Assembly: GCF_001854805.1 (NCBI RefSeq)
Contig: NZ_MBLO01000244.1
Span: 1 to 57,519, forward strand
Reading direction: 5' to 3'
DNA from: Pseudofrankia coriaricola
GTDB lineage: Bacteria; Actinomycetota; Actinomycetes; Frankiales; Frankiaceae
DNA: 57,519 nucleotides
Every line of letters starts with the position of its first letter. Within the stretch, counting starts at the first letter, position 1. Positions 1 through 57,519 of this stretch are shown in pieces. A program made the position numbers and the translations under genes. A model generated the notes under the pieces. That model had not been told where the DNA came from, did not search any database, and worked only from the letters and a program-made list of their open reading frames with translations.

Positions 1-206
1 GCGGTCAAGATCGTAATGCTACGGACAGTGAGGCGCGGGTCCGGCGTGAGGGCTTGGCGCGAGAGTTGGTTGCCGATCTGTTGGTACAACTGCCGCCCGT
101 GTCGTGCGAGTGGATCTCCTTGTGGGCCCGGCGGCAGTCTCCGGCAACGACTCGGCGCCTCCGATTAGTGCACAATTTTCGTCGCTGGCGCCGGCGAAGC
201 CGCAGG

Positions 207-746
207 TCACAGCCTTACGATCTTGCGAGAAGAATCAACGTGAGGGAAGTCAGGTTCGAAGGCTTTGCTTCCCGCGTAGGTCGCCATGAAGCTGCCGCCG
301 CCGTAGGCTGCGCCGGAATTGACCAGCAGCAATCCGCCGCGACCACGCGCTCGCATGGGTCCGCCGAAATGGTGACACAACCGCATCATCGTCAGAACGT
401 TGATGCGCATCAGGTCCAGCCAGGGTTGGACGTCGATGTCGAGGAAGTGCGCTCCGTTGGTGTCGGCGCCGGCGTTGGCGACGTACAGCCCGATCTCGCG
501 GTCGCCCACCGCTTCGATGACCTGCTGGGCGCCGTCGTCGGCTGCCAGGTCCACTGACGCCGTAATACATTTAACGCCCGTTTCGGCGCGGATCGAATTG
601 GCCAGGTCGGTCAACGGTCCCAACCGGCGCGCGAGAAGGACGGAAGGTAGCCCCTCGGAGGCGATGCGGCGGGCGAATGCCTGCCCGGTCCCTTCGGAGG
701 CGCCAGTGATTACTGCCCATGGCCCATATTTTTCCGCGAATGTCAC
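207..746 (-). pseudogene. truncated short-chain dehydrogenase/reductase (SDR)
   Basis: The reading frame encodes about 179 residues of a classical SDR. The cofactor loop TGASEGTG lies near residues 14-21, ANAG in the middle, and the catalytic YAGSK motif close to the end. The GTG start at 746 is preceded by AAGGA at a good distance, so I prefer it to the in-frame ATG at 785. After YAGSKAF the sequence changes to an unrelated 16-residue tail and stops, so about 80-90 residues of the usual C-terminal half (substrate loop and last strand) are missing. No continuation is visible in other frames downstream. Seen: truncation. Inferred: gene broken by a deletion or rearrangement, most likely non-functional. 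Confidence 0.75.
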
Positions 747-928
747 GAGGTTCCTTTTCTTCGGTCCGCGGCTCCCAGGCCGCAAGCGCTCGCGCTCACC
801 GGCTACGCCTTGTGACGTCGCCCACCACCTGAAGCCTTGGCGCGTGATAGCAAGTCAGCTGGAAGTACGGACGAATACTGATGCTCGGCAACTGGTTATC
901 GAGCTCTCTGATGCTCGACCAGAAAGGC

Positions 929-1930
929 TCATGAAGCCTCGGCCTCCTGGGCGACGATCGCGTCGACGGCCGCCAGTTCATCGGGGGTGAGCCGCCATCC
1001 GGCGGCGGAGGCGTTGGCGATGACCTGCTCGGGCTTCGTGACGCCGGCCAGGACCGACGCAACGGCTGGCTGGGAGGCGACCCACGAGATCGCGAGCTCG
1101 AGCAGAGAGCGCCCTCGTTCCTCGGCGAAGGTGGACAGCTGCTCGACGGTGGCGAGGCGCTCGTCGGACAGCGGCGGGCGGCGGGCCATGATTCCCTGGC
1201 GGAGCATGGTGCTGACCGGCGCGTCGGCGCCGAGCCGTGCGTCGGGCGGCGGTGGTTCGCCCCGGCGGTACTTGCCGGTAAGGAGTCCGCTGGCGAGGGG
1301 GAAGTAGGCAAGGACGGCCATGCCATTGCGCTCTACCGCGCCGAGTACGTCCTCCTGGGGTCGCTCCAGCACGCTGTACTGCACTTGACAGGACCGGTAC
1401 GGCGAAAGCGACGACCGAGCCGCGGTCTCGGCGGCGTCCTCCAGCATCTCGCCACCGAAGTTGCTGCAACCGACCTCGCGCACCTTGCCGGCGCGCACCA
1501 GCCGGTCGAGCGCCTCGAGGATCTCCTCGATCGGCGTGAAGGGGTCGGGCTGGTGCTGCTGGTAGAGATCGATCCGGTCCGTTCCGAGGCGCCGCAGGCT
1601 GGCCTCGACGGCAGCCACGATGCGCGCCGCGCCCCGCTGATCCGGATCAGTCTCGCTCTGGTTGAGGAACTTCGTGGCGATGATCGCCTCGTCCCGACGC
1701 TGGCCGAGTGCCGCGCCGATCAGCTCCTCGGAGTGCCCCTCGCCCAAGAAGGACGTGATGCTGTACTCCTCGGCGGTGTCGAAGAGGTTGATGCCCGCGT
1801 CGAGGGCGGTGCGGACGATCCGATCGACCTCGCGCCTGTCGCAGCCAGCGCCGAAGAAGTCCGTACCGAAGTTGTTGCCGCCGAGACCGACGACGGATAC
1901 CTCCAGGCTGCCGATGCGCCGAAGATTCAC
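929..1930 (-). CDS. aldo/keto reductase
   Basis: A 333-residue protein of normal length for the aldo/keto reductase superfamily, NADPH-dependent cytosolic enzymes that interconvert carbonyls and alcohols. The catalytic tetrad is visible: Asp and Tyr in GINLFDTAEEYS (near residues 47-58), Lys in IIATKF, and His in DLYQQHQPDP. The start is GTG at 1930 with a GAGG about 10 bases upstream. It resembles the bacterial YccK/Tas-like branch, whose substrates are usually unknown. It lies in the same direction as the isomerase-like gene upstream (2040-2858) with a 109-base gap, so co-transcription is possible. Specific substrate unknown. Confidence 0.88.
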   Translation of the reverse strand: MNLRRIGSLEVSVVGLGGNNFGTDFFGAGCDRREVDRIVRTALDAGINLFDTAEEYSITSFLGEGHSEELIGAALGQRRDEAIIATKFLNQSETDPDQRGAARIVAAVEASLRRLGTDRIDLYQQHQPDPFTPIEEILEALDRLVRAGKVREVGCSNFGGEMLEDAAETAARSSLSPYRSCQVQYSVLERPQEDVLGAVERNGMAVLAYFPLASGLLTGKYRRGEPPPPDARLGADAPVSTMLRQGIMARRPPLSDERLATVEQLSTFAEERGRSLLELAISWVASQPAVASVLAGVTKPEQVIANASAAGWRLTPDELAAVDAIVAQEAEAS

Positions 1931-2039
1931 GACGAAGGCCTCGCGATCCGGTCATTGCGCCGTCGGTTCAGCCCAGAGATCGTGGCCCGCAACGAGCGGT
2001 GGAGCCGTCGCCCCGGTTCGTGTCGGTCTTCGATTGTCT

Positions 2040-2858
2040 TCATTGGTCGTCCAGCTGGACGAGGAGGTTCCGAGCGGCGTCGACACACCGGCTGAGCCTT
2101 TCGTGGGGACCGACACCGGCGTTGGCCTGCGAGCGGAGAGGCACCTCGAGTCCGATCACAAGGTGGCGCGGCAGCGCGTCGAGTATCTCGCGCAGTGGTG
2201 CCTCGCCGGTGCCCGGCACCATCCGCTCGAAGCACGCCTCTTCCATGTAGTTAGGGATGGTGGGCACGAGCGGGACGTCACTGAGCTGGATGTACTCGAT
2301 CAGGTCGGGGTCGACGGCGGCGACCTCGGCCGGGCCGGAGCCGGACCGCACGAGGTGCATCGTGTCGATGAGGAGACGGAAGTCCGGCCTGCCAACTGCC
2401 CGGACGGCGTCGAGCGCCGTGGGGAGGTCGGCGATCGCGAGCCCGGGCGAGAACTCCAGCGTCGTCCGCATCCCAGACTCGGCGGCCATCTCGGCAAGCA
2501 CGCCGAACTGGTCGACGCTGCGGTTGAAGTCCGGATCGAAGGTGACGGTGTTGACCCGCTGGGCACCGAGCTCGGCCATGACGGCGACGTCGCCCGCGAG
2601 ATCACGCATGTCCATGTCGGGATGGAGCACGAACCCGTCGCCCAGCGACACCGTCACGCCCCGGTCGCGCAGGGCGGCGAGCGTCTCGCGCCGCAGGGCG
2701 AGATCGTCTCGAAGCGAGAAGGACGGGTAGCCGTACGGATTCGGTAACGCGCTCAGGGCGAGCGCCACGTACCGGAGCCCGAGGTCGGCGGCCAGGCCCA
2801 CGGATTCAACCGGCGGAAGTCCCATCACGCTCAGCGGCTCGATCGACAGTCGTTCCAT
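2040..2858 (-). CDS. sugar phosphate isomerase/epimerase family protein (xylose isomerase-like TIM barrel)
   Basis: A 272-residue AP-endonuclease-2/xylose-isomerase-like TIM barrel. Metal-binding positions typical of the family can be seen: Glu in TLEFSPG, Asp and His in LLIDTMHLV, Asp in IQLSDVPL and Glu in GLEVPL near the C-terminus. The ATG at 2858 is chosen because GGGAG lies six bases upstream; an in-frame ATG at 2894 lacks a site. Family members isomerise or epimerise sugars and inositols, and some act as dehydratases; the substrate here is unknown. Neighbours (an aldo/keto reductase downstream, a zinc alcohol dehydrogenase upstream, same strand) suggest polyol or sugar oxidation, which is inference only. 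Confidence 0.85.
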   Translation of the reverse strand: MERLSIEPLSVMGLPPVESVGLAADLGLRYVALALSALPNPYGYPSFSLRDDLALRRETLAALRDRGVTVSLGDGFVLHPDMDMRDLAGDVAVMAELGAQRVNTVTFDPDFNRSVDQFGVLAEMAAESGMRTTLEFSPGLAIADLPTALDAVRAVGRPDFRLLIDTMHLVRSGSGPAEVAAVDPDLIEYIQLSDVPLVPTIPNYMEEACFERMVPGTGEAPLREILDALPRHLVIGLEVPLRSQANAGVGPHERLSRCVDAARNLLVQLDDQ

Positions 2859-3082
2859 CGTGCTCCCTCTCATAATCCACGGTCCTCGGGCCATGCCGCG
2901 ACCGCGACGAGGCTGGGGTTGTGCCCATCAGGTCGGCCACGGTCGCCCTGCGACGTTGCCGCCGGAGTCCGTCCGGTGCACGGTGACCTCGGCGGTGCGG
3001 ACCTGGCGGTAGCCCGCGGTTGTTGATCTCCATCAGCCGGCAGTGGCGGGCCTCGTGCCGCGTCGCCCCTCGACGCCGCACA

Positions 3083-4120
3083 TCACGCAATCTCCAGCGA
3101 GACGCGCACGGCGTCCTTGCCTTCAACCCGTCTGTCAGCGAGCGCCAGGGCTTCCTCGAATCGCTCCAGGGGAAAGGACTCTCCCGCCAGTTCCGCGGTG
3201 GGGACCTTACCCTCGTTGATCATCGAGCACGCCAGGCTCAGGTCGACGCCCCCACCTGGCAGCACGGTGAGGTTCCGCAGCGGGATCTGGTTGATGTCGA
3301 AGCCGTCCAGCGGGCGGTCCTTCATCCCGGCGGCCACCACCTTCCCGCCGGGTCGCACCAGCTCGAAGGCCGTGATGAACGATCCGGGACCGCCGGAGGC
3401 GACGTCGAGCACGACGTCCGCCATCCTGCCGCCGGTCGCCTCCGCGACACGGGCGACCGGATCCTCGCCCTCAAGGTCGACAGTGTGGTCCGCCCCGACG
3501 CGGAGTGCGGTGTCGAGGCGCAACCGATCACGTGACAGACCGACGGCGATGATCGTGCCAACGCCCTGCGCTCGGGCGGCGACGATGGCGGCGAGGCCCA
3601 TGTGACCCGGACCCAGGACGAGCAGTGATTCCCCGGGTTGCGCGGGGCGTACGAAGGTCGCCGAGTTGGACAGGCACTCGTAGACGGTGAGCTCGGTCGC
3701 CGGCAGGTCGTCGCGGAGCTTCTGCACCTCGGAGCCCGGCACGAGCTCCATGTAGTCGGCGTAGCCGCCGAACTGCCCGGACGCCTCATCGACCGGGAAG
3801 TCGAACCCGTAGACGCGCGATCTCCCGCCGGCCGTCCTGACGTAGGAGCGGACACCCACCCGGTCCCCCTCCCGCACGCCGAACTCCGCGGCCGCGTCGG
3901 GTGAGATCTGCTCGATCCGGCCGACGATCTCGTGGCCCGGAACCGTGGGGAACACGCCTCCCGACGGCACCGGCGCATGACCCCTGAACTGGTCGACGTC
4001 GCTGTGACAGATCCCGACCGCTTCGACCCGAAGCACGGCGCAGCCGGGCCTGAGCTTGGGCTTCGGGACCTCGCGGAGCTCCCAGGTCTCATCACCGTTG
4101 AACACGATCGCACGCGGCAA
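3083..4120 (-). CDS. zinc-binding alcohol dehydrogenase (MDR family)
   Basis: A 345-residue medium-chain dehydrogenase. The N-terminal GroES-like domain carries the catalytic zinc ligands in GICHSDVDQF and VPGHEIVG. The Rossmann domain has GPGHMGLAA. The four-cysteine structural zinc lobe of classical alcohol dehydrogenases is absent. The start is TTG at 4120, supported by GGGAGG five bases upstream; the longer frame from 4192 has no ribosome site and would enter the divergent promoter. It probably oxidises a secondary alcohol or polyol with NAD(P); the substrate is not deducible. It is divergent from the TetR gene at 4219, its likely regulator, and may be read with the two downstream genes on the same strand. 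Confidence 0.87.
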   Translation of the reverse strand: MPRAIVFNGDETWELREVPKPKLRPGCAVLRVEAVGICHSDVDQFRGHAPVPSGGVFPTVPGHEIVGRIEQISPDAAAEFGVREGDRVGVRSYVRTAGGRSRVYGFDFPVDEASGQFGGYADYMELVPGSEVQKLRDDLPATELTVYECLSNSATFVRPAQPGESLLVLGPGHMGLAAIVAARAQGVGTIIAVGLSRDRLRLDTALRVGADHTVDLEGEDPVARVAEATGGRMADVVLDVASGGPGSFITAFELVRPGGKVVAAGMKDRPLDGFDINQIPLRNLTVLPGGGVDLSLACSMINEGKVPTAELAGESFPLERFEEALALADRRVEGKDAVRVSLEIA

Positions 4121-4183
4121 TCGAGCCTCCCGAGTTGACTGAGCCAGTGTTACCTGGCGGGTGCCCGACAAGTTAGCACTTCT

Positions 4184-4197
4184 CTGGCGCATGCCAG
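4184..4197. promoter_or_regulatory. short inverted repeat in divergent promoter, candidate TetR operator
   Basis: CTGGC-GCAT-GCCAG forms an inverted repeat in the 98-base gap between the divergent alcohol dehydrogenase and the TetR gene. Position and symmetry fit an operator; there is no second copy to support it. Confidence 0.35.
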
Positions 4198-4218
4198 GAA
4201 TTTGTTATCGTCCTGACG

Positions 4219-4923
4219 GTGGTTGGGCATCCGGGACGGCGAACGCAGGTCGAGCGCCGCGCCGCGTCCGAAGCAGCGTTGCTGCGAGCCGCGGCCGAAC
4301 TGATCGCGGAGCGCGGGTTCGAACGGACGTCGCTGCGCAGCATCGGCGCGCGCGCCGGGACGAGCCGAGAGATGCCCGCCTACCACTTCGGGTCGAAAGA
4401 GAGCTTGATCACCCGGCTGGCTGAGCGCGCCCACGAGCGCACACTCGAGGCAACGACCGAGGCCCTCGAGCGCACCGACCGGCAAGTCGAGGAGCTCTCC
4501 GCCCTTGAGGTGCTTCGTGTGACGATCGAGACCTACCTCGAGGTCTTCATCGCCGCTGACGCACCCGAGGAGCGCGCTGTGGTCGTGATGTGGGGCGCGA
4601 CGTTCCCGTCCGACTCCCCGCTGCCCGCCGTCGTCCACGCGGACCGGAAGACACATCGCGACCTTGCCGAGACAATCCGAGCCGGTCAGCAGGACAGGTC
4701 GATCCGCGCCGACGCCGACGCCGACGCCGCTGCCGTGCTCGTCATGGGGATGGCCCGGGGCATTGCGGCTCTTTCCCTCGCGCATCCCGACGCCGCCGAT
4801 CCGGCCAAAGTCCAAGGCCTTTGTGGTGAGGCCATCACCGCCTTGCTCCAAGGCCCGAGCCCTACGGTGTCGGACAGCCCAGAAACGCTCGCGACCTCCA
4901 GGCGGACGTCGCGGCCCGGCTGA
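4219..4923 (+). CDS. TetR/AcrR family transcriptional regulator
   Basis: A 234-residue TetR-type repressor. The N-terminal helix-turn-helix is clear: ALLRAAAELIAERGFERTSL, then RSIGARAGTSREMPAYHFGS. The central tryptophan/tyrosine-containing helices form a ligand-binding domain of unknown specificity, and the last 25 residues are a polar tail. The start is GTG at 4219. It is transcribed away from the zinc alcohol dehydrogenase, the usual arrangement for a repressor controlling its neighbour and itself; a small inverted repeat lies between them. The effector is unknown. Confidence 0.9.
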   Translation: MVGHPGRRTQVERRAASEAALLRAAAELIAERGFERTSLRSIGARAGTSREMPAYHFGSKESLITRLAERAHERTLEATTEALERTDRQVEELSALEVLRVTIETYLEVFIAADAPEERAVVVMWGATFPSDSPLPAVVHADRKTHRDLAETIRAGQQDRSIRADADADAAAVLVMGMARGIAALSLAHPDAADPAKVQGLCGEAITALLQGPSPTVSDSPETLATSRRTSRPG

Positions 4924-5310
4924 TGAATGCCTGGCGTCTCGCACCCGCGCACCCCTACGGCATGGACGACTGGAGCGGCGGCTGCGAGGGTTACGGGGCC
5001 GGTCCCGTTTCGCCGATCAGACGGGGCATGCAGGGGCGAGGAGTCTGTGTTCGGTATGTCGAGTTTGGTGTGGGTGTCGGTCCGGAGCTGCGTGACCAGG
5101 CTGCGTGCGTTGGCGGCGCGTGCACGGGTGCCTGGAGTCGTCTGCGCGTGTGGCGTGGACCGCTGAGAGGCCGGCGGCGGCACCTCTTTGATCGTTTGAC
5201 AGCCAAGTTGACAGCCTACGGCCCCTGTAGCCAACCAGCGTCCCACCGTCTGTACCCAGGCCAGCCGGTCGCCCGCGGCCCGGGGGTGCGGCCCGCCCCC
5301 GAGTAGAGTC
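4924..5310. other. no gene recognised
   Basis: There is no convincing coding region on either strand. A 9-base sequence TTGACAGCC occurs twice at 5196 and 5208 with a 12-base period. The region separates the TetR gene from a convergent winged-helix remnant and probably contains a deletion junction. Confidence 0.4.
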
Positions 5311-5550
5311 CTATCCTCCGCCGGCTATCTCGCGCAGGGCGTCCAGGTGATCGGCGAACGCGTGCCGTCCGGTCGCCGTAAGCGAGAGCCAGGTACGGGG
5401 GCGCTTGCCCACATACCCCTTGCGGACCTCGACCAGTCCGGCCGTCTCCAGCACCGCCACCTGTTTGGAGAGCACGGAGTCGGAGATCTCGACGGTATCG
5501 ATCTCACCGATCGGACCCTTGTAGCTCGCCAGCGAGCCACTCTGATCCAT
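5311..5550 (-). pseudogene. winged-helix (MarR/ArsR-like) regulator remnant with a foreign N-terminus
   Basis: The last 55-60 residues match the recognition helix and wing of small actinobacterial winged-helix regulators: VEISDSVLSKQVAVLE, then KGYVGKRPRTWLSLT and a helical end. The first 35-40 residues usual for the family (the opening helices ending just before VEISDS) are missing. In their place the frame reads MDQSGSLASYKGPIGEIDT, and the codons upstream, open back to about 5643, encode a hydrophobic helix (VIIAGIIAVFVYK) without any ATG, GTG or TTG. This looks like an in-frame fusion of the end of a membrane-protein segment to a decapitated regulator. It is probably not a working repressor, though an 79-residue product from the ATG at 5550 is possible. 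Confidence 0.6.
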
Positions 5551-5844
5551 TTTGTAGACGAAGACGGCAATGATTCCGGCGATGATGACCGCCGCGCCAG
5601 CGACGCGCGCGAAGGCCGGTTCCCTGCAAGGCGCGGGGCGGGCTCAAGGCGCACGGTCGGCGCGCCGTTGAGACCGGGAGCAACCCTCCCCAGGCGGATT
5701 ACCGCTGGAGGCGGCGGGAAGCAGATCGGAGTGACGACGGATGCCGGCCAGGGGCCCAGGGTTGCCCGGGCCGGGCGTGGGCAGCGGCGCGCGCCTGACG
5801 GCGAGCCTGCGAGCCCGGGCTCTGTCGGCTGGGGCGCGCAGGCC

Positions 5845-7299
5845 ATGGATCGGATGCCGCGGAATATGGACCCTGTGGACGGGCGCCAGCAGGGGCGGGA
5901 GCCGGTCGGCGCGGCCGCGGCGCGGCCATGGGTGCGGACCGTCGGGGTGGAGGAGGAATTCCTGCTGTTCGACCCCGTCGCGCGTGTCCCGCGGGCCGCC
6001 GCGTCACGGGTGCTCGCCCGGGCGGGCGAGCGGTCACCCGGCCTCGGCCCCCGCCTGGACGGTGAGGGTGTCGGCGGGCTGGACGTCGAGTTCACCCGGG
6101 AGCAGGTGGAAACCGCATCGGCGCCCCAGTCCTCCCTTGCCGCGGTGCGCGCCTGCCTGGTGGCGCTGCGCCGAACGGTCCTGGATGCCGGGGCCGCCGA
6201 GGGTGTGGCGCTGGCCGCGACCGCGACCAGCCCGACGCCGGCCAGTTCGCGGCCCACCCCGAAGCGGCGCTACCAGCGGATGTACGCCGAGTTCGGCCTC
6301 ACCGCCACCGAGCAGCTCACCTGCGGCTGCCACGTGCACGTGGCGGTTCGCTCGCGGACAGAGGCCGTGGGCGCGCTCGATCGCCTCCGTCCCTGGCTCG
6401 CGCCGCTCGTCGCACTGAGCGCGAACTCGCCGTTCTGGCAAGGCCGGGACACGGGGTACGCGAGCTTTCGCACCCAGGTCTGGCAGCGGTGGCCGACGGC
6501 AGGTCCGACGGCGCCGTTCGGTTCGCTGGCGGAATACGAACGGCTGGTCGACCTGTTGATCGGCAGCGGCGCGGCACTCGACGGCGGGATGATCTACTTC
6601 GATGCTCGGCTGTCCCGGCACTGGCCGACGCTCGAGCTGCGCGTCGCCGATGTCTGCCTGTCCGTCGACGACACCGTCCTGCTCGCCGCGCTGGCCAGGG
6701 CGCTGGTGTCGACCATGGCCGCCGACTGGGCCGACGGGCGTCCGGTCCCCGACGTGCGCCCGGAGCTGCTGCGCGCCGCCAGCTGGCGGGCAGCCCGATA
6801 CGGCCTGTCCGCGGAGCTGCTCGACCCGGAATGCGGCGAGCGGGCCACGGCACGTACGGTGGTGGACCGGCTGGTCACCCGCGTTGGTCCGGCGCTCGCC
6901 GCGGCCGGCGACCTCGAAACCGTCGTCCGGGGCGTCGGGGAGTTGTTCGATCGTGGCACCGGAGCGGATCGACAGCGGGCTGCATACCATCGCCGCGGCC
7001 GTATCCACGATGTCGTCGATCTCGTCCTGCGTGAGACGGCCGACGACATCGGCGTGGCTGTCGCCTCGCGCCGTTCTGCCTCCCCCGCCGGCGGGCCGTC
7101 CCCTGTCGCCGAACCGGCCTCCGCCACGCCCGCTACCACGGTCGCTCCGAGGTCTCACACCCTCGCCGCACCCGCCGCCGCCGCGCCACCCTCGGTCGCG
7201 CCCGCCGATGACATGGGCGCCGCGCTCCCGCCGGGACCTGTGGGGTGCAAGCGGGTGATCAGGGTCGCCGAGCTGGGCAGACCTGCGCAGGGATCATGA
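5845..7299 (+). CDS. carboxylate-amine ligase, YbdK/glutamate-cysteine ligase 2 family
   Basis: About 484 residues. The GCS2 family ATP-grasp-like ligase fold is shown by VGVEEEFLLFD near residue 34, CGCHVHVAV in the middle and LELRVADVC further on, all hallmark nucleotide/metal-binding motifs. Family members join glutamate and cysteine or other amino compounds with ATP; many actinobacterial YbdK proteins have no proven substrate, and true actinobacterial mycothiol synthesis does not need this step. ATGs at 5845, 5854 and 5866 are possible starts; the frame is open further upstream, but that part has no homology and overlaps the antisense regulator. A 75-residue Ala/Pro/Ser-rich C-terminal extension follows the domain, which normally ends near 370-410 residues. 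Confidence 0.82.
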   Translation: MDRMPRNMDPVDGRQQGREPVGAAAARPWVRTVGVEEEFLLFDPVARVPRAAASRVLARAGERSPGLGPRLDGEGVGGLDVEFTREQVETASAPQSSLAAVRACLVALRRTVLDAGAAEGVALAATATSPTPASSRPTPKRRYQRMYAEFGLTATEQLTCGCHVHVAVRSRTEAVGALDRLRPWLAPLVALSANSPFWQGRDTGYASFRTQVWQRWPTAGPTAPFGSLAEYERLVDLLIGSGAALDGGMIYFDARLSRHWPTLELRVADVCLSVDDTVLLAALARALVSTMAADWADGRPVPDVRPELLRAASWRAARYGLSAELLDPECGERATARTVVDRLVTRVGPALAAAGDLETVVRGVGELFDRGTGADRQRAAYHRRGRIHDVVDLVLRETADDIGVAVASRRSASPAGGPSPVAEPASATPATTVAPRSHTLAAPAAAAPPSVAPADDMGAALPPGPVGCKRVIRVAELGRPAQGS

Positions 7300-7426
7300 T
7301 GGGTCGCTGAGATGGGCACTGGGTGCCGTCGCCGCAGCGGTGGTCGGCGTCGTCGTTCTTGTCATTGTTCTCGTCGTCAACATGCTGCCGGATTTGCGGC
7401 GCGACATCGGAGCGGCCTACGACCCA

Positions 7427-7735
7427 TCAAGCCCGACAGCCACCGCGACCCAGCTGGCCGGAAAGATCAGTGAGGTAGGTGGCGGTCGTGCCGGCGTCCT
7501 CGTGGGCGGTGTACCAGACGGACTCGCTGCGTCCGCCGGCCGCGGGTCGTTCCGCTTCGAGGAGACGGTGGACGCTCTCGGGATCGTCGGCGGCGAGCAG
7601 GTGCGCGACAAGCGCCGCCAGCGCATAGTGGTCCGCCTCGTCGCGTGCCGCGGCGTCGGGAAGCAGCCGCAGCGGTGGCTGCGAGGCCAGGCCGCCCCAC
7701 CGTTCAGCAGCCAGGCCGCGCCGGGGCGTCGATTG
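7427..7735 (-). pseudogene. fragment of an NB-ARC/TPR-type signalling protein
   Basis: Read on the minus strand, this stretch encodes about 100 residues including ALAALVAHLLAADDPESVHR and SVWYTAHEDAGTTATYLTDL. The 'W-x-A-H-x-x-A-G...YL-x-D' pattern is typical of the linker repeats in large actinomycete NB-ARC, NACHT or WD40/TPR proteins. The frame has no start, runs into a stop at 7429-7427 and lacks every other domain, so it is a relic. The convergent plus-strand frame over the same bases starts with a hydrophobic helix near 7340 but then only mirrors this sequence. The family assignment comes from pattern memory and is moderate. Confidence 0.5.
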
Positions 7736-7768
7736 AACGGCCCGGCCCGGCGTCAGCGGTGGCCATCG

Positions 7769-8605
7769 TCAGGCCGGTACGCCTGAGGTGCGCTTGATGA
7801 AGGCGTCGAAGACCCGGTCCGGCAGGACCCTGCTGAGCAGGATGAGCGGGCGGGCGCCGAAGCCGACGATGTACCGGGTGCGGGGGCGGCGGGCGGTGGC
7901 GGCCTTGGCCACGACGTCGGCGATGACGCTGGGCGGTGAGGTCCTCCGCGCGTCGGGTCGCGAGCCCTCCTCCAGTGATCTGGCAATGGCGGCGGCCTGT
8001 TCCGCGTAGGGTCCTCGTCCCGAGGTGGCGCGGAGCTTGTCGGCGGCGATGGCGCCCCATTCCGTTCGGATCAGGCCGGGCTCGATGAGGATGACGTCGA
8101 TGCCGAACCGCTTCAGCTCCAGGCGCATCGCGTCGCTGAGACCTTCGACGGCGAACTTGCTCGCGTGGTACCAGGCACCCAGAGGCATGGCGAACCGTCC
8201 GCCCATCGAGCTGATGTTGACGATGGTGCCGCTGCCCTGGGCGCGCATGGCCGGCAGCACCATCCGCGTGAGGTGCGCGAGCCCGAAGAGGTTCACGTCG
8301 AACTGCGCGCGGGCCTCGGACATCGGGACGTCCTCGACTGCGCCGTACGAGCCGTAGCCGGCATTGTTGACGAGGACGTCGATGCGGCCCTCGGCCGCGA
8401 GGATCTCGGTGACGGCCTTCTGGGTGGAGACGTCGTCGGTGACGTCGAGGGCGATGGTGCGCACGCCCGTGGCGGCGAGCTCCGCCATCCGGTCGACGCG
8501 CCGAGCGGCGCCGTAGACGACGAAGCCGGCCTCGTGGAGGCGACGGGCGGTGGTTTCGCCGATGCCTGAGGAGGCGCCGGTGACCAGGGCGATCTTGCGA
8601 GCCAT
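7769..8605 (-). CDS. SDR family NAD(P)-dependent oxidoreductase
   Basis: A 278-residue classical SDR with TGASSGIG at the N-terminal cofactor loop, NNAG, a catalytic Ser in NISSMGG and the YHASK active site. The C-terminal extension suits the family that acts on ketones, retinal-like or steroid-like substrates. The ATG at 8605 is preceded by AAGGA; the in-frame ATG at 8620 lacks one. It is the second gene of a two-gene minus-strand unit with 8652-8951 (46-base gap) and lies downstream of the triple operator used by the divergent TetR gene at 9098, so it is probably repressed by that protein. Confidence 0.9.
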   Translation of the reverse strand: MARKIALVTGASSGIGETTARRLHEAGFVVYGAARRVDRMAELAATGVRTIALDVTDDVSTQKAVTEILAAEGRIDVLVNNAGYGSYGAVEDVPMSEARAQFDVNLFGLAHLTRMVLPAMRAQGSGTIVNISSMGGRFAMPLGAWYHASKFAVEGLSDAMRLELKRFGIDVILIEPGLIRTEWGAIAADKLRATSGRGPYAEQAAAIARSLEEGSRPDARRTSPPSVIADVVAKAATARRPRTRYIVGFGARPLILLSRVLPDRVFDAFIKRTSGVPA

Positions 8606-8651
8606 GGCGGTTCCTTTCAATGGGAGACGGATGGGCGGCCGGTCGCCGGGG

Positions 8652-8951
8652 TCAGAAGTCGGGGCGCCGGAAGTGCCCGAGAGCGGCGGTGCGGGCCAGA
8701 GCGAAAAACCGCGGCAGCGTGGGGTCGATGCTGTAGCGGGCGAAGCGGTCGGCCAAAGCGAGCCAGCCCCGCTTGTGGTCCATGATCAGATGGCTCGGTG
8801 AGGTGAATCCGCTGGTCACAATCGACTTCTCGACGTTCTCGAAGCCGAGGAGGTTGCCGAAGTCTTGCGTGAGCAACCTCAGCCGCTCCGCCGGTGGCGT
8901 GGCTCGCCAGCGCTCCGGGTCGACCCACGCGACAGCCTCGGTGGCCTTCAT
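8652..8951 (-). CDS. hypothetical protein, first gene of a TetR-controlled unit
   Basis: A 99-residue protein starting at ATG 8951 with AGGG seven bases upstream. I do not recognise the family. It is soluble, has no signal peptide, and carries several Trp and Arg residues (AVAWVDPERWR at the start, HFRRPDF at the end). It lies between the operator region (9022-9082) and an SDR gene in the same direction, so it is probably co-expressed with the SDR and may be an accessory or small enzyme of the same response. Confidence 0.6.
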   Translation of the reverse strand: MKATEAVAWVDPERWRATPPAERLRLLTQDFGNLLGFENVEKSIVTSGFTSPSHLIMDHKRGWLALADRFARYSIDPTLPRFFALARTAALGHFRRPDF

Positions 8952-9021
8952 GCCATGTCCCTTCGATGCAATGCAGGTCGCTGAACAGCACCGACGAGAC
9001 TCCGCCCCAGCATCGCGGAAC

Positions 9022-9082
9022 AGACCGTCGGTCTCTTATAACTTAAGAGACCGACGGTCTGTAGTCAAGAGACCATCGGTCT
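9022..9082. promoter_or_regulatory. three palindromic TetR-type operators
   Basis: Three 13-base palindromes of the form AGACC-RTCG/GACG-GTCT occur in a row: AGACCGTCGGTCT at 9022-9034, AGACCGACGGTCT at 9048-9060 and AGACCATCGGTCT at 9070-9082. The first two form one almost perfect 39-base palindrome around an AT-rich centre that could hold a -10 element. Centres are 26 and 22 bases apart. They lie between the divergent hypothetical/SDR unit and the TetR gene starting at 9098. The last site ends 15 bases before that start, so bound repressor would also block its own gene. Confidence 0.85.
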
Positions 9083-9097
9083 CCTAAACTGAGGGGT

Positions 9098-9781
9098 ATG
9101 GCAGCCTTCCAGCGTGCGAGGAGCGAGGTGCAGCGCACGGAACGCCGTGAGGGCATCCTCAGGACGGCGGCCGCGATGCTCGACGAGATGCCCGTGTCGG
9201 CGATGAGCCTCAACGAGCTCAGCCGCCGTGTGGGGCTGGCGAAGTCCAACGTCCTGCGCTACTTCGAGTCGCGCGAGGCGGTCCTGCTCGACCTGCTGGC
9301 CAACGCCGCCGCCGGGTTCCTGGTCGAGATCTCCGAGAAGCTCCCGTCGGCGGTCGACCCGTCCGCTCCGGTGCCCGTTCGCGCAGGCGAGCTGGCGTCT
9401 GGGCTCGCCGCGTCGTTCGAGGCCCATCCGATGCTGTGTGAACTTCTCAGCGCCCAAGCCGCCATCCTGGAGCGGAACGTCTCCGCAGACGTCGCGCTTC
9501 ACTACAAACGGGGGGCGCGGGACAGCATGGTCGGGCTCGCCGCCCTGCTCCGCCGTCTCCTTACCGAGCTCGACGAGCGGCGATCGGCGCAGGCGGCCGG
9601 CCTGGTCATCGCTCTCGTCGGCGCCTTGTGGACCCGCGGCCATCCCGCGCCGGCCCTGGTCGCCGCCTACGAGATCGACCCGGGCCTGGCGTTCATGAAT
9701 CCGCCATTCCGTGAGTCCCTCGACGCCGCGATCGAAGCCGTCCTCCTAGGCCTGGCGGCGCAGAGCGACGCCGCGGGGTAG
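9098..9781 (+). CDS. TetR/AcrR family transcriptional regulator
   Basis: A 227-residue TetR protein. The DNA-binding domain shows GILRTAAAMLDEMPVSAMSL followed by LSRRVGLAKSNVLRYFESRE, a good helix-turn-helix with the family tyrosine. The ligand-binding half is helical and unassigned. The start is ATG at 9098, directly after three palindromic operators, so autoregulation and control of the divergent 8951/8605 unit are likely. Such repressors commonly sense a hydrophobic small molecule that the controlled SDR then reduces; the ligand here is not known. Confidence 0.92.
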   Translation: MAAFQRARSEVQRTERREGILRTAAAMLDEMPVSAMSLNELSRRVGLAKSNVLRYFESREAVLLDLLANAAAGFLVEISEKLPSAVDPSAPVPVRAGELASGLAASFEAHPMLCELLSAQAAILERNVSADVALHYKRGARDSMVGLAALLRRLLTELDERRSAQAAGLVIALVGALWTRGHPAPALVAAYEIDPGLAFMNPPFRESLDAAIEAVLLGLAAQSDAAG

Positions 9782-10027
9782 CCGCGCCCGACCACCACCT
9801 GCAGACGAGGATCGACTGGCCCGGCAGTCAGATTGCCGCGATGGTCGTGGACCTGCCCGGCGTTGCGCGGCTCTTGGTGGCCGAGTACAAGCACCACCGG
9901 CCGGGCTCGCGCCGACATCATGATCCTCGCCGATGGCGCGCCAGCCCGACACTTGCGGCGCCCTCCTGAGGCGTCGGGCGACACCTGGCCACCGACAGGT
10001 TCGTCGCGCTGGCCGACGCCTGACGGC

Positions 10028-11551
10028 TCAGGCGGGCGTGAGCCCGGACAGGTCCCGCGAGGCCACGCTGTTGCGGTCGCTGACGGCGGCGCCCAGCGAG
10101 AACTGCGGCCAGAAGCCGGTGAGCTCCTGCCGGCTGCGTTCACTCCACTCGCGGGCCAGGTCCGTGCGCGACTTGTAGAAGTTCAGCGCGTACCCGCCGG
10201 CGTGGACACGCAGGAGGGAGAAGCCGCCCGGGTACTCCTTGGCCGCGCAGACCTCCTGCAACACCACGCGCGGCGCGGCCGGGCTGACCGTCCGGTGGTT
10301 GCGGTGGGTGTGCCCGGCGTGGTGGAGGAACACCCCGGGGGTCGACGCGTAGGTCGCCAGCAGCCCGGTGGCCTGCGTGGCGTCGAGCATGCTGCCCGCG
10401 CCGCCGCCGAAGGGCGTCCCCTCGACGACCAGCGGGTGGTGGCCGAAGACGATCGTCGGCTGGTCGCGGTGTGCCTTCAGGTCGGCGGCCAGCCAGGATT
10501 GCTGAGCGGCGGACATCCCGCCGGCGTCGCCGCCGTTGCCCGCCTTGTCGTACGTGTCGAGCCCGACCACGTGCAGGCCATTGAGGTCGTGCGAGAAGTA
10601 CGTCGTCGCCGAGCCCGCGAAGAAGTCGTCGCGGAAGCAGTCGTCGCCCTGCCACTCGCCGGTGCCGCAGCCGGCGTAGGCCGCGCCGGCGTGCGCCCGG
10701 TCGTGGTTGCCGCGGGCGACGAAGTAGTCCTGCCGGTAGGTGCCGAAGCGGTCGAGGTGCGTCCGGACGCGGGTGACGTCGGCGGGGGCGGCCTCGCTGG
10801 ACAGGTCGCCCGCGGCGAGCAGGTAGTTGGCGCCGCGGGCGGTGGCCTCGGCGACCAGCCCCTCGGCCATGACCTCCGGGTACGGCCGAAGCCCGGGCTG
10901 CTGCGAGAGGCCCTTGATGGAGGTGCCGCCGACCAGGCCGGCGACGGTCTCACCGAGGTGCAGGTCGTTGCACAGCGCGATCGAGAACAGGTGGCGTCCC
11001 GGCGGTGGCTGCGGGGTGGTGAAGGTGAAGGGGCCGTCCGCGCCGGCCGGTGCGGCGGTCCCCGCCGCGTTGCCCTGCACCAGCTCCAGCGCGGTGGGCG
11101 TGGCGGCCTTGCCGGCGGAGGCCGCCCGGTAGTAGTAGGTCTGGCCCGGCTCGAGCCCGGTCAGCTCGACGTAGTGGTACGGGGTCGGCCCGCCCTCGTC
11201 GTGCGCGGTCTTGGTCAGCTGGGACGGGCTGGTGCCGTAGGAGACCTGGCCGTCGGCGGGTTTGGGCACCATCCGCTTGGTGCCGTCGTCCGTGCCGGGG
11301 ACGCCGGTATACCAAGTGATCACGGCGCTGGTCTCGGTGAGGGTGACCAGCTCCAGGTTCACCGGGCTGACCGTGCGTGGGTCGACGTCGGCCGTCGTCG
11401 CGGCCGCGGTGGCCCGGGCGGCGGGCTCGTCTCGGTCGGAGCAGGCGACGAGTGGCGCGGCGGCGATCAGGGCGGACCATCGCAGCAGGTCGCGGCGGGT
11501 GGTGTGGCAGCGGCAGGGCACGGCGGCATTCTCCCGCAGGGGTTCCGACAT
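10028..11551 (-). CDS. exported purple-acid-phosphatase-like metallophosphoesterase (Tat signal)
   Basis: About 507 residues. A twin-arginine signal TTRRDLLRWSALIAAA near residues 17-32 is followed by VAC, which could also be a lipobox, so the product is exported and perhaps lipid-anchored. A fibronectin type III-like N-terminal domain with GLEPGQTYYYRA precedes a calcineurin-like phosphoesterase domain. All metal motifs are present: NDLHLGE, GDLSSE, GNHDR, GHHP and GHTHR. The layout is that of purple acid phosphatases or secreted phosphodiesterases, probably phosphate scavenging. I chose ATG 11551 because earlier codons encode low-quality sequence and overlap the divergent TetR promoter. The gap to the TetR gene at 11703 is 151 bases. 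Confidence 0.88.
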   Translation of the reverse strand: MSEPLRENAAVPCRCHTTRRDLLRWSALIAAAPLVACSDRDEPAARATAAATTADVDPRTVSPVNLELVTLTETSAVITWYTGVPGTDDGTKRMVPKPADGQVSYGTSPSQLTKTAHDEGGPTPYHYVELTGLEPGQTYYYRAASAGKAATPTALELVQGNAAGTAAPAGADGPFTFTTPQPPPGRHLFSIALCNDLHLGETVAGLVGGTSIKGLSQQPGLRPYPEVMAEGLVAEATARGANYLLAAGDLSSEAAPADVTRVRTHLDRFGTYRQDYFVARGNHDRAHAGAAYAGCGTGEWQGDDCFRDDFFAGSATTYFSHDLNGLHVVGLDTYDKAGNGGDAGGMSAAQQSWLAADLKAHRDQPTIVFGHHPLVVEGTPFGGGAGSMLDATQATGLLATYASTPGVFLHHAGHTHRNHRTVSPAAPRVVLQEVCAAKEYPGGFSLLRVHAGGYALNFYKSRTDLAREWSERSRQELTGFWPQFSLGAAVSDRNSVASRDLSGLTPA

Positions 11552-11702
11552 GTGGGTGAAATCGTCCTGGCCGTTCGCGGTACGAACGCGGCGCGCGCCG
11601 GGCGTGCCGGGTCCGCCGTATGGGCCAGGAAACCGGGCGGCGTCGGTTTCCGGCGGCCGGACTCGGCCGTGCTCGCCGGGGTCGGGTCGTAGGATCGCGG
11701 CC

Positions 11703-12344
11703 ATGCCTGCCGATGCGAGCGTTGCGGCCGGTGTTGATGACGGCGCGGCGGGCGGCGAGGGTCAGCGGCGGCGGGGCCGGGGGCGCCCGGCGCAGTTGAG
11801 CCGAGAGCAGATCGTCGCCGCCGCGTTGGAGCTAAACCTGGAGACCCTGACGGTCCGGGAGCTCGCGGCGCGCCTTGGGGTCACGCACGGAGCGCTGTAT
11901 CGGTGGGTTGGCGATCGTGACGAGCTGCTGGACTTGATCAGCGATGTGATCGTGGAGCGGATCCTCCCGGCCGATCAGCCGCGGCCGAATCAGTGGCGGG
12001 CGTGGTTGCGGCGCCTGGCGTGGTCGATGCATGACGAGTTCTTGGCCGTGCCGGGGTATGCGACGCGCACCTCGCGGCCGCACCGGCACAACCCCGAGTC
12101 GTTCGGTCGACTTCGGGCTGGCGTCATAGGGGCCTTCGTCACTTCGGGCGTCTCGCCGGAGCTGGCCGAGCAGAGCTGGTACATCTTCGGCGTCTCGATC
12201 GTGAGCTGGCTCGCGGCAGCGGAGAGCTCGCTGGAGCTTGGGCCTGCCGAGCCGCGCTTCGACGTGTTCCTCGACGTCCTGCTGCGTGGGCTGCCTGCGC
12301 GGGAACCGGCCACGCCTCGACCGGTGGGTCACGGGGGCTGCTAG
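11703..12344 (+). CDS. TetR/AcrR family transcriptional regulator (TetR_C-type)
   Basis: A 213-residue protein with a short Gly/Arg-rich lead, then [20 protein letters not shown] and [20 protein letters not shown], the typical helix-turn-helix of the tetracycline-repressor-like branch. The remainder is helical with [15 protein letters not shown], as in the TetR_C family. The start is ATG at 11703. It is divergent from the exported phosphoesterase and converges on an ABC ATPase fragment, so its target may be the phosphoesterase gene or a transporter since lost. Ligand unknown. Confidence 0.88.
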
Positions 12345-12345
12345 C

Positions 12346-12524
12346 TCATCGCAGATCAGCACCCGGGGTTCGGCGGCCATGGCGCGTGCGATCGCAATGC
12401 GTTGGCGCTGCCCGCCGGATAGCTGTCCGGGGTAGCGGCGGGCCAACTCGGGCGCGAGCTGCACAGCGTCGAGGAGGTCTCGTACCTGGGTCTGCGCCCT
12501 GGCGCGGTCGAGGCCGGCGAGCGC
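12346..12524 (-). pseudogene. ABC transporter ATPase fragment
   Basis: About 58 codons on the minus strand encode the middle of an ABC ATPase: [20 protein letters not shown] is the signature motif and RVLICDE the Walker B strand. It resembles peptide/nickel-type (DppD/OppF) ATPases. The frame is closed upstream by a stop next to the alcohol dehydrogenase stop codon, lacks Walker A, and loses homology directly after the Walker B glutamate. It is a relic trapped between the TetR gene and the dehydrogenase operon. Confidence 0.8.
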
Positions 12525-12527
12525 GCA

Positions 12528-13643
12528 TCAGCGCGCCACCTCGACGATGCCGCGGATGTTGAGCCCGTCGGCCATGTCCTGGTATGCCTTCTCGATCTCG
12601 TCGAGGGCGTAGCGACGGGTCACCATCTCGTCGAGCCGTAGCCGGCCGCCACGGTAGAGGCCGAGCAGCATCGGTACGTCCTGGTGCGGGTTGCAGAAGC
12701 CGTACAGACAGCCGACGACGGTCTTCGCGAACGAGGTGAGCAGCCCCCCCGGCAGCTTCACGGTGATCTCCTCGTAGCGGTCCGCAATGCCGGTGAGGAC
12801 GAGCGTGCCGCCCTTGCGGGTCATCTCGTAGCACTCGGTGACGACCCGCTCGGTTGCCACGCCGACGCACTGGATGACGCTGTCGGCGAGCGCTCCGGCG
12901 GTGTGGTGACGGACGTGGTCGAGCGCCTCGGCGTGCGTGGTGAAGCCGGCGTGGGCGCCGAGGCGCCGGGCGAACTCGTTCTTGAAGGGCACCGGGTCGA
13001 CGGTGACGACCGTCGCCGCGCCGCCCATGAGTGCGCCCTGCACGGCGGCGGCACCGACGCCCCCGACCCCATAGACCACGACGACGTCGCCGGGGCGGAC
13101 GCCCGCCGCCCGTACCGCCGAGCCCCAGCCCGTCGGGACGCTGCAGCCCAGCAGGCACGCCGCGTCCAGCGCGGTGTCGTCGGGCACCTTGACCAGCGAG
13201 CGCTCCTGGGCGACGAAGAAGTCGGTGAACGTTCCCAGCGCGCAGAACCCACCGGCGTCCCGGCCGTCGCCCAGATGCATGCGGTAGGTGCCGTCGGCGA
13301 GCGCCCCCGTCAGGGTGCTCGCGCCCGCGTCGCAGAGCCAGGACTGGCCGACCGTGCACCAGCGGCACAGGCCGCACGCCGGGATGAAGGAGGTCACCAC
13401 CTTGTCGCCCGGCCGCAGCCGGGTGACCCCCGCGCCGACCTCCCGCACGACCCCGCTGCCCTCGTGCCCGCCGACCAGCGGGAAGCGCAGACCCGCGCCC
13501 TTGTTGAGGTGGTCGTCGGAGTGGCACAGGCCCGCGAACGCGGTCTCGACCAGGACCTCGCCGGCGCGAGGCCCGTCCAGTGAGATCTCCTCGACGGTCC
13601 AGGGCTGGCCCGGACCGTGCAGGAGCGCGGCACGCGTCTTCAT
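12528..13643 (-). CDS. NDMA-dependent (mycothiol/nicotinoprotein-type) alcohol dehydrogenase
   Basis: A 371-residue zinc MDR. It has catalytic zinc ligands in GLCHSDDHL and VGGHEGSG, the structural zinc lobe CGLCRWCTVGQSWLC, and the Rossmann loop GVGGVGAAA. The N-terminus MKTRAALLHGPGQPW and overall length match the actinobacterial group annotated as NDMA-dependent alcohol dehydrogenases, which hold NAD(H) tightly and pass electrons to a carrier (mycofactocin in many species). The start ATG 13643 has GAGGG upstream. It is the last gene of a four-gene minus-strand unit (17438 to 12528) and would oxidise an alcohol formed by the upstream hydrolases. No mycofactocin genes are in view. Confidence 0.88.
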   Translation of the reverse strand: MKTRAALLHGPGQPWTVEEISLDGPRAGEVLVETAFAGLCHSDDHLNKGAGLRFPLVGGHEGSGVVREVGAGVTRLRPGDKVVTSFIPACGLCRWCTVGQSWLCDAGASTLTGALADGTYRMHLGDGRDAGGFCALGTFTDFFVAQERSLVKVPDDTALDAACLLGCSVPTGWGSAVRAAGVRPGDVVVVYGVGGVGAAAVQGALMGGAATVVTVDPVPFKNEFARRLGAHAGFTTHAEALDHVRHHTAGALADSVIQCVGVATERVVTECYEMTRKGGTLVLTGIADRYEEITVKLPGGLLTSFAKTVVGCLYGFCNPHQDVPMLLGLYRGGRLRLDEMVTRRYALDEIEKAYQDMADGLNIRGIVEVAR

Positions 13644-13690
13644 TTCCGACCCTCTCGAGTTGTCCGGCGTGCGGCTGGGTGCCCGGGCTC

Positions 13691-14860
13691 TCAGTGGGCG
13701 ACGAGCTGGGACGCGGTGTTGTACATGACGTCGTCCTTGACCTGCTCGTCGAGGCCGTCGAGCAGGTTGCGGAAGTCCGCGGGGGAGGCGAGTCCTTCCG
13801 CGTGCGGCCAGTCGGAGCCCATGACGATGCTGTGGTGGAAGCCGAGCTGGCGGATGATCTCCACCGGGTCGTCCTCCGGGTAGGGGACGACGCGGATGTG
13901 GTCGCGGAACACCTCGCTGGGCCGGCGGTCGAGCTGGCCGCCGATCCACGGGCCGTTGCGGCCCATGCCGCGGCTCTTGTCCATGTGCCTGACGAAGTGC
14001 GGCACCCAGGACGCGCCGAACTCGCTGGCCAGCACCTTGATATCGGGAAAGCGGCCGAACAGGTTGTCGAACACCAACGCGGACAGGGTCTCCGTGATGG
14101 GCCGCTCGCCATAGGTGTTCTGCCACTGCCACGCCGACATGCGGAAGTGGATCGGGTCCGGCTCGTGCCCCCAGGCGGGTGCCAGGTTGGCGTTGTAGTA
14201 GGCCTCGGTGATGTGGTAGCAGACCGTGGCCTTCGCCTCGTTGATTCGTGCCCAGATGGGGTCGAAGTAGGGGTCGCCCGGGCTGCGGCCGTAGGCGGGG
14301 CCGGTCGTCATGAGAATGAACCGGGCGCCGTCGGCGAGGACCTGGTCGAGCTCCTTGACGGCGAGGTCGCGGTCCTTCAGAGCGATGGTCGCCGGCGCAT
14401 AGATACGGCCCTCGTGGTCGAACCCCCACTGCTCGTTCATGTAGGTGTTGAACGAACGTAGGTTCGCGTACAGGGCGTCGGGCCGGGTGATGTAGGCCTC
14501 GGCCATCAGCCCCCAGCTACCCGGGTAGATGATGGTCGCCTCGAGCCCCTGGGCGTCCATCTCGCGCAGCCGCGCGTCACGGTCCTGGTAGACGTCGCGC
14601 ATCGGCTCGAACATGTAGGTCTCGACCGGGGCGCCGGTGCTCATCTGCTTGAGCATCTCCTTGAGCGACCCGGGCTTGTAGGCCTTCCTGAACTCGGGCT
14701 CGACGGCGACGAGGATCCGTTCGCCCATGAGGATCGCCTCGTCGCCGTTCTGCAGCGTGACCGGCTTGACGGTCCGGTGTGCCCATTCCGGCGCGATGTG
14801 CCGGGTGAACGCGTCGGGCGTCTCGTACATGTGCTGGTCACAGTCGAAGATCCTGCCCAC
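13691..14860 (-). CDS. metal-dependent amidohydrolase, family 2 (ACMSD-like TIM barrel)
   Basis: A 389-residue amidohydrolase-2 protein. The opening metal site reads FDCDQHMYE, the D-x-H variant of the usual HxH; a mid-barrel histidine is in VCYHITE, SEFGASWVPHF follows, and the closing Asp is in VMGSDWPHAEG. Members include decarboxylases, hydratases and ring-opening hydrolases. The start is GTG 14860, fixed by GGGAGG five bases upstream; the longer frame reaching 15055 is an artefact overlapping the SDR gene. It pairs with the family-3 amidohydrolase at 15720 in the same unit; a second such pair sits at 22724-25759. The two family-2 proteins share the same ending motif (GSDWPHAEGL). Confidence 0.88.
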   Translation of the reverse strand: MGRIFDCDQHMYETPDAFTRHIAPEWAHRTVKPVTLQNGDEAILMGERILVAVEPEFRKAYKPGSLKEMLKQMSTGAPVETYMFEPMRDVYQDRDARLREMDAQGLEATIIYPGSWGLMAEAYITRPDALYANLRSFNTYMNEQWGFDHEGRIYAPATIALKDRDLAVKELDQVLADGARFILMTTGPAYGRSPGDPYFDPIWARINEAKATVCYHITEAYYNANLAPAWGHEPDPIHFRMSAWQWQNTYGERPITETLSALVFDNLFGRFPDIKVLASEFGASWVPHFVRHMDKSRGMGRNGPWIGGQLDRRPSEVFRDHIRVVPYPEDDPVEIIRQLGFHHSIVMGSDWPHAEGLASPADFRNLLDGLDEQVKDDVMYNTASQLVAH

Positions 14861-14930
14861 GGCTGCCTCCCTGCGCGTGCGTGCGCTTGTGGGCGCGAAT
14901 GGTGTGGTGGAGAGAAGGACCTGACCGAGG

Positions 14931-15716
14931 TCAGGTGATCGTCCGGCCGCCGTCGACGGCGAGCTGCTGGCCGGTGACGTAGGCGGCGGCGTCGGAGAGC
15001 AGGAACCGGACCGCGCCGACGATGTCGCCGGGGGTGCCGGTGCGCTTGAGGACAAGCCGGTCGGCGAAGAAGCCTGGTGGTTCGGCCAGCCCGTCGACCA
15101 TCTCTGTCGGGAACATCCCGGGCGCGACCGCGTTGACCCGCACCCCGTGGCGGCCCCACTGGACCGCGAGCTCGCGGGTGGCGTGCGCGAGCCCGGCCTT
15201 GGCGGCGCAGTAGCCCGCGCTCGGCACCGTCAGCCCGGTGGCGACGATGCCCGACATCGACGTGATGTTGACGATCGAGCCGCCTCCGGACTCCCGCATC
15301 GCCAGCGCGCACTGGCGGGCCAGGTCCAACGGCGCCACCAGGTTGATCTCCAGCAGAGCGCGGACGTCGTCGGCGGTCTCCTTGAGCGCCGGGACTGCGC
15401 GTAGGACGCCCGCGTTGTTGACCAGCCCGTCGATCCGGCCGTGTGTGTCCAGCGCGGTGCTGACGAGCTCGGCGCGGGCGTCGTCGTCGGTCAGGTCGGC
15501 GGGCAGGACGACGCAGCGCTGGAGCCGGGCGGCGAGTTCTTCCAGCCGGTCGGCCCGGCGGCCGGTGGCGACCACCAGCGCCCCGGCCGCGTCGAGCCCC
15601 TCGGCGATCCACGCGCCCAGGCCCGAGGTCGCGCCGGTCACCAGCACGACGCGGCCGCCCACGTCGAACGGCTCACCGGCCGACCGGGCAGCCTCGGAGC
15701 TGACTGCGACGGTCAC
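14931..15716 (-). CDS. SDR family oxidoreductase
   Basis: A 261-residue classical SDR: TGATSGLG cofactor loop near residue 27, NNAG, Ser in NITSMSG, YCAAK active site, and the PGMFPTEM and YVTGQQLAVDGG segments of the FabG-like group. The GTG start at 15716 lies four bases after the stop of the upstream amidohydrolase (15720), so translation is probably coupled. It is the second gene of the catabolic unit and likely oxidises or reduces the hydroxy/keto intermediate. Substrate unknown. Confidence 0.9.
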   Translation of the reverse strand: MTVAVSSEAARSAGEPFDVGGRVVLVTGATSGLGAWIAEGLDAAGALVVATGRRADRLEELAARLQRCVVLPADLTDDDARAELVSTALDTHGRIDGLVNNAGVLRAVPALKETADDVRALLEINLVAPLDLARQCALAMRESGGGSIVNITSMSGIVATGLTVPSAGYCAAKAGLAHATRELAVQWGRHGVRVNAVAPGMFPTEMVDGLAEPPGFFADRLVLKRTGTPGDIVGAVRFLLSDAAAYVTGQQLAVDGGRTIT

Positions 15717-15719
15717 CGG

Positions 15720-17438
15720 CTAGACCATCGCCGGCGTGTCGGTGTCGCGTCCCGACCGCAGCACCCGGCCCGGGGTCTGTCCGGTGAACGTCCTACCCGC
15801 CACGATCGGCGTGCCGCCGACGACGACGTGCGCGATCCCTTCCGGCTCGCTGTAGAGCCTGCCAGCGCCGGCAGGCAGGTCGAACCTGGTGGTCAGAGGC
15901 CGCTGGGTGACTGCTGCGGGGTCGAACACGACGACGTCGGCGGCGGACCCAACAGCGAGCCGGCCGCGGCCGCGCAGCCCGTAGAGGTCGGCGGGCACGG
16001 ACGTCAGCAGCCGTACCGCCTCCTCGAGGCTGATCACCTTGTGCTCGCGGACGCCATGGTGTAGCAGCATGGTCGTGTAGGCGAAGAAGCCGATCATGTC
16101 GAGGTGCGCGCCGGCGTCGGAGGCGCCGACGACCGCGCGCGGGTCGCGCCAGATCTCGGCGCGCGCGGCCCAGTCCTCGGCGGTCGGGGTGCGCCACGGG
16201 TTGGAGAACGTGGTCCGCAGCTCGTCGGCGACGACGATGTCCATGAACGTCTCGAACGGGTCGCGGCCCTGTTCGGCCGCGATCTCGCCGACCGCGCGCC
16301 CCGCATACCCGCGGGTGGCGTCGCTGAAGGTCTCGATGATGTGCCGATTGCGCCAGTCCACCAGGTGGCTGTACGGGGACGGCGCCGCGCAGGCGTCGCG
16401 CAGCGCCGCCCGGCGGGCCGGGTCGCGCAGGATCGCGAGCCGCTCGGCCGGCGGCAGGAACAGGAAGTCGTGCAGCCCGGGCACCATGTCCAGGACGAAC
16501 CCGGACAGGAACGAGAACCGCGACGGCGGCGTGTCGGGCATGGTCAGCCCGACGACCTTCGCCCCGCGGGCCTTCGCCTGGTCGCCGAGCGCCAGCTTGG
16601 CGCGCGCGTCGTCGAGGGTGCGCGCGGCGACGGTGAGGATGTTCCAGTTCAGCGGCCGGCCCGCCGCCAGCGACATCTGGATCATCAGCTCGCCGATGTC
16701 GTCGGGGAAGGGGCCCTTGCCGGGCACGGTGGGCAGGTACTCCAGTGACGTTCCTGGGTGCTCGCCGGCCACCGCGGCCAGCTCCAGGAGCTCGGCGTCG
16801 GTCGCCCACCGCGACGGGACAGGCCGCCCCTCGCCGTCGTGGTGGCTCTGGGCACGGGTCGTCGAGAAGCCGAGGCCGCCGGCCGCGAGCCCCTCGTGCA
16901 GCAGCCGCCTCATCGTCGCCAGCTCGTCGTCCGTGGCCGGCCGCTCGGTGGCGGCCGGTCCCATCGCGACCCGGCGCAGGGCCGAGTGGCCGACCATGTA
17001 ACCGGTGTTGATCGCGAGCGTGCCGTCGAGCCGGTCGAGGAACTCGGCGGTCGTGCGCCAGTCCCAGGGCACGCCCTTCTCCAGGGCCGCCAGCGGCATT
17101 CCCTCGACCCGGGCGAGCATCCGCATCAGGTAGTCGCCGGACGTGTCGTCGAGCGGCGCGACCGTGAAGCCGCAGTTGCCGGCCAGCGCCGTGGTCACGC
17201 CATGCAGCGGGGACGGCGACAGTGTCGGGTCCCAGAAGCCCTGCACGTCGAGGTGGGTGTGGACGTCGACGAAGCCGGGCGCCACGACGAGTCCCTCGGC
17301 GTCGATCGTGCGGGCGGCGCCGTCCGTGAGCTCGCCGACCGCGACGATCCGGCCGCCGTCCACCGCGACGTCCGCGCGCCGCGCCGGCGCGCCCGTCCCG
17401 TCGACCACCTCGCCGCCACGGATCACCAGGTCATACAT
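15720..17438 (-). CDS. amidohydrolase family 3 protein (N-acyl-D-amino-acid deacylase-like)
   Basis: A 572-residue urease-like amidohydrolase. The small beta-domain starts MYDLVIRGGEVVDGTG, the metal site HTH is in PGFVDVHTHLD, GNCGFTVAP follows as in D-aminoacylases, and the closing metal Asp is in VGASDAGAHLD. The C-terminal strands return to the beta-domain. D-aminoacylase relatives hydrolyse N-acyl amino acids, but many actinobacterial copies occur in degradation clusters with unknown substrates. The start ATG 17438 has GAGGGAG upstream. It is the first gene of the unit 17438-12528; an AT-rich imperfect palindrome lies 43-60 bases upstream. A paralogue is at 22724. Confidence 0.88.
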   Translation of the reverse strand: MYDLVIRGGEVVDGTGAPARRADVAVDGGRIVAVGELTDGAARTIDAEGLVVAPGFVDVHTHLDVQGFWDPTLSPSPLHGVTTALAGNCGFTVAPLDDTSGDYLMRMLARVEGMPLAALEKGVPWDWRTTAEFLDRLDGTLAINTGYMVGHSALRRVAMGPAATERPATDDELATMRRLLHEGLAAGGLGFSTTRAQSHHDGEGRPVPSRWATDAELLELAAVAGEHPGTSLEYLPTVPGKGPFPDDIGELMIQMSLAAGRPLNWNILTVAARTLDDARAKLALGDQAKARGAKVVGLTMPDTPPSRFSFLSGFVLDMVPGLHDFLFLPPAERLAILRDPARRAALRDACAAPSPYSHLVDWRNRHIIETFSDATRGYAGRAVGEIAAEQGRDPFETFMDIVVADELRTTFSNPWRTPTAEDWAARAEIWRDPRAVVGASDAGAHLDMIGFFAYTTMLLHHGVREHKVISLEEAVRLLTSVPADLYGLRGRGRLAVGSAADVVVFDPAAVTQRPLTTRFDLPAGAGRLYSEPEGIAHVVVGGTPIVAGRTFTGQTPGRVLRSGRDTDTPAMV

Positions 17439-17480
17439 GACTCTCCCTCGCCGGCCCCGACCTCGAGGCCATGGACGCCA

Positions 17481-17498
17481 TAATAAGCTAACTAATTA
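17481..17498. promoter_or_regulatory. AT-rich imperfect palindrome upstream of the amidohydrolase unit
   Basis: TAATAAG-CTAA-CTAATTA is an imperfect inverted repeat (6 of 7 arm positions) in a short AT-rich island. It is placed like an operator or promoter for the minus-strand unit starting at 17438. Related AT-rich symmetric sequences precede the thioesterase and the fadH-like/acyl-CoA-ligase pair. Confidence 0.45.
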
Positions 17499-17659
17499 AT
17501 TTCAGCCAACTATCGATCGATACTGGTTGGGCGCGGAGTACCCGCGACTGGACCAGGTCCTCGGCCGCCAGCACCGCGGTCTTCCGGTGAACCAGGAAGC
17601 CGCGGGCGGAAGCGCCGTGCGGGCCACCACGTGACCGGTCGGGATCCGCGGCCTGGCTG

Positions 17660-18583
17660 TCACGGGCGGCCCGCGGGGCGGATCTGTGTGCTGGCGGAGA
17701 ACCGGACGGCGAGGCGTCCGTCGCCGACCGTGATCTCGCCCTCGGCGACTACGAACCGCCGGCCGCGATGGGTGACCTGGGCCGCGCTGCTCACCGGGCC
17801 GCCGCCCGCCGGCACGCCACGCACGTAGTTCACGAGGATGTCGAGCGGCAGGGCCTCGTCGTCCGGGCCGAGCAGGGTCGCGACAGCGTCCGCCACCGTG
17901 ATGTGGGCGAGCATGGCCAGGACGCCGCCGTGCACCGCGCCGAAGCTGTTCGCGACCGCCCTGGTCGGCCTGAGCTCGAGCTGGGCGCTACCGCGGCCGG
18001 CGGCGGCGCTGGTGACGCCGAGCAGTCGATGCGGGTCGGAAGGCTGTGCCTGGTTCGGGCCCTGTGTGGGGACGGTGGTGGGTGGCGCCGCCGTCGCGGG
18101 CGCGCGCCACGTCGTGCCGAGTGACCGCAGCGAGCAGATGGCCAGCAGCTCGCCCGCGGGGTCGACCAGCTCGGCGCGGGCCAGCGCCGCTGCGTCGCGG
18201 ACGGCGGTGAGTGTCGCCCTGCCTTCGACCCAGCCGGGCGCGGGCGGCGTGGGGCCGGCGAACTCCAGGCGCAGCTGGGCGCTGAGCACCGCTGTGGTGG
18301 GCGGGAGCCCGGTCGACGCCGCCGAACCACAGCACGCGTCGGCGACGATGGCCAGGGCACCGGCGAGGATCCGCCGGTCGGCGCCGAGCACCGCGGGGCT
18401 GGCAGGCATCCGGGCGACGCAGCGGCCGGCCTCGGCCTCGCGCACCTGCAGGCCAAGGGTCTCGTGGACGGGCAGCGCCGCGCCGCCTCGGCCCCGTCCC
18501 TTGCGCAGCCATTCCAGCTCCGCGGCGGCGCCGGGATCGCTCGCCGTGACGGGCGTGGTCATCGGATCACCGACGCGCGGCAC
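17660..18583 (-). CDS. tandem hotdog (PaaI-type) thioesterase
   Basis: A 307-residue protein made of two hotdog domains. The second half has the canonical helix SFGAVHGGVLAMLAHI with the HGG turn; in the first half the matching helix (ILAGALAIVADACCG) lacks the His-Gly-Gly, so one half may be only structural. Family members hydrolyse acyl-CoA thioesters and recycle CoA. The GTG start at 18583 is fixed by AAGGAGG four or five bases upstream. It lies between the FadH-like reductase and the amidohydrolase unit on the same strand, with its own AT-rich promoter region, and fits a pathway running through CoA thioesters. Confidence 0.85.
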   Translation of the reverse strand: MPRVGDPMTTPVTASDPGAAAELEWLRKGRGRGGAALPVHETLGLQVREAEAGRCVARMPASPAVLGADRRILAGALAIVADACCGSAASTGLPPTTAVLSAQLRLEFAGPTPPAPGWVEGRATLTAVRDAAALARAELVDPAGELLAICSLRSLGTTWRAPATAAPPTTVPTQGPNQAQPSDPHRLLGVTSAAAGRGSAQLELRPTRAVANSFGAVHGGVLAMLAHITVADAVATLLGPDDEALPLDILVNYVRGVPAGGGPVSSAAQVTHRGRRFVVAEGEITVGDGRLAVRFSASTQIRPAGRP

Positions 18584-18626
18584 CTTGTCCTCCTTGGCTC
18601 GTCCAGTCCTGGACGGAGGATACCTG

Positions 18627-18656
18627 AATTAGCTAAAAAATTGTTCTAAATAGAAC
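18627..18656. promoter_or_regulatory. AT-rich operator-like region with GTTCT-AAAT-AGAAC
   Basis: A perfect inverted repeat GTTCT-AAAT-AGAAC at 18643-18656 follows GAATTAGCTAAAAAATT. This unusually AT-rich patch is 44-73 bases upstream of the thioesterase start at 18583 and is a good candidate promoter/operator. Confidence 0.5.
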
Positions 18657-18779
18657 GTCTGGGTTGGCGGTGCCCGCGCGCGGCGCGACCCCCGACGGGG
18701 GAGACCTGGACGGGGGAGACGAGGCGGCGCTCCGCCGCCGCGCTGGCCGGCCTGCGCGGCGGCGTGCCGCGGCCGGCCG

Positions 18780-20816
18780 TCAAAGCGTGATTGCCAGGCG
18801 GGTGGCCTGGTCGATGGCGCGGACGGCGTCGAGTCCTTCGGCGTCGTCGGCGCCGCCGACCAGGTGGGCCCTGATGCCCCGGGCGGCGAGTGCCTGGTAG
18901 AGGCCGCGGTCGCTCTCCTGGCCGGCGCAGATGACGACGGTGTCGCAGGGATGGACGTGGGCCTGCCCGTCGACGGAGTAGTGCAGGCCGTCATCTTTGA
19001 TCGCGAGATAGCTGGCGCCGGTGATCTCGGCGACCCCGGCCCTGCTCAGGCGGCCGCGAAGGATCCACCCGGTGGATTTGCCCAGGCCGCGGCCGGTACG
19101 GCCGGCGTGCCGCTGGAACAGGGTGATCTCGCGAGCGGCCCTGCCCGCCGCCTGCGGGTCGGTGACGTCGCCGCGGCGACGGGCGTCCGGGTCCGCCACG
19201 CCCCAGTCCCGCAGGAACAGCTCCGGGTCCAGGGCGAGCTGGGGGTCGCCGACCAGGTAGTCGGCGGTGTCGAACCCGATGCCGCCGGCGCCGATGATGG
19301 CTACCCGCCGCCCAGGTGCCACCCGCCCGGTCAGCACGTCGGCGTAGGACACGACCTTGGGGTGGTCGAGGCCCGGGATGTCCGGCCGGCGCGGGGTGGC
19401 GCCGGTGGCCAGGACGATCTCGTCATATTCCTCGGCGGTGAGCTTGTCGGCGTCGACCGGCCGGCCGAGGCGCGGCGTGACGCCGAGGCGAGCGAGGCGG
19501 ACACGGTAGTAGCGGATGGCCTCGGCGAACTCCGCCTTGCCGGGGACAGCCTTGGCGAGGTTCCACTGGCCGCCGATCTCGTCCGCCGCGTCGTAGAGGG
19601 TGACCGCGTGGCCCCGTTCGGCCGCGGTGACGGCGCACGCCAGGCCAGCGGGCCCGGCGCCGACAATCCCGATCCGCCTGCGGACGGCGGGCGCGTCGGC
19701 CAGGAACTCGATCTCTCTCCCGGCGCGCGGGTTGACCATGCATGAGGCCGTGGCGTCCGTGAAGATCCTGTCCAGGCAGGCCTGGTTGCAGGCCACGCAG
19801 GTGTTGATCTCGTCGGAGCGTCCGGCGCGGACCTTGTGGGCGAAGTCGGGATCGGCCAGCAGGGGGCGGGCCATCGAGACCAAGTCGGCCGTACCGTCCG
19901 TGAGCAGCTTCTCGGCGACCTCCGGGTCGTTGATCCGATTGGACGCGATGACCGGCACCGTGACCGCGGACCTGACACGGCGCGTCGCGAAGGCCCACGC
20001 CGCGCGCGGGACGCTGGCGGCGATCGTCGGCACCGCCGACTCGTGCCAGCCGACGCCGGTGTCGAGGACGTCGGCGCCCGCGGCCTCGACCCGCCGGGCG
20101 AGCTCGGCGATCTCCTCGCCGGTCAGGCCGTCCTCGACGAGATCCACCGCGGAGATGCGGTAGATCAGGAGGAGGTCCTCGCCGACACGCTCGCGGACCC
20201 GGCGCACGGTCTCGACGGGGAGTCGCAGCCTGCCGTCGAGGTCGCCGCCGAACTCGTCGGCGCGGTCGTTCGTCCGCGGTGAGGTGAACTCGTTGATCAG
20301 GTAGCCCTCGGAGCCCATGACCTCGACGCCGTCGTAGCCGGCCTCGCGCGCCAGCTGGGCGGTGCGGGCGAACTGGTCGACGACCTCCCAGACCTGCGCG
20401 GTGTTCAGCGCCCGCGGGGCGTAACGGTTGATGCGGGCCTTTGTGGCGGACGGGCCCACGCAGCCGGGCACCTTGGCGTAGCGGCCCGCGTGCAGGATCT
20501 GCAGGGCGATCAGGCCGCCCGCGTCGTGGACCGCGCGGCACACCGCCCGATGCGGCTCGAGGTCGTGGTCGTCGTCGAGGACGCCGGACTCGGGATCCAT
20601 GCGGCCGTCCGGGTGGGGGGCGTAGCCACCGGTGAGGATGAGCCCGATCTCGCCGCGCGCCCTGGCCCCGTAGAACGCGGCCATCCGTTCCACCGGCCGG
20701 TCGAGGGTCTCCAGGCGGGTGTGCATCGCGCCCATGACCATGCGGTTGGGCAAGATGACCGGTCCCACGCGCAGCGGCGCCAGCAGGCGTGGGTAGGAGC
20801 GGGCGACGATCTTCAT
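18780..20816 (-). CDS. NADH:flavin oxidoreductase / 2,4-dienoyl-CoA reductase (FadH-like)
   Basis: A 678-residue three-part flavoprotein. It has an N-terminal Old Yellow Enzyme FMN barrel (about residues 1-340), a [4Fe-4S] site in CVACNQACLDRIF...C (C-x2-C-x3-C-x11-C), then FAD- and NAD(P)H-binding Rossmann folds with GIVGAGPAGLAC and AIIGAGGIGFD. This is the 2,4-dienoyl-CoA reductase/trimethylamine-dehydrogenase layout; electrons flow from NAD(P)H through FAD and the cluster to FMN and an unsaturated substrate. The start ATG 20816 has no clear ribosome site and lies 28 bases from the divergent acyl-CoA ligase start, so a very short or leaderless transcript is possible. The CoA context favours an enoyl- or dienoyl-CoA substrate. 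Confidence 0.88.
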   Translation of the reverse strand: MKIVARSYPRLLAPLRVGPVILPNRMVMGAMHTRLETLDRPVERMAAFYGARARGEIGLILTGGYAPHPDGRMDPESGVLDDDHDLEPHRAVCRAVHDAGGLIALQILHAGRYAKVPGCVGPSATKARINRYAPRALNTAQVWEVVDQFARTAQLAREAGYDGVEVMGSEGYLINEFTSPRTNDRADEFGGDLDGRLRLPVETVRRVRERVGEDLLLIYRISAVDLVEDGLTGEEIAELARRVEAAGADVLDTGVGWHESAVPTIAASVPRAAWAFATRRVRSAVTVPVIASNRINDPEVAEKLLTDGTADLVSMARPLLADPDFAHKVRAGRSDEINTCVACNQACLDRIFTDATASCMVNPRAGREIEFLADAPAVRRRIGIVGAGPAGLACAVTAAERGHAVTLYDAADEIGGQWNLAKAVPGKAEFAEAIRYYRVRLARLGVTPRLGRPVDADKLTAEEYDEIVLATGATPRRPDIPGLDHPKVVSYADVLTGRVAPGRRVAIIGAGGIGFDTADYLVGDPQLALDPELFLRDWGVADPDARRRGDVTDPQAAGRAAREITLFQRHAGRTGRGLGKSTGWILRGRLSRAGVAEITGASYLAIKDDGLHYSVDGQAHVHPCDTVVICAGQESDRGLYQALAARGIRAHLVGGADDAEGLDAVRAIDQATRLAITL

Positions 20817-20820
20817 ATAG

Positions 20821-20835
20821 ATAACTTAATGTTAT
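20821..20835. promoter_or_regulatory. ATAAC-N5-GTTAT palindrome between divergent catabolic genes
   Basis: ATAACTTAATGTTAT is an inverted repeat filling half of the 28-base gap between the fadH-like gene (start 20816) and the acyl-CoA ligase (start 20845). A protein bound here would cover both starts, so one site could control both genes. Confidence 0.55.
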
Positions 20836-20844
20836 TATTGTGGA

Positions 20845-22341
20845 GTGTCGAGCGTAGATCGTCACGGTGGCCGGCCGGCAACCCAGGTGGACGTGCGCGA
20901 GGGAACCTGGTCGGCGCTGGTCGCTGGAGCCGTGTCGGGAGCCCAGGAGGCGGTTGTCGGTACCGCCAACCGGTGGAGTCGCGGGGACCTCGCGGACCGG
21001 GTGGGCGGCGTCGGCGCCTGGCTGACCGGCCTGGCGCTTCCGCGGGGCCGGCCGGTTCCCGCCCTGGTCGCGGACACCGGCCCCGCGCTGGCGCTCGTCA
21101 TCGCCGGCGCGGCGATCGGACGGCCGATCGCGCCGCTCGGCTCTCGGCTGACTGTCGCGGAGCTCGCCGCCATGGCCCGAGGCCTGGGCGGTGGGGTGCT
21201 GCTTGCCGAGGCCTGCTTCGCGCCGCTAGCCGCCGAGGTCGCGTGGGCCACCGGCAGCCAGCTTGTGGTGCTGCCGGACCCGTTGCCGGTCGGCGGCCCG
21301 CGACTGCCCGCCCCGGAGGCCGACGACGTGGCCATGGTTCTGCACACCTCAGGCACGACCGGCGCGCCTAAAGCCATCGCCTACCGGCAGCGAGCACTCG
21401 CCGCCCGCGTCCGGGCCTACCAGTCCGTCGTGCAGCTCGGTCCTGGGGACGTGTTCGTCACGGCGGCCGGGTTCCACCACATCGCCGGGCTGGGCAACCT
21501 TGCCGTGGCGGTGGCCGCGGGCGCGACCGTGGTCTCGTTTCTGGCCTTCTCCATCGACGCCTGGCGGGCGCTCACACCGCTGGGCGTGACCCACGCACTG
21601 CTCGTCCCCACCATGATCGAGATGCTCCTGGCCGCCGACGCGCTGGCCCTGCCCGCGCTGCGTTGGGTGCAGTACGGAGCGGCCCCGATCCATCCCGACA
21701 CGCTCCGCGCGGCACTCGCGGCTCTGCCCGGTGTACGGCTGGCCAATCTGTTCGGCCAGACCGAGGGCTCGCCCCTGTGCGTGCTGACGGCCGACGACCA
21801 CCATGCCGCCATCACCGGCCGCCCAGAGCTGCTCTCGTCCGTGGGCCGGGCCGCTCCCGGCGTCGCGCTGCGTGTCGAGGGCGCCGGCGCGGACGGCGTC
21901 GGCGAGCTGTGCGCGCGTGGCGACCACGTGTTCGCCCCTGGCAGGGACGGCTGGCTGCGCACCGGCGACCTGGCGCGCATCGAGCCCGGTGGCTACGTCT
22001 ACCTCGCAGGCCGGACCGGGGACACGATCAACCGCGGCGGTGAGAACGTCCGCCCGCTGGAGGTCGAGACCCTGCTGCGCAGCCATCCCGCGGTCGCGGA
22101 CGCGGCCGTCGCGGGCGTGCCCGACCGACGCCTCGGGGAGGAGGTCGCCGCCTGGGTCGTGCCCGCCGACGAGAGCAGCCCGCCGAGCGAGGAAGAGTTG
22201 ACCGGCTATCTGCGGGCTCGGCTCGCCGGGTTCAAGGTGCCCCGACGCTGGGCTTTCGTCGAGTCCCTGCCCCGCGGCGCCGCGGGCAAGCTGTCGCGCC
22301 GAGCCCTGGCCGAGACATCTGTGCCCGCGCAGGGTGACTGA
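20845..22341 (+). CDS. class I adenylate-forming enzyme, acyl-CoA ligase
   Basis: A 498-residue AMP-binding protein. The P-loop motif is MVLHTSGTTGAPKAIAY near residue 165. GYVYLAGRTGDTINRGGENV is the hinge and core motif, and the C-terminal catalytic lysine is in GAAGKLSRR. The enzyme activates a carboxylic acid with ATP to the acyl-adenylate and then to the CoA thioester. The GTG start at 20845 is close to the divergent fadH-like gene and lacks a well-spaced ribosome site, so a start a few codons later is possible. With the thioesterase and dienoyl-CoA reductase it defines a CoA-dependent branch of the catabolic block. Acid substrate unknown. Confidence 0.88.
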   Translation: MSSVDRHGGRPATQVDVREGTWSALVAGAVSGAQEAVVGTANRWSRGDLADRVGGVGAWLTGLALPRGRPVPALVADTGPALALVIAGAAIGRPIAPLGSRLTVAELAAMARGLGGGVLLAEACFAPLAAEVAWATGSQLVVLPDPLPVGGPRLPAPEADDVAMVLHTSGTTGAPKAIAYRQRALAARVRAYQSVVQLGPGDVFVTAAGFHHIAGLGNLAVAVAAGATVVSFLAFSIDAWRALTPLGVTHALLVPTMIEMLLAADALALPALRWVQYGAAPIHPDTLRAALAALPGVRLANLFGQTEGSPLCVLTADDHHAAITGRPELLSSVGRAAPGVALRVEGAGADGVGELCARGDHVFAPGRDGWLRTGDLARIEPGGYVYLAGRTGDTINRGGENVRPLEVETLLRSHPAVADAAVAGVPDRRLGEEVAAWVVPADESSPPSEEELTGYLRARLAGFKVPRRWAFVESLPRGAAGKLSRRALAETSVPAQGD

Positions 22342-22359
22342 GCACCACCGGCCGCACCG

Positions 22360-22640
22360 ACACGGGGCTTGCGGATCGCGCGGGAGCTGTACGCCTTGTC
22401 AGCCAGGACATGATCGAGTCGGGTTCAGGGTCGTCCCGGCCTGTCGCGACGGATGCTGATCCCGGCCATGGCCTGCTCGAACTGGGGCGAGTCGTTCACC
22501 TTGCCCGCCGTCAGCACGACGGACAGCGGCCGGCCCTGCCCGTCGCAGGCCAGGTGGATTTTGCTCGTCAGTCCGGCCGCAGCGGGCGGGCGTCTGCCAC
22601 CGCCTCCTTGAGCAGCGGCCGTCTTGGCTCGACCCACGCC
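22360..22640 (-). mobile_element. IS5-family transposase remnant
   Basis: The minus strand encodes GLTSKIHLACDGQGRPLSVV and then LTAGKVNDSPQFEQ, the well-known DDE-region block of IS5/IS1182-like transposases in actinomycetes. After a frameshift near 22430 it continues with LDHVLADKAYSSRAIR, the next conserved block. Both ends of the gene are absent and no terminal inverted repeats are visible. It is a dead fragment lying exactly between the two halves of the catabolic block (acyl-CoA ligase and second amidohydrolase pair). Confidence 0.85.
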
Positions 22641-22723
22641 GGGTTGACCGCCATAGTGCTCCAGGTCACTATGAAGCTCAACATTGAGGTCGATGTCGAG
22701 CTTGGAAGGCGCGTGATGGTTGG

Positions 22724-24448
22724 ATGCCGCCCTACGACCTGGTGATCAAAGGTGGAACGGTCATCGACGGCTTACAGACCCCTCGTTACAAGGCCGACGT
22801 AGCCATCGCCGGCGGCCGGATCGTCCAGATCGGCAGGATCAGCGCGAGCGACGGCGCCGAGGTGGTCGACGCGTCCGGCAAGGTTGTCGCGCCCGGCTTC
22901 GTCGACCTGCACACGCACTACGACAGCCAGCTGTTCTGGGACCCGTGGTGCACGATGTCCGGCTGGCACGGCGTCACCAGCGTGGTGATCGGCAACTGCG
23001 GCTTCGGCTTCGCGCCCTGCAAGCCCACCGACCGCGAGCGGGCCATGCTGAGCCTGTCCCGCAACGAGGCCGTGCCGATGGAGACGATGAGGGTCGGCAT
23101 GCCGTGGGACTGGGAGACCTTCCCGGAGTTCCTCGACAGCGTCGGCCGGGCGCCCAAGGGCGTCAACGTCATGTCGTTCGTACCGCTCTCGCCGCTGTAC
23201 GGCTATGTGGTGGGTCTTGACGAGGCCAAGAGCCGGGCGGTGACCGACGACGAGCTGCGACGCATGTGTGAACTGCTCGTGCAGGCGATGGAGGCCGGCG
23301 CCTGCGGGCTGTCCGCGCAGATCCTCGGTGACGTCGGCAACGTCCAGCTTGACTACGACGGCACGCCCATGGTGACCGACCTGATGAGCGAGCGCGACCT
23401 GCGGGCGTTCTGCCAGGCGCTGGGCTCGCTGGGCCGGGGCGTGGCCCAGGTGACCGCCCCGCTGGAGACGGCGGCCTTCATGGCGCGCGAGAGCGGCCGG
23501 CCGATCATCTGGAACGCCCTGCTCGCCGACGGCGCGCTCAACCAGCACGGCGGCCAGCAGCTGTCGCACCAGGAGGCGCTCGCCCGTCTGGTCGAGCTGA
23601 ACGAGGGCGAGGGCGTCCGCGTCTTCGCCCAGGCCCTCACCACCAACTTCGCCTCCGAGTTCACATTCGAGGAGTACAACCTCGCCGACGCGATTCCGTG
23701 TTGGAAGGAGGCTCTGCTCGGCACGGTCGCCGAGAAGCGGGTGAAGCTCGCCGACCCCGCGCGGCGCGCGGCGATGAAGGAGATCCACGAGCAGCGCGGC
23801 GGCCTGTTCGGCGCCGGCTACCCGCTCGACCAGATCAAGGTCCACTGGATCTCCAGCGATGTCGCCCGGGCCAGGGAGCTCAAGGAGACCTACGAGGGCT
23901 ACACAGTCGGCGAGATCGCCGCGCGTGAGGGCAAGCACCCGATCGACGCGATGCTCGACGTGGCCGTCGCGGGCGAGCTGCGCGTCGGATTCGCCACGCC
24001 GCTGCTGGAGACCCCGCCGGAGTCGATGCGCGAGATCGCGAACTGCCCGGTCGCGCTGCCCGGTGTCAGCGACGGCGGCGCCCACACCAAGTTCGTGACG
24101 ACCGCGCGGTACCCGAGCGAGCTGCTCGGGCTGTGGGTCCGCGAGCACGAGATCATGACGCTGGAGCAGGCGCACTGGCGGCTGTCCGCCTACCCGGCGG
24201 CGGCCGCGGGCCTGAAGGGCCGAGGCTTCCTCGCCGAGGGGGTGCCGGCGGACGTGATCGTGTACGACCCGGAGACGGTCGACAGCCTGCCCGCCGAGCG
24301 CCTCTGGGACTACCCGGCCGGTGAATGGCGCCTCGTTCAGAAGGCCAAAGGCTACGACCGGATTATCGTCAACGGGAAGACCACCTTCATCGACGGCGAG
24401 TGCACGAAGGCGACTCCAGGCCGGCTTCTTCGCCACGGCACGGACTGA
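22724..24448 (+). CDS. amidohydrolase family 3 protein (N-acyl-D-amino-acid deacylase-like), paralogue
   Basis: A 574-residue paralogue of the protein at 15720. It begins MPPYDLVIKGGTVIDGLQTP, carries HTH in GFVDLHTHYDSQLFWDP, then GNCGFGFAPC, and ends the barrel with GVSDGGAHTKF containing the last metal Asp. The start is ATG 22724 with GGAAGG about 13 bases upstream. It is followed after 15 bases by an amidohydrolase-2 gene, so the two are one unit. Alignable blocks with the 15720 protein include the HTH and GNCGF regions, but the middle differs, which suggests related but not identical substrates. Confidence 0.9.
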   Translation: MPPYDLVIKGGTVIDGLQTPRYKADVAIAGGRIVQIGRISASDGAEVVDASGKVVAPGFVDLHTHYDSQLFWDPWCTMSGWHGVTSVVIGNCGFGFAPCKPTDRERAMLSLSRNEAVPMETMRVGMPWDWETFPEFLDSVGRAPKGVNVMSFVPLSPLYGYVVGLDEAKSRAVTDDELRRMCELLVQAMEAGACGLSAQILGDVGNVQLDYDGTPMVTDLMSERDLRAFCQALGSLGRGVAQVTAPLETAAFMARESGRPIIWNALLADGALNQHGGQQLSHQEALARLVELNEGEGVRVFAQALTTNFASEFTFEEYNLADAIPCWKEALLGTVAEKRVKLADPARRAAMKEIHEQRGGLFGAGYPLDQIKVHWISSDVARARELKETYEGYTVGEIAAREGKHPIDAMLDVAVAGELRVGFATPLLETPPESMREIANCPVALPGVSDGGAHTKFVTTARYPSELLGLWVREHEIMTLEQAHWRLSAYPAAAAGLKGRGFLAEGVPADVIVYDPETVDSLPAERLWDYPAGEWRLVQKAKGYDRIIVNGKTTFIDGECTKATPGRLLRHGTD

Positions 24449-24463
24449 GCGCAGGAACGAGAC

Positions 24464-25759
24464 GTGATGGCAGACAACGATGCCTCTCCGTTAGTGATCC
24501 TGGGGACAACGGCCGCCGGGTGTGCGAAGGAAGATCATTTTCGCACACCCTTTGGCCCACTAGAGACCGTGTTCGACGCGGACAACCACTACTGGGAGTC
24601 GAGCGACGCGTTCACCCGGCATCGCGACCCCGCGTTCGCCGATCGGGGCCTGCGGGTCGTCGAGGTAGACGGCGCTCTCCGGTACTTCGTCGGCGACCGG
24701 CCGCATCCGATTCTGCCAGGGCCGGGGGACGCGCACCCGCGGCCGCGGCCCGGTGCCCTGTACGACTACTTCAGCGGCCGTTCCGACAAGGGCTCGGTCG
24801 GCGCGGAGCTGGCCTGCGAGGTGCCCGCCGAGCATCCCGAGTGGTTCAACCGGGACGCGCGGCTGGCGTGCATGGACGTGCAGGGCGTGCAGGCGGCATG
24901 GATGTTCCCGTCGCACGCCGTCTGCCTCGAGGGGCCGATGCAGCCCGACATCGAGGCGTCGCTGGAGGTGCTGCGGGCCTTCAACCGCTGGCTCGAGGAG
25001 GACTGGGGGTTCGCCTACCAGAACCGGATCTTCGGGGTCCCGTACCTATCGCTGTCGGACGTCGACGGCGCGGTCGCGGAGCTGGACTGGTGCCTGGACC
25101 GCGGCGCTCGGGTCGTGAGCATCCGCAACGGGCCGGCGTTCACCCCGGACGGCACCCGATCGCCAGCCGACCCGATGTTCGACCGGTTCTGGGCGCGCGT
25201 CCAGGACGCCGGCGTCGTGGTGGCGCCGCACGCCGGCTTCGATGACGGCTACCGCGAGGTCGAGGCGGCGGTCGCGCGCGCCTGGGGCTACGGTGCCGCC
25301 CAGCGCCAGGGCGACACGAACGCGATCACGCTGAGCGAGCCGTTCGTGAACATGCTGATGAAGCACCGGCTCGTCCAGGACTTCGCGGCCGCCCTTGTGG
25401 CCCACGGCCTGTTCGACCGGTTCCCGGGCGTTCGCGTGGCCTATATCGAGAACGGCGGAACCTGGGTCGGGCCGCTGCTGCATGGCCTCGAACTGCTGGC
25501 CGCCCAGAACCCGGGCATGTTCCAGGACTCGCCGGTCGACCAGTTCATCGAGCACTGCTGGGTCGCGCCGTTCGTCGAGGACAACGTCGAGGAACTGGCC
25601 GTGCACCTGCCGGTCGAGCGGATCCTGTTCGGCTCGGACTGGCCGCACGCCGAAGGACTCGGCGCGCCGAAGGACTTCCTGGCCGCACTGGCCGGGTTCG
25701 CGCCCGAAGCCCAGCGTCGGATCATGGTCGACAACGCCCGGGAACTGACCTTCGGCTGA
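24464..25759 (+). CDS. metal-dependent amidohydrolase, family 2, paralogue
   Basis: A 431-residue family-2 amidohydrolase. The metal entry motif is FDADNHYWESSDAF, VVAPHAG and IENGGTWVGPLL follow in the barrel, and FGSDWPHAEGLGAPKDFL closes it with the catalytic Asp. It resembles the 13691-14860 protein but is longer at the N-terminus, which contains a 30-residue lead. GTG 24464 and ATG 24467 are both plausible starts after AGGA. It is co-transcribed with the family-3 hydrolase 15 bases upstream; a strong hairpin follows the gene. Confidence 0.88.
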   Translation: MMADNDASPLVILGTTAAGCAKEDHFRTPFGPLETVFDADNHYWESSDAFTRHRDPAFADRGLRVVEVDGALRYFVGDRPHPILPGPGDAHPRPRPGALYDYFSGRSDKGSVGAELACEVPAEHPEWFNRDARLACMDVQGVQAAWMFPSHAVCLEGPMQPDIEASLEVLRAFNRWLEEDWGFAYQNRIFGVPYLSLSDVDGAVAELDWCLDRGARVVSIRNGPAFTPDGTRSPADPMFDRFWARVQDAGVVVAPHAGFDDGYREVEAAVARAWGYGAAQRQGDTNAITLSEPFVNMLMKHRLVQDFAAALVAHGLFDRFPGVRVAYIENGGTWVGPLLHGLELLAAQNPGMFQDSPVDQFIEHCWVAPFVEDNVEELAVHLPVERILFGSDWPHAEGLGAPKDFLAALAGFAPEAQRRIMVDNARELTFG

Positions 25760-25766
25760 CACTGGG

Positions 25767-25840
25767 CACCGACGCCACCAGTCCGCACCGACGCCACCAG
25801 TCCGCACTGATCCACCAGTCCGCACTGATCCACCGATCCG
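25767..25840. repeat. short tandem repeats after the amidohydrolase gene
   Basis: Two identical 19-base units (CACCGACGCCACCAGTCCG at 25767 and 25786) are followed by two related 18-base units (CACTGATCCACCAGTCCG at 25805, CACTGATCCACCGATCCG at 25823). They lie in the untranslated spacer before the terminator. Confidence 0.85.
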
Positions 25841-25860
25841 CGCCGACCTGCACCGAACCT

Positions 25861-25895
25861 CGGCCCGTTCCCTGGCACCGCCGAGGAACGGGCCG
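25861..25895 (+). terminator. hairpin terminator of the amidohydrolase unit
   Basis: CGGCCCGTTCC and GGAACGGGCCG form a perfect 11-base stem around a 13-base loop, followed by a mixed T-rich stretch (ATTTCACCGCCCTTTTCC). It lies between the amidohydrolase and the lipoprotein gene. Confidence 0.7.
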
Positions 25896-25926
25896 ATTTC
25901 ACCGCCCTTTTCCTTACCTGACCGAA

Positions 25927-27255
25927 ATGGATGGACCAGGCATGCTCAGGACAGAGATCTCGCCCGACCGGGCTGACCGCGTATGGCGATGGCGGCGGCC
26001 TGCGGCCACGCGCTGGGGCGCGGCGGCCTTAGCCGCCGGCCTGGTCGCCGTCCTGGCCGCCTGCGGTGGCGGTAGCGGCGGTAACGCGGGCGCCTCCTCG
26101 TCGGGAGCGCCAAGCGCGGGCGGGCTGCTGGGGCCGTCCAACCCGGCGAAGGGCACGCCGGTGCGGATCGGGCTGATCTCGGATGACAAGGGCCCCGTCT
26201 CGGACCTGTCCATCGAGACCGCCGTCGCCAAGGCCACCGTCGGCTACCTGAACGACCACAAGGGCGGTATCGCCGGCCACCCGATCGAGCTGGTGACGTG
26301 CAAGGCCCTCGCCGACCCGGCCAACGGCACGGACTGCGCGAACCGGATGGTCGAGGACAACGTGACCGCCGTCCTCGTCGGCACCTCCTCGGTCGTGGAG
26401 AGCATCTGGCAGCCGCTGCAACAGGCGCATATGCCGACGTTCCTCAGCTATGGGGCCGGAGACATGCTGAAGAACGCCGACACGACGTTCTTCCTCACCG
26501 ACTTCTCCTACCCGGTCAAGGCGGTGATCCAGCAGGCCAAGGACAAGGGGGCGAAGAAGGTCACCGCCATCACGATCGACGTCCCCGCCGCGATGGGCGT
26601 TTGGAACGATGTCGCGCCGGCGATGTTCAAGTCGGCCGGCCTCCAGCTGGAGGTCGTGCCGATTCCCCCGGGCACCGCCGACATGACACCGCAGATCCAG
26701 AGCCTGATCTCTCGCGGCGATCCCGGGGTCGTGCAGGTCGTGGGCAACGACGCGTTCTGCATCAGCGCCTTCAACGGACTGCGGGCCGTCGGGTTCACCG
26801 GCGTCGTGGTCCCGCACCCGAACTGCATGTCGGACAAGACCCGGACGGCGGTGCCCAGCAGCTTCCTGAAGGGACTGGTCGTTCCGGGGGTCGCGCCCGT
26901 CGGCGTGGACAGCCCCTCGACACGCCTTTACAAGGCCGTCGTGGCCGCATACGGCGGCAAGGGCATCGACACCGGCAGGGTCGCCGGGCTGTCGATGTTC
27001 ACGCAGGTCGCCGCCTTCCAGCTGGCGACCGCGAAGATCTCCGGTGACGTCACGGCCGAGTCCATCGTCGCCGCGATCCGGGCGATGCCGGAGCAGGACC
27101 TGCCGGGCGCGGGCGGCCTGCGGTTCCGGTGCAACGGCAAGGCCATCCCGAGTGAGCCGGCGGTCTGCGTCCGTGGCTGGCTGACCACCACCCTCGACGA
27201 CAAGGGGCAGCCCACCGACTATCTGCCCGTCGGCGTCACGCCGATCGAGAACTAG
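25927..27255 (+). CDS. ABC transporter substrate-binding lipoprotein (branched-chain amino acid type)
   Basis: A 442-residue periplasmic-binding-protein-like lipoprotein of the LivK/Peripla_BP_6 class. A basic N-terminus and hydrophobic stretch end in the lipobox VLAAC (Cys near residue 47), then a Gly/Ser/Ala linker. The receptor part begins PVRIGLISDDKGPVSDLSIE and includes YLNDHKGGIAGHPIELV, both family hallmarks. No permease or ATPase genes are adjacent, so it either uses a transporter elsewhere or is a stand-alone sensor. Its position after the amidohydrolase block suggests it binds the pathway substrate or an amide/aromatic acid; this is inference. Several in-frame ATGs exist; I kept the first. 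Confidence 0.88.
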   Translation: MDGPGMLRTEISPDRADRVWRWRRPAATRWGAAALAAGLVAVLAACGGGSGGNAGASSSGAPSAGGLLGPSNPAKGTPVRIGLISDDKGPVSDLSIETAVAKATVGYLNDHKGGIAGHPIELVTCKALADPANGTDCANRMVEDNVTAVLVGTSSVVESIWQPLQQAHMPTFLSYGAGDMLKNADTTFFLTDFSYPVKAVIQQAKDKGAKKVTAITIDVPAAMGVWNDVAPAMFKSAGLQLEVVPIPPGTADMTPQIQSLISRGDPGVVQVVGNDAFCISAFNGLRAVGFTGVVVPHPNCMSDKTRTAVPSSFLKGLVVPGVAPVGVDSPSTRLYKAVVAAYGGKGIDTGRVAGLSMFTQVAAFQLATAKISGDVTAESIVAAIRAMPEQDLPGAGGLRFRCNGKAIPSEPAVCVRGWLTTTLDDKGQPTDYLPVGVTPIEN

Positions 27256-27263
27256 TGCCGGCC

Positions 27264-27311
27264 GGGCGCGTCCGGCCAGCCGGCCAGCCGGCCAGCCGGC
27301 CGGACGCGCCC
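27264..27311 (+). terminator. long GC hairpin with internal 8-base repeats
   Basis: GGGCGCGTCCGGC pairs perfectly with GCCGGACGCGCCC. The intervening sequence consists of repeated GGCCAGCC units that can also pair among themselves. The hairpin starts eight bases after the lipoprotein stop codon and probably ends its transcript, although no U-tract follows. Confidence 0.6.
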
Positions 27312-27500
27312 GCAAGGCGCCGCCGGATCGCGGATGAGGCGAGTGCGCGGACGGCCGCTTGGTGGATCTCGCGCTCGTTGCGCTGGCCGCCACGCCGTCT
27401 CTGGCGGGCATGGCACCCACGAGGCGGCCGCGGGGCCCTGGTCAGCTGTACAACGGAGTGCAGGCAGATGTCCCCCAACGCGAAAGGTTGACCGGAATCG

Positions 27501-28265
27501 ATGTGTCCTGATCAATCCGACGCGGCATACGACCTGTCCGCGGTGCCTCTTCCACCGGACACCGTGGGCCTGCTGGAGGGGCTGACCACCACCCGGGCCA
27601 TCCGGCGCTACGGCGACGAGCCAGTGCCGGAGGAGGCGTTGCGGGCGATCCTGTTCGCCGCCACGCGGGCGCCGAGCGGATCCAATCGCCAGCCGTTCCG
27701 ATTCCTCGTGCTGACCAGCGGTCCGAAAGCACAAGAAGCCAAGAAGATCATTGCTGGCGGCGCCCGCCGGATCTGGGGTGGCAAGCGGAGCGCGGACCAG
27801 TACGAGCAGGGCTCGGGAGCGGTGGCCGACTCGCCCAAGGCTCGGATGGCCCGGACGATGCAGGAGTTTGTGGACACCTTCGAACGGGTGCCCGTGCTGA
27901 TCCTGCCGTGCCTCGTCCGCTACCGCGACCCGACGCCCAGCGAGGGTGCGTCCGTGTACCCGGGCTGCCAGAACCTGTTGCTCGCGGCGCGGGCCTTGGG
28001 CTACGGCGGCGTGTTCACGGGCTTCAACTTCGCCGTCGACGCGGAGCTACGGGCGTTGCTGGACGTTCCCGACAACACGTTCATCGCGGGCACCATCACT
28101 CTCGGCCGACCGGTCGGCCATCAGGGACCGGTACGCCGCCGACCGATGCCGGAACTGGTGTACAGCGAGTCCTGGGGTGAGCCCGCGCCGTGGGCGGTCG
28201 ACCCACCGGGCACAGCCTTCACCTCCGCGGGGCCGCCCAGATCCGCCATGCGCCGTGAGGAATAG
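27501..28265 (+). CDS. nitroreductase family protein
   Basis: A 254-residue FMN-dependent nitroreductase. The FMN-binding opening is TTRAIRRYGDEPVPEEALRA, then FAATRAPSGSNRQPFRFLVL, and later the conserved ALGYGGVFTGFN segment. Such enzymes transfer hydride from NAD(P)H to nitro compounds, quinones or other acceptors, usually as dimers in the cytosol. Residues around 95-115 (a lysine/glutamine-rich loop) form the variable substrate lid. It is monocistronic as far as can be seen. Substrate unknown. Confidence 0.88.
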   Translation: MCPDQSDAAYDLSAVPLPPDTVGLLEGLTTTRAIRRYGDEPVPEEALRAILFAATRAPSGSNRQPFRFLVLTSGPKAQEAKKIIAGGARRIWGGKRSADQYEQGSGAVADSPKARMARTMQEFVDTFERVPVLILPCLVRYRDPTPSEGASVYPGCQNLLLAARALGYGGVFTGFNFAVDAELRALLDVPDNTFIAGTITLGRPVGHQGPVRRRPMPELVYSESWGEPAPWAVDPPGTAFTSAGPPRSAMRREE

Positions 28266-28430
28266 ACCCCGCTGGGATCGCAGATCGCACGTGGTCGGTT
28301 GCCTCGCTCGAGCCGTGCGACGGCCCTGGCGATGTCCGTACCGGAATCGACCGTTTGCGAGCCGTTGTTCTGGAGCGTTTAAACCGCGCCGATCCAGGCG
28401 CAACAGTGAGCCGGCGCGTGACGCCAGGAG

Positions 28431-29321
28431 TCAGCCGGGTCCATCGCTGGCGGCCGCGAGGAGTGGCACCACCAGGTCGCTGATCGGCGTCGGGATGCCG
28501 CGGGCCCGTCCGCGACGCAGCACGACACCGTTGCGGGTGTTCCATTCGAGCGGCCGGTTGGCTTCGCGGTCGGCGAGGATGGAGGTGCCCATGTCGGCCG
28601 GGTAAGCCTGGAAGCTGTCAACGATCTCTTGCGGCACCTCGTCGCTCAATACCGCGCCCTCGGCTCGGGCAACCTCTAGGCACTCCCGTAGATAGGCCAG
28701 AGACAGCTCGGCAATATCGGCCCTGGCAAATATGCCGGCGCGGCGGCCCGTGAGGACCATCAATCCGGCGACCGCGTTCTGCAGCAGCTTGCGCCACGCC
28801 ACAGACTTAAAGTCCGTGGCCAGGTCGACCGAGCACCGAGTGCCGCGCAGAGCCTCGAGCACCACACGAGACGCCGGCGTGTCCGGCAGGGTGAGGCGCG
28901 CTTCGCCGCGCAACCACACCGTACCGTCGGGCTGCGCTTGGGCGGGGAACCACACGACCGAGGGGACGACCCGTGCGCCGGAGAGGTAAGACGCGATAAT
29001 CGATCCTTGCTCGACGCCGTTCTGCAGAACACAGACAACGGTGTCTGCACCGCACAATTCCGTCAACCATGGTGCTGCCGCCTCAACCTGCGTCGACTTG
29101 ACGGCAAGGAAAACAAGGTTGACCGCTCCCTCAGCCTGTGCCGTGTCGATCTGCACAGGCCCCGGCACGACGACGCGACCTTCTTCTACGTGCAGCTCGA
29201 GGCGTTCACGCGCTGTGCGGCCATAAATCCTCGGTGTATGGCCGATCTCATGCAGCGCCGCCGCCATGACCGTGCCGATCGCCCCCGGACCCACAACTGC
29301 GACGGTTGGATTCATCGACAT
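28431..29321 (-). CDS. ketopantoate reductase-like (ApbA/PanE) oxidoreductase
   Basis: About 296 residues. The N-terminal NADPH-binding fold has VAVVGPGAIGTVMAAALHEI, NLVFLAVKSTQVE is the second family motif, and the helical C-terminal domain includes the catalytic lysine in WRKLLQNAVAGL. Family members reduce 2-dehydropantoate to pantoate for CoA synthesis, but stand-alone paralogues in accessory regions often act on other 2-keto acids. Three ATGs occur in a row after AAGGGAG; the one at 29321 has the best spacing. It is isolated on the minus strand and converges on the nitroreductase. Confidence 0.85.
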   Translation of the reverse strand: MSMNPTVAVVGPGAIGTVMAAALHEIGHTPRIYGRTARERLELHVEEGRVVVPGPVQIDTAQAEGAVNLVFLAVKSTQVEAAAPWLTELCGADTVVCVLQNGVEQGSIIASYLSGARVVPSVVWFPAQAQPDGTVWLRGEARLTLPDTPASRVVLEALRGTRCSVDLATDFKSVAWRKLLQNAVAGLMVLTGRRAGIFARADIAELSLAYLRECLEVARAEGAVLSDEVPQEIVDSFQAYPADMGTSILADREANRPLEWNTRNGVVLRRGRARGIPTPISDLVVPLLAAASDGPG

Positions 29322-29395
29322 CATCATCTCCCTTGAGTAGTCCCGGCCGTCCTGGACAGCCAGCCGAGCAGAACCTTGCGTCTCAGACAGATCGT

Positions 29396-29640
29396 CTAGG
29401 CGAGGGGGTGCGGGTGGTCGCGGCCCAGGACGCGTTCCCGGTCAGCCAAATTCCGTTCGTGCAGGTTGATCGCCTGCTTCACCCGCCCCGCCACCTGGTA
29501 AGCGCCGGCCAGGCGGTCTCGCGAGGCTAGCGTGTGGGTGGTCGACACGCGGGGCACGATTCTGATCAGCGAGGGTCCGTTCGTACAGTCCGACCGCGAC
29601 TGGGGCTGGCCAGCCGGAAGCGGGCGTCCCGACGTCGGGC
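29396..29640 (-). pseudogene. TPR-protein fragment (frameshifted)
   Basis: The minus strand encodes SRDRLAGAYQVAGRVKQAIN and LHERNLADRERVLGRDHPH, a tetratricopeptide unit of the kind found at the ends of actinomycete NB-ARC/SARP regulators. Upstream, in another frame, VGLYERTLADQNRAPRVDHP shows the preceding repeat, so one frameshift separates two repeats. No start or stop context remains. It is a relic. Confidence 0.75.
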
Positions 29641-30350
29641 GGGACACGAATGCCGGGGTACTGAGGTACCGCCGCGTCGCGTCCGCGATGCGGACGGACC
29701 GTGAGAAAGATTTCAAGGTATACGCGCTGGGCTGGCCGCGCCGCCGTCACTGCCGAGGACCAGCGCGGCGCCGTGCGGTCGCGTCCGGCGGCCCGATGTC
29801 CTCTGGGCGGTGCCGTCGCCGACGCGCGTCTCCCCGATCATCGTCGGCCCGGCACCGGCGCCGCCGGCGGTGGCTACGACGGCTTGCCGGGCGCGGTTTC
29901 TCGTGGACCACCACCCGGTCACGCCGCCCGCGCACCAGGACTGCCGAGGTCTTCTTGGCGGGCCGTTCGTGCATGAACGCTGCAACACGGCCGCATCGGG
30001 GCGTCTCCGGCGCAGGTCAACGGCCCGCTGCGGCATCTCCGAAACCCGTCGTTGACATGACGCTGGGTTACTTCTATCGTCCCATCGTCAGATCAATATC
30101 TCTAGACATTTAGCCCCTTCCGCCCGGTGGCACCCTTGGATGTCCCGTGCGCAAACAGACCAGCGCGGTCTCGGTCGCCCTGATCGTCGCCCCGGCGGCG
30201 GGGCCGCCCGAGACGCCTGCCGCTGCCCGCTGGCGTTGACGCGTGGCCGCGGATATCCCCTTCGAGCATCGGCGGACCCCATGGTCCGCCGACGGGCGCG
30301 CGGTACCCGCCGCGCGCCACCGCCGAACGCACTGTGAGAGGGGCAAAACC
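29641..30350. other. about 700 bases without a recognisable gene
   Basis: Several open frames exist here on both strands, but all are Arg/Pro/Gly-rich without domains and look like chance frames of high-GC DNA. The only signal is a sigma-70-like promoter near 30052. If that is the promoter of the gene at 30351, the transcript carries an untranslated leader of about 260 bases of unknown function. Confidence 0.45.
30052..30080 (+). promoter_or_regulatory. sigma-70-type promoter
   Basis: A perfect -35 TTGACA (30052-30057) and TATCGT (30075-30080) are separated by the ideal 17 bases. It points toward the secreted lipocalin-like gene that begins at 30351. Confidence 0.55.
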
Positions 30351-31484
30351 ATGTCAACGTCCAGGCGTACACCCGCGAGGAGAACCCGGTTCCGAAAACT
30401 GGCCACGCTCTTATTGGGCGCCCTGACGAGCCTGATGCTGATGCTCACCGGCGGGACCGCGCACGCGGCTGGCGGGGTGTCGCTGCCGGGTGACGAGTCG
30501 CCGCACGTCAGTGCCGGAATGGAATGGTGGTACATCACCGGCCACCTCAGCGGGAAGGACCTCCTCGGAAAGACCCATTCGTACGGCTTCGAGACCCTGA
30601 TCAACCGCGTCGACGGGCTCTCCACCGCGCCGGTGGCGACCATCTACAACGGGAACTTCGCGATCGCGGACCTCACCCGGGGCACCTACACCTCCACCAA
30701 GAGCCTCTACAGCATCGGCCCGGACTCGGTTCCGGCCGGCGGCGGCTTCAGCGTCAACGCGGGCACCATTCACATCGATGGCAAGAACCGCGTCAACCAT
30801 TTCTCCGGCGGCTTCTCCGACGCAAGCTACGTCTTCGGTACGATGACCGCGAGCCAGTCCACCCCGGCCGCGCTGCACGGCAACGCCGGCACCATCGGCT
30901 ACGGGCCGTTCGGAACCTCGGGCTACTACTCCGAGACGAACCTGAAGGTCAACGGGACGCTGTTCGACCACGGCATGCCGGTGCTGGTGACCGGCACCGC
31001 CTGGCTGGACCACCAGTGGGGTAACTGGACGCCAGGCCAGGGTGGCTGGGAGTGGTACAGCCTGCAGCTGTCGAACAACACCCAGTACATGCTCTACTTC
31101 ATCCGGGACGCGAACGGCAACTACGTCGAGACGATAGGCACCCGAGTCAACGCGGACGGCACGACCACCAATCTGCCGGCAGCGCAGCTCAGCCGCACGA
31201 CGACGGCCACGTGGAAGAGTCCGAACACCGGAATCACTTATCCGGTGGCCTCGACGGTCAACATTCCTGGCGGGACGCTCTCTGTCACGCCACAGCTGGT
31301 GAACCAGGAGGTCTGGAGCAGCCTCATTCCTCAGGGCAACTACTGGGAGGGCACCGCGACCGTGGCCGGCACGATCAACGGCCAGGCCGTCACCGGGATG
31401 GCATACGCCGAGGTCATTCCCTTCATCGACATGCCGGGCCATGGCTACGTCTGGCAGTCCGTAAAGGACCTGCTCGGCCTCTGA
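30351..31484 (+). CDS. secreted lipocalin-like (AttH/CrtC hydroxyneurosporene-synthase domain) protein
   Basis: A 377-residue exported protein. The signal peptide is basic (RRTPARRTRFRK), then hydrophobic LATLLLGALTSLMLMLTG, with probable cleavage after AHA. The mature part starts with GMEWWYITGHLSG, the entry motif of the lipocalin-like AttH/CrtC family, and continues with WLDHQWGNW and WEWYSLQL, other family signatures. Relatives hydrate carotenoids or isomerise terpenoid/alkaloid intermediates, while secreted actinobacterial ones have no proven role. The ATG at 30351 has GAGAGGGG upstream. No carotenoid genes are nearby, so it is probably an extracellular enzyme or binding protein for a hydrophobic molecule. 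A hairpin terminator follows. Confidence 0.82.
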   Translation: MSTSRRTPARRTRFRKLATLLLGALTSLMLMLTGGTAHAAGGVSLPGDESPHVSAGMEWWYITGHLSGKDLLGKTHSYGFETLINRVDGLSTAPVATIYNGNFAIADLTRGTYTSTKSLYSIGPDSVPAGGGFSVNAGTIHIDGKNRVNHFSGGFSDASYVFGTMTASQSTPAALHGNAGTIGYGPFGTSGYYSETNLKVNGTLFDHGMPVLVTGTAWLDHQWGNWTPGQGGWEWYSLQLSNNTQYMLYFIRDANGNYVETIGTRVNADGTTTNLPAAQLSRTTTATWKSPNTGITYPVASTVNIPGGTLSVTPQLVNQEVWSSLIPQGNYWEGTATVAGTINGQAVTGMAYAEVIPFIDMPGHGYVWQSVKDLLGL

Positions 31485-31498
31485 CGAAGGACCTGCCC

Positions 31499-31524
31499 GC
31501 GGCCCCGGGGAAACCCGAGGCCGC
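31499..31524 (+). terminator. hairpin after the lipocalin-like gene
   Basis: GCGGCCCCGGG-GAAA-CCCGAGGCCGC forms an 11-base stem with one mismatch and a GAAA tetraloop, 15 bases after the stop codon. Confidence 0.65.
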
Positions 31525-31668
31525 GCGGCGGCGTGACTCGCGGCGACGGATACCCGCGCTGGCATGCGTCGTCTCGTGGCATCGCCGGAGGCCGGGAAAC
31601 GCCCCACGCCGCGACCGTCCGGACCGCCCGCGGTGCCCCGGTCGCGCGCGGCGCAGGCTGCTCGCTCG

Positions 31669-31956
31669 CTACAGGCCGGGCACGACGCGCAGGTCACGAA
31701 CGGCGCCGCCGTCGAGGGCGGCGAGGGCCTCCTGGTAGGCGGCGCTGTCATGCGCGGCCCGGGCGGCCTCGACCGAATCGAATGTGATGAGCACGGTGCG
31801 GGTCTTCTCCCCAGCCTCGTAGGTCAGCTCAGGAATGCCACGGGCTATGAAGGTGCCGCCGGCGGCGCGCAGGGCCGGACCGGCCAGCTCGGCGTACGCC
31901 GCGACCTTGCTCTCGTCGACGATCTCCTTGTACACACTGATCCAGTAGGCAGTCAT
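31669..31956 (-). CDS. DUF1330 domain protein
   Basis: A 95-residue protein starting MTAYWISVYKEIVDESKVAA with GGTFIARG and VLITFDSVEAARAAHDSAAY, the signature of the DUF1330 dimeric alpha/beta-barrel family (fold of antibiotic-biosynthesis monooxygenases). The function of the family is unknown; many members occur beside stress or catabolic genes. ATG 31956 matches the conserved N-terminus; 20 codons upstream of it are open but unconserved. Confidence 0.85.
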   Translation of the reverse strand: MTAYWISVYKEIVDESKVAAYAELAGPALRAAGGTFIARGIPELTYEAGEKTRTVLITFDSVEAARAAHDSAAYQEALAALDGGAVRDLRVVPGL

Positions 31957-32009
31957 GAGGCCATCGTGCCCGAGGCCGGGACACAGACGGGGCTCAGTCC
32001 CGGGCGATC

Positions 32010-32228
32010 GTGGCAACGTTTCCGGTAGAGGTCGGTGGCTTCGGTTTCGTCGTCGAACCCGATCGCGCCCGGCTCGCGGACCTCGCCCAGCGACTCCGGG
32101 ACGGACGCCTCAAGCCGATCATCGGGGCCGTGCGGACACTCCGGGAAGCGCCCTCCGCGTTCGCCCCCGACCGGCGCACCCCCGGCAAGACGATCATCAG
32201 GGTCACGGAAGACCGAGAGTCGTCATGA
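32010..32228 (+). pseudogene. C-terminal fragment of a quinone oxidoreductase-like MDR enzyme
   Basis: The 72 codons read VVEPDRARLADLAQRLRDGR, then IIGAVRTLREAPSAFAPD and TPGKTIIRV, the last strands of NADPH:quinone-reductase-type zinc-independent dehydrogenases. The first 250 residues are missing upstream, where a convergent DUF1330 gene lies. It is a relic. Confidence 0.8.
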
Positions 32229-32370
32229 TCGGAATACGGATCCGGTGCACGAGCTCGAGGTCGGCGTCGCCGCCGAACGGGTGCCGTCCGGTCCCGGCGT
32301 AGGCGACGAGCCTGCCCCAGGCGAACACGTCGGTCGCTGATCCGATGGGCTGACCGGTCAGCTGCCCACC
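32225..32370 (-). pseudogene. serine/threonine protein kinase fragment
   Basis: On the minus strand about 48 codons read SATDVFAWGRLVAYAGTGRH followed by PFGGDADLELVHRI. This is kinase subdomains IX-X of actinomycete STPKs (the usual form is SDVFAWG). There is no start codon, ATP site or transmembrane helix. It overlaps the end of the quinone oxidoreductase fragment, marking a junction of two broken genes. Confidence 0.75.
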
Positions 32371-32381
32371 GCGTTACTGGG

Positions 32382-33068
32382 TTACTGGGGCGCCTGTTCT
32401 CCGGGGGTCATGAGGCCGTGTTCGTAGGCGAAGACGACGAGTTGGGCGCGGTCGCGGGCGTGGACCTTGGTCATGGCCCGGTTGACGTGGGTCTTGGCGG
32501 TGGCGGGGCTGATGTAGAGCTGGTCGGCGATCTCGTCGTTGGACAGGCCGCGGGCGACCAGGATGGTGATCTCGCGTTCGCGGGTCGTGAGCTCGCTCAT
32601 CGCGGGGAGTGCCGCGTGGGGGTGCGCCGTCGGGCGGGTGAGGAATTGCTTGATCAGGGTCGTAGTCGCGGTGGGGGATAGGAGCGATTCGCCGGTGGCG
32701 ACGGTCCGGATGGCGTTCAGGAGTGCCGCTGGGGCGACGCCTTTGCCGAGGTAGCCGCTGGCGCCGGCGCGCAGGGCGGCGAGGATGAGCTCGTCGGTCT
32801 CGAAGGTCGTCAGGACGAGGACGTGCGTGCCGGCGAGGGCTTGGTCCGAGGTGATCTGGGCGGTGGCGGCGACACCGTCGAGGTCGGGCATGCGGATGTC
32901 CATGAGGACGACGTCGGGCATCGTCGCTCGCGCCACGGCGATGGCCTCGACGCCGGTGCCGGCCTCGCCGACCACCTCCATCTCGGGCACCGCGTCGAGC
33001 AGCAGCCGGAAGGTGGCGCGCAGTAGTTCCTGGTCGTCGGCGAGCACGATCCTGATTGAGGCGGTCAT
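32382..33068 (-). CDS. NarL/LuxR-family response regulator
   Basis: A 228-residue two-domain regulator. The receiver domain has the acidic pair in VLADDQE, the phospho-acceptor Asp in VVLMDIRMPDLDG and the Thr in VLTTFETDE; the usual lysine region reads GYLGKG. The C-terminal LuxR helix-turn-helix is LTTREREITILVARGLSNDE and following. It overlaps by four bases (ATGA) with the stop of the adjacent histidine kinase remnant at 33065, the normal arrangement of a cognate pair. As the kinase is broken, this regulator is now an orphan and may respond to another kinase or act unphosphorylated. Confidence 0.92.
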   Translation of the reverse strand: MTASIRIVLADDQELLRATFRLLLDAVPEMEVVGEAGTGVEAIAVARATMPDVVLMDIRMPDLDGVAATAQITSDQALAGTHVLVLTTFETDELILAALRAGASGYLGKGVAPAALLNAIRTVATGESLLSPTATTTLIKQFLTRPTAHPHAALPAMSELTTREREITILVARGLSNDEIADQLYISPATAKTHVNRAMTKVHARDRAQLVVFAYEHGLMTPGEQAPQ

Positions 33069-33410
33069 GGCCTGGGCTTCTCTGTGGGGCGGTCCGGCTT
33101 GGTCCGGAGCTCGGCGGTGACACGGTAACCGCTGTCGTCGGTCGGGCCGGCCTCGAGCCGGCCGCCCGCGGCGCGTGAGCGTTCGCGCAGGCCGATCAGC
33201 CCGTGTCCGGTCCCGACACGGCGGGCGTGACTGGGCTGGGGCGTGGGTGCGTTGCGGATCTTGAGGTTGAGGTGACCGCTGGTCCAGTGCAGTATGACGG
33301 CGACGGGCACGCCGGGGGCGCGCCGGGGGCGTGCTTGGTGGCGTGGTGAGCGTCTCCTGGACGATGAGGTAGGCAGCCAGGTTGTTCTGGTGGTTGAGTT
33401 CGTTGTCTGG
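33065..33410 (-). pseudogene. histidine kinase C-terminal remnant (frameshifted)
   Basis: The last 60 codons read VGTGHGLIGLRERSRAAGGR, the G2 box of NarL-partner sensor kinases. Upstream, in other frames, the N box is visible as LAAYLIVQETLT and then TKHAPGA, so at least two frameshifts split the ATPase domain. Sensor, transmembrane and DHp parts are missing. Its stop overlaps the response regulator start, which shows that the pair once formed an operon. Confidence 0.82.
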
Positions 33411-33759
33411 CTGCCGCGGGACCGGATGTCGCGACCAAGGTCATTTTCTCGGTGGTTGCCGCCCCGGCCAGTGCCGAAGGCCGCACGCCCAGATACCGCA
33501 TCCGTGGTGGTCCAGAACCACCACGTAGGGATGATGGCGAAGGGCGCAGTCCCGGACATAGCGGTGAGGAATCAGCGATCAGCCTGGAGCCCGCCTGTGG
33601 CCAACGATTCTCTTTCGGTGACCGGTCGCGCTCGATCGTCCCGCTGTTATCAATGGCGGCGCTGGCCATCGCGCTGTGGCGCGGCTGAAGCGCTGCCGCG
33701 CCCGCGGTGCGTTCTTCGTGACTGGCGGTGGATTTGCAGGTCGGCTCCGCTCTGTTGAA
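33411..33759. other. no gene recognised
   Basis: Short frames on both strands lack recognisable domains. The region contains sequence from the lost kinase body or later insertions and ends at the Rrf2 gene. Confidence 0.4.
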
Positions 33760-34296
33760 TTAATGTCCCCGGTTCCCGGGCGCGGCGATGGGAGATTGCG
33801 TTCGTACTCCCGCCGGTGCAACAGACCCCGCTAGCCAGTTGGCGATCTCGCCGAGTGCGTCGGACTCGTAGTCCTGGGCGACGGAGCGGCCGAGGTCGGC
33901 GATCGACACTTCGCGGAGTGCCGCGCGCCAGGCTCGGTCGGCGGCGATCATCGTGCGGGTGATGGCGCACGGCGCGGTGCACGCCTCCGGTGGGGCGGCC
34001 ATCGGGCCCCGCTGCCGGATCTCCGTGCACACGAACGTCGGCTGCGGCCCCTCGACGGCCTCGACCACGTCAAGCGCCGTGATCTCCTCCGGCGGGCGGG
34101 TCAGCACGTACCCGCCGGACTTGCCCTGCACCGAGTGCACCAGCTCCGCGCGGGACAGCGCCTGCAGGTGCTTGGCCAGGTATGTCGCCGAGACGCCGTG
34201 CAGCTCCGCCAGGCGCGCCGCGGGGACCGGCTCGGTCGCCGCGGTCAGCACCACGCAGCAATGCAGTGCCGCCTCGACCCCACCGGACAACCTCAC
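33760..34296 (-). CDS. Rrf2 family regulator with three cysteines
   Basis: A 178-residue Rrf2 protein. The winged helix reads LSGGVEAALHCCVVLTAA, then AARLAELHGVSATYLAKHLQ and GKSGGYVLTRPPEEITALD. Three cysteines are spaced as FVCTEI...EACTAPCAI, compatible with an Fe-S cluster site as in NsrR/IscR, so it may sense redox or NO. GTG 34296 is chosen because homology begins there; the frame is open much further into the divergent gene but without conservation. It faces the NmrA-like oxidoreductase across a perfect palindrome. Confidence 0.87.
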   Translation of the reverse strand: MRLSGGVEAALHCCVVLTAATEPVPAARLAELHGVSATYLAKHLQALSRAELVHSVQGKSGGYVLTRPPEEITALDVVEAVEGPQPTFVCTEIRQRGPMAAPPEACTAPCAITRTMIAADRAWRAALREVSIADLGRSVAQDYESDALGEIANWLAGSVAPAGVRTQSPIAAPGNRGH

Positions 34297-34321
34297 GGAT
34301 TCAGCGTATCGACGACAGCTT

Positions 34322-34377
34322 GACTCGGACAACATGTATCTGGGTATGCTCAAACTCGGACATGATGAATCCGAGTT
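34322..34377. promoter_or_regulatory. Rrf2-type operator (AACTCGGA-N9-TCCGAGTT) plus half site
   Basis: A perfect 8-base inverted repeat with a 9-base spacer lies at 34353-34377, and an extra half site GACTCGGA is at 34322-34329. It sits 16-72 bases before the NmrA-like start (34394), overlapping its likely promoter (TTGACT at 34319, TATGCT near 34345). The geometry matches Rrf2 operators of about 25 bases. Confidence 0.75.
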
Positions 34378-34393
34378 AAGGAAGGCTGGCACC

Positions 34394-35128
34394 ATGAAGA
34401 TCGCGGTCATCGGCACGGGCCTCATCGGATCCCAGGTCGCGCGGAAGCTCGCGGCGGCGGGCCACGAGGTCGGCGCGCACTCGCGTGCCACCGGCGTCGA
34501 CCTGCTCACCGGGGCGGGGCTCGACGAGGCGGTGCGCGGCGCCCAGGTCGTCGTGGACCTGACCAACTCCCCGACCTTCGACGAGGCCTCGGTGGACTTC
34601 TTCCGCACGTCGGTCACCAACCTGCTGGCCGCCGCGGAGCGGGCCGGCGCCAGCCATGTCGTCGCGCTGTCGATCGTCGGTGCCGACCAGGTGCCCGACC
34701 TGGTCTACTACCGCGCCAAGACCCTGCAGGAGGACCTGGTCAAGGCCGGGCCAGTCCCGTACTCGATCGTGCGCGCCACCCAGTTCATGGAGTTCGTCCC
34801 GGCGGTGCTGACCTGGACCACCGACGGCGACGTCGTGCGCCTGCCGGCCACGCCGATCCAGCCCATCGCCGCCGCCGAGGTCGCCGACGCCGTCGCCGGG
34901 GTCGCGGCCGGCGCCGCGCTGCGCGGCACGCGCGAGGTCGGCGGGCCAGATGTCTTCCCGCTCGACGAGCTGGGCCGCATCACCCTGGCCGCGACCGGCG
35001 ACAGCCACCAGGTCGTCACCGACGACACGGCGGGCATGTTCGCCGCGGTCAAGGGCGACGTGCTCACCACCTCGGAGGGTGCCCACATCGCCGCCACGCA
35101 CTACCGCGACTGGCTGCGGTCGCGCTGA
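34394..35128 (+). CDS. NmrA/SDR-like NAD(P)-binding oxidoreductase
   Basis: A 244-residue atypical SDR. It begins MKIAVIGTGLIGSQVARKLA, the dinucleotide-binding fold, and continues with VVVDLTNSPTF and HVVALSIVGAD; the YYRAK segment stands at the usual catalytic Tyr-Lys position. It is close to proteins annotated as NAD(P)H-binding/NmrA-like that reduce quinones or sense redox cofactors. The start ATG 34394 has AAGGAAGG upstream. Divergent from the Rrf2 regulator and preceded by its probable operator, it is likely part of a redox-stress response. Confidence 0.88.
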   Translation: MKIAVIGTGLIGSQVARKLAAAGHEVGAHSRATGVDLLTGAGLDEAVRGAQVVVDLTNSPTFDEASVDFFRTSVTNLLAAAERAGASHVVALSIVGADQVPDLVYYRAKTLQEDLVKAGPVPYSIVRATQFMEFVPAVLTWTTDGDVVRLPATPIQPIAAAEVADAVAGVAAGAALRGTREVGGPDVFPLDELGRITLAATGDSHQVVTDDTAGMFAAVKGDVLTTSEGAHIAATHYRDWLRSR

Positions 35129-35258
35129 CCCGGCGACCCGCCTCAACCCGGCCTGGCCGCCCCGATCTGATCCGATCCGGGCATCGCGCGCGCCGTAGTT
35201 GTCATACTCTGCCGGGGTTGCGCCTCCTGGCAGGCAGGGCGACAGAACAGAGGGCGTC

Positions 35259-36587
35259 ATGCGCAGGATCCTGATCGTCGGCGGCGGCTACGCCGGCTTC
35301 TACGCCGCCTGGAAACTGGAGCGGAAGCTCCGTTCCGGCGAGGCCGAGGTCACCCTCGTCGACCCTCGCCCGTACATGACCTACCAGCCGTTCCTGCCCG
35401 AGGTCGTGGCCGGCTCGGTCGAGGCGCGGCACGCCGCGGTGTCGCTGCGCCGCCACCTGCGCCGCACTCGGGTTGTCGCCGGCACGGTGACGGCCATCGA
35501 CCACGAGCACCGCGTCGTCACCGTCCAGCCCGCCGACGGGGACACGTTCGAGGTCACCTACGACCTGATCGTCGTCACCGCCGGCGCGGTCACGCGGAAG
35601 ATCCCCGTGCCCGGTATCGCCGAGCAGGCGATCGGCCTCAAGCACGTCGAGGAGGCCGTCGCCATCCGGGACCAGCTGCTCACCGCGTTCGACCGGGCCG
35701 CCGCGCTCCCGCCCGGGCCGCGGCGGCGCAAGCTGCTCACGGTCACCTTCGTCGGCGGTGGTTTCTCCGGGGTGGAGGGGTTCGGCGAGCTGTTGTCGCT
35801 GGCGACAGCGCTGTTCAAGCGCTACCCGGAGCTGCGCCGTGACGAGCTGGGGTTCCACCTGGTCGAGGCCTCCGGCCGCATCCTGCCCGAGGTCACCGAC
35901 CGGCCGGGACGCTGGGTGGTGCGCTCGCTGGAGCAGCGGGGCGCGCACGTCCACCTGAAGACCCAGGTGACGTCCGCCGTCGACGGGCACGTGGTGCTCT
36001 CCACCGGCGTGGAGTTCGACTCGGAGCTGATCATCTGGACGGTGGGCAACGGCGGGAACCCGGTCATCGGCAGGCACACCGATCTCCCGGTCGACGAGCG
36101 CGGCCTGGTCGTCGTCCGGCCGGACCTGCGGATCGGCACCGAGAGCGACCCCGTGCCCGACGCCTGGGCGGCCGGTGACGACGCCGCCGTGCCCGACCTC
36201 GCGTCGGCTGTCCCGGGCGCGCGCACCGTGCCCAACGCCCAGAACGCCTACCGCCAGGGAAAGCTGCTGGCCCACAACCTCGTCGCCACCCTGCGGGGCC
36301 GGGAGCCGAAGAAGTACGTGCACCACAGCCTGGGCGCCGTCGCGACCCTGGGCCTCGGCCACGGCATCTTCCAGTATCGGCGCATCGTCATCACGGGGCT
36401 GCCGGCGTGGCTCATGCACCGCGGCTACCACATGCTGGCCGTGCCGAGCTGGGAGCGCAAGGCCCGGGTCTTCGCCATCTGGCTGACCGCCGCGCTGTTC
36501 GGCCGCGACACCCTCTCGCTGGCCGCCGTGCAGCACCCCCGGGCCGCCTTCGTCAGCGGTGGCGAGCCGTCCGTCCTTCCGGAGTAG
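35259..36587 (+). CDS. type II NADH dehydrogenase-like FAD/NAD(P) oxidoreductase
   Basis: A 442-residue pyridine-nucleotide-disulphide oxidoreductase of the NDH-2 group. The FAD site is ILIVGGGYAGFYAAWKLE at the start, the NAD site VTFVGGGFSGVEGFGELLSL near residue 165, and the second FAD motif WAAGDDAAVPD. The C-terminal amphipathic region with WERKARVFAIW is the usual membrane anchor. NDH-2 passes electrons from NADH to menaquinone without pumping protons. The start ATG 35259 has AGAGGG upstream. It lies just downstream of the NmrA-like gene, but with 130 bases between, so separate expression is likely. Confidence 0.88.
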   Translation: MRRILIVGGGYAGFYAAWKLERKLRSGEAEVTLVDPRPYMTYQPFLPEVVAGSVEARHAAVSLRRHLRRTRVVAGTVTAIDHEHRVVTVQPADGDTFEVTYDLIVVTAGAVTRKIPVPGIAEQAIGLKHVEEAVAIRDQLLTAFDRAAALPPGPRRRKLLTVTFVGGGFSGVEGFGELLSLATALFKRYPELRRDELGFHLVEASGRILPEVTDRPGRWVVRSLEQRGAHVHLKTQVTSAVDGHVVLSTGVEFDSELIIWTVGNGGNPVIGRHTDLPVDERGLVVVRPDLRIGTESDPVPDAWAAGDDAAVPDLASAVPGARTVPNAQNAYRQGKLLAHNLVATLRGREPKKYVHHSLGAVATLGLGHGIFQYRRIVITGLPAWLMHRGYHMLAVPSWERKARVFAIWLTAALFGRDTLSLAAVQHPRAAFVSGGEPSVLPE

Positions 36588-36611
36588 GACGGACCGCGAC
36601 CGACCTCCGAA

Positions 36612-36642
36612 GGCCCGGGGCCCGGCCGCCGCACCCCGGGCC
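36612..36642 (+). terminator. GC-rich hairpin after the NADH dehydrogenase gene
   Basis: GGCCCGGGG and CCCCGGGCC make a 9-base perfect stem with a 13-base loop, 25 bases after the stop. There is no U-tract, which is common for this group. Confidence 0.45.
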
Positions 36643-36841
36643 CCGGACCCGGCCGCTGGGCCCGGACACCGACCCCTTGAGCCCAGGCCCAGCCGTCGGC
36701 GCGCTCCGGGCCCTCGCACCCCGCTCACCTCCGCCTACACGGGCTCGGCCCGCGTCCCAGACTTGGTCTGAGCTGCCGGAATGGGGCGCGATGGATCTAC
36801 ACTTGCGTGAGCTTGCGGTGCCACAGGGGAGAGAGACGCCG

Positions 36842-37291
36842 ATGACCACGCCAGGGCAGCCGACCGGCAGTTTTAACTACGCGCCTCCCGGGTCGACGGG
36901 CGGCGCAGCGATTCCACCCCCGTCGGCCCCGGCGGCTCCCACGGCGCCGCGAGGTCCCGGGGCACCGGGCGCCCCCGTGCCGCCGACGCAGCCACGGGGG
37001 GCCAGGTCACGGCTGCCGGGGAGGCGCCAGCGCGGCGGCGGGGTCAGCTGGGTGGTCTACGCGGCGACCGTCATCGTGCTCGTCCTCGCGATCCTCGTCG
37101 TGCTGTTCGTCGCCCAGAACGACCAGCGGGTGACCATCTGGCTGTTCGGCACCCGCAAGTACATGTCGGTGGCCGGCGCGCTCAGCATCGCCGCCGCCGC
37201 CGGGCTGGTCGTCGGGCTGCTGCTCGGCGTCATCACCCAGATCCCGGTGCGCCGCAAGCTGCGGGCCGCCAAGCGCCGCCTGGAGGGCTGA
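36842..37291 (+). CDS. LapA (DUF1049) domain membrane protein with proline-rich N-terminus
   Basis: A 149-residue protein. Residues 1-70 are Pro/Ala/Gly-rich and end with a basic stretch (RSRLPGRRQR). Then come the first membrane helix VVYAATVIVLVLAILVVLFV, FVAQNDQRVTIWLFG (the LapA signature), and a second helix GALSIAAAAGLVVGLLLGVI followed by a basic helix. LapA-like proteins sit in the inner membrane; in Gram-negatives they help lipopolysaccharide assembly, and their role in actinobacteria is unknown. ATG 36842 follows a GGGGAGAGAG sequence. Confidence 0.82.
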   Translation: MTTPGQPTGSFNYAPPGSTGGAAIPPPSAPAAPTAPRGPGAPGAPVPPTQPRGARSRLPGRRQRGGGVSWVVYAATVIVLVLAILVVLFVAQNDQRVTIWLFGTRKYMSVAGALSIAAAAGLVVGLLLGVITQIPVRRKLRAAKRRLEG

Positions 37292-37413
37292 CCGGCCCGC
37301 CGGCCCGGGCCCTCCGGGCGCGCGCGCTGGCGCGGGATCGGCGAGGGCGGGCGAAGTGAGAGCTGGGTCGCGAACGGACTGGTGACGGTGGCGGGCCGGA
37401 TATCGTCCGGCTC

Positions 37414-37989
37414 GTGACGGCGTCTCGAACCGATCTCCCGGCCGACGCGACGGCGCCGGTGCGCCATCCGGACGCGCCGGCGCCGGGTACCGCGGTGCCC
37501 GCCCACTACGCGCACTGCTTCGGGTGCGGGGCCGCCGAGGAGCACGGGCTGCATCTGGCGATCGTCGCCGGCGAGGGCGTCGAGCTCGCGGCGACGCTGG
37601 AGGTCACCGAGCACCATCAGGGCGCCCCAGGTCTCGCGCACGGCGGGCTGCTGGCGTCGGCGCTCGACGAGATCCTCGGCATGCTCGGCCATCTGACGCG
37701 GATGAGCTGCGTCACCGCCCGGCTGGAGACCGACTTCCGGCGGCCGGTGCCGGTGGGCTCGACGCTGCACCTGCGCTCCCGGGCCGACGGCGTCGCCGGG
37801 CGCAAGCTGTACGCGAGCGCCGAGGGGCGCCTGGGCGCCACCGACGGGCCGGTCGCGGTCCGGGCTCGCGCCCTGTTCGTCCAGGTCGGCCTGGAACACT
37901 TCGCGGAGCACGGCCGAGCCGAGGAGCTTGAGGCGGTCGCCCGCGACCCGCACCTGATCAGCATCCCGGACTACACCGTCAACCCATAG
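37414..37989 (+). CDS. PaaI-family hotdog thioesterase
   Basis: A 191-residue hotdog protein. After a 25-residue variable lead it has CFGCGAAEEHGLHL, then the hotdog helix GLAHGGLLASALDEILG with the HGG-type turn, and FRRPVPVGSTLHLRSRADG. The CFGCG opening is shared with many actinobacterial acyl-CoA thioesterases. GTG 37414 is the likely start. It lies between the LapA gene and parA, apparently monocistronic. Substrate unknown. Confidence 0.85.
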   Translation: MTASRTDLPADATAPVRHPDAPAPGTAVPAHYAHCFGCGAAEEHGLHLAIVAGEGVELAATLEVTEHHQGAPGLAHGGLLASALDEILGMLGHLTRMSCVTARLETDFRRPVPVGSTLHLRSRADGVAGRKLYASAEGRLGATDGPVAVRARALFVQVGLEHFAEHGRAEELEAVARDPHLISIPDYTVNP

Positions 37990-38226
37990 CGGGACGTCGT
38001 CCGTCGTCCCCGGCGCGTGGGGCCGCGTGGGGCCGGCGCCGCGGGCTCGAGCTCAGGCCCGGACATGACGGGGGGTGCGCGCGAGGCCGGCCGGGACAGG
38101 TGGTAAGCGGATTTGGCGGATGCACGCGACACGCCGTGATGGGGCCACCCATAGCCGCTTACGGCCCGTCTTGTCGGTACGCTCCAGTCGCGGCCAAGGT
38201 CTGCTGCTGGACCAGCGGCTGGTGCT

Positions 38227-39258
38227 GTGCCACCGGCCGTGCCGCCCCTCGCGGAAATGGCAGGTTCATTCGTGGCTGGATTCTCCGACGCGCCCTCGGT
38301 GGGCGGTGCTTCCCGGGTGCCCTTCGGTGAGGTCACCATCGAGAAGCCGCGGATCCCCGAGGAAGGCCGCCTCGAGCTGGCCCACGACGACGACAAGGTC
38401 GGCCAGCGGGGTCCGACGGGACGGCCGATGCCGCTGTTCCCGGTGCCCGAGCCGCTGACGTCGCACGGTCCCGCCTGGGTGCTCGCCATGTGCAACCAGA
38501 AGGGCGGGGTCGGCAAGACCACGAGCACCATCAACCTGGGCGCCGCGCTCGCCGAGTACGGCCGCCGGGTGCTGCTCGTCGACTTCGACCCGCAGGGCGC
38601 GCTGTCGGTCGGCCTGGGCATCAACCCCAACCAGTTCGAGCTGACCGTGCACGACCTGCTGCTCGGCGGTGGTGACACGGACATCAACGACGTCATCATC
38701 GAGACCCAGGTCGAGAACCTCGACCTGCTGCCCAGCAACATCGACCTGTCGGCCGGCGAGGTGCTGCTCGTCAGCGAGGTCGGCCGCGAGCACAGCCTGA
38801 CGCGCACCCTGAGGCCGGTCCTCGACGAATACGACGTCATTTTGGTCGACTGCCAACCGTCGCTCGGCCTGCTGACGGTGAACGCGCTTACGGCCGCCGA
38901 CGCCGTGATCATCCCATTGGAGTGCGAGTACTTCGCGCTGCGTGGTGTCGCGCTGCTGCTGCAGACCATCGACAAGATCAGGGACCGGCTCAACTCCCGC
39001 CTCGACCTGGCCGGGATCCTCGCGACCATGTACGACGCCCGCACCCTGCACGCCCGCGAGGTGCTCGCCCGGGTCGTCGAGCGCTTCCCGGACGAGGTGT
39101 TCCACACGGTGATCAACCGGACGGTCCGTTTCCCGGAGACGACCGTCGCCGGCGAGCCGATCACCACCTACGCTCCGACCTCCGTCGGCGCGGCCGGCTA
39201 CCGCCGTCTCGCCCGCGAGCTCATCTCCCGCCGGGTGACGCCGCCGGTTGTCGGCTAG
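38227..39258 (+). CDS. ParA-family ATPase adjacent to the scpAB locus
   Basis: A 343-residue (or 333 from ATG 38257) MinD/ParA P-loop ATPase. The deviant Walker A is CNQKGGVGKTTSTINLG near residue 90, DFDPQGALS follows, and Walker B is VILVDCQPSLGLL. An 80-residue N-terminal extension contains Asp/Glu-rich and Pro-rich parts, as in the second actinobacterial ParA found near scpA rather than at the origin. It probably organises a cargo or contributes to chromosome segregation. Conserved synteny with scpA and scpB downstream (via the M50-like gene) supports a shared role; no ParB is adjacent. A hairpin directly after the stop ends the transcript. Confidence 0.88.
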   Translation: MPPAVPPLAEMAGSFVAGFSDAPSVGGASRVPFGEVTIEKPRIPEEGRLELAHDDDKVGQRGPTGRPMPLFPVPEPLTSHGPAWVLAMCNQKGGVGKTTSTINLGAALAEYGRRVLLVDFDPQGALSVGLGINPNQFELTVHDLLLGGGDTDINDVIIETQVENLDLLPSNIDLSAGEVLLVSEVGREHSLTRTLRPVLDEYDVILVDCQPSLGLLTVNALTAADAVIIPLECEYFALRGVALLLQTIDKIRDRLNSRLDLAGILATMYDARTLHAREVLARVVERFPDEVFHTVINRTVRFPETTVAGEPITTYAPTSVGAAGYRRLARELISRRVTPPVVG

Positions 39259-39284
39259 GGCGGCGGGCGCTGGACGCGCCGCCC
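39258..39284 (+). terminator. hairpin at the parA stop codon
   Basis: GGGCGGCG and CGCCGCCC pair around an 11-base loop, starting at the last base of the stop codon. Confidence 0.55.
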
Positions 39285-39352
39285 GCCTGTCGGACGCTGA
39301 GCGGCGTGCGGCGCTGGACGCGCGCCCTGCCTGTCGGACGCTGAGCGTCCTC
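39268..39352. repeat. two-copy direct repeat after parA
   Basis: A block containing GCGCTGGACGCGC and CCTGTCGGACGCTGAGCG occurs twice with about 43-base spacing. It is non-coding and precedes the larger 123-base repeats. Confidence 0.6.
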
Positions 39353-39405
39353 CCTGCGTGGTGACGGCTACATGCGTATGGCCGTGGTTGCTGTGGTGCT
39401 GGGTC

Positions 39406-39690
39406 GAGGACGTGGCTGGGTTGGTGCTGCGCTTGAGGCGCCGTCACCTCGCTGTGGTTGCGTGTTGCCTGGGTCTGGCGGTGCTCCTGGCTGCTGGCCG
39501 CTGGCGGTGGCGGGGGTGGTGCCAGGCTGAGGACGTGGCTGGGTTGGTGGTGCGCTTGAGGCGCCGTCACCTCGCTGTGGTTGCGGGTCGCCTGGGTCTG
39601 GCGGTGCTCCTGGCTGCTGGCCGCTGGCGGTGGCGGGGGTGGTGCCGGGCTGAGGACGTGGCTGGGTTGGTGCTGAGCCAGAGGCGCCGT
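39406..39690. repeat. 123-base tandem repeat, two full copies and part of a third
   Basis: Units start at GAGGACGTGGCTGGGTTGGT at 39406, 39529 and 39652, so the period is exactly 123 bases (41 codons). Copies one and two differ at only a few positions; the third diverges after about 30 bases. The repeat is open in frame on both strands (plus: AEDVAGLVVRLRRRHLAVVA repeated; minus: a Pro/Ser/His-rich repeat), but there is no ribosome site or domain. I regard it as a non-coding minisatellite in the spacer between parA and the M50-like gene. Confidence 0.85.
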
Positions 39691-39850
39691 CGCCATCCCT
39701 GGCGTTGCGCGGGTCAGTAGCTTGGGTGCCCGGCCACCCGCCTGGTCGCCGCCCGCTGGGGGAAGTGCGACCCGGGAGTGGGAGAATCGGCGCCTACTTC
39801 GGCGTTGTAGGGACGACGGAGACGGACGAACTGGAGGCGGACGACCTCTC

Positions 39851-40540
39851 GTGCTGTTCCACCTGGCCGAGCCCGCGGCGCTGCTCGGGATTTTCCTTGC
39901 CCTGGTCATCGGGGTCTACGCCCACGACACCGCCCAGATCTTCGCCGCAAGGCTGGTGCGCGACCCGACGCCGCTGCGGTCCGGGCGGCTGAAGGCGAGA
40001 CCGCTCCCGACCCGGGTGGGCCCCTTCAGCGCGGTCGCGATGCTCATCGCCGGCAACGGCTGGACCGAGCCGATCCGGATGAACGAGGTCTGGCGCAAGC
40101 GCCGGTTCCACGTCAGCGCGGCGATCCTCGCCGGGCCGCTCGCCTACCTGCTGCTCGCCTTCGGGGCGTTGGCGGGGGTCGCGGGCCTGTCCGAGCCGGC
40201 CACGCTGGTCATCGGCGACCGGACCATCGAGTACGACAGCATCGACAGCTTCCCGGCGGAGCTGCTGCTCTCGATGGCCGTCACCTTTGCCGCCATGTTC
40301 ATTCTGAGCCTGATCCCGATCCCGCCGACCGACGGCGGCCGGTTGCTGTTCCTGCTCGGCCCGCAGTCACCCGGCTGGCGCAACGCGAACTACAAACTCA
40401 CCGAGACCCACCTCGGCATCATCCTGCTGCTGGTGATCCTCCTCGTTCCGATCCTGCTGCCGAGCCTTCCCTCGATCGTCGGCCAGCTCGTGCCACCGCT
40501 GCTGCGCGGCCTCGGCGACATCGTCGGCATCAGCCTGTAG
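39851..40540 (+). CDS. M50 (site-2 protease)-like membrane protein with degenerate zinc motif
   Basis: A 229-residue polytopic protein with four or five hydrophobic helices. It aligns with bacterial M50 site-2 proteases: the first helix ends in VYAHDTAQIFAARL where active enzymes have HExxH, GWTEPIRM matches the usual GWAKPV segment, ILAGPLAYLLLAF the AGP helix, and LIPIPPTDGGR the NPxDG loop. The catalytic glutamate and second histidine are replaced (HDTAQ), so proteolysis is unlikely. GTG 39851 has GGAGG about 13 bases upstream. Placement between parA and scpA suggests a conserved chromosome-segregation neighbourhood; role unknown. Confidence 0.78.
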   Translation: MLFHLAEPAALLGIFLALVIGVYAHDTAQIFAARLVRDPTPLRSGRLKARPLPTRVGPFSAVAMLIAGNGWTEPIRMNEVWRKRRFHVSAAILAGPLAYLLLAFGALAGVAGLSEPATLVIGDRTIEYDSIDSFPAELLLSMAVTFAAMFILSLIPIPPTDGGRLLFLLGPQSPGWRNANYKLTETHLGIILLLVILLVPILLPSLPSIVGQLVPPLLRGLGDIVGISL

Positions 40541-40725
40541 ACCAGCGGCGGCCTGTCGGCCAGCGGCACGCGGTTGTCCGTAGCTGGACCGGACGTGTTC
40601 GCACGGGGTGCTCAGGTGGCCATGTGCCGGCGCCACGCTGCCGCAGGCCGCCGGCCTGGGCACGCGGCCGGGCGCTGTGGGCGGCATGTCCGCGGGCCGT
40701 CGGTGATCGGCGGTAACGTTGCGCC

Positions 40726-41823
40726 ATGCCGCCGGCTCACTCCTCCCTCCCCTCGGGGACGGCCGGGCTGCATGCTGTTCCCGACCCGACCGACCCGACC
40801 GACCCGACCGACCCGACCGACCCGACCGACCCGACCGACCCGGGCGGTGAGGCCGGTGAGGCCGCGGTCGGCCCGGCCGCCGATGCGCCCTCACCCGACA
40901 TCCCGGGCCCGCAGGCGAGGCCCGATCACGCGGACAGCGGCCCGCTGGACGGGGTGCTGACCGGGCGGAGCGGGCGCTCAGATGTGTTCGTCGTCGAGCT
41001 GGAGAACTTCTCCGGGCCGTTCGACCTGCTGCTGTCACTGATCGCCAAGCACAAGATGGACGTCACCGAGGTGGCGCTGGCCAAGGTCACCGACGAGTTC
41101 GTGGCGCACATCCGGCGGCTCGGCGACCGGTTCGACCTCGGGCAGGCCACCGAGTTCCTGGTGATCGCCGCGACCCTGCTGGACCTGAAGGCCGCCCGGC
41201 TGCTGCCGTCGTCGGGCAGCGAGACCGACGACGAGGACCTCGCGCTGCTCGAGGCGCGTGACCTGCTGTTCGCCCGCCTGCTCCAGTACAAGGCCTACAA
41301 GGAAGCCGCCGCGATCTTCCAGACGCTGATGGCGCTGGAGGCCCGGCACACCCCGCGGGCGGTGCTGCTGGAGCCGCGCTACGCGGCCGCGCTGCCCGAG
41401 GTGCAGATCACCATCGGCCCGTCGGAGCTGGCGGCGCTCGCCGCGAAGCTGCGGGAGCCGGTGCTGCCGCCGCTGGTCGCCACCGACCACGTGCACGCCC
41501 CACGGGTGAGCGTTCGCGAGCACATGCTCGTCGTCATCCAGCGGTTGCGGGAGCTTGGTGTCGCGTCGTTCCGCACGCTGTGCGTCGGCTGCCTGGAGAC
41601 GATCGAGGTCGTCGCCCGGTTCCTGGCGCTGCTGGAGCTGTTCCGCGAGGGCCGGATCTCCTTCGAGCAGGACCTGCCGCTCGGCGAGCTGGTCGTGCGC
41701 TGGTCCGAGCAGCAGCCGGACAACCTCGACATCGGCGGCGGCCTCGTCCCGGTCGCCGAGCTGGCCGCCCGCAGCAGCTTCGACGAGGACGAGGACGGCG
41801 TGCACGACGAGGAGGGGCGTTGA
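40726..41823 (+). CDS. scpA: segregation and condensation protein A
   Basis: A 365-residue kleisin that bridges SMC heads with ScpB. The conserved core starts near residue 86: VFVVELENFSGPFDLLLSLI, then KHKMDVTEVALAKVTDEFVA, with a C-terminal winged helix ending in EQDLPLGELVVRW. The N-terminal 85 residues are disordered and contain a seven-fold Asp-Pro(-Thr) repeat. The ATG 40726 start gives this extension; internal starts near 40980 would give the normal-length protein. Its stop overlaps the TTG start of scpB, so the pair is translationally coupled. Confidence 0.93.
   Translation: MPPAHSSLPSGTAGLHAVPDPTDPTDPTDPTDPTDPTDPGGEAGEAAVGPAADAPSPDIPGPQARPDHADSGPLDGVLTGRSGRSDVFVVELENFSGPFDLLLSLIAKHKMDVTEVALAKVTDEFVAHIRRLGDRFDLGQATEFLVIAATLLDLKAARLLPSSGSETDDEDLALLEARDLLFARLLQYKAYKEAAAIFQTLMALEARHTPRAVLLEPRYAAALPEVQITIGPSELAALAAKLREPVLPPLVATDHVHAPRVSVREHMLVVIQRLRELGVASFRTLCVGCLETIEVVARFLALLELFREGRISFEQDLPLGELVVRWSEQQPDNLDIGGGLVPVAELAARSSFDEDEDGVHDEEGR
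40783..40842 (+). repeat. 9-base tandem repeat coding (Asp-Pro-Thr)6-Asp-Pro
   Basis: The unit GACCCGACC is repeated six times and ends with GACCCG. It lies inside the N-terminal extension of scpA. Such arrays change copy number by slippage without breaking the frame. Confidence 0.9.
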
Positions 41824-42692
41824 CCGAGGCCACCGGTGACACCACGGGTACCGGCGACGGCGAGACCGCGGGCGGCATCCCGTGGCCGCGGGTCATTCCC
41901 GACCGTCCCCCCGAGCCGCGGGCCGACCCCATGGCCGACTCGACGGACGGTGCCGCCTCGGCGGACACCGCCGCCCCCGACACATCTGCTCCCGACACAT
42001 CTGCTCCCGGCACGTCCGCCCCTGACAGGCAGGGCCGCGAGCCTGGCGCGGCGGCGGACGTGGCCACGGCGGCGGACGCCACGGACGCGGCAGGCGCCAC
42101 GGACGCGGCGGACAGGACGGAGGCCCCGGACGCGGCGGACACCGCGGACCGGCCGCCGCTGCGGACGCTCGTCGAGGCGGTGCTGATGGTCGCCGAGAAG
42201 CCGGTCGGCGTCGCCGAGTTCGCGACCGGGCTGGAGGCGCTGGCGCTGGACGTCGAGCGGGTGCTCGCCGAGCTCGCCGCCGAGTACCGCCGCGACGGCC
42301 GGGGCTTCGACCTGCGCCACGTCGGCGGCGGCTGGCGCTTCTACACGGCGGAGGACTGCGCGCCGTGGGTGGAGAAGTTCGTGCTCGCCGGGCAGATGTC
42401 GCGGCTGTCACAGGCCGCGCTCGAGACGCTGGCCGTCGTCGCCTACCAGCAGCCGGTAAGCCGCGGCCGGATCTCGGCGGTCCGCGGCGTCTCCGCCGAC
42501 GGCGTGATCCGGACACTGACCGCCCGCGGGCTGGTCGAGGAGGCCACCACCGACCCGGAGACCGGCGCGATCCTCTACCGCACGACCGACTACTTCCTGG
42601 AGCGGATGGGCCTGCGTTCCCTGGACGAGCTCCCGCCCCTCGCGCCGCTGCTGCCTGGCATCGACGACATCGAGGACATCATCGCCCCCTGA
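41820..42692 (+). CDS. scpB: segregation and condensation protein B
   Basis: A 290-residue ScpB. The two winged-helix domains begin near residue 115: LRTLVEAVLMVAEKPVGVAE and later LSQAALETLAVVAYQQPVSR, then TTDYFLERMGLRSLDELPPL at the end. The first 110 residues are an Ala/Thr/Asp-rich disordered stretch with repeated SAPDT units. I start it at TTG 41820, which overlaps the scpA stop in TTGA and has AGGAGGGG upstream; the frame reaching back to 41580 is inside scpA. ScpB dimers bind ScpA and regulate SMC loading. Confidence 0.93.
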   Translation: MTEATGDTTGTGDGETAGGIPWPRVIPDRPPEPRADPMADSTDGAASADTAAPDTSAPDTSAPGTSAPDRQGREPGAAADVATAADATDAAGATDAADRTEAPDAADTADRPPLRTLVEAVLMVAEKPVGVAEFATGLEALALDVERVLAELAAEYRRDGRGFDLRHVGGGWRFYTAEDCAPWVEKFVLAGQMSRLSQAALETLAVVAYQQPVSRGRISAVRGVSADGVIRTLTARGLVEEATTDPETGAILYRTTDYFLERMGLRSLDELPPLAPLLPGIDDIEDIIAP

Positions 42693-42739
42693 CCCCCGCC
42701 TCACTTCTGCGCCTGGCTGTCCGTGGGGTCCCCCGGGTT

Positions 42740-42793
42740 CCTCCCGGATCGGCGACAGGGTTCCTGCCGGATCGGCGGAGCCGATCTGGGAGG
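42740..42793 (+). terminator. inverted repeat and direct repeats downstream of scpB
   Basis: CCTCCCGGATCGGC (42740-42753) pairs with GCCGATCTGGGAGG (42780-42793), 13 of 14 positions, around 26 bases. GATCTGGGAGGT repeats again at 42799. It may be a terminator or a processed structure between scpB and the pseudouridine synthase gene. Confidence 0.45.
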
Positions 42794-42932
42794 TAAGCGA
42801 TCTGGGAGGTCTGCTGGGAGGTCCGGATTGGCCGCCGAATGGCGTAGACCCGGACGTTCCGGTGTGGGTTGGGCCGACACCTAGCCAATCGGTGGGGGAG
42901 GCCGTGATGAACTGGAAGGGGACCCGTCGGCG

Positions 42933-43730
42933 ATGAGGCCGTCGGGCGCGGCGAGGGACGTGGTGGAAGCGGTGGCGACGGTGGTCGAGACGGACAAGCC
43001 CGAGGGAATCCGGCTGCAGAAGGTGCTGGCGGCGGCCGGCGTCGGCTCGCGCCGGCACAACGAGGAGCTGATCGACGCCGGCCGGGTACGCGTCGACGGG
43101 CAGGTCGTCCGTGAGCAGGGCCGCCGCGTCGACCCGGAGACGGCGGTCATCGAGGTCGACGGTGAGCGGGTCGTCACCAGGACCGGGCTGATCCACCTGG
43201 CGCTGAACAAGCCGCGCGGCGTGCTGTCGACCATGGCCGACGACCAGGGCCGCGCGACGATCGCCGAGCTGCTCACCGAGTTCGGCTCGCATCCTGGCCT
43301 GTTCCACGTCGGCCGGCTCGACGCCGACAGCGAGGGCCTGCTTCTGGTCACCAACAACGGCGAGCTGGCGCACCGGCTCACCCACCCGTCCTTCGGCGTG
43401 CCCAAGACCTACCAGGTCGAGGTCAACGGCCCCGTCCGCAAGGAGACGCTGCGCTGGCTGCGCGTGGGCGTGCAGCTGTCCGACGGGCTGGTGCGGGCCG
43501 ACAACGTCCGCGTCATTGACCAGGCCGGCTCCCGGGTGCTCATCGAGCTGGTGCTGCATGAGGGCCGCAACCGGATCGTGCGCCGGCTGATGGACGAGGT
43601 CGGCCATCCGGTGCAGCGCCTGCTGCGCACCGAGTTCGGCGCCGTCCACCTCGGCAACCTGCGCTCCGGCCGTGCCCGCCACCTCACCCGCTTCGAGGTC
43701 GGCGCGCTGCACAGCGCCGTCGGCCTGTAG
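42933..43730 (+). CDS. RsuA/RluB-type ribosomal pseudouridine synthase
   Basis: A 265-residue enzyme. After a 25-residue lead, the S4 RNA-binding domain reads IRLQKVLAAAGVGSRRHNEE. The catalytic domain has LNKPRGVLST and the active-site Asp in FHVGRLDADSEGLLLVTN, then HEGRNRIVRRLMDEVGHPVQ. It isomerises a uridine in 23S (RluB) or 16S (RsuA) rRNA; in actinobacteria the scpB-linked copy is normally RluB-like. The ATG 42933 has GGAAGGGG upstream. The stop is two bases before the tyrA start, indicating an operon. Confidence 0.9.
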   Translation: MRPSGAARDVVEAVATVVETDKPEGIRLQKVLAAAGVGSRRHNEELIDAGRVRVDGQVVREQGRRVDPETAVIEVDGERVVTRTGLIHLALNKPRGVLSTMADDQGRATIAELLTEFGSHPGLFHVGRLDADSEGLLLVTNNGELAHRLTHPSFGVPKTYQVEVNGPVRKETLRWLRVGVQLSDGLVRADNVRVIDQAGSRVLIELVLHEGRNRIVRRLMDEVGHPVQRLLRTEFGAVHLGNLRSGRARHLTRFEVGALHSAVGL

Positions 43731-43732
43731 CT

Positions 43733-44902
43733 GTGGCCGCTGTCCATGCCGCGCCAGCCGATCCGTCGGCCGGCCGCGCGGCGGCGGCGAGGCCGCATGC
43801 GGCCGGCGGCTCCCCGGCGGAGCTGCCGCGCCGCGTCGGCATCGTCGGGTCCGGCCTGATCGGCGCGAGCATTGGGCTGGCGCTGCGCCGCGTCGGCGTC
43901 GAGGTGCTGCTGCGCGACACCGACCCCGAGCAGGTCAAGCTCGCGGAGGCGATGGGCGCGGGCACCCTCTGGCAGGGCGAGCACGTCGACCACGCCGTCA
44001 TCGCGGTGCCGGCGCACGCGATAGCCCCCGAACTGCGCGCGGTCCAGCGGGCGGGCCTCGCCGTCACCGCCAGCGATGTCGCGAGCGTCAAGAGCCGGCC
44101 GATCGCGGAGGCGGTCGTCGCCGGCGTGGACCTGACGACGTGGTGCCCGGCCCACCCGATCGCCGGCCGGGAACGCGGCGGTGCCGCCTCCGCGCAGGCG
44201 GACCTGTTCGCCGAGCGGACCTGGGTGCTCTGCCCGATCTCGCAGACGGACGCCGCGGCTGTCGCCGCCACCGAGGCGCTCGCGCGGGCCTGCGGCGCGC
44301 TGCCGGTGCGCGCCACCCCGGACCGCCACGACGAGGCGATGGCCGCGCTGTCCCACCTGCCGCAGGTGGTCGCGAGCCTGCTCGCCGCCGCCGCCCCGCA
44401 CCTGGCGCCCGGCGAGGTGGCGCTGGCCGGGCAGGGATTCCGGGACACGACCCGGCTCGCCGAGTCCGACCCGGCGCTGTGGTCGTCGATCCTGGAGGGC
44501 AATCGCGGGCCGGTCTCGGCGCACGCGCGCCGCCTCGCCGCCGAGCTCGGCGCGCTCGCCGACGCGCTCGACCATGCCTCCGAGGCCAGCGTCACCAAGG
44601 TCGTGACCGACATCATGGAACGCGGCCGGACCGGCCGGGCGCAGCTGCCGAGCAAGGCGGGCGGGCAGGCGGCCCGGCCGTGGGGCTGGGTCGGCGTCGT
44701 GCTCGACGACCGGCCTGGGCAGCTGGCCGCGCTGCTGACCACGGTCGGCGGCTGGGGGGTCAACCTCGAGGACGTCGCGCCGTTCGAGCACAGCCTCGAC
44801 GCGCCCGCCGGCGTCATGGAGCTCGCCGTCGCGCCCGACGAGGCCGGCCCCCTGGTCGACCGCCTCAACGCCGCCGGCTGGGTGGCATACCGCCGCTCCT
44901 GA
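43733..44902 (+). CDS. tyrA: prephenate dehydrogenase with C-terminal ACT domain
   Basis: A 389-residue protein of tyrosine synthesis, converting prephenate to 4-hydroxyphenylpyruvate with NAD. The Rossmann loop is VGIVGSGLIGASIGLALRRV near residue 36. PAHPIAGRERGG holds the catalytic and prephenate-binding histidine, and DRHDEAMAALSHLPQVVASL the second conserved histidines. After residue 310 an ACT-like domain (VGVVLDDRPGQLAALLTTVG) probably gives feedback control by tyrosine. The first 33 residues are an Ala-rich tail. GTG 43733 starts two bases after the RluB-type stop. Confidence 0.92.
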   Translation: MAAVHAAPADPSAGRAAAARPHAAGGSPAELPRRVGIVGSGLIGASIGLALRRVGVEVLLRDTDPEQVKLAEAMGAGTLWQGEHVDHAVIAVPAHAIAPELRAVQRAGLAVTASDVASVKSRPIAEAVVAGVDLTTWCPAHPIAGRERGGAASAQADLFAERTWVLCPISQTDAAAVAATEALARACGALPVRATPDRHDEAMAALSHLPQVVASLLAAAAPHLAPGEVALAGQGFRDTTRLAESDPALWSSILEGNRGPVSAHARRLAAELGALADALDHASEASVTKVVTDIMERGRTGRAQLPSKAGGQAARPWGWVGVVLDDRPGQLAALLTTVGGWGVNLEDVAPFEHSLDAPAGVMELAVAPDEAGPLVDRLNAAGWVAYRRS

Positions 44903-45096
44903 GCCCCGCGCCGGGCTGGCGGGCGGGGCGGCGGCGTGGGTCTCGTCACCGGCGCGCAGCCTTGGGCCGTGCCGCCGGTCATGATCCGACCGGGACGAGT
45001 AGCCTGATCCCGGCCACGGCGAGTATCGGCGGGTGGGGACGGTACCCCGCGGGCGTGGGCGCAGGTGTGCAAGGACATCCGGACGGAGGGCACGGG

Positions 45097-45879
45097 GTGG
45101 AGCACGACCACGGATCCGGATCGCCGGCAGGCGGCGACGCGGCGGCGGCTGGGCATGGACCCGGGCTGGTGGTCGCGGTCGACGGGCCCGGCGGTTCGGG
45201 GAAGTCCACCGTGGCGAAGGCGGTCGCCCGCCGGCTCGGCCTGCGCTACCTCGACACCGGCGCGATGTACCGCGCGGTGACCCAGCTCGCGCTCGAGCAG
45301 CGTGTCGACCTGGAGGACACCGAGGCCGTCGCCCAGCTCGCCGAGCGGGCCACGATCACCCCCGGTACCGACCCCGACGGCCCGACGATCGCCGTCAACC
45401 AGGTCCGGGTCGACGCTGAGATCCGCACCCGGGCAGTGACCAACGCGGTGAGCGCCGTGAGCGCGGTCGAGGCGGTGCGCCGCAGGCTCGTCGCCCAGCA
45501 GCGGCAGATCGTCGCCGACGCGGTCGGAACCACCGGCGGCATCGTCGTCGAGGGCCGTGACATCGGCACGGTCGTCGCCACGGACGCGCCGGTGAAGGTG
45601 TACCTGACGGCGTCCACCGAGGTGCGGGCGCTGCGCCGCTCGCGTGAGCTGGGGGAGAAGGGCGTCGACGACGTCGCCCGGACGCTCGCCGAGCTCGGCC
45701 GGCGCGACGCGCTGGACAGCACCCGCACGGTCGACCCGCTGCTGGTCGCGCCGGACGCCCTCGTGCTTGACTCGACCGGGATGTCCATCGACGAGGTCGT
45801 GGGCTTGGTGTTGCGCCGCTGCGGCGAGGCGGGCTTCGTCGTGCCCACCGTCGCCGGCACCCCCGGGGCGGCGTCGTGA
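45097..45879 (+). CDS. cmk: cytidylate kinase
   Basis: A 260-residue CMP/dCMP kinase. The P-loop is VAVDGPGGSGKSTVAKAVAR near residue 27, LRYLDTGAMYRAVTQ is the NMP-binding signature, and VVEGRDIGTVV holds the conserved Arg-Asp. The C-terminal part has RRDALDSTRTVDPL. GTG 45097 is chosen because GGAGGG lies six bases upstream; the very long frame in which it sits extends upstream through tyrA only by chance. The stop overlaps the next start (GTGA), so cmk and plsC are coupled. Confidence 0.92.
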   Translation: MEHDHGSGSPAGGDAAAAGHGPGLVVAVDGPGGSGKSTVAKAVARRLGLRYLDTGAMYRAVTQLALEQRVDLEDTEAVAQLAERATITPGTDPDGPTIAVNQVRVDAEIRTRAVTNAVSAVSAVEAVRRRLVAQQRQIVADAVGTTGGIVVEGRDIGTVVATDAPVKVYLTASTEVRALRRSRELGEKGVDDVARTLAELGRRDALDSTRTVDPLLVAPDALVLDSTGMSIDEVVGLVLRRCGEAGFVVPTVAGTPGAAS

Positions 45880-46838
45880 GCACGGGCGACGACGTGCCCG
45901 CTGATCCGCCGCCCACCCACGTCACCGAGGCAGCGGAACAGGTGCAGGCGACGCAACCGGCGCCTCCGGCGGCCGGTACCGAGACGGCGCGGGCCGGCGA
46001 AGTGGTCCCGGCCGGCGTCCCGGCCGGCCAGGTGGTGCTCGCGGTGGAGCCGGCGCCGGCCGTGCCGCCGTCGGCGGGAGCCAGCCGGAGGACCACGGGG
46101 AAGGCACCCGCGCTGACCGCGGCGGGGCCCGCGCATCGGGGCGCCGAGTCGCCGCCGTACAACGACATCCTGCACCGGCTGCTCAAACCGCCGGTACGCT
46201 GGGTGCTCAACCATGTGGTGATGCGGATCCGCCTGGAGGGCGTCGACAACGTCCCGAAGGGCGAGCCGCTGATCTTCGCGGGGAACCACTCGAGCTGGCT
46301 CGACGGGCCGCTGGTCGTCATCGAGTCGCCGCGCACGGTCCGGTGCCTGACGAAGGTCGAGATGTACAAGGGCATCCTCGGCTGGCTGCTGCGCCTCGTC
46401 GGGCAGATCCCGATCGACCGCGGCAAGGCCGACCGGGTCGCGCTGCACACGGCGCTCGACGAGCTCGCCCGTGGCAACGCGATCGGGGTCTTCCCCGAGG
46501 GCACCCGCGGCAGCGGCGAGATGGCTGCCGTGCAGCACGGCATCGCCTACCTCGCGGTGCACGGCCGCTGCCGGGTGCTGCCGGTGGCCTGTCTCGGCAC
46601 GGGCGGCGCGCTGCCGAAGGGGGCGCACTGGCCGAAGCGCTCGGCTCGGGTGCGGGTGGTCTTCGGTGAGCCGTTCACCGTGGAGATTCCGGCGAACCCG
46701 CGGTCGCGCAAGGCCTTGGCCGCGGTGGCCGAGGACATCAGGGTTCACCTGGCCGATCATCTGACCGCCGCCCGGTCGGGCGCCCCGGCGCCGGAGATCG
46801 CCGCCGGGAACACGGAGGCCGGTCGGCGGGCTGAGTAG
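45876..46838 (+). CDS. 1-acyl-sn-glycerol-3-phosphate acyltransferase-like protein
   Basis: A 320-residue PlsC-family acyltransferase. The first 95 residues are Ala/Pro/Thr-rich and probably unstructured. The catalytic H(X)4D is in FAGNHSSWLDGPLVV, followed by GQIPIDRGKAD and GVFPEGTRGSGEMA, the glycerol-phosphate site. Enzymes of this type add the second acyl chain during phospholipid synthesis at the inner membrane. The cmk-plsC-der order is a widely conserved actinobacterial arrangement. The GTG start overlaps the cmk stop. Confidence 0.9.
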   Translation: MSTGDDVPADPPPTHVTEAAEQVQATQPAPPAAGTETARAGEVVPAGVPAGQVVLAVEPAPAVPPSAGASRRTTGKAPALTAAGPAHRGAESPPYNDILHRLLKPPVRWVLNHVVMRIRLEGVDNVPKGEPLIFAGNHSSWLDGPLVVIESPRTVRCLTKVEMYKGILGWLLRLVGQIPIDRGKADRVALHTALDELARGNAIGVFPEGTRGSGEMAAVQHGIAYLAVHGRCRVLPVACLGTGGALPKGAHWPKRSARVRVVFGEPFTVEIPANPRSRKALAAVAEDIRVHLADHLTAARSGAPAPEIAAGNTEAGRRAE

Positions 46839-46896
46839 GGCGGCGGTACGGCGGTACCCCGGCGAGCGGGGCACCGCCGGCCGCGTTCTGGCCGGC

Positions 46897-46926
46897 GCCG
46901 GGCGGGCCACGGCCGGGCGGGCCACG
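46897..46926. repeat. 15-base direct repeat in the plsC-der spacer
   Basis: GCCGGGCGGGCCACG occurs twice in tandem, followed by a third partial copy. It is non-coding. Confidence 0.7.
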
Positions 46927-47083
46927 GCCGGGCGGCCCGCACGGGCCGCGTCGCCGCCCGAAGTGGACGATGGTTGCCAGGCGCCAGCCATGGCTCTCCG
47001 CGGACAGGCGCGACGGGCCACGGCGCGAGGCGCCTAGGTGGGACAGACGGTCGGCGTAGGACAGTCGACGTGGCAGACGAAGG

Positions 47084-48541
47084 ATGACAGCCGGAGTCGG
47101 GGCAGGCGGTGACGCCGCCCGGACCGACGACGCGGGAACGACAGGAAGCAGTACGACGGTGACGACACAGGACAGCCCGAGCCAGGACAGCCCCGCCGTG
47201 GGCACCGCATCCGGGGGGCAGCCGGTGCTCGCCGTCGTCGGCCGGCCCAACGTGGGCAAGTCGACGCTGGTCAACCGCATTCTCGGCCGGCGGGCGGCCG
47301 TCGTCGAGGACGTTCCCGGCGTCACCCGCGACCGGGTCGCCTACGACGCGACCTGGTCGGGCCGGCGGTTCACGCTCGTCGACACCGGCGGCTGGGAGCC
47401 GGACGCGAAGGGCCTGGCGGCCCGGGTCTCGGCCCAGGCTCAGTCCGCCCTCGCGACCGCGGACGCGGTGCTGTTCGTCGTCGACGCCGTCGTGGGCGCG
47501 ACCGACGCTGACGAGGCCGTCGCCCGGGTGCTGCAACGGTCCGGCCATCCCGTGGTGCTCGCCGCGAACAAGGTCGACGACCAGCGGCTGGAGTCCGACA
47601 CCGCCGCCCTGTGGAGCCTGGGGCTGGGGGAGCCGTACCCCGTGTCGGCGCTGCACGGCCGGGGCAGCGGAGACCTGCTCGACGCGGTGCTCGCCGCCCT
47701 GCCCGAGGCGCCGGCGGAGCGGTTCGACGACGAGGACGGCCCGCGCCGCGTCGCGCTCGTCGGCCGGCCCAACGTCGGGAAGTCCAGCCTGCTCAACAGG
47801 CTCGCGGGCGAGGAGCGCTCGCTGGTGCACGACGTCGCCGGAACCACCCGGGACCCGGTCGACGAGGTCGTGACCGCGGGCGGGCAGCCGTGGCTGTTCA
47901 TCGACACGGCCGGCCTGCGCCGCCGCGTCGGCCAGGCCAGCGGCGCCGAGTACTACTCGTCGCTGCGCACCGCGGCGGCGATCGAGGCGGCCGAGGTCGC
48001 GATCGTGCTGCTCGCCGCCGACGAACCGCTCACCGAGCAGGACCAGCGGGTCATCCAGATGGTCGTCGACGCCGGCCGGGCTCTCGTGCTCGCCTTCAAC
48101 AAGTGGGACCTGCTCGACGAGGACCGCCGGCTCACGCTCGAGAAGGAGATCACCCGCGACCTGGCCCGGATCGCGTGGGCGCCCCGGGTGAACATCTCCG
48201 CGCGCACCGGCCGGGCGACCGACCGGCTCGCTCCCGCGCTGCGCACCTCGCTGGAGAGCTGGGGCAACCGCATCCCGACGGGCCGGCTCAACGCGTGGCT
48301 CGGCGAGGTCGTCGCCGCCACCCCGCCGCCCCCGCGCGGCGGCAAGATCCCCAAGATCCTGTTCGCCACCCAGGCCGGTGTGCGCCCGCCGCGCTTCGTC
48401 ATCTTCTCCACCGCCTTCCTCGAGCCCGCCTACCGCCGCTTCCTGGAGCGCCGCCTGCGGGAGGACTTCGGCTTCGTCGGCTCGCCCGTGGAGATCTCCA
48501 TCCGCGTCCGCGAACGCGACGACCGCCGCCACGGTCGCTGA
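47084..48541 (+). CDS. der: ribosome assembly GTPase Der (EngA)
   Basis: A 485-residue protein with two tandem GTPase domains and a C-terminal KH-like domain. G1 motifs are [17 protein letters not shown] near residue 50 and [19 protein letters not shown] near residue 225. DTGGWEP and DTAGLRRR are the G3 motifs, and NKVDD and NKWDLLDED the G4 motifs. The KH domain ends with [11 protein letters not shown]. Der is essential for 50S assembly. The first 45 residues are Thr/Ser/Gly-rich; ATG 47084 or a later GTG at 47159 could be the true start. Confidence 0.95.
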
Positions 48542-48653
48542 GCCCGGTCCGTCGCGATCCGGCGTGCTGCCGCGCGCCAGATCACGACGGGCTCCGCTGG
48601 CCGGTCAGCTCGCCGCGCGGGATGATCGCGTGGCGGGCTGCCACCCCGGATGT

Positions 48654-48702
48654 GCCAAAGGCCGTTGATCAGGGCTGGAAGCCCTGATCAACGGCCTTTG
48701 GC
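48654..48702. terminator. perfect 23-base-pair hairpin, bidirectional terminator
   Basis: A 23-base stem (48654-48676) pairs perfectly with 48680-48702 around a three-base loop GGA. It lies between der (plus) and tRNA-Pro (minus), which converge, so it probably ends both transcripts. The outer arm CCAAAGG/CCTTTGG gives short A and T runs on each strand. Confidence 0.8.
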
Positions 48703-48708
48703 TACCTG

Positions 48709-48782
48709 TCGGGACGACAGGATTTGAACCTGCGACCCCCAGACCCCCAGTCTGGTGCGCTACCAAACTGCGCCACGTCCCG
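48709..48782 (-). tRNA. tRNA-Pro (GGG anticodon)
   Basis: The minus strand folds as a tRNA of 74 bases. The acceptor stem is CGGGACG/CGTCCCG, and the D-loop contains TTTGGTAGC. The anticodon arm CCAGA-CTGGGGG-TCTGG has GGG at positions 34-36, and the T-arm GGTTCAAATCC is standard. CCA is not encoded. It reads CCC and CCU proline codons. Confidence 0.96.
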
Positions 48783-49120
48783 AGTGTGATGCCGCCGCGG
48801 TCCAGTGACCATTCCGGCGACGAGGGACACGTTACCTGATCTGCGGGCGCTGTGGTTGGCGGGGTCCGCGGGTCCCGGCGGATTCGTGTTCCGTGGCGGT
48901 GGGCGCCCCGACGGGGTCGGGGCGCCCACCGAGGGTGGTCGCCGTGGGCGCGGGTCGCGCGGGACCGGTCCGGCCAGGCGGAGTGGGCGTTCGCCTGGCC
49001 GGAACCGGAGCGCGCGGTGGTCTGTCTCGCGGCCGTCCGACCTCAGCGGGCCGGATCGGCCGGGACAGCCGACGTCGACCGTCGGGGCGGCCCGGGCGGG
49101 GCCGCCGGCGGACGGCTGGG
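48783..49120. other. intergenic region with a perfect GC palindrome
   Basis: No gene is seen. A perfect 15-base stem with GGG loop (48898-48930, arms GGTGGGCGCCCCGAC and its complement) is present and may terminate the minus-strand gene that ends at 49121. The tRNA promoter must lie in 48783-48890. Confidence 0.55.
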
Positions 49121-49582
49121 TCAGATGGTGCCCTGGCCCCGGCGGCGGTTCACGACGCCGACGGTCAGCAGGATGGCGCCAAGGCCGGCGCCGGCCAGCG
49201 GGAGGACGGGGGTGGAGTTGGTGGCCATGCCGCCACCGCCCGCGGCGACGCCGCCGGGGCCGCCGCCGGGGGCGCCGCCCCCGCCGCCGCCCCCGCCGCC
49301 CCCGCCGACACCGACACCGACACCCGCGCCGACGACGCAGTCCTTGTCCTTGTCGCGGTCGCCGAGGATGCCGTCCTTGAACCAGTCGTCATTCCTGCCG
49401 TCGTCCGTGCCGTCGATGCAGTCCTTGTCCCTGTTCTTGTCGTCGAGGGCGCCGTTGTCCTTCCGGTCACCATTGCCGTCCGCGGCCTGCGCGATCCCAA
49501 GGCCGGGCCCACCGATGGTGAGGATGACGCTCGCGGCGCCGGCCAATCCCAGCAGGGCTGCACTACGTCCCAGGCCCTTCAT
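49121..49582 (-). CDS. small secreted Asp/Gly-rich protein with a sorting-signal-like C-terminus
   Basis: A 153-residue protein. The signal peptide is MKGLGRSAALLGLAGAASVI to about AQA (residue 30). The mature part has Asp-rich loops, DGNGDRKDNGALDDKNRDKD and GDRDKDKDC, with two cysteines and a pattern like calcium-binding thrombospondin-3 repeats. A glycine run of about 30 residues follows, then TNSTPVLPLAGAGLGAILLT and a basic RRRG end. LPLAG, hydrophobic stretch and Arg tail resemble a sortase signal with Ala in place of Thr. ATG 49582 has AGGGGA upstream. It is divergent from the sortase gene at 49998, making it a candidate substrate. Confidence 0.72.
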   Translation of the reverse strand: MKGLGRSAALLGLAGAASVILTIGGPGLGIAQAADGNGDRKDNGALDDKNRDKDCIDGTDDGRNDDWFKDGILGDRDKDKDCVVGAGVGVGVGGGGGGGGGGGAPGGGPGGVAAGGGGMATNSTPVLPLAGAGLGAILLTVGVVNRRRGQGTI

Positions 49583-49997
49583 CAGGTCCCCTCTCTCGCA
49601 GATTGTGACTTTCACATGACTGCGAGTGACACCATAGCCACTCCTTGGCCAAATCCTGAGCAGCCCGCATGGGCGTGGTGAGCACCTGGTGAGTGGCCGG
49701 AGAATCAACGGCGGGGTTCGGGGCCCCTGGCGGCGGTTGCCTGCGGCGACGGGGACCGCCCCGTTCCCGCCGGTTTCCTCCGGCGCCTTTCCCGCGATCC
49801 AGGACGGGTTTTCCGGAATTCGGGACCACAGCGTTGGCCCTGATTGTCTTCCGCGTGCGTCCTGTCCCTTTTTCCTGTCCCGTCCGGGCGCGCCGTTGAT
49901 TCACTGCCGGATACGGCGTCGGTGACGCGGACAACGGGCTTCGGCGCCATAGCATGCACGCCGTCGGGTGCCGGTGGCACGGGAAGGGGCGAGCATC
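49583..49997. other. divergent promoter region of secreted protein and sortase genes
   Basis: No gene is seen. The first 100 bases are less GC-rich and contain GTGACTTTCACATGACTGCG near 49605, probably the promoter of the minus-strand gene. I could not define -10 and -35 boxes with confidence. Confidence 0.4.
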
Positions 49998-51287
49998 GTG
50001 GGCGGTGCGTCAGAGCGTGGCGGCCGGCGGCCCGGTCCGCGGGCGGTCGCCGCGGCCGGACGGCCCCGGCGGCCCGACCCCCGGCCCGACCGCCTCGGCG
50101 CGGGGCCCGAGCAGGTGGCCGGCTCGGACCGCCTGCTGGACCACCGCGGGCCCGCGCGGGGCGACGGGCTTCCTCGGGACCGAGGCGTCGCGAGCGGCGG
50201 GCGCCAGCGTGCCGCCGTTCGTGAGGACGGCCTCGACGCCCTCCTCGACTCCACCGAGCCCGTGGCCCTGGGCCCGGCCCGGACCCGGGCGACCGCTCGC
50301 GCTCGTCTGCGTGGCAGGTCCCGGGCCGGCATGCCGTCGGCCGGGCCGCCGGACAGGCCAACGGGCCGGTTCGGGTCGAAAGCCCGGCTGACCTGGCCGC
50401 TGGTGCTGGCCGGGCTGGCGCTGGTCGCCCTCAGCGGATACCGGCTGGCCGCTCCGGAACTCTCCGCGGTCGAGGCGCCGTCGGCCGGCCGGGTGCTGCC
50501 GCCTCCGGTCACCGCGACGGCCTCGGCTCCGCCGGCCACGGCGAGCCCCGCGCCACTGCTTCCACCGCCTGTGGTGGCCGACCCGGTACGGCTGCGGATC
50601 CCGGCGATCGCGGTGGACGCGCCCGTCGTCGGCCTTGGGCTGACGCCGCAGGGCGCCATCGACGTGCCAACCCAATGGGGCGACGTCGGGTGGTACAAGC
50701 CGGGGGTTGCCCCAGGCGCCGTCGGGCCCGCGGTGCTCGTCGGCCACTACGACTCGAAGAAGGGGCCGGCTGTCTTCTACCGGCTGCGCAGCCTGCTGCC
50801 AGGGGACCAGCTGACCGTCGTGGGCGTGTCCGGGGCGAGCGTCACGTTCGTCGTCGACCGGTCGGAGACCGTGTCCAAGGCGGCGTTCCCGACGCAGCGG
50901 GTCTACGGCCCGGTCACCCGCCCGGAGATCCGGCTCATCACCTGCGACGGCGGGTTCGACGAGCGGACCCACCACTACCTGGACAACCTCGTTGTCTACG
51001 GCCATGCCATCCCCACACCGGTCGTCCCGCCCGCCCAGGGCCTCCCGGCGGCGCCCGGTGCCACACCCGCGGCCGTGCCGACGCCCGTGGGTGTGACGCC
51101 ACCCGTGTCGCCCGCCGGGGCCCAGCCCACGCCGTCGGCCGGCACCCCGGCGGGAGTGGCATCCGCCGCGCCCGTGTCCGCCCCGCCGGCGTCGGCCGGA
51201 TCCGCGTCGGCCGGGCTCACGCCGCCCCCGCCCGCCTCGGTCGCTCCCGCCGTGCCCTCCGCCGCCACTCCGCGGCCATCCGGGTGA
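49998..51287 (+). CDS. class F-like sortase with long N- and C-terminal extensions
   Basis: About 429 residues. An Arg/Gly/Pro-rich cytoplasmic region of about 130 residues precedes the single helix LTWPLVLAGLALVALSGYRL. Then a Pro/Ala linker and the sortase barrel follow: VRLRIPAIAVDAPVVGLGL, VLVGHYDSKKGPAVFYRL with catalytic His, and RLITCDGGFDERTHHYLDNL with catalytic Cys. The arginine is in DERTHHYL, or in a nearby position. After the barrel comes an 80-residue Pro/Ala/Thr tail. It belongs to the actinobacterial class F group that attaches LPXTG-type proteins to the wall. GTG 49998 has GGAAGGGG upstream; an earlier GTG at 49968 is also open. Confidence 0.86.
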   Translation: MGGASERGGRRPGPRAVAAAGRPRRPDPRPDRLGAGPEQVAGSDRLLDHRGPARGDGLPRDRGVASGGRQRAAVREDGLDALLDSTEPVALGPARTRATARARLRGRSRAGMPSAGPPDRPTGRFGSKARLTWPLVLAGLALVALSGYRLAAPELSAVEAPSAGRVLPPPVTATASAPPATASPAPLLPPPVVADPVRLRIPAIAVDAPVVGLGLTPQGAIDVPTQWGDVGWYKPGVAPGAVGPAVLVGHYDSKKGPAVFYRLRSLLPGDQLTVVGVSGASVTFVVDRSETVSKAAFPTQRVYGPVTRPEIRLITCDGGFDERTHHYLDNLVVYGHAIPTPVVPPAQGLPAAPGATPAAVPTPVGVTPPVSPAGAQPTPSAGTPAGVASAAPVSAPPASAGSASAGLTPPPPASVAPAVPSAATPRPSG

Positions 51288-51984
51288 CGGCGCCGCCGCG
51301 CCCACCGCGGTCGTCGCCCGGTGGCCGGGCCGTCCGCGGCCACGCCCTCCGTCGGCCGTCCGCAATCAGGCCGCGACTGTCGGCCTGACCGCGCCTGCTG
51401 GTCCGACCGTGTCTTGCGCTCTGCCGAGGACCCTGTGGTTTCGGCGGCTCGCGCCAACCCGCCCACAAGATAGTCAACGCTGTTGACGCGACGGGACCGG
51501 CGCGACGATCTTCGTCGCGCCGGCGGCCCTTTGGTGTGGGATGGGCGGAGGTCGGGTCGCCGTGGCATGCCGGTCGCGGCGGGTGTGTCGCGTTGCGACC
51601 ACGCGCGTCTGTTTCGGCCCATTCGTCCGGTAGGGCCCTTGGACCCTAGAGCGATCCGGGACTTTAGTCCTGCACGAACTGGGCTCGGTGGGCCCCGAGG
51701 GTGTAATTTCTCTCGGCCGACCCAACGTCGGATCAATCGACTGGGCCGCGCTGGCGCGGGATGGTTCGCAACCCCTGACGCCGATGACGATTTCTCCTGG
51801 TTGGGCGTGTGGGCAGAGCCGGTCGGAACGAGGCGGACATCTCATCGAAACCTGCTGGGAGGTGTCCAATTGTTGTGTTTACGGTGGTTGGAGGTGCCGC
51901 TGGGGGATCGACTATGGTCAGCGATGCAACATTCTTCGCCTAAGGCACCAAATCGTCAGGCCAAACGCCGAGTCCTGCCCCTGG
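51288..51984. other. intergenic region between sortase and riboswitch
   Basis: No gene is seen. GTCAAC-GCT-GTTGAC is a 15-base palindrome at 51473. A perfect 12-base hairpin follows at 51497-51523. The rest is the presumed promoter region of the riboswitch-led gene; TATGGT near 51911 is a possible -10. Confidence 0.5.
51497..51523. terminator. perfect 12-base-pair hairpin downstream of the sortase gene
   Basis: CCGGCGCGACGA and TCGTCGCGCCGG pair perfectly around TCT. It is followed by CGGCCCTTTGG, a short T run. Confidence 0.65.
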
Positions 51985-52150
51985 TCTGAACACCCTCCGA
52001 CAAGCCGGGGCAGGAGCGGGGGACCCAAGGTCTCACCGGGCAACGCCGGAACACCGGCCGCGTCCTCGGGGTGAAGCTGCCGCAAGGCAGCCGGGTGGCG
52101 TGAACCCCGCCCGAACCCGACAGCTGACCTCGCAGGCGTCAGGGAAGGAC
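51985..52150 (+). promoter_or_regulatory. c-di-AMP (ydaO/yuaA-type) riboswitch
   Basis: The leader before the NlpC/P60 gene carries the conserved core of the ydaO-yuaA class: GGGGGACCCA near 52015, GGGGTGAA near 52068, and CCGAACCCGACAGCTGACCT at 52111-52130 followed by CGCAGGCG and GGAAGGA. The last block is almost identical to the published consensus of this riboswitch. In actinobacteria the class precedes cell-wall hydrolase genes, where c-di-AMP binding lowers expression. The aptamer ends directly at the ribosome-binding site of the TTG start at 52156, so control of translation or of a nearby stop is possible. Confidence 0.9.
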
Positions 52151-52155
52151 GCGCG

Positions 52156-53238
52156 TTGTCCCGTCGTGGCATGGCCTGGCTCCCGGACGACTGGGACGAG
52201 CTTGTGCGCGGCCGGCATCGCACGGACGGCGCCCCGAACGGGGCCCGCCGGCGGACCGGCAACCAACCCCGCCGGGTCAGCACGATCGCCGCGTTCACGA
52301 CCGGCACGCTCGCAGTCTCCACCGCCGCGTTCGCCGCCACGGTCCCCTCCTCGGACTCGCCCTCGACCGTCGACACGAACCCGCAGAACAGCAGCACCAC
52401 CTACGAGGCGAGCGCCCTGGGCGCCGCGTTCGGGGGCGGGGGCGACGAGAGCGGCGCCAGCGGCCTGGGCCGCGCCGTGTCCGACGGTTCCGGCTCGGGC
52501 GGCCTCGCGGGAGCGGTGGCCGACTCCGGCCCGGTCTTCACCAACCTGACGCTCACCGCGGACCACACCACCGTCCAGCCCAACGCTCCGGTCGTGTTGA
52601 CCGTCAAGGCGAGCGAGGCTCTCGACGGCTCGGCGCTGGTCCGCCAGAAGGTGAAGATCGTCGTGGTGGACGGGCCGAAGTGGCAGGCCACCACCACCCT
52701 CACCACTGACGACCAAGGCCAGGCGAGCATCACCGCCCGGCTGCTGTCGACCACCACGCTCACCGCCGTGTTCGACGGCGGCAGCACGCTGCGGCCCTCG
52801 GTGGCCGGCGCGACCACGATCACGATCCAGCAGCGCAGGAGCGACGACTACCTCGACACCGGCGTCCCGTCGGTCATCCAGGGCAGCACCATCGGCGAGA
52901 AGGCCGTCTACCTCGCCTCGCTGCAGAAGGGCAAGCCGTACGTCTACGGCTCGGAGGGCCCGTACTCGTTCGACTGCTCGGGCCTCGTCCAGTACGTCTT
53001 CAAGCAGCTCGGCCGCAACCTGCCACGCACCGCCGAGGCACAGTACTGGGCCACGACGCACGTCGCCCAGTCGGGCAAGCAGCCGGGCGACCTGATCTTC
53101 TACGGCAGCCCGGGCAACATCTACCACGTCGGCATCTACGCCGGTAACGGTTACATGTGGGCCGCCCCGCAGACCGGTGGTGTGGTGTCCCTGCGCCCGA
53201 TCTACAGCTCGACCTACCTGGTCGGCCGGGTCATGTGA
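52156..53238 (+). CDS. NlpC/P60 cell-wall peptidase under c-di-AMP riboswitch
   Basis: A 360-residue secreted hydrolase. A 40-residue lead (MAWLPDDWDELVRGRHRTDG) precedes an export helix TIAAFTTGTLAVSTAAFAAT. A Ser/Gly linker is followed by an Ig-like domain of about 100 residues (LTLTADHTTVQPNAPVVLTV) and the C-terminal NlpC/P60 domain. Its catalytic Cys is in YSFDCSGLVQYVF, the His in IYHVGIYAGNGYM, and a polar third residue follows. Such enzymes cut D-Glu/meso-DAP bonds during growth or germination. The start is TTG 52156 with GGAAGGA upstream, directly after the riboswitch; a later ATG (52171) is less well placed. Confidence 0.92.
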   Translation: MSRRGMAWLPDDWDELVRGRHRTDGAPNGARRRTGNQPRRVSTIAAFTTGTLAVSTAAFAATVPSSDSPSTVDTNPQNSSTTYEASALGAAFGGGGDESGASGLGRAVSDGSGSGGLAGAVADSGPVFTNLTLTADHTTVQPNAPVVLTVKASEALDGSALVRQKVKIVVVDGPKWQATTTLTTDDQGQASITARLLSTTTLTAVFDGGSTLRPSVAGATTITIQQRRSDDYLDTGVPSVIQGSTIGEKAVYLASLQKGKPYVYGSEGPYSFDCSGLVQYVFKQLGRNLPRTAEAQYWATTHVAQSGKQPGDLIFYGSPGNIYHVGIYAGNGYMWAAPQTGGVVSLRPIYSSTYLVGRVM

Positions 53239-53246
53239 CGGGACGC

Positions 53247-53270
53247 GGCCAGGCGCGGAGCGCCCCGGCC
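53247..53270 (+). terminator. imperfect hairpin after the NlpC/P60 gene
   Basis: GGCC-A-GGCGC and GCGCC-CC-GGCC pair with an asymmetric bulge, eight bases after the stop codon, followed by GTGTCTTCGTCTCC. Confidence 0.45.
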
Positions 53271-53800
53271 GTGTCTTCGTCTCCCGGACGCTTCGCGCCC
53301 GACCAGCCTGGATCCCGATGCCTGTTCATGGCGGGGGTAGCTCTTCTTCGGGCCCGGTGAGCCAGGTCCAGTCGGCGGCGGACGGTTCCCCGCGGCTATT
53401 TCCCCGCGGGCGACGGTGTGGACGAGGCTTCATGCGTCCCGCGGCCGGAAGCCGGTGATCCTCATCTCCTTCTGATCCGGCTGACCTGGTCCGCCGCGGC
53501 GGTCTGCGGCCGGTGCCGAGCCCTGCCCGGAACGCGCGGCGGGGCTGCCGGCGCCACGGTCCGCGCCGCGGAAGGCCCGGGTTACGCCCTCAGTGCCGGC
53601 GCCCGGTCGGGCGCGCTGTCCTGCCCGCCCTCGCCGCGCCCGCGTGCATGGTCATCGACTAGCGTCTTGCCTCCAGAGGGCGCGCCGATCCTGCCGGGCG
53701 CGCCACGGTACGCGTGTGCCCGACGCGGGCAGGACATTTCCGCGTCTCCTTTGGCCCGTAATCTTGCTGGCAGGTCGCCGCTGAGGGGAGGAAATGCCGC
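53271..53800. other. no gene recognised
   Basis: Short frames on both strands lack domains. The end contains the ribosome site GAGGGGAGG of the next gene. I see nothing else. Confidence 0.4.
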
Positions 53801-54424
53801 ATGACGAGCGCCTCCGCCCCCAGCGACCGGATCTGGACCATCCCGAACCTGCTGTCCGCGCTGCGCCTGCTCGGTGTACCCGTCTTCCTGTGGCTCGTGC
53901 TCGGCCCGCACGCCGACTGGGTGGCGCTGGGCATCCTGGTCTTCGCCGGCATCAGTGACTATCTCGACGGCCGGCTCGCTCGGGCCCTGGGCCAGACCAG
54001 CCGCCTGGGCATCCTGCTCGACCCGCTCGCCGACCGGCTCTACATCCTCGCCACCATCGTCGCCCTCGCCGTCCGGGGGATCATTCCCTGGTGGCTGTTC
54101 GCGGCGATCGTCGGCCGCGACGTGTTCATCACCCTGCTGCTCATCCCGATGCGCCGCCTGGGCCTGGGCACCGCGCTGCCGGTGCACTACCTGGGCAAGG
54201 CGGCCACCTTCAACCTGCTGTACGCCTTCCCGCTGCTGCTGCTCGCCGACGGTCACGGGACGGTCTCGACCGTGGTCCGCCCGCTCGGCTGGGCGTTCGC
54301 GATCTGGGGGACCGCGCTGTACTGGTGGGCCGGGCTGCTCTACGCCTTCCAGGTCGCCGGCATCGCCCGGGCCCGCCGGCAGGCCGCCCGGGGCCGGCCG
54401 TCCCCGGCGGGAGGCTCGCCGTGA
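53801..54424 (+). CDS. CDP-alcohol phosphatidyltransferase
   Basis: A 207-residue integral membrane enzyme with about six helices. The CDP-OH motif is complete: ISDYLDGRLARALGQTSRLG then ILLDPLADRLY, giving the D-G-x2-A-R-x8-G-x3-D-x3-D pattern that binds metal and CDP. It begins with RIWTIPNLLSALRLLG, as in PgsA/cardiolipin-synthase-like enzymes. It joins a CDP-diacylglycerol to an alcohol such as glycerol phosphate or inositol phosphate. In actinobacteria this gene (Rv1822/PgsA2-like) stands at the head of a conserved cluster with DUF881 genes, as here. ATG 53801 has GAGGGGAGG upstream; its stop overlaps the next start (GTGA). Confidence 0.9.
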   Translation: MTSASAPSDRIWTIPNLLSALRLLGVPVFLWLVLGPHADWVALGILVFAGISDYLDGRLARALGQTSRLGILLDPLADRLYILATIVALAVRGIIPWWLFAAIVGRDVFITLLLIPMRRLGLGTALPVHYLGKAATFNLLYAFPLLLLADGHGTVSTVVRPLGWAFAIWGTALYWWAGLLYAFQVAGIARARRQAARGRPSPAGGSP

Positions 54425-56976
54425 GAGCCGTGGTCATGGCCGGCGGGGAGGGCACCCGGCTGCGGCCGCTGACCGCGAACGCGCCCAAGCCGCTGCTGCC
54501 GGTCGTCAACCGGCCGATCATGGAGCATGTCCTTCGGCTGCTGAAGCGGCACGGCTTCGACGAGACGGTGATCACCGTCCAGTTCCTCGCCGCGATGGTG
54601 CGTACCTACTTCGGTGACGGCGACGAGCTCGGCATGCACCTGTCGTATGCCACCGAGTCGACGCCGCTGGGCACCGCGGGCAGCGTGAAGAACGCCGAGG
54701 CGGCGCTGCGCGACGAGCAGTTCCTGGTGATCAGCGGCGACGCGCTCACCGACATCGACCTGACCGAGCTCGTCGCCGAGCATCGCAAGAACGGCGCGCT
54801 GGTCACCGTCGCCCTCAAGTCGGTGCCGGACCCGCTGGAGTTCGGCATCGTCATCGCCGGCGAGGACGGCCGGATCTCCCGCTTCCTGGAGAAGCCGACC
54901 TGGGGCCAGGTCTTCTCCGACACGGTCAACACCGGCATCTACGTCATGGAGCCGGAGGTGTTCGACCACGTCCCGGCCGGTGAGCCCGTCGACTGGTCGG
55001 CCGACGTGTTCCCCCGCCTGGTCGCCGCCGGCGCCCCCGTGTTCGGGCACGTCGTGTCCGGCTACTGGGAGGACGTGGGCACGATCGCCAGCTTCCTTCG
55101 GGTCCAGGCCGACGTGCTCAACCAGCAGGTCGACGTGGAGATCGGCGGTTTCGAGGTCTCGCCGGGGGTGTGGGTCGGCGAGGACACCGACGTCCACCCG
55201 GACGCGGTGCTCAAGGGCCCGCTCGTCGTCGGCGACTACTCGAAGGTCGAGGCCGGCGCGGAACTGCGCGAGTTCACCGTCGTCGGCAGCAACGTCGTCA
55301 TCAAGCAGGGCGCCTTCCTGCACCGCGCGGTCGTCGGTGACAACGCGCTGATCGGCGCGCGGACCAACCTGCGCGGCTGCGTCATCGGCAAGGGCACCGA
55401 CGTGCGTCGCGCCGCCCGCGTCGAGGAGGGCGCCGTCGTCGCCGAGGCCTGTGTCGTCGAGGAGGAGGCGTTCATCTCCCACGACGTGCGGGTCTACCCG
55501 TACAAGACGATCGAGGCCGGCGCCGTCGTCAACACCTCGGTCATCTGGGAGTCGCGCGGGCAGCGGTCGCTGTTCGGCCCGCGTGGCGTCTCCGGCCTGA
55601 TCAACGCCGAGATCACCCCGGAGCTGGCGGTCCGGCTCGCCGCCGCCTACGCGACCACGCTGCGCAAGGGCGCGACCGTCACCACCGCCCGCGACGGCTC
55701 GCGCGCCGCCCGGGCGCTCAAGCGCGCGGTGATCAGCGCGCTCACCACGAGCGCGATCAACGTCCGTGACCTGGAGGTCGCGGCCATGCCGGTCGCCCGG
55801 TTCGACGTGCGCACGTCGGACGCGGCCGGCGGGATCATCCTGCGCACGACCGAAGGCGACCCCGAGCGCATCGACATCGTCTTTCTCGACGCCGACGGCG
55901 ACGACCTGTCGCCCGCGGCGCAGCGCAAGCTGGACCGGGTGTTCTCCCGCCAGGAGTTCCGCCGTGCCTTCCCCGGCGAGATCGGCGACCTGCGGCTCCC
56001 GGCGCGCACCGCCGACCGCTACACCCAGGACCTGCTGGACCAGGTCGACACCTCCGGCGTCGCCGAGGCCGACCTGAAGGTCGTCGTCGATCCCTCCGGC
56101 GGTGCCGCGTCGCTGGTGCTGCCGACGCTGCTCGGCCGGCTCGGCGTCGACGTGCTCACGGTCAACAACCGCCTCGACGACACCGTCACCACCCACACCG
56201 AGGCGCAGCGCCACCGCGCCGTCGAGCGGCTCGGCGAGCTGGTGGCGAGCTCCCGGGCGGCGTTCGGGGTCCGGTTCGACCAGGTGGGAGAGCGGATCAC
56301 CATCGTCGACGAGCGGGGCGACCTGATCGACGACGACCGGGCGCTGCTGGTCTTCCTCGACCTGGTCGCCGCCGAGAACCGGGGCGGCGAGGTGGCCGTG
56401 CCGGTCACCACGACGCTGGTCGCCGACCAGGTCACCCAGTTCCACGGCCTGACGGTGCGGCGCACGTCGCTGTCGGCCGCCGACCTGCCCCGGGTGGCGC
56501 GCGACCCCAGGGTCGTGTTCGCCGCCGACGGGCGCGGCGGGTTCGTCGTGCCCGAGTTCGGCGCGGCGCTCGACGGGCTCGCGGCGTTCGTCCGGCTGCT
56601 CTCGCTGGTCGCGCGCACCCGGCTGACCCTGTCCGCGATCGACGCGCGGATCCCGCCGGTCGCGGTCGTGCGCCGCTCGGTGCCGACGCCGTGGGCGGCC
56701 AAGGGGACGGTGATGCGCCGGGTCGTCGAGTCGGTCGACGCGGCCGCCGGGCACGTCATCGACACGACCGACGGCGTGCGGGTGGTGCGCCCGGACGGGG
56801 CGTGGGTGCTGGTGCTGCCCGACCCGGCCGAGGCGGTCACCCATCTGTGGGCCGAGGCCGGCGACCGGGACGAGGCCCGCGCCCTGCTGCGCCACTGGGC
56901 CGCCGTCGTCGAGGCCGACCACCGCGACCGCGCGTCCACATCCCACGGCCAGTACGGCCCTCACAGCCACCACTGA
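54421..56976 (+). CDS. mannose-1-phosphate guanylyltransferase-like fusion with degenerate phosphomannomutase domain
   Basis: An 851-residue protein. Residues 1-240 are a sugar-nucleotidyltransferase: VVMAGGEGTRLRPLTANAPK, VISGDALTDIDL, NTGIYVMEPEVF and GYWEDVGTIASF. Residues 250-360 are left-handed beta-helix repeats (VLKGPLVVGDYSKVEAGAEL). Residues 375-851 resemble phosphohexomutase, but the phosphoserine loop expected as TASHNP reads RTTEGDP, and the metal loop expected as DGDADR reads DQVGERI. The mutase half is thus probably non-catalytic. GTG 54421 overlaps the upstream stop in GTGA. The nucleotidyltransferase half likely makes GDP-mannose or another NDP-sugar for cell-envelope glycans; the exact sugar is not proven. 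Confidence 0.88.
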   Translation: MRAVVMAGGEGTRLRPLTANAPKPLLPVVNRPIMEHVLRLLKRHGFDETVITVQFLAAMVRTYFGDGDELGMHLSYATESTPLGTAGSVKNAEAALRDEQFLVISGDALTDIDLTELVAEHRKNGALVTVALKSVPDPLEFGIVIAGEDGRISRFLEKPTWGQVFSDTVNTGIYVMEPEVFDHVPAGEPVDWSADVFPRLVAAGAPVFGHVVSGYWEDVGTIASFLRVQADVLNQQVDVEIGGFEVSPGVWVGEDTDVHPDAVLKGPLVVGDYSKVEAGAELREFTVVGSNVVIKQGAFLHRAVVGDNALIGARTNLRGCVIGKGTDVRRAARVEEGAVVAEACVVEEEAFISHDVRVYPYKTIEAGAVVNTSVIWESRGQRSLFGPRGVSGLINAEITPELAVRLAAAYATTLRKGATVTTARDGSRAARALKRAVISALTTSAINVRDLEVAAMPVARFDVRTSDAAGGIILRTTEGDPERIDIVFLDADGDDLSPAAQRKLDRVFSRQEFRRAFPGEIGDLRLPARTADRYTQDLLDQVDTSGVAEADLKVVVDPSGGAASLVLPTLLGRLGVDVLTVNNRLDDTVTTHTEAQRHRAVERLGELVASSRAAFGVRFDQVGERITIVDERGDLIDDDRALLVFLDLVAAENRGGEVAVPVTTTLVADQVTQFHGLTVRRTSLSAADLPRVARDPRVVFAADGRGGFVVPEFGAALDGLAAFVRLLSLVARTRLTLSAIDARIPPVAVVRRSVPTPWAAKGTVMRRVVESVDAAAGHVIDTTDGVRVVRPDGAWVLVLPDPAEAVTHLWAEAGDRDEARALLRHWAAVVEADHRDRASTSHGQYGPHSHH

Positions 56977-57061
56977 CGCGGGCCGGTGACGGTGAGGGCG
57001 CCGACACGGCCGGGCGCCCGCGCGGGTGCGCTGCGCGCCAGTGGCTTCGGCGTCGGTGAGA

Positions 57062-57519
57062 ATGCCCGGTGTGCGCGCGCCCGGATCGGCCCTGACCCCT
57101 GGACCGGGCCTCCAGACTCGCGAAACCCCTCCAGCGTCCAGGTCCCCTGGGGCGGCGGCCCCGCTCGCCCTGGTGGCCGCTGGGGCGCTGGATCCGGCCT
57201 ACCGCGCCGCCGCGGCGCGCCGTGCCCGGCGCGCCGGGCCGGCCGAGGCCACCGGCGGGGTCGGTGCGGCCCGTGCCGCCGCGGCCCGCCGCCGGCCGTC
57301 GCGACTGGTCACCCTCGCGCTGGCCGCCATGGTCGGGCTGCTGCTGGCCGACGCGGCCGGCACCTGGCGGGCCGGCGCGCCCGCCAGGGCATACGCCGAC
57401 GCGGCGCTGATCACCGAGCGCGACCGCCGCGCCGCCGACGTCGCCACGCTGACCGGCCGGGCACGGACGCTGCAGGCCGACGTCGACGCGGCCAGGGCCG
57501 CGCTCGCGCTCGGCGAGGG
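57062..57519 (+). CDS. DUF881 family protein, partial (runs off the window)
   Basis: The first 152 codons of a longer gene. The N-terminal 95 residues are Ala/Arg/Pro-rich. Then comes a membrane helix LVTLALAAMVGLLLADAAGT, and ALITERDRRAADVATLTGRA begins a coiled-coil segment as in DUF881 proteins (YlxW-like). These membrane proteins usually come in pairs around a small basic DUF1290 protein, after the CDP-alcohol transferase, and their function is unknown (possibly linked to division or envelope maintenance). ATG 57062 follows GGTGAG. The stop codon lies beyond the window. Confidence 0.82.
   Translation, partial: MPGVRAPGSALTPGPGLQTRETPPASRSPGAAAPLALVAAGALDPAYRAAAARRARRAGPAEATGGVGAARAAAARRRPSRLVTLALAAMVGLLLADAAGTWRAGAPARAYADAALITERDRRAADVATLTGRARTLQADVDAARAALALGE

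Follow-up and report, generated by a model that had tools for sequence, protein, structure and literature searches.

Proteins of the Amidohydro_2 family (PF04909) are mostly annotated as hydrolases. PtmU3 (PDB 6omp), which belongs to platensimycin/platencin biosynthesis, shares with the protein we call AH2A both the Amidohydro_2 fold and the metal-ligand set, including an extra Glu. It accepts CoA-ligated substrates and has been termed a beta-hydroxylase (PMC7782822). PtmU3 is a biosynthetic, diterpenoid enzyme with 21% identity, whereas AH2A lies in an operon of catabolic type (unit 1 below) with a ligase, a FadH-type reductase and a thioesterase. AibH1H2 and the SfbO-type amidohydrolase-related dinuclear oxygenases (AROs) have the dinuclear ligand set and the fold in common with AH2A and its homolog AH2B, but act on different substrates, and the AibH2 operon holds a Rieske partner, none of which was seen near our genes (PMC10811679, PMC10401708 and PMC7782822). 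A nearby Rieske gene served as a search criterion in PMC10811679, and is not obligatory. The top-scoring solved relative of the AH2A/AH2B family profile is DitZ from Rhodococcus rhodochrous (PDB 8uyr), for which no function was found in the open-licence PMC literature, and the single structure nearest to AH2A is MAP2389c (PDB 4dzi), an EFI target entry with 31% identity.

For the family-3 proteins AH3A and AH3B, the closest described system is D-aminoacylase (PDB 1m7j) and its relatives, with which they share the fold, the HxH motif, a Cys and an Asp. The strand-5 and strand-6 histidines of D-aminoacylase (H220 and H250), its His ligands on these strands, have no conserved counterpart in the AH3 proteins. 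The alcohol dehydrogenase of the locus resembles the mycofactocin-linked, NDMA-dependent enzymes (TIGR03989), scoring above the curated cut-off in a genome that contains MftC. Neither the family-3/ARO pair nor the unit 1 operon was found described in the open-licence PMC literature, in line with the initial annotation, which had known of no named pathway with this gene set.

Gene content of the locus

The window, an entire contig of 57,519 nucleotides from Pseudofrankia coriaricola, carries every gene named in the initial annotation at its expected place, as judged by Pfam/NCBIfam profile matches, with the first pair on the minus and the second on the plus strand. Unit 1 begins, on the minus strand, with the NDMA-dependent (mycofactocin-type) zinc alcohol dehydrogenase (ADH; 12528-13643), which has a 94% ortholog in the nearest relative, genome G006, and, scored as a longer ORF, yields 464 bits against TIGR03989 (cut-off 440); the evidence for mycofactocin in the genome is MftC itself, at 601.5 bits (cut-off 265). 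It is followed by AH2A (13691-14860; Amidohydro_2, 3e-16; 97% in G006), a predicted dinuclear oxygenase, by a short-chain dehydrogenase/reductase (SDR; 14931-15716; adh_short_C2, 8.6e-56; 89%) and, after a gap of 3 nt, by AH3A (15720-17438; Amidohydro_3, 1.3e-39), a member of an uncharacterised subgroup of D-aminoacylase-fold proteins (fold match 1m7j). Further along the same strand lie a tandem hotdog (4HBT/PaaI-like) thioesterase (17660-18583; profile matches, 74-75% in G006) and a FadH-type 2,4-dienoyl-CoA reductase (18780-20816; Oxidored_FMN, 4e-79). The latter matches residues 1-670 of 1ps9 over nearly its entire length (query 7-677, 738 bits), with an FMN/FAD two-domain architecture and a CxxCxxxC-x11-C motif, presumably the cysteines of an Fe-S cluster. 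Assignment of FadH to BaiCD or to the mycofactocin OYE_2 was rejected, with scores of 398 and 441 bits falling below the NCBIfam curated cut-offs of 825 and 793, respectively. An acyl-CoA ligase on the plus strand (20845-22341, starting at 20845 or 20887; AMP-binding, 2.3e-45, and AMP-binding_C; 88% in G006) completes the unit.

Unit 2, on the plus strand, consists of AH3B (22724-24448; Amidohydro_3, 2.7e-22; 94% in G006, C1:5713793), which belongs to the AH3A subgroup, AH2B (24464-25759, starting at 24464 or 24569; Amidohydro_2, 1.2e-19; 95%), also a predicted ARO, and a Peripla_BP_6 substrate-binding protein (25927-27255, starting at 25927 or 25942; 1.3e-33). AH3A and AH3B are 37-38% identical; the SDR separates AH3A from AH2A in the first pair, and AH3B and AH2B adjoin in the second. 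A scan for sigma-70 promoters and terminators remained near shuffle level (1 versus 0.5, and 3 versus 2.5 shuffled). In a plasmid search, AH3A matched eight Sphingobium records at about 37%.

Synteny and the transposon joint

Positions 12528-22326 align to G006 C1:3.515-3.525 Mb (seven genes, 85-92% DNA identity), and positions 22644-27265, with AH3B, AH2B and the binding protein, align in reverse to C1:5.711-5.716 Mb, 2.19 Mb away from the unit 1 counterpart. The DNA alignment stops at 22326 and restarts at 22644 in the different locus, leaving 317 bases (22327-22643) that align to neither. This joint contains, on the minus strand, a DDE_Tnp_1 transposase remnant (22452-22568; 28.4 bits, cut-off 23, E 1.7e-06), the reading frame of which is closed by a stop codon further along. 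The window thus holds, in place of one mirrored block, two separate catabolic gene units of the kind found in soil bacteria, which meet at the remnant of a transposon; the mirror symmetry does not mark a unit.

In the initial annotation both pairs formed one mirrored block, and the duplication of the hydrolase pair was taken to suggest a single route that needs two related cleavage steps or is entered by two substrates. Nine genes do stand side by side, but the distance between the units in G006, the remnant at the joint and the composition of unit 2 elsewhere make a single block highly improbable; since the pairs belong to separate units, the two steps or two substrates lose their support. 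Among the 13 unit-2 loci from other genomes (14 pairs, out of 24 places with at least 66% identity outside the window), none contained a match to FadH or the thioesterase, ligase matches reached only 27-31%, and the binding protein accompanied the pair in four (L045, L046, L047 and L198). Co-conservation of both pairs with the CoA genes is not seen for the whole block: G006 is the only other genome in which close orthologs of both pairs were seen and, because they are separated there and the remnant occupies the joint, the block is, by the measure that its own description had proposed, a chance neighbourhood. What persists of it is a CoA-dependent catabolic operon with one family-3 and one family-2 gene, the seven genes being conserved in G006, the only place where the complete set was seen; the second pair lies outside this operon.

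An assembly error, rather than a real rearrangement, at 22.3-22.7 kb appears quite unlikely. Misjoins are usual in transposon sequence, and the window is one entire contig of a 280-contig draft; however, the transposase fragment is short, degenerate and without a second copy among the extracted loci, and of two control stretches of the same genome compared with G006, one was also a patchwork and the other collinear with one length difference.

Predicted dinuclear oxygenases

AH2A has residues at all six AibH2 ligand positions (D8, H10, H216, E280, D350 and H353) plus the acid E355, and AH2B has the complete AibH2 set, the correspondence being drawn through alignments with PtmU3, DitZ and SfbO and through AibH2 motif order. 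The six ligands (Asp25, His27, His211, Glu265, Asp337 and His340 in AibH2) are kept in 16/16 aligned sequences and in 47 of 48 ARO partners of family-3 genes, which were selected by ARO profile and overlap with the 16; the 48th is interrupted by a contig end. Two positions beyond the final His ligand, where PtmU3 has Glu313 and AibH2 has Asp342, an acid (Asp or Glu) stands in all 48, the cut one included.

The initial annotation had called the family-2 proteins ACMSD-like, a likeness outranked in the family profile search by DitZ (310 bits), 4dzi (306), PtmU3 (236), and SfbO with three related entries (85-112), while the AibH chains scored 80-84 and the best ACMSD 74 bits. With AH2A alone as query (E 0.01), all 11 sequences retrieved were 4dzi, DitZ, AROs or the AibH1 that accompanies an ARO. 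In a fold search with the AH2A AlphaFold model (pLDDT 76.5), ACMSD ranked 12th, under 4dzi, PtmU3, SfbO, DitZ and some related entries and over AibH. This last position, the common Pfam family, and the fact that AibH1, a mononuclear protein, has all six ligand types (PMC7782822) favor mononuclear metal enzymes of the ACMSD/resorcylate decarboxylase type (decarboxylase, hydratase or hydrolase), an assignment that we hold to be somewhat unlikely: AROs outscore such enzymes by profile, and the additional acid, absent from AibH1 according to the same source, is present in 47/47 complete partners. These residues and scores point to metal-dependent oxygenases as the probable identity of the supposed family-2 hydrolases, a name made doubtful by the full oxygenase ligand set. 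One or both probably act on CoA-linked compounds. According to PMC10811679, it is not known which features turn a protein into an oxygenase. The stretch from 0.9 to 36.6 kb holds 29 called genes, and Pfam scans of 27 of these revealed neither a Rieske protein nor a ferredoxin.

By ARO profile, 19 of the best 30 of the 79 PF04909 matches in the same genome exceed 200 bits, a count by score that involves no ligand check. Should CoA-linked AROs prove common, many proteins that are annotated as amidohydrolases in the catabolic operons of actinobacteria would be oxygenases under a wrong name.

The family-3 proteins

The family-3 subgroup retains the D-aminoacylase HxH, the bridging Cys in GNCG and the Asp on strand 8. 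H60, H62, H79 and C89 of AH3A are kept in 66/66 aligned rows, some of them duplicates, and D441 and H445 in 65/66, the odd row at D441 being a gap. Strands 5 and 6 (model residues 231-235 and 263-268, strand numbers assigned here) carry no His that is conserved across the same rows. The expected strand-6 motif occurred in none of the 133 reading frames bearing HTH/GNCG motifs, and the expected strand-5 pattern matched some of them, at other places in the frame and apparently fortuitously. Amide hydrolysis by a D-aminoacylase fold without these histidines is doubtful, and with it the designation of the family-3 proteins as hydrolases. If the family-3 proteins were genuine, binuclear deacylases or lactonases and the pair hydrolyzed N-acyl compounds, this would agree with the retained HxH, Cys and Asp and with the top structural matches, which are D-aminoacylases and N-acyl-D-amino-acid deacylases; set against the strand-5/6 alignment and the missing strand-6 motif, such an activity seems unlikely.

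Pairing of family-3 and ARO genes

Viewed from the family-3 side, pairing exceeds chance. An Amidohydro_2 match lies within 1.5 kb of 3/6 family-3 genes of the AH3A class in the same genome (two of the six are in the window, both paired; a seventh, weak match was omitted), against a chance expectation of about 4% by simple arithmetic from 79 matches in 11.2 Mb. Among the 30 family-3 loci with the best matches, which are no random set and include the window and G006, 17 have an ARO-profile match within 1.5 kb. From the reverse side pairing is rare: when the 30 top-scoring Amidohydro_2 loci in the same genome were inspected, not one had a family-3 match of the AH3A group in its short flanks.

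In a wider set of 80 family-3 loci, ARO matches peak within the first kilobase (10 over 142 flanks) and rise again at 3-6 kb (7, 6 and 5 over 126, 119 and 115 flanks), largely in Streptomyces. After removal of 12 near-duplicate Streptomyces loci and nine without a called family-3 gene above 300 bits, 59 remained, in which Amidohydro_2 is the commonest family among operonic neighbors, yet amounts to only 7/57, compared with 3/57 distant genes (the first 57 of 101, covering loci L051-L101 only). Close to AH3A the family-3/ARO pair is frequent; across the wider family-3 group it is sparse. A rule by which this group adjoins any oxygenase was discarded, given the Amidohydro_2 count of 7/57 and luciferase-like proteins at 2/57 neighbors versus 3/57 distant genes.

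The mirror-tree correlation between family-3 and ARO proteins is 0.73 (47 pairs, one truncated pair of 48 dropped), which is no proof of co-evolution because species relatedness is mixed in. The ARO of unit 1 falls outside the clade that partners AH3A relatives. Tight same-strand pairing with small gaps in many loci, together with the altered family-3 metal site, would suit a family-3 protein that is an auxiliary ARO partner, as AibH1 is for AibH2, and no enzyme of the route. This role is nevertheless improbable: AH2A relatives stand without a family-3 gene in the seven loci examined, the partner clade was exchanged in unit 1, and the family-3 proteins and AibH1 belong to different Pfam families. 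It is conceivable, and we suggest it only tentatively, that the family-3 subgroup has lost amidohydrolase chemistry and that its members, paired with AROs, make up an oxygenase-plus-partner module that recurs. Two gene orders, two ARO clades and one partner exchange would then reflect more than one assembly of this module, which would serve in several oxidative pathways, in the present case an acyl-CoA route degrading a hindered cyclic or terpenoid acid.

Acyl-CoA context and proposed pathway

Outside G006, AH2A relatives with at least 47% identity occur at seven loci in four genomes, two of the loci (L226 and L227) being from one genus. An acyl-CoA ligase lies within four genes of the AH2A relative at four of them, and all three scanned ligase-bearing loci have a thiolase, acyl-CoA dehydrogenase or enoyl-CoA hydratase. 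A 59% relative of the unit 1 ligase, interrupted by a contig end, lies near an AH2A relative. No ligase was found at L229, L230 (a 5.85-kb contig) and L231. AH3A relatives at 71% (two genomes, one genus) share a contig with relatives of the ADH (78%) and of the ligase (53-54%). Of five AH3A-relative loci, only L032 and L034 have the ADH and a ligase above 50%. Neither the unit 1 FadH nor the thioesterase gave a tblastn match (1e-8) at the seven AH2A-relative or five AH3A-relative loci. Within the same genome, enrichment of Amidohydro_2 near AMP-binding matches is only mild: 10/79 within 3 kb versus 4.7 expected (P 0.018) and 6/79 within 1.5 kb versus 2.9 expected (P 0.075), under a simple uniform model with 91 AMP-binding matches minus five small fragments. 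Because its relatives stand near acyl-CoA ligases at four of seven loci, the likeliest predicted role for AH2A would be PtmU3-like oxygenation of an acyl-CoA.

Gene content, synteny, the transposase remnant, metal-ligand residues and neighborhoods, all at the sequence level, incline us to think that two independent catabolic units meet at a transposon scar, unit 1 specifying an acyl-CoA pathway and unit 2 a second pair for a different substrate. In unit 1, a carboxylic acid, whose source may be an alcohol handled by the NDMA-type dehydrogenase, would be activated by the ligase; AH2A may then hydroxylate the acyl-CoA, and the SDR may oxidize the new hydroxyl. AH3A might act on the oxygenated product, perhaps at a lactone or a C-C bond; removal of conjugated double bonds would fall to FadH, and release of the acid to the hotdog enzyme. 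In unit 2, the second family-3/ARO pair and the binding protein would handle a substrate other than that of unit 1. The substrates of the ARO candidates in PMC10811679 were, by that paper's account, not readily inferable from genomic data; in unit 1 a practical handle on substrates is provided by the ligase together with FadH and the thioesterase. In the plasmid search, the ligase had one relative, 51% identical over 79% of the query, in Mycobacterium branderi.

Two units joined at a junction

Profile and sequence examination of the window, which represents one complete contig (C244) of an 11.2-Mb draft genome in 280 contigs, bore out the gene set named in the initial annotation, and family membership of the ligase, FadH, SDR and alcohol dehydrogenase was established from profile scores. 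Unit 1 spans 12528-22341, bounded on the left by the stop codon of the NDMA-dependent alcohol dehydrogenase (ADH) and on the right by the end of the acyl-CoA ligase, with the family-2 protein AH2A, the SDR, the family-3 protein AH3A, the hotdog thioesterase and FadH in between. Unit 2 starts with the family-3 protein AH3B at 22724, followed by the family-2 protein AH2B and a Peripla_BP_6 binding protein ending at 27255.

The initial view that two mirrored amidohydrolase pairs enclose a single block did not survive comparison with the nearest relative genome (G006). At the DNA level, unit 1 (12528-22326) aligns with G006 C1:3,515,121-3,524,798 at 85-92% identity, with all seven genes in unchanged order, and unit 2 (22644-27265) aligns in reverse with C1:5,711,095-5,715,594 at 86-93% identity, placing the two units 2.19 Mb apart. 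Within the leftover 317 bases (22327-22643) there is a remnant of a DDE_Tnp_1 transposase (28.4 bits, cut-off 23). Our survey of unit 2 covered 14 of the 24 places listed with at least 66% identity to AH3B outside the window, corresponding to 13 loci. An amidohydrolase-related dinuclear oxygenase (ARO) gene was found no more than 0.9 kb away at all 14 places examined, and none of the 13 loci yielded a FadH or thioesterase match; ligase matches, of 27-31% only, were present in four, and ADH matches of 48-52% in three, one of which was a short piece. The separation in G006, the transposase remnant and the content of these loci thus mark the mirror arrangement as a junction.

The left 33 kb of the window (254-33400) form a patchwork, with pieces mapping to about ten distant places in G006, and the region at 33.8-57.5 kb is collinear with G006 except for length differences. 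One of two control stretches from the same genome was collinear with G006, with one length difference, and the other was patchy, so that patchiness is not special to the left part. Several other genes are worth mentioning: the binding protein (25927-27255) belongs to a greatly expanded family, with more than 20 DNA-level paralogs among the matches listed for G006 alone; a CrtC-type lipocalin protein (30414-31484) has its G006 match at a place unrelated to those of its neighbours; and a glutamate-cysteine ligase family 2 gene lies at 5854-7299.

Family-2 proteins as predicted oxygenases

A profile of 16 family-2 proteins gave the highest scores to the solved relatives DitZ (310 bits) and 4dzi (306 bits) and to the ARO PtmU3 (236 bits), followed by the ARO SfbO with related entries and then by AibH, and the best ACMSD reached 74 bits. 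A fold search with the AH2A model returned first 4dzi, PtmU3, SfbO, DitZ and two related entries, next ACMSD, and AibH at lower rank than ACMSD. According to PMC7782822, the metal ligands of the ARO AibH2 are Asp25, His27, His211, Glu265, Asp337 and His340, and an additional acid is located two positions further on (Asp342 in AibH2, Glu313 in PtmU3), which is absent from the mononuclear partner AibH1, where the six ligand kinds are kept. Residues corresponding to the six AibH2 ligands are invariant in all 16 family-2 sequences and present in 47 of 48 ARO partners of family-3 genes. The 48th is truncated where its contig stops, and the extra acid is present in 48/48. Judging from the ARO-favouring scores, the ligand set and the extra acid, AH2A, AH2B and the aligned family-2 proteins are predicted to be dinuclear oxygenases. 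The assignment stays a prediction, since PMC10811679, in which the ARO group is defined, states that the structural features making an oxygenase are not known.

Family-3 proteins and their ARO partners

The group containing AH3A and AH3B matches the D-aminoacylase fold and shares with it the HxH motif, the Cys and the Asp. In an alignment of 66 rows (18 from the aligned family-3 set and 48 partners, duplicates included), every row has H60, H62, H79 and C89, and 65 have D441 and H445. D-aminoacylase, however, uses His residues on strands 5 and 6, and no conserved His was found on these strands across the 66 rows, in which position 233 is mostly Glu or Gln and position 266 mostly Asn; the absence of such a His makes amide hydrolysis by the family-3 proteins doubtful.

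An ARO gene is located within 1.5 kb of the family-3 gene in 17 of the best 30 family-3 loci; in many loci the gap is below 60 bases, on one strand, and the pair occurs in two gene orders. The ARO of unit 1 falls into a different clade from those adjoining AH3A's relatives, which means that the partner can be exchanged. The surroundings differ between loci and include P450 genes on both sides in a Mycobacterium (L102), luciferase-like genes, an SDR and an aldehyde dehydrogenase in Streptomyces (L075), and an aldehyde dehydrogenase, an ADH and a thioesterase at L032. A general family-3/ARO pairing rule was rejected: the best 30 Amidohydro_2 loci in the own genome all lack an adjacent hit from this family-3 group, and pairing is sparse in the wider family-3 family, Amidohydro_2 accounting for 7/57 neighbours vs 3/57 distant genes.

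In eight Streptomyces loci (L075, L077-L081, L086 and L087) the ARO lies 3-5 kb from the family-3 gene on one strand, the row at L075 being ARO, luciferase-like, SDR, luciferase-like, family-3, aldehyde dehydrogenase. The own genome contains a further trio of AMP-binding, family-3 and Amidohydro_2 genes (G000:C258:59875-65674), and G006 has a second pair, 60-69% identical, about 2.6 kb from the unit-2 pair, with the binding protein in between (L045 5983-14515). On a Sphingobium plasmid (L236 7986-10600), the gene that comes after a family-3 relative of 37% identity is taurine-dioxygenase-like, and genes for a reductase and an alcohol dehydrogenase lie nearby.

CoA context and proposed route of unit 1

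Outside the window, the complete seven-gene set was seen in G006 only. AH2A relatives outside G006 (47-79% identity) occur in four genomes, and seven of their loci were read. The relative at L225 (79%) is accompanied by two ligases, one of them 59% identical to that of the window and truncated at the contig edge, as well as by a luciferase-like gene and a thiolase. A ligase is also found near the relatives at L226 and L227 (one genus), with an acyl-CoA dehydrogenase and an enoyl-CoA hydratase detected by Pfam scans at L226, and L228 has the row thiolase-ARO-ligase, with an acyl-CoA-dehydrogenase-like gene three genes off the ARO. No ligase was found at L229, L230 or L231, and no family-3 gene at any of the seven AH2A-relative loci within the stretches read. 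Among five loci with AH3A relatives (58-71%), two from one genus (L032 and L034) have an ADH (78%) and a ligase (53-54%) about 9 kb away, and both genes are missing from the other three; the unit-1 FadH and thioesterase were found at none of these 12 loci. Together, these neighbourhoods identify unit 1 as a CoA-linked locus, some parts of which recur in other Frankia-family genomes. Genome-wide, Amidohydro_2 matches are only mildly enriched close to AMP-binding matches. PtmU3 substrates are described as CoA-ligated in PMC7782822, which fits the CoA context of unit 1.

Unit 1 most likely works as follows, in a step order that we infer. The ligase would convert an acid to its CoA ester, which AH2A, as a putative ARO, would hydroxylate; the SDR would oxidize the product, AH3A may then perform a further step, FadH would remove a double bond, and the hotdog enzyme would release the product, with ADH feeding alcohols into the route. 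From PtmU3 and FadH, one may guess that the substrate is a hindered cyclic or terpenoid acid.

A nitroreductase gene close to unit 2 (27564-28265) has 64-65% relatives at L226 (17011-17775) and L227 (12736-13443), in two genomes of one genus, each one gene away from an AH2A-like ARO. The nitroreductase near unit 2 is a possible electron donor.
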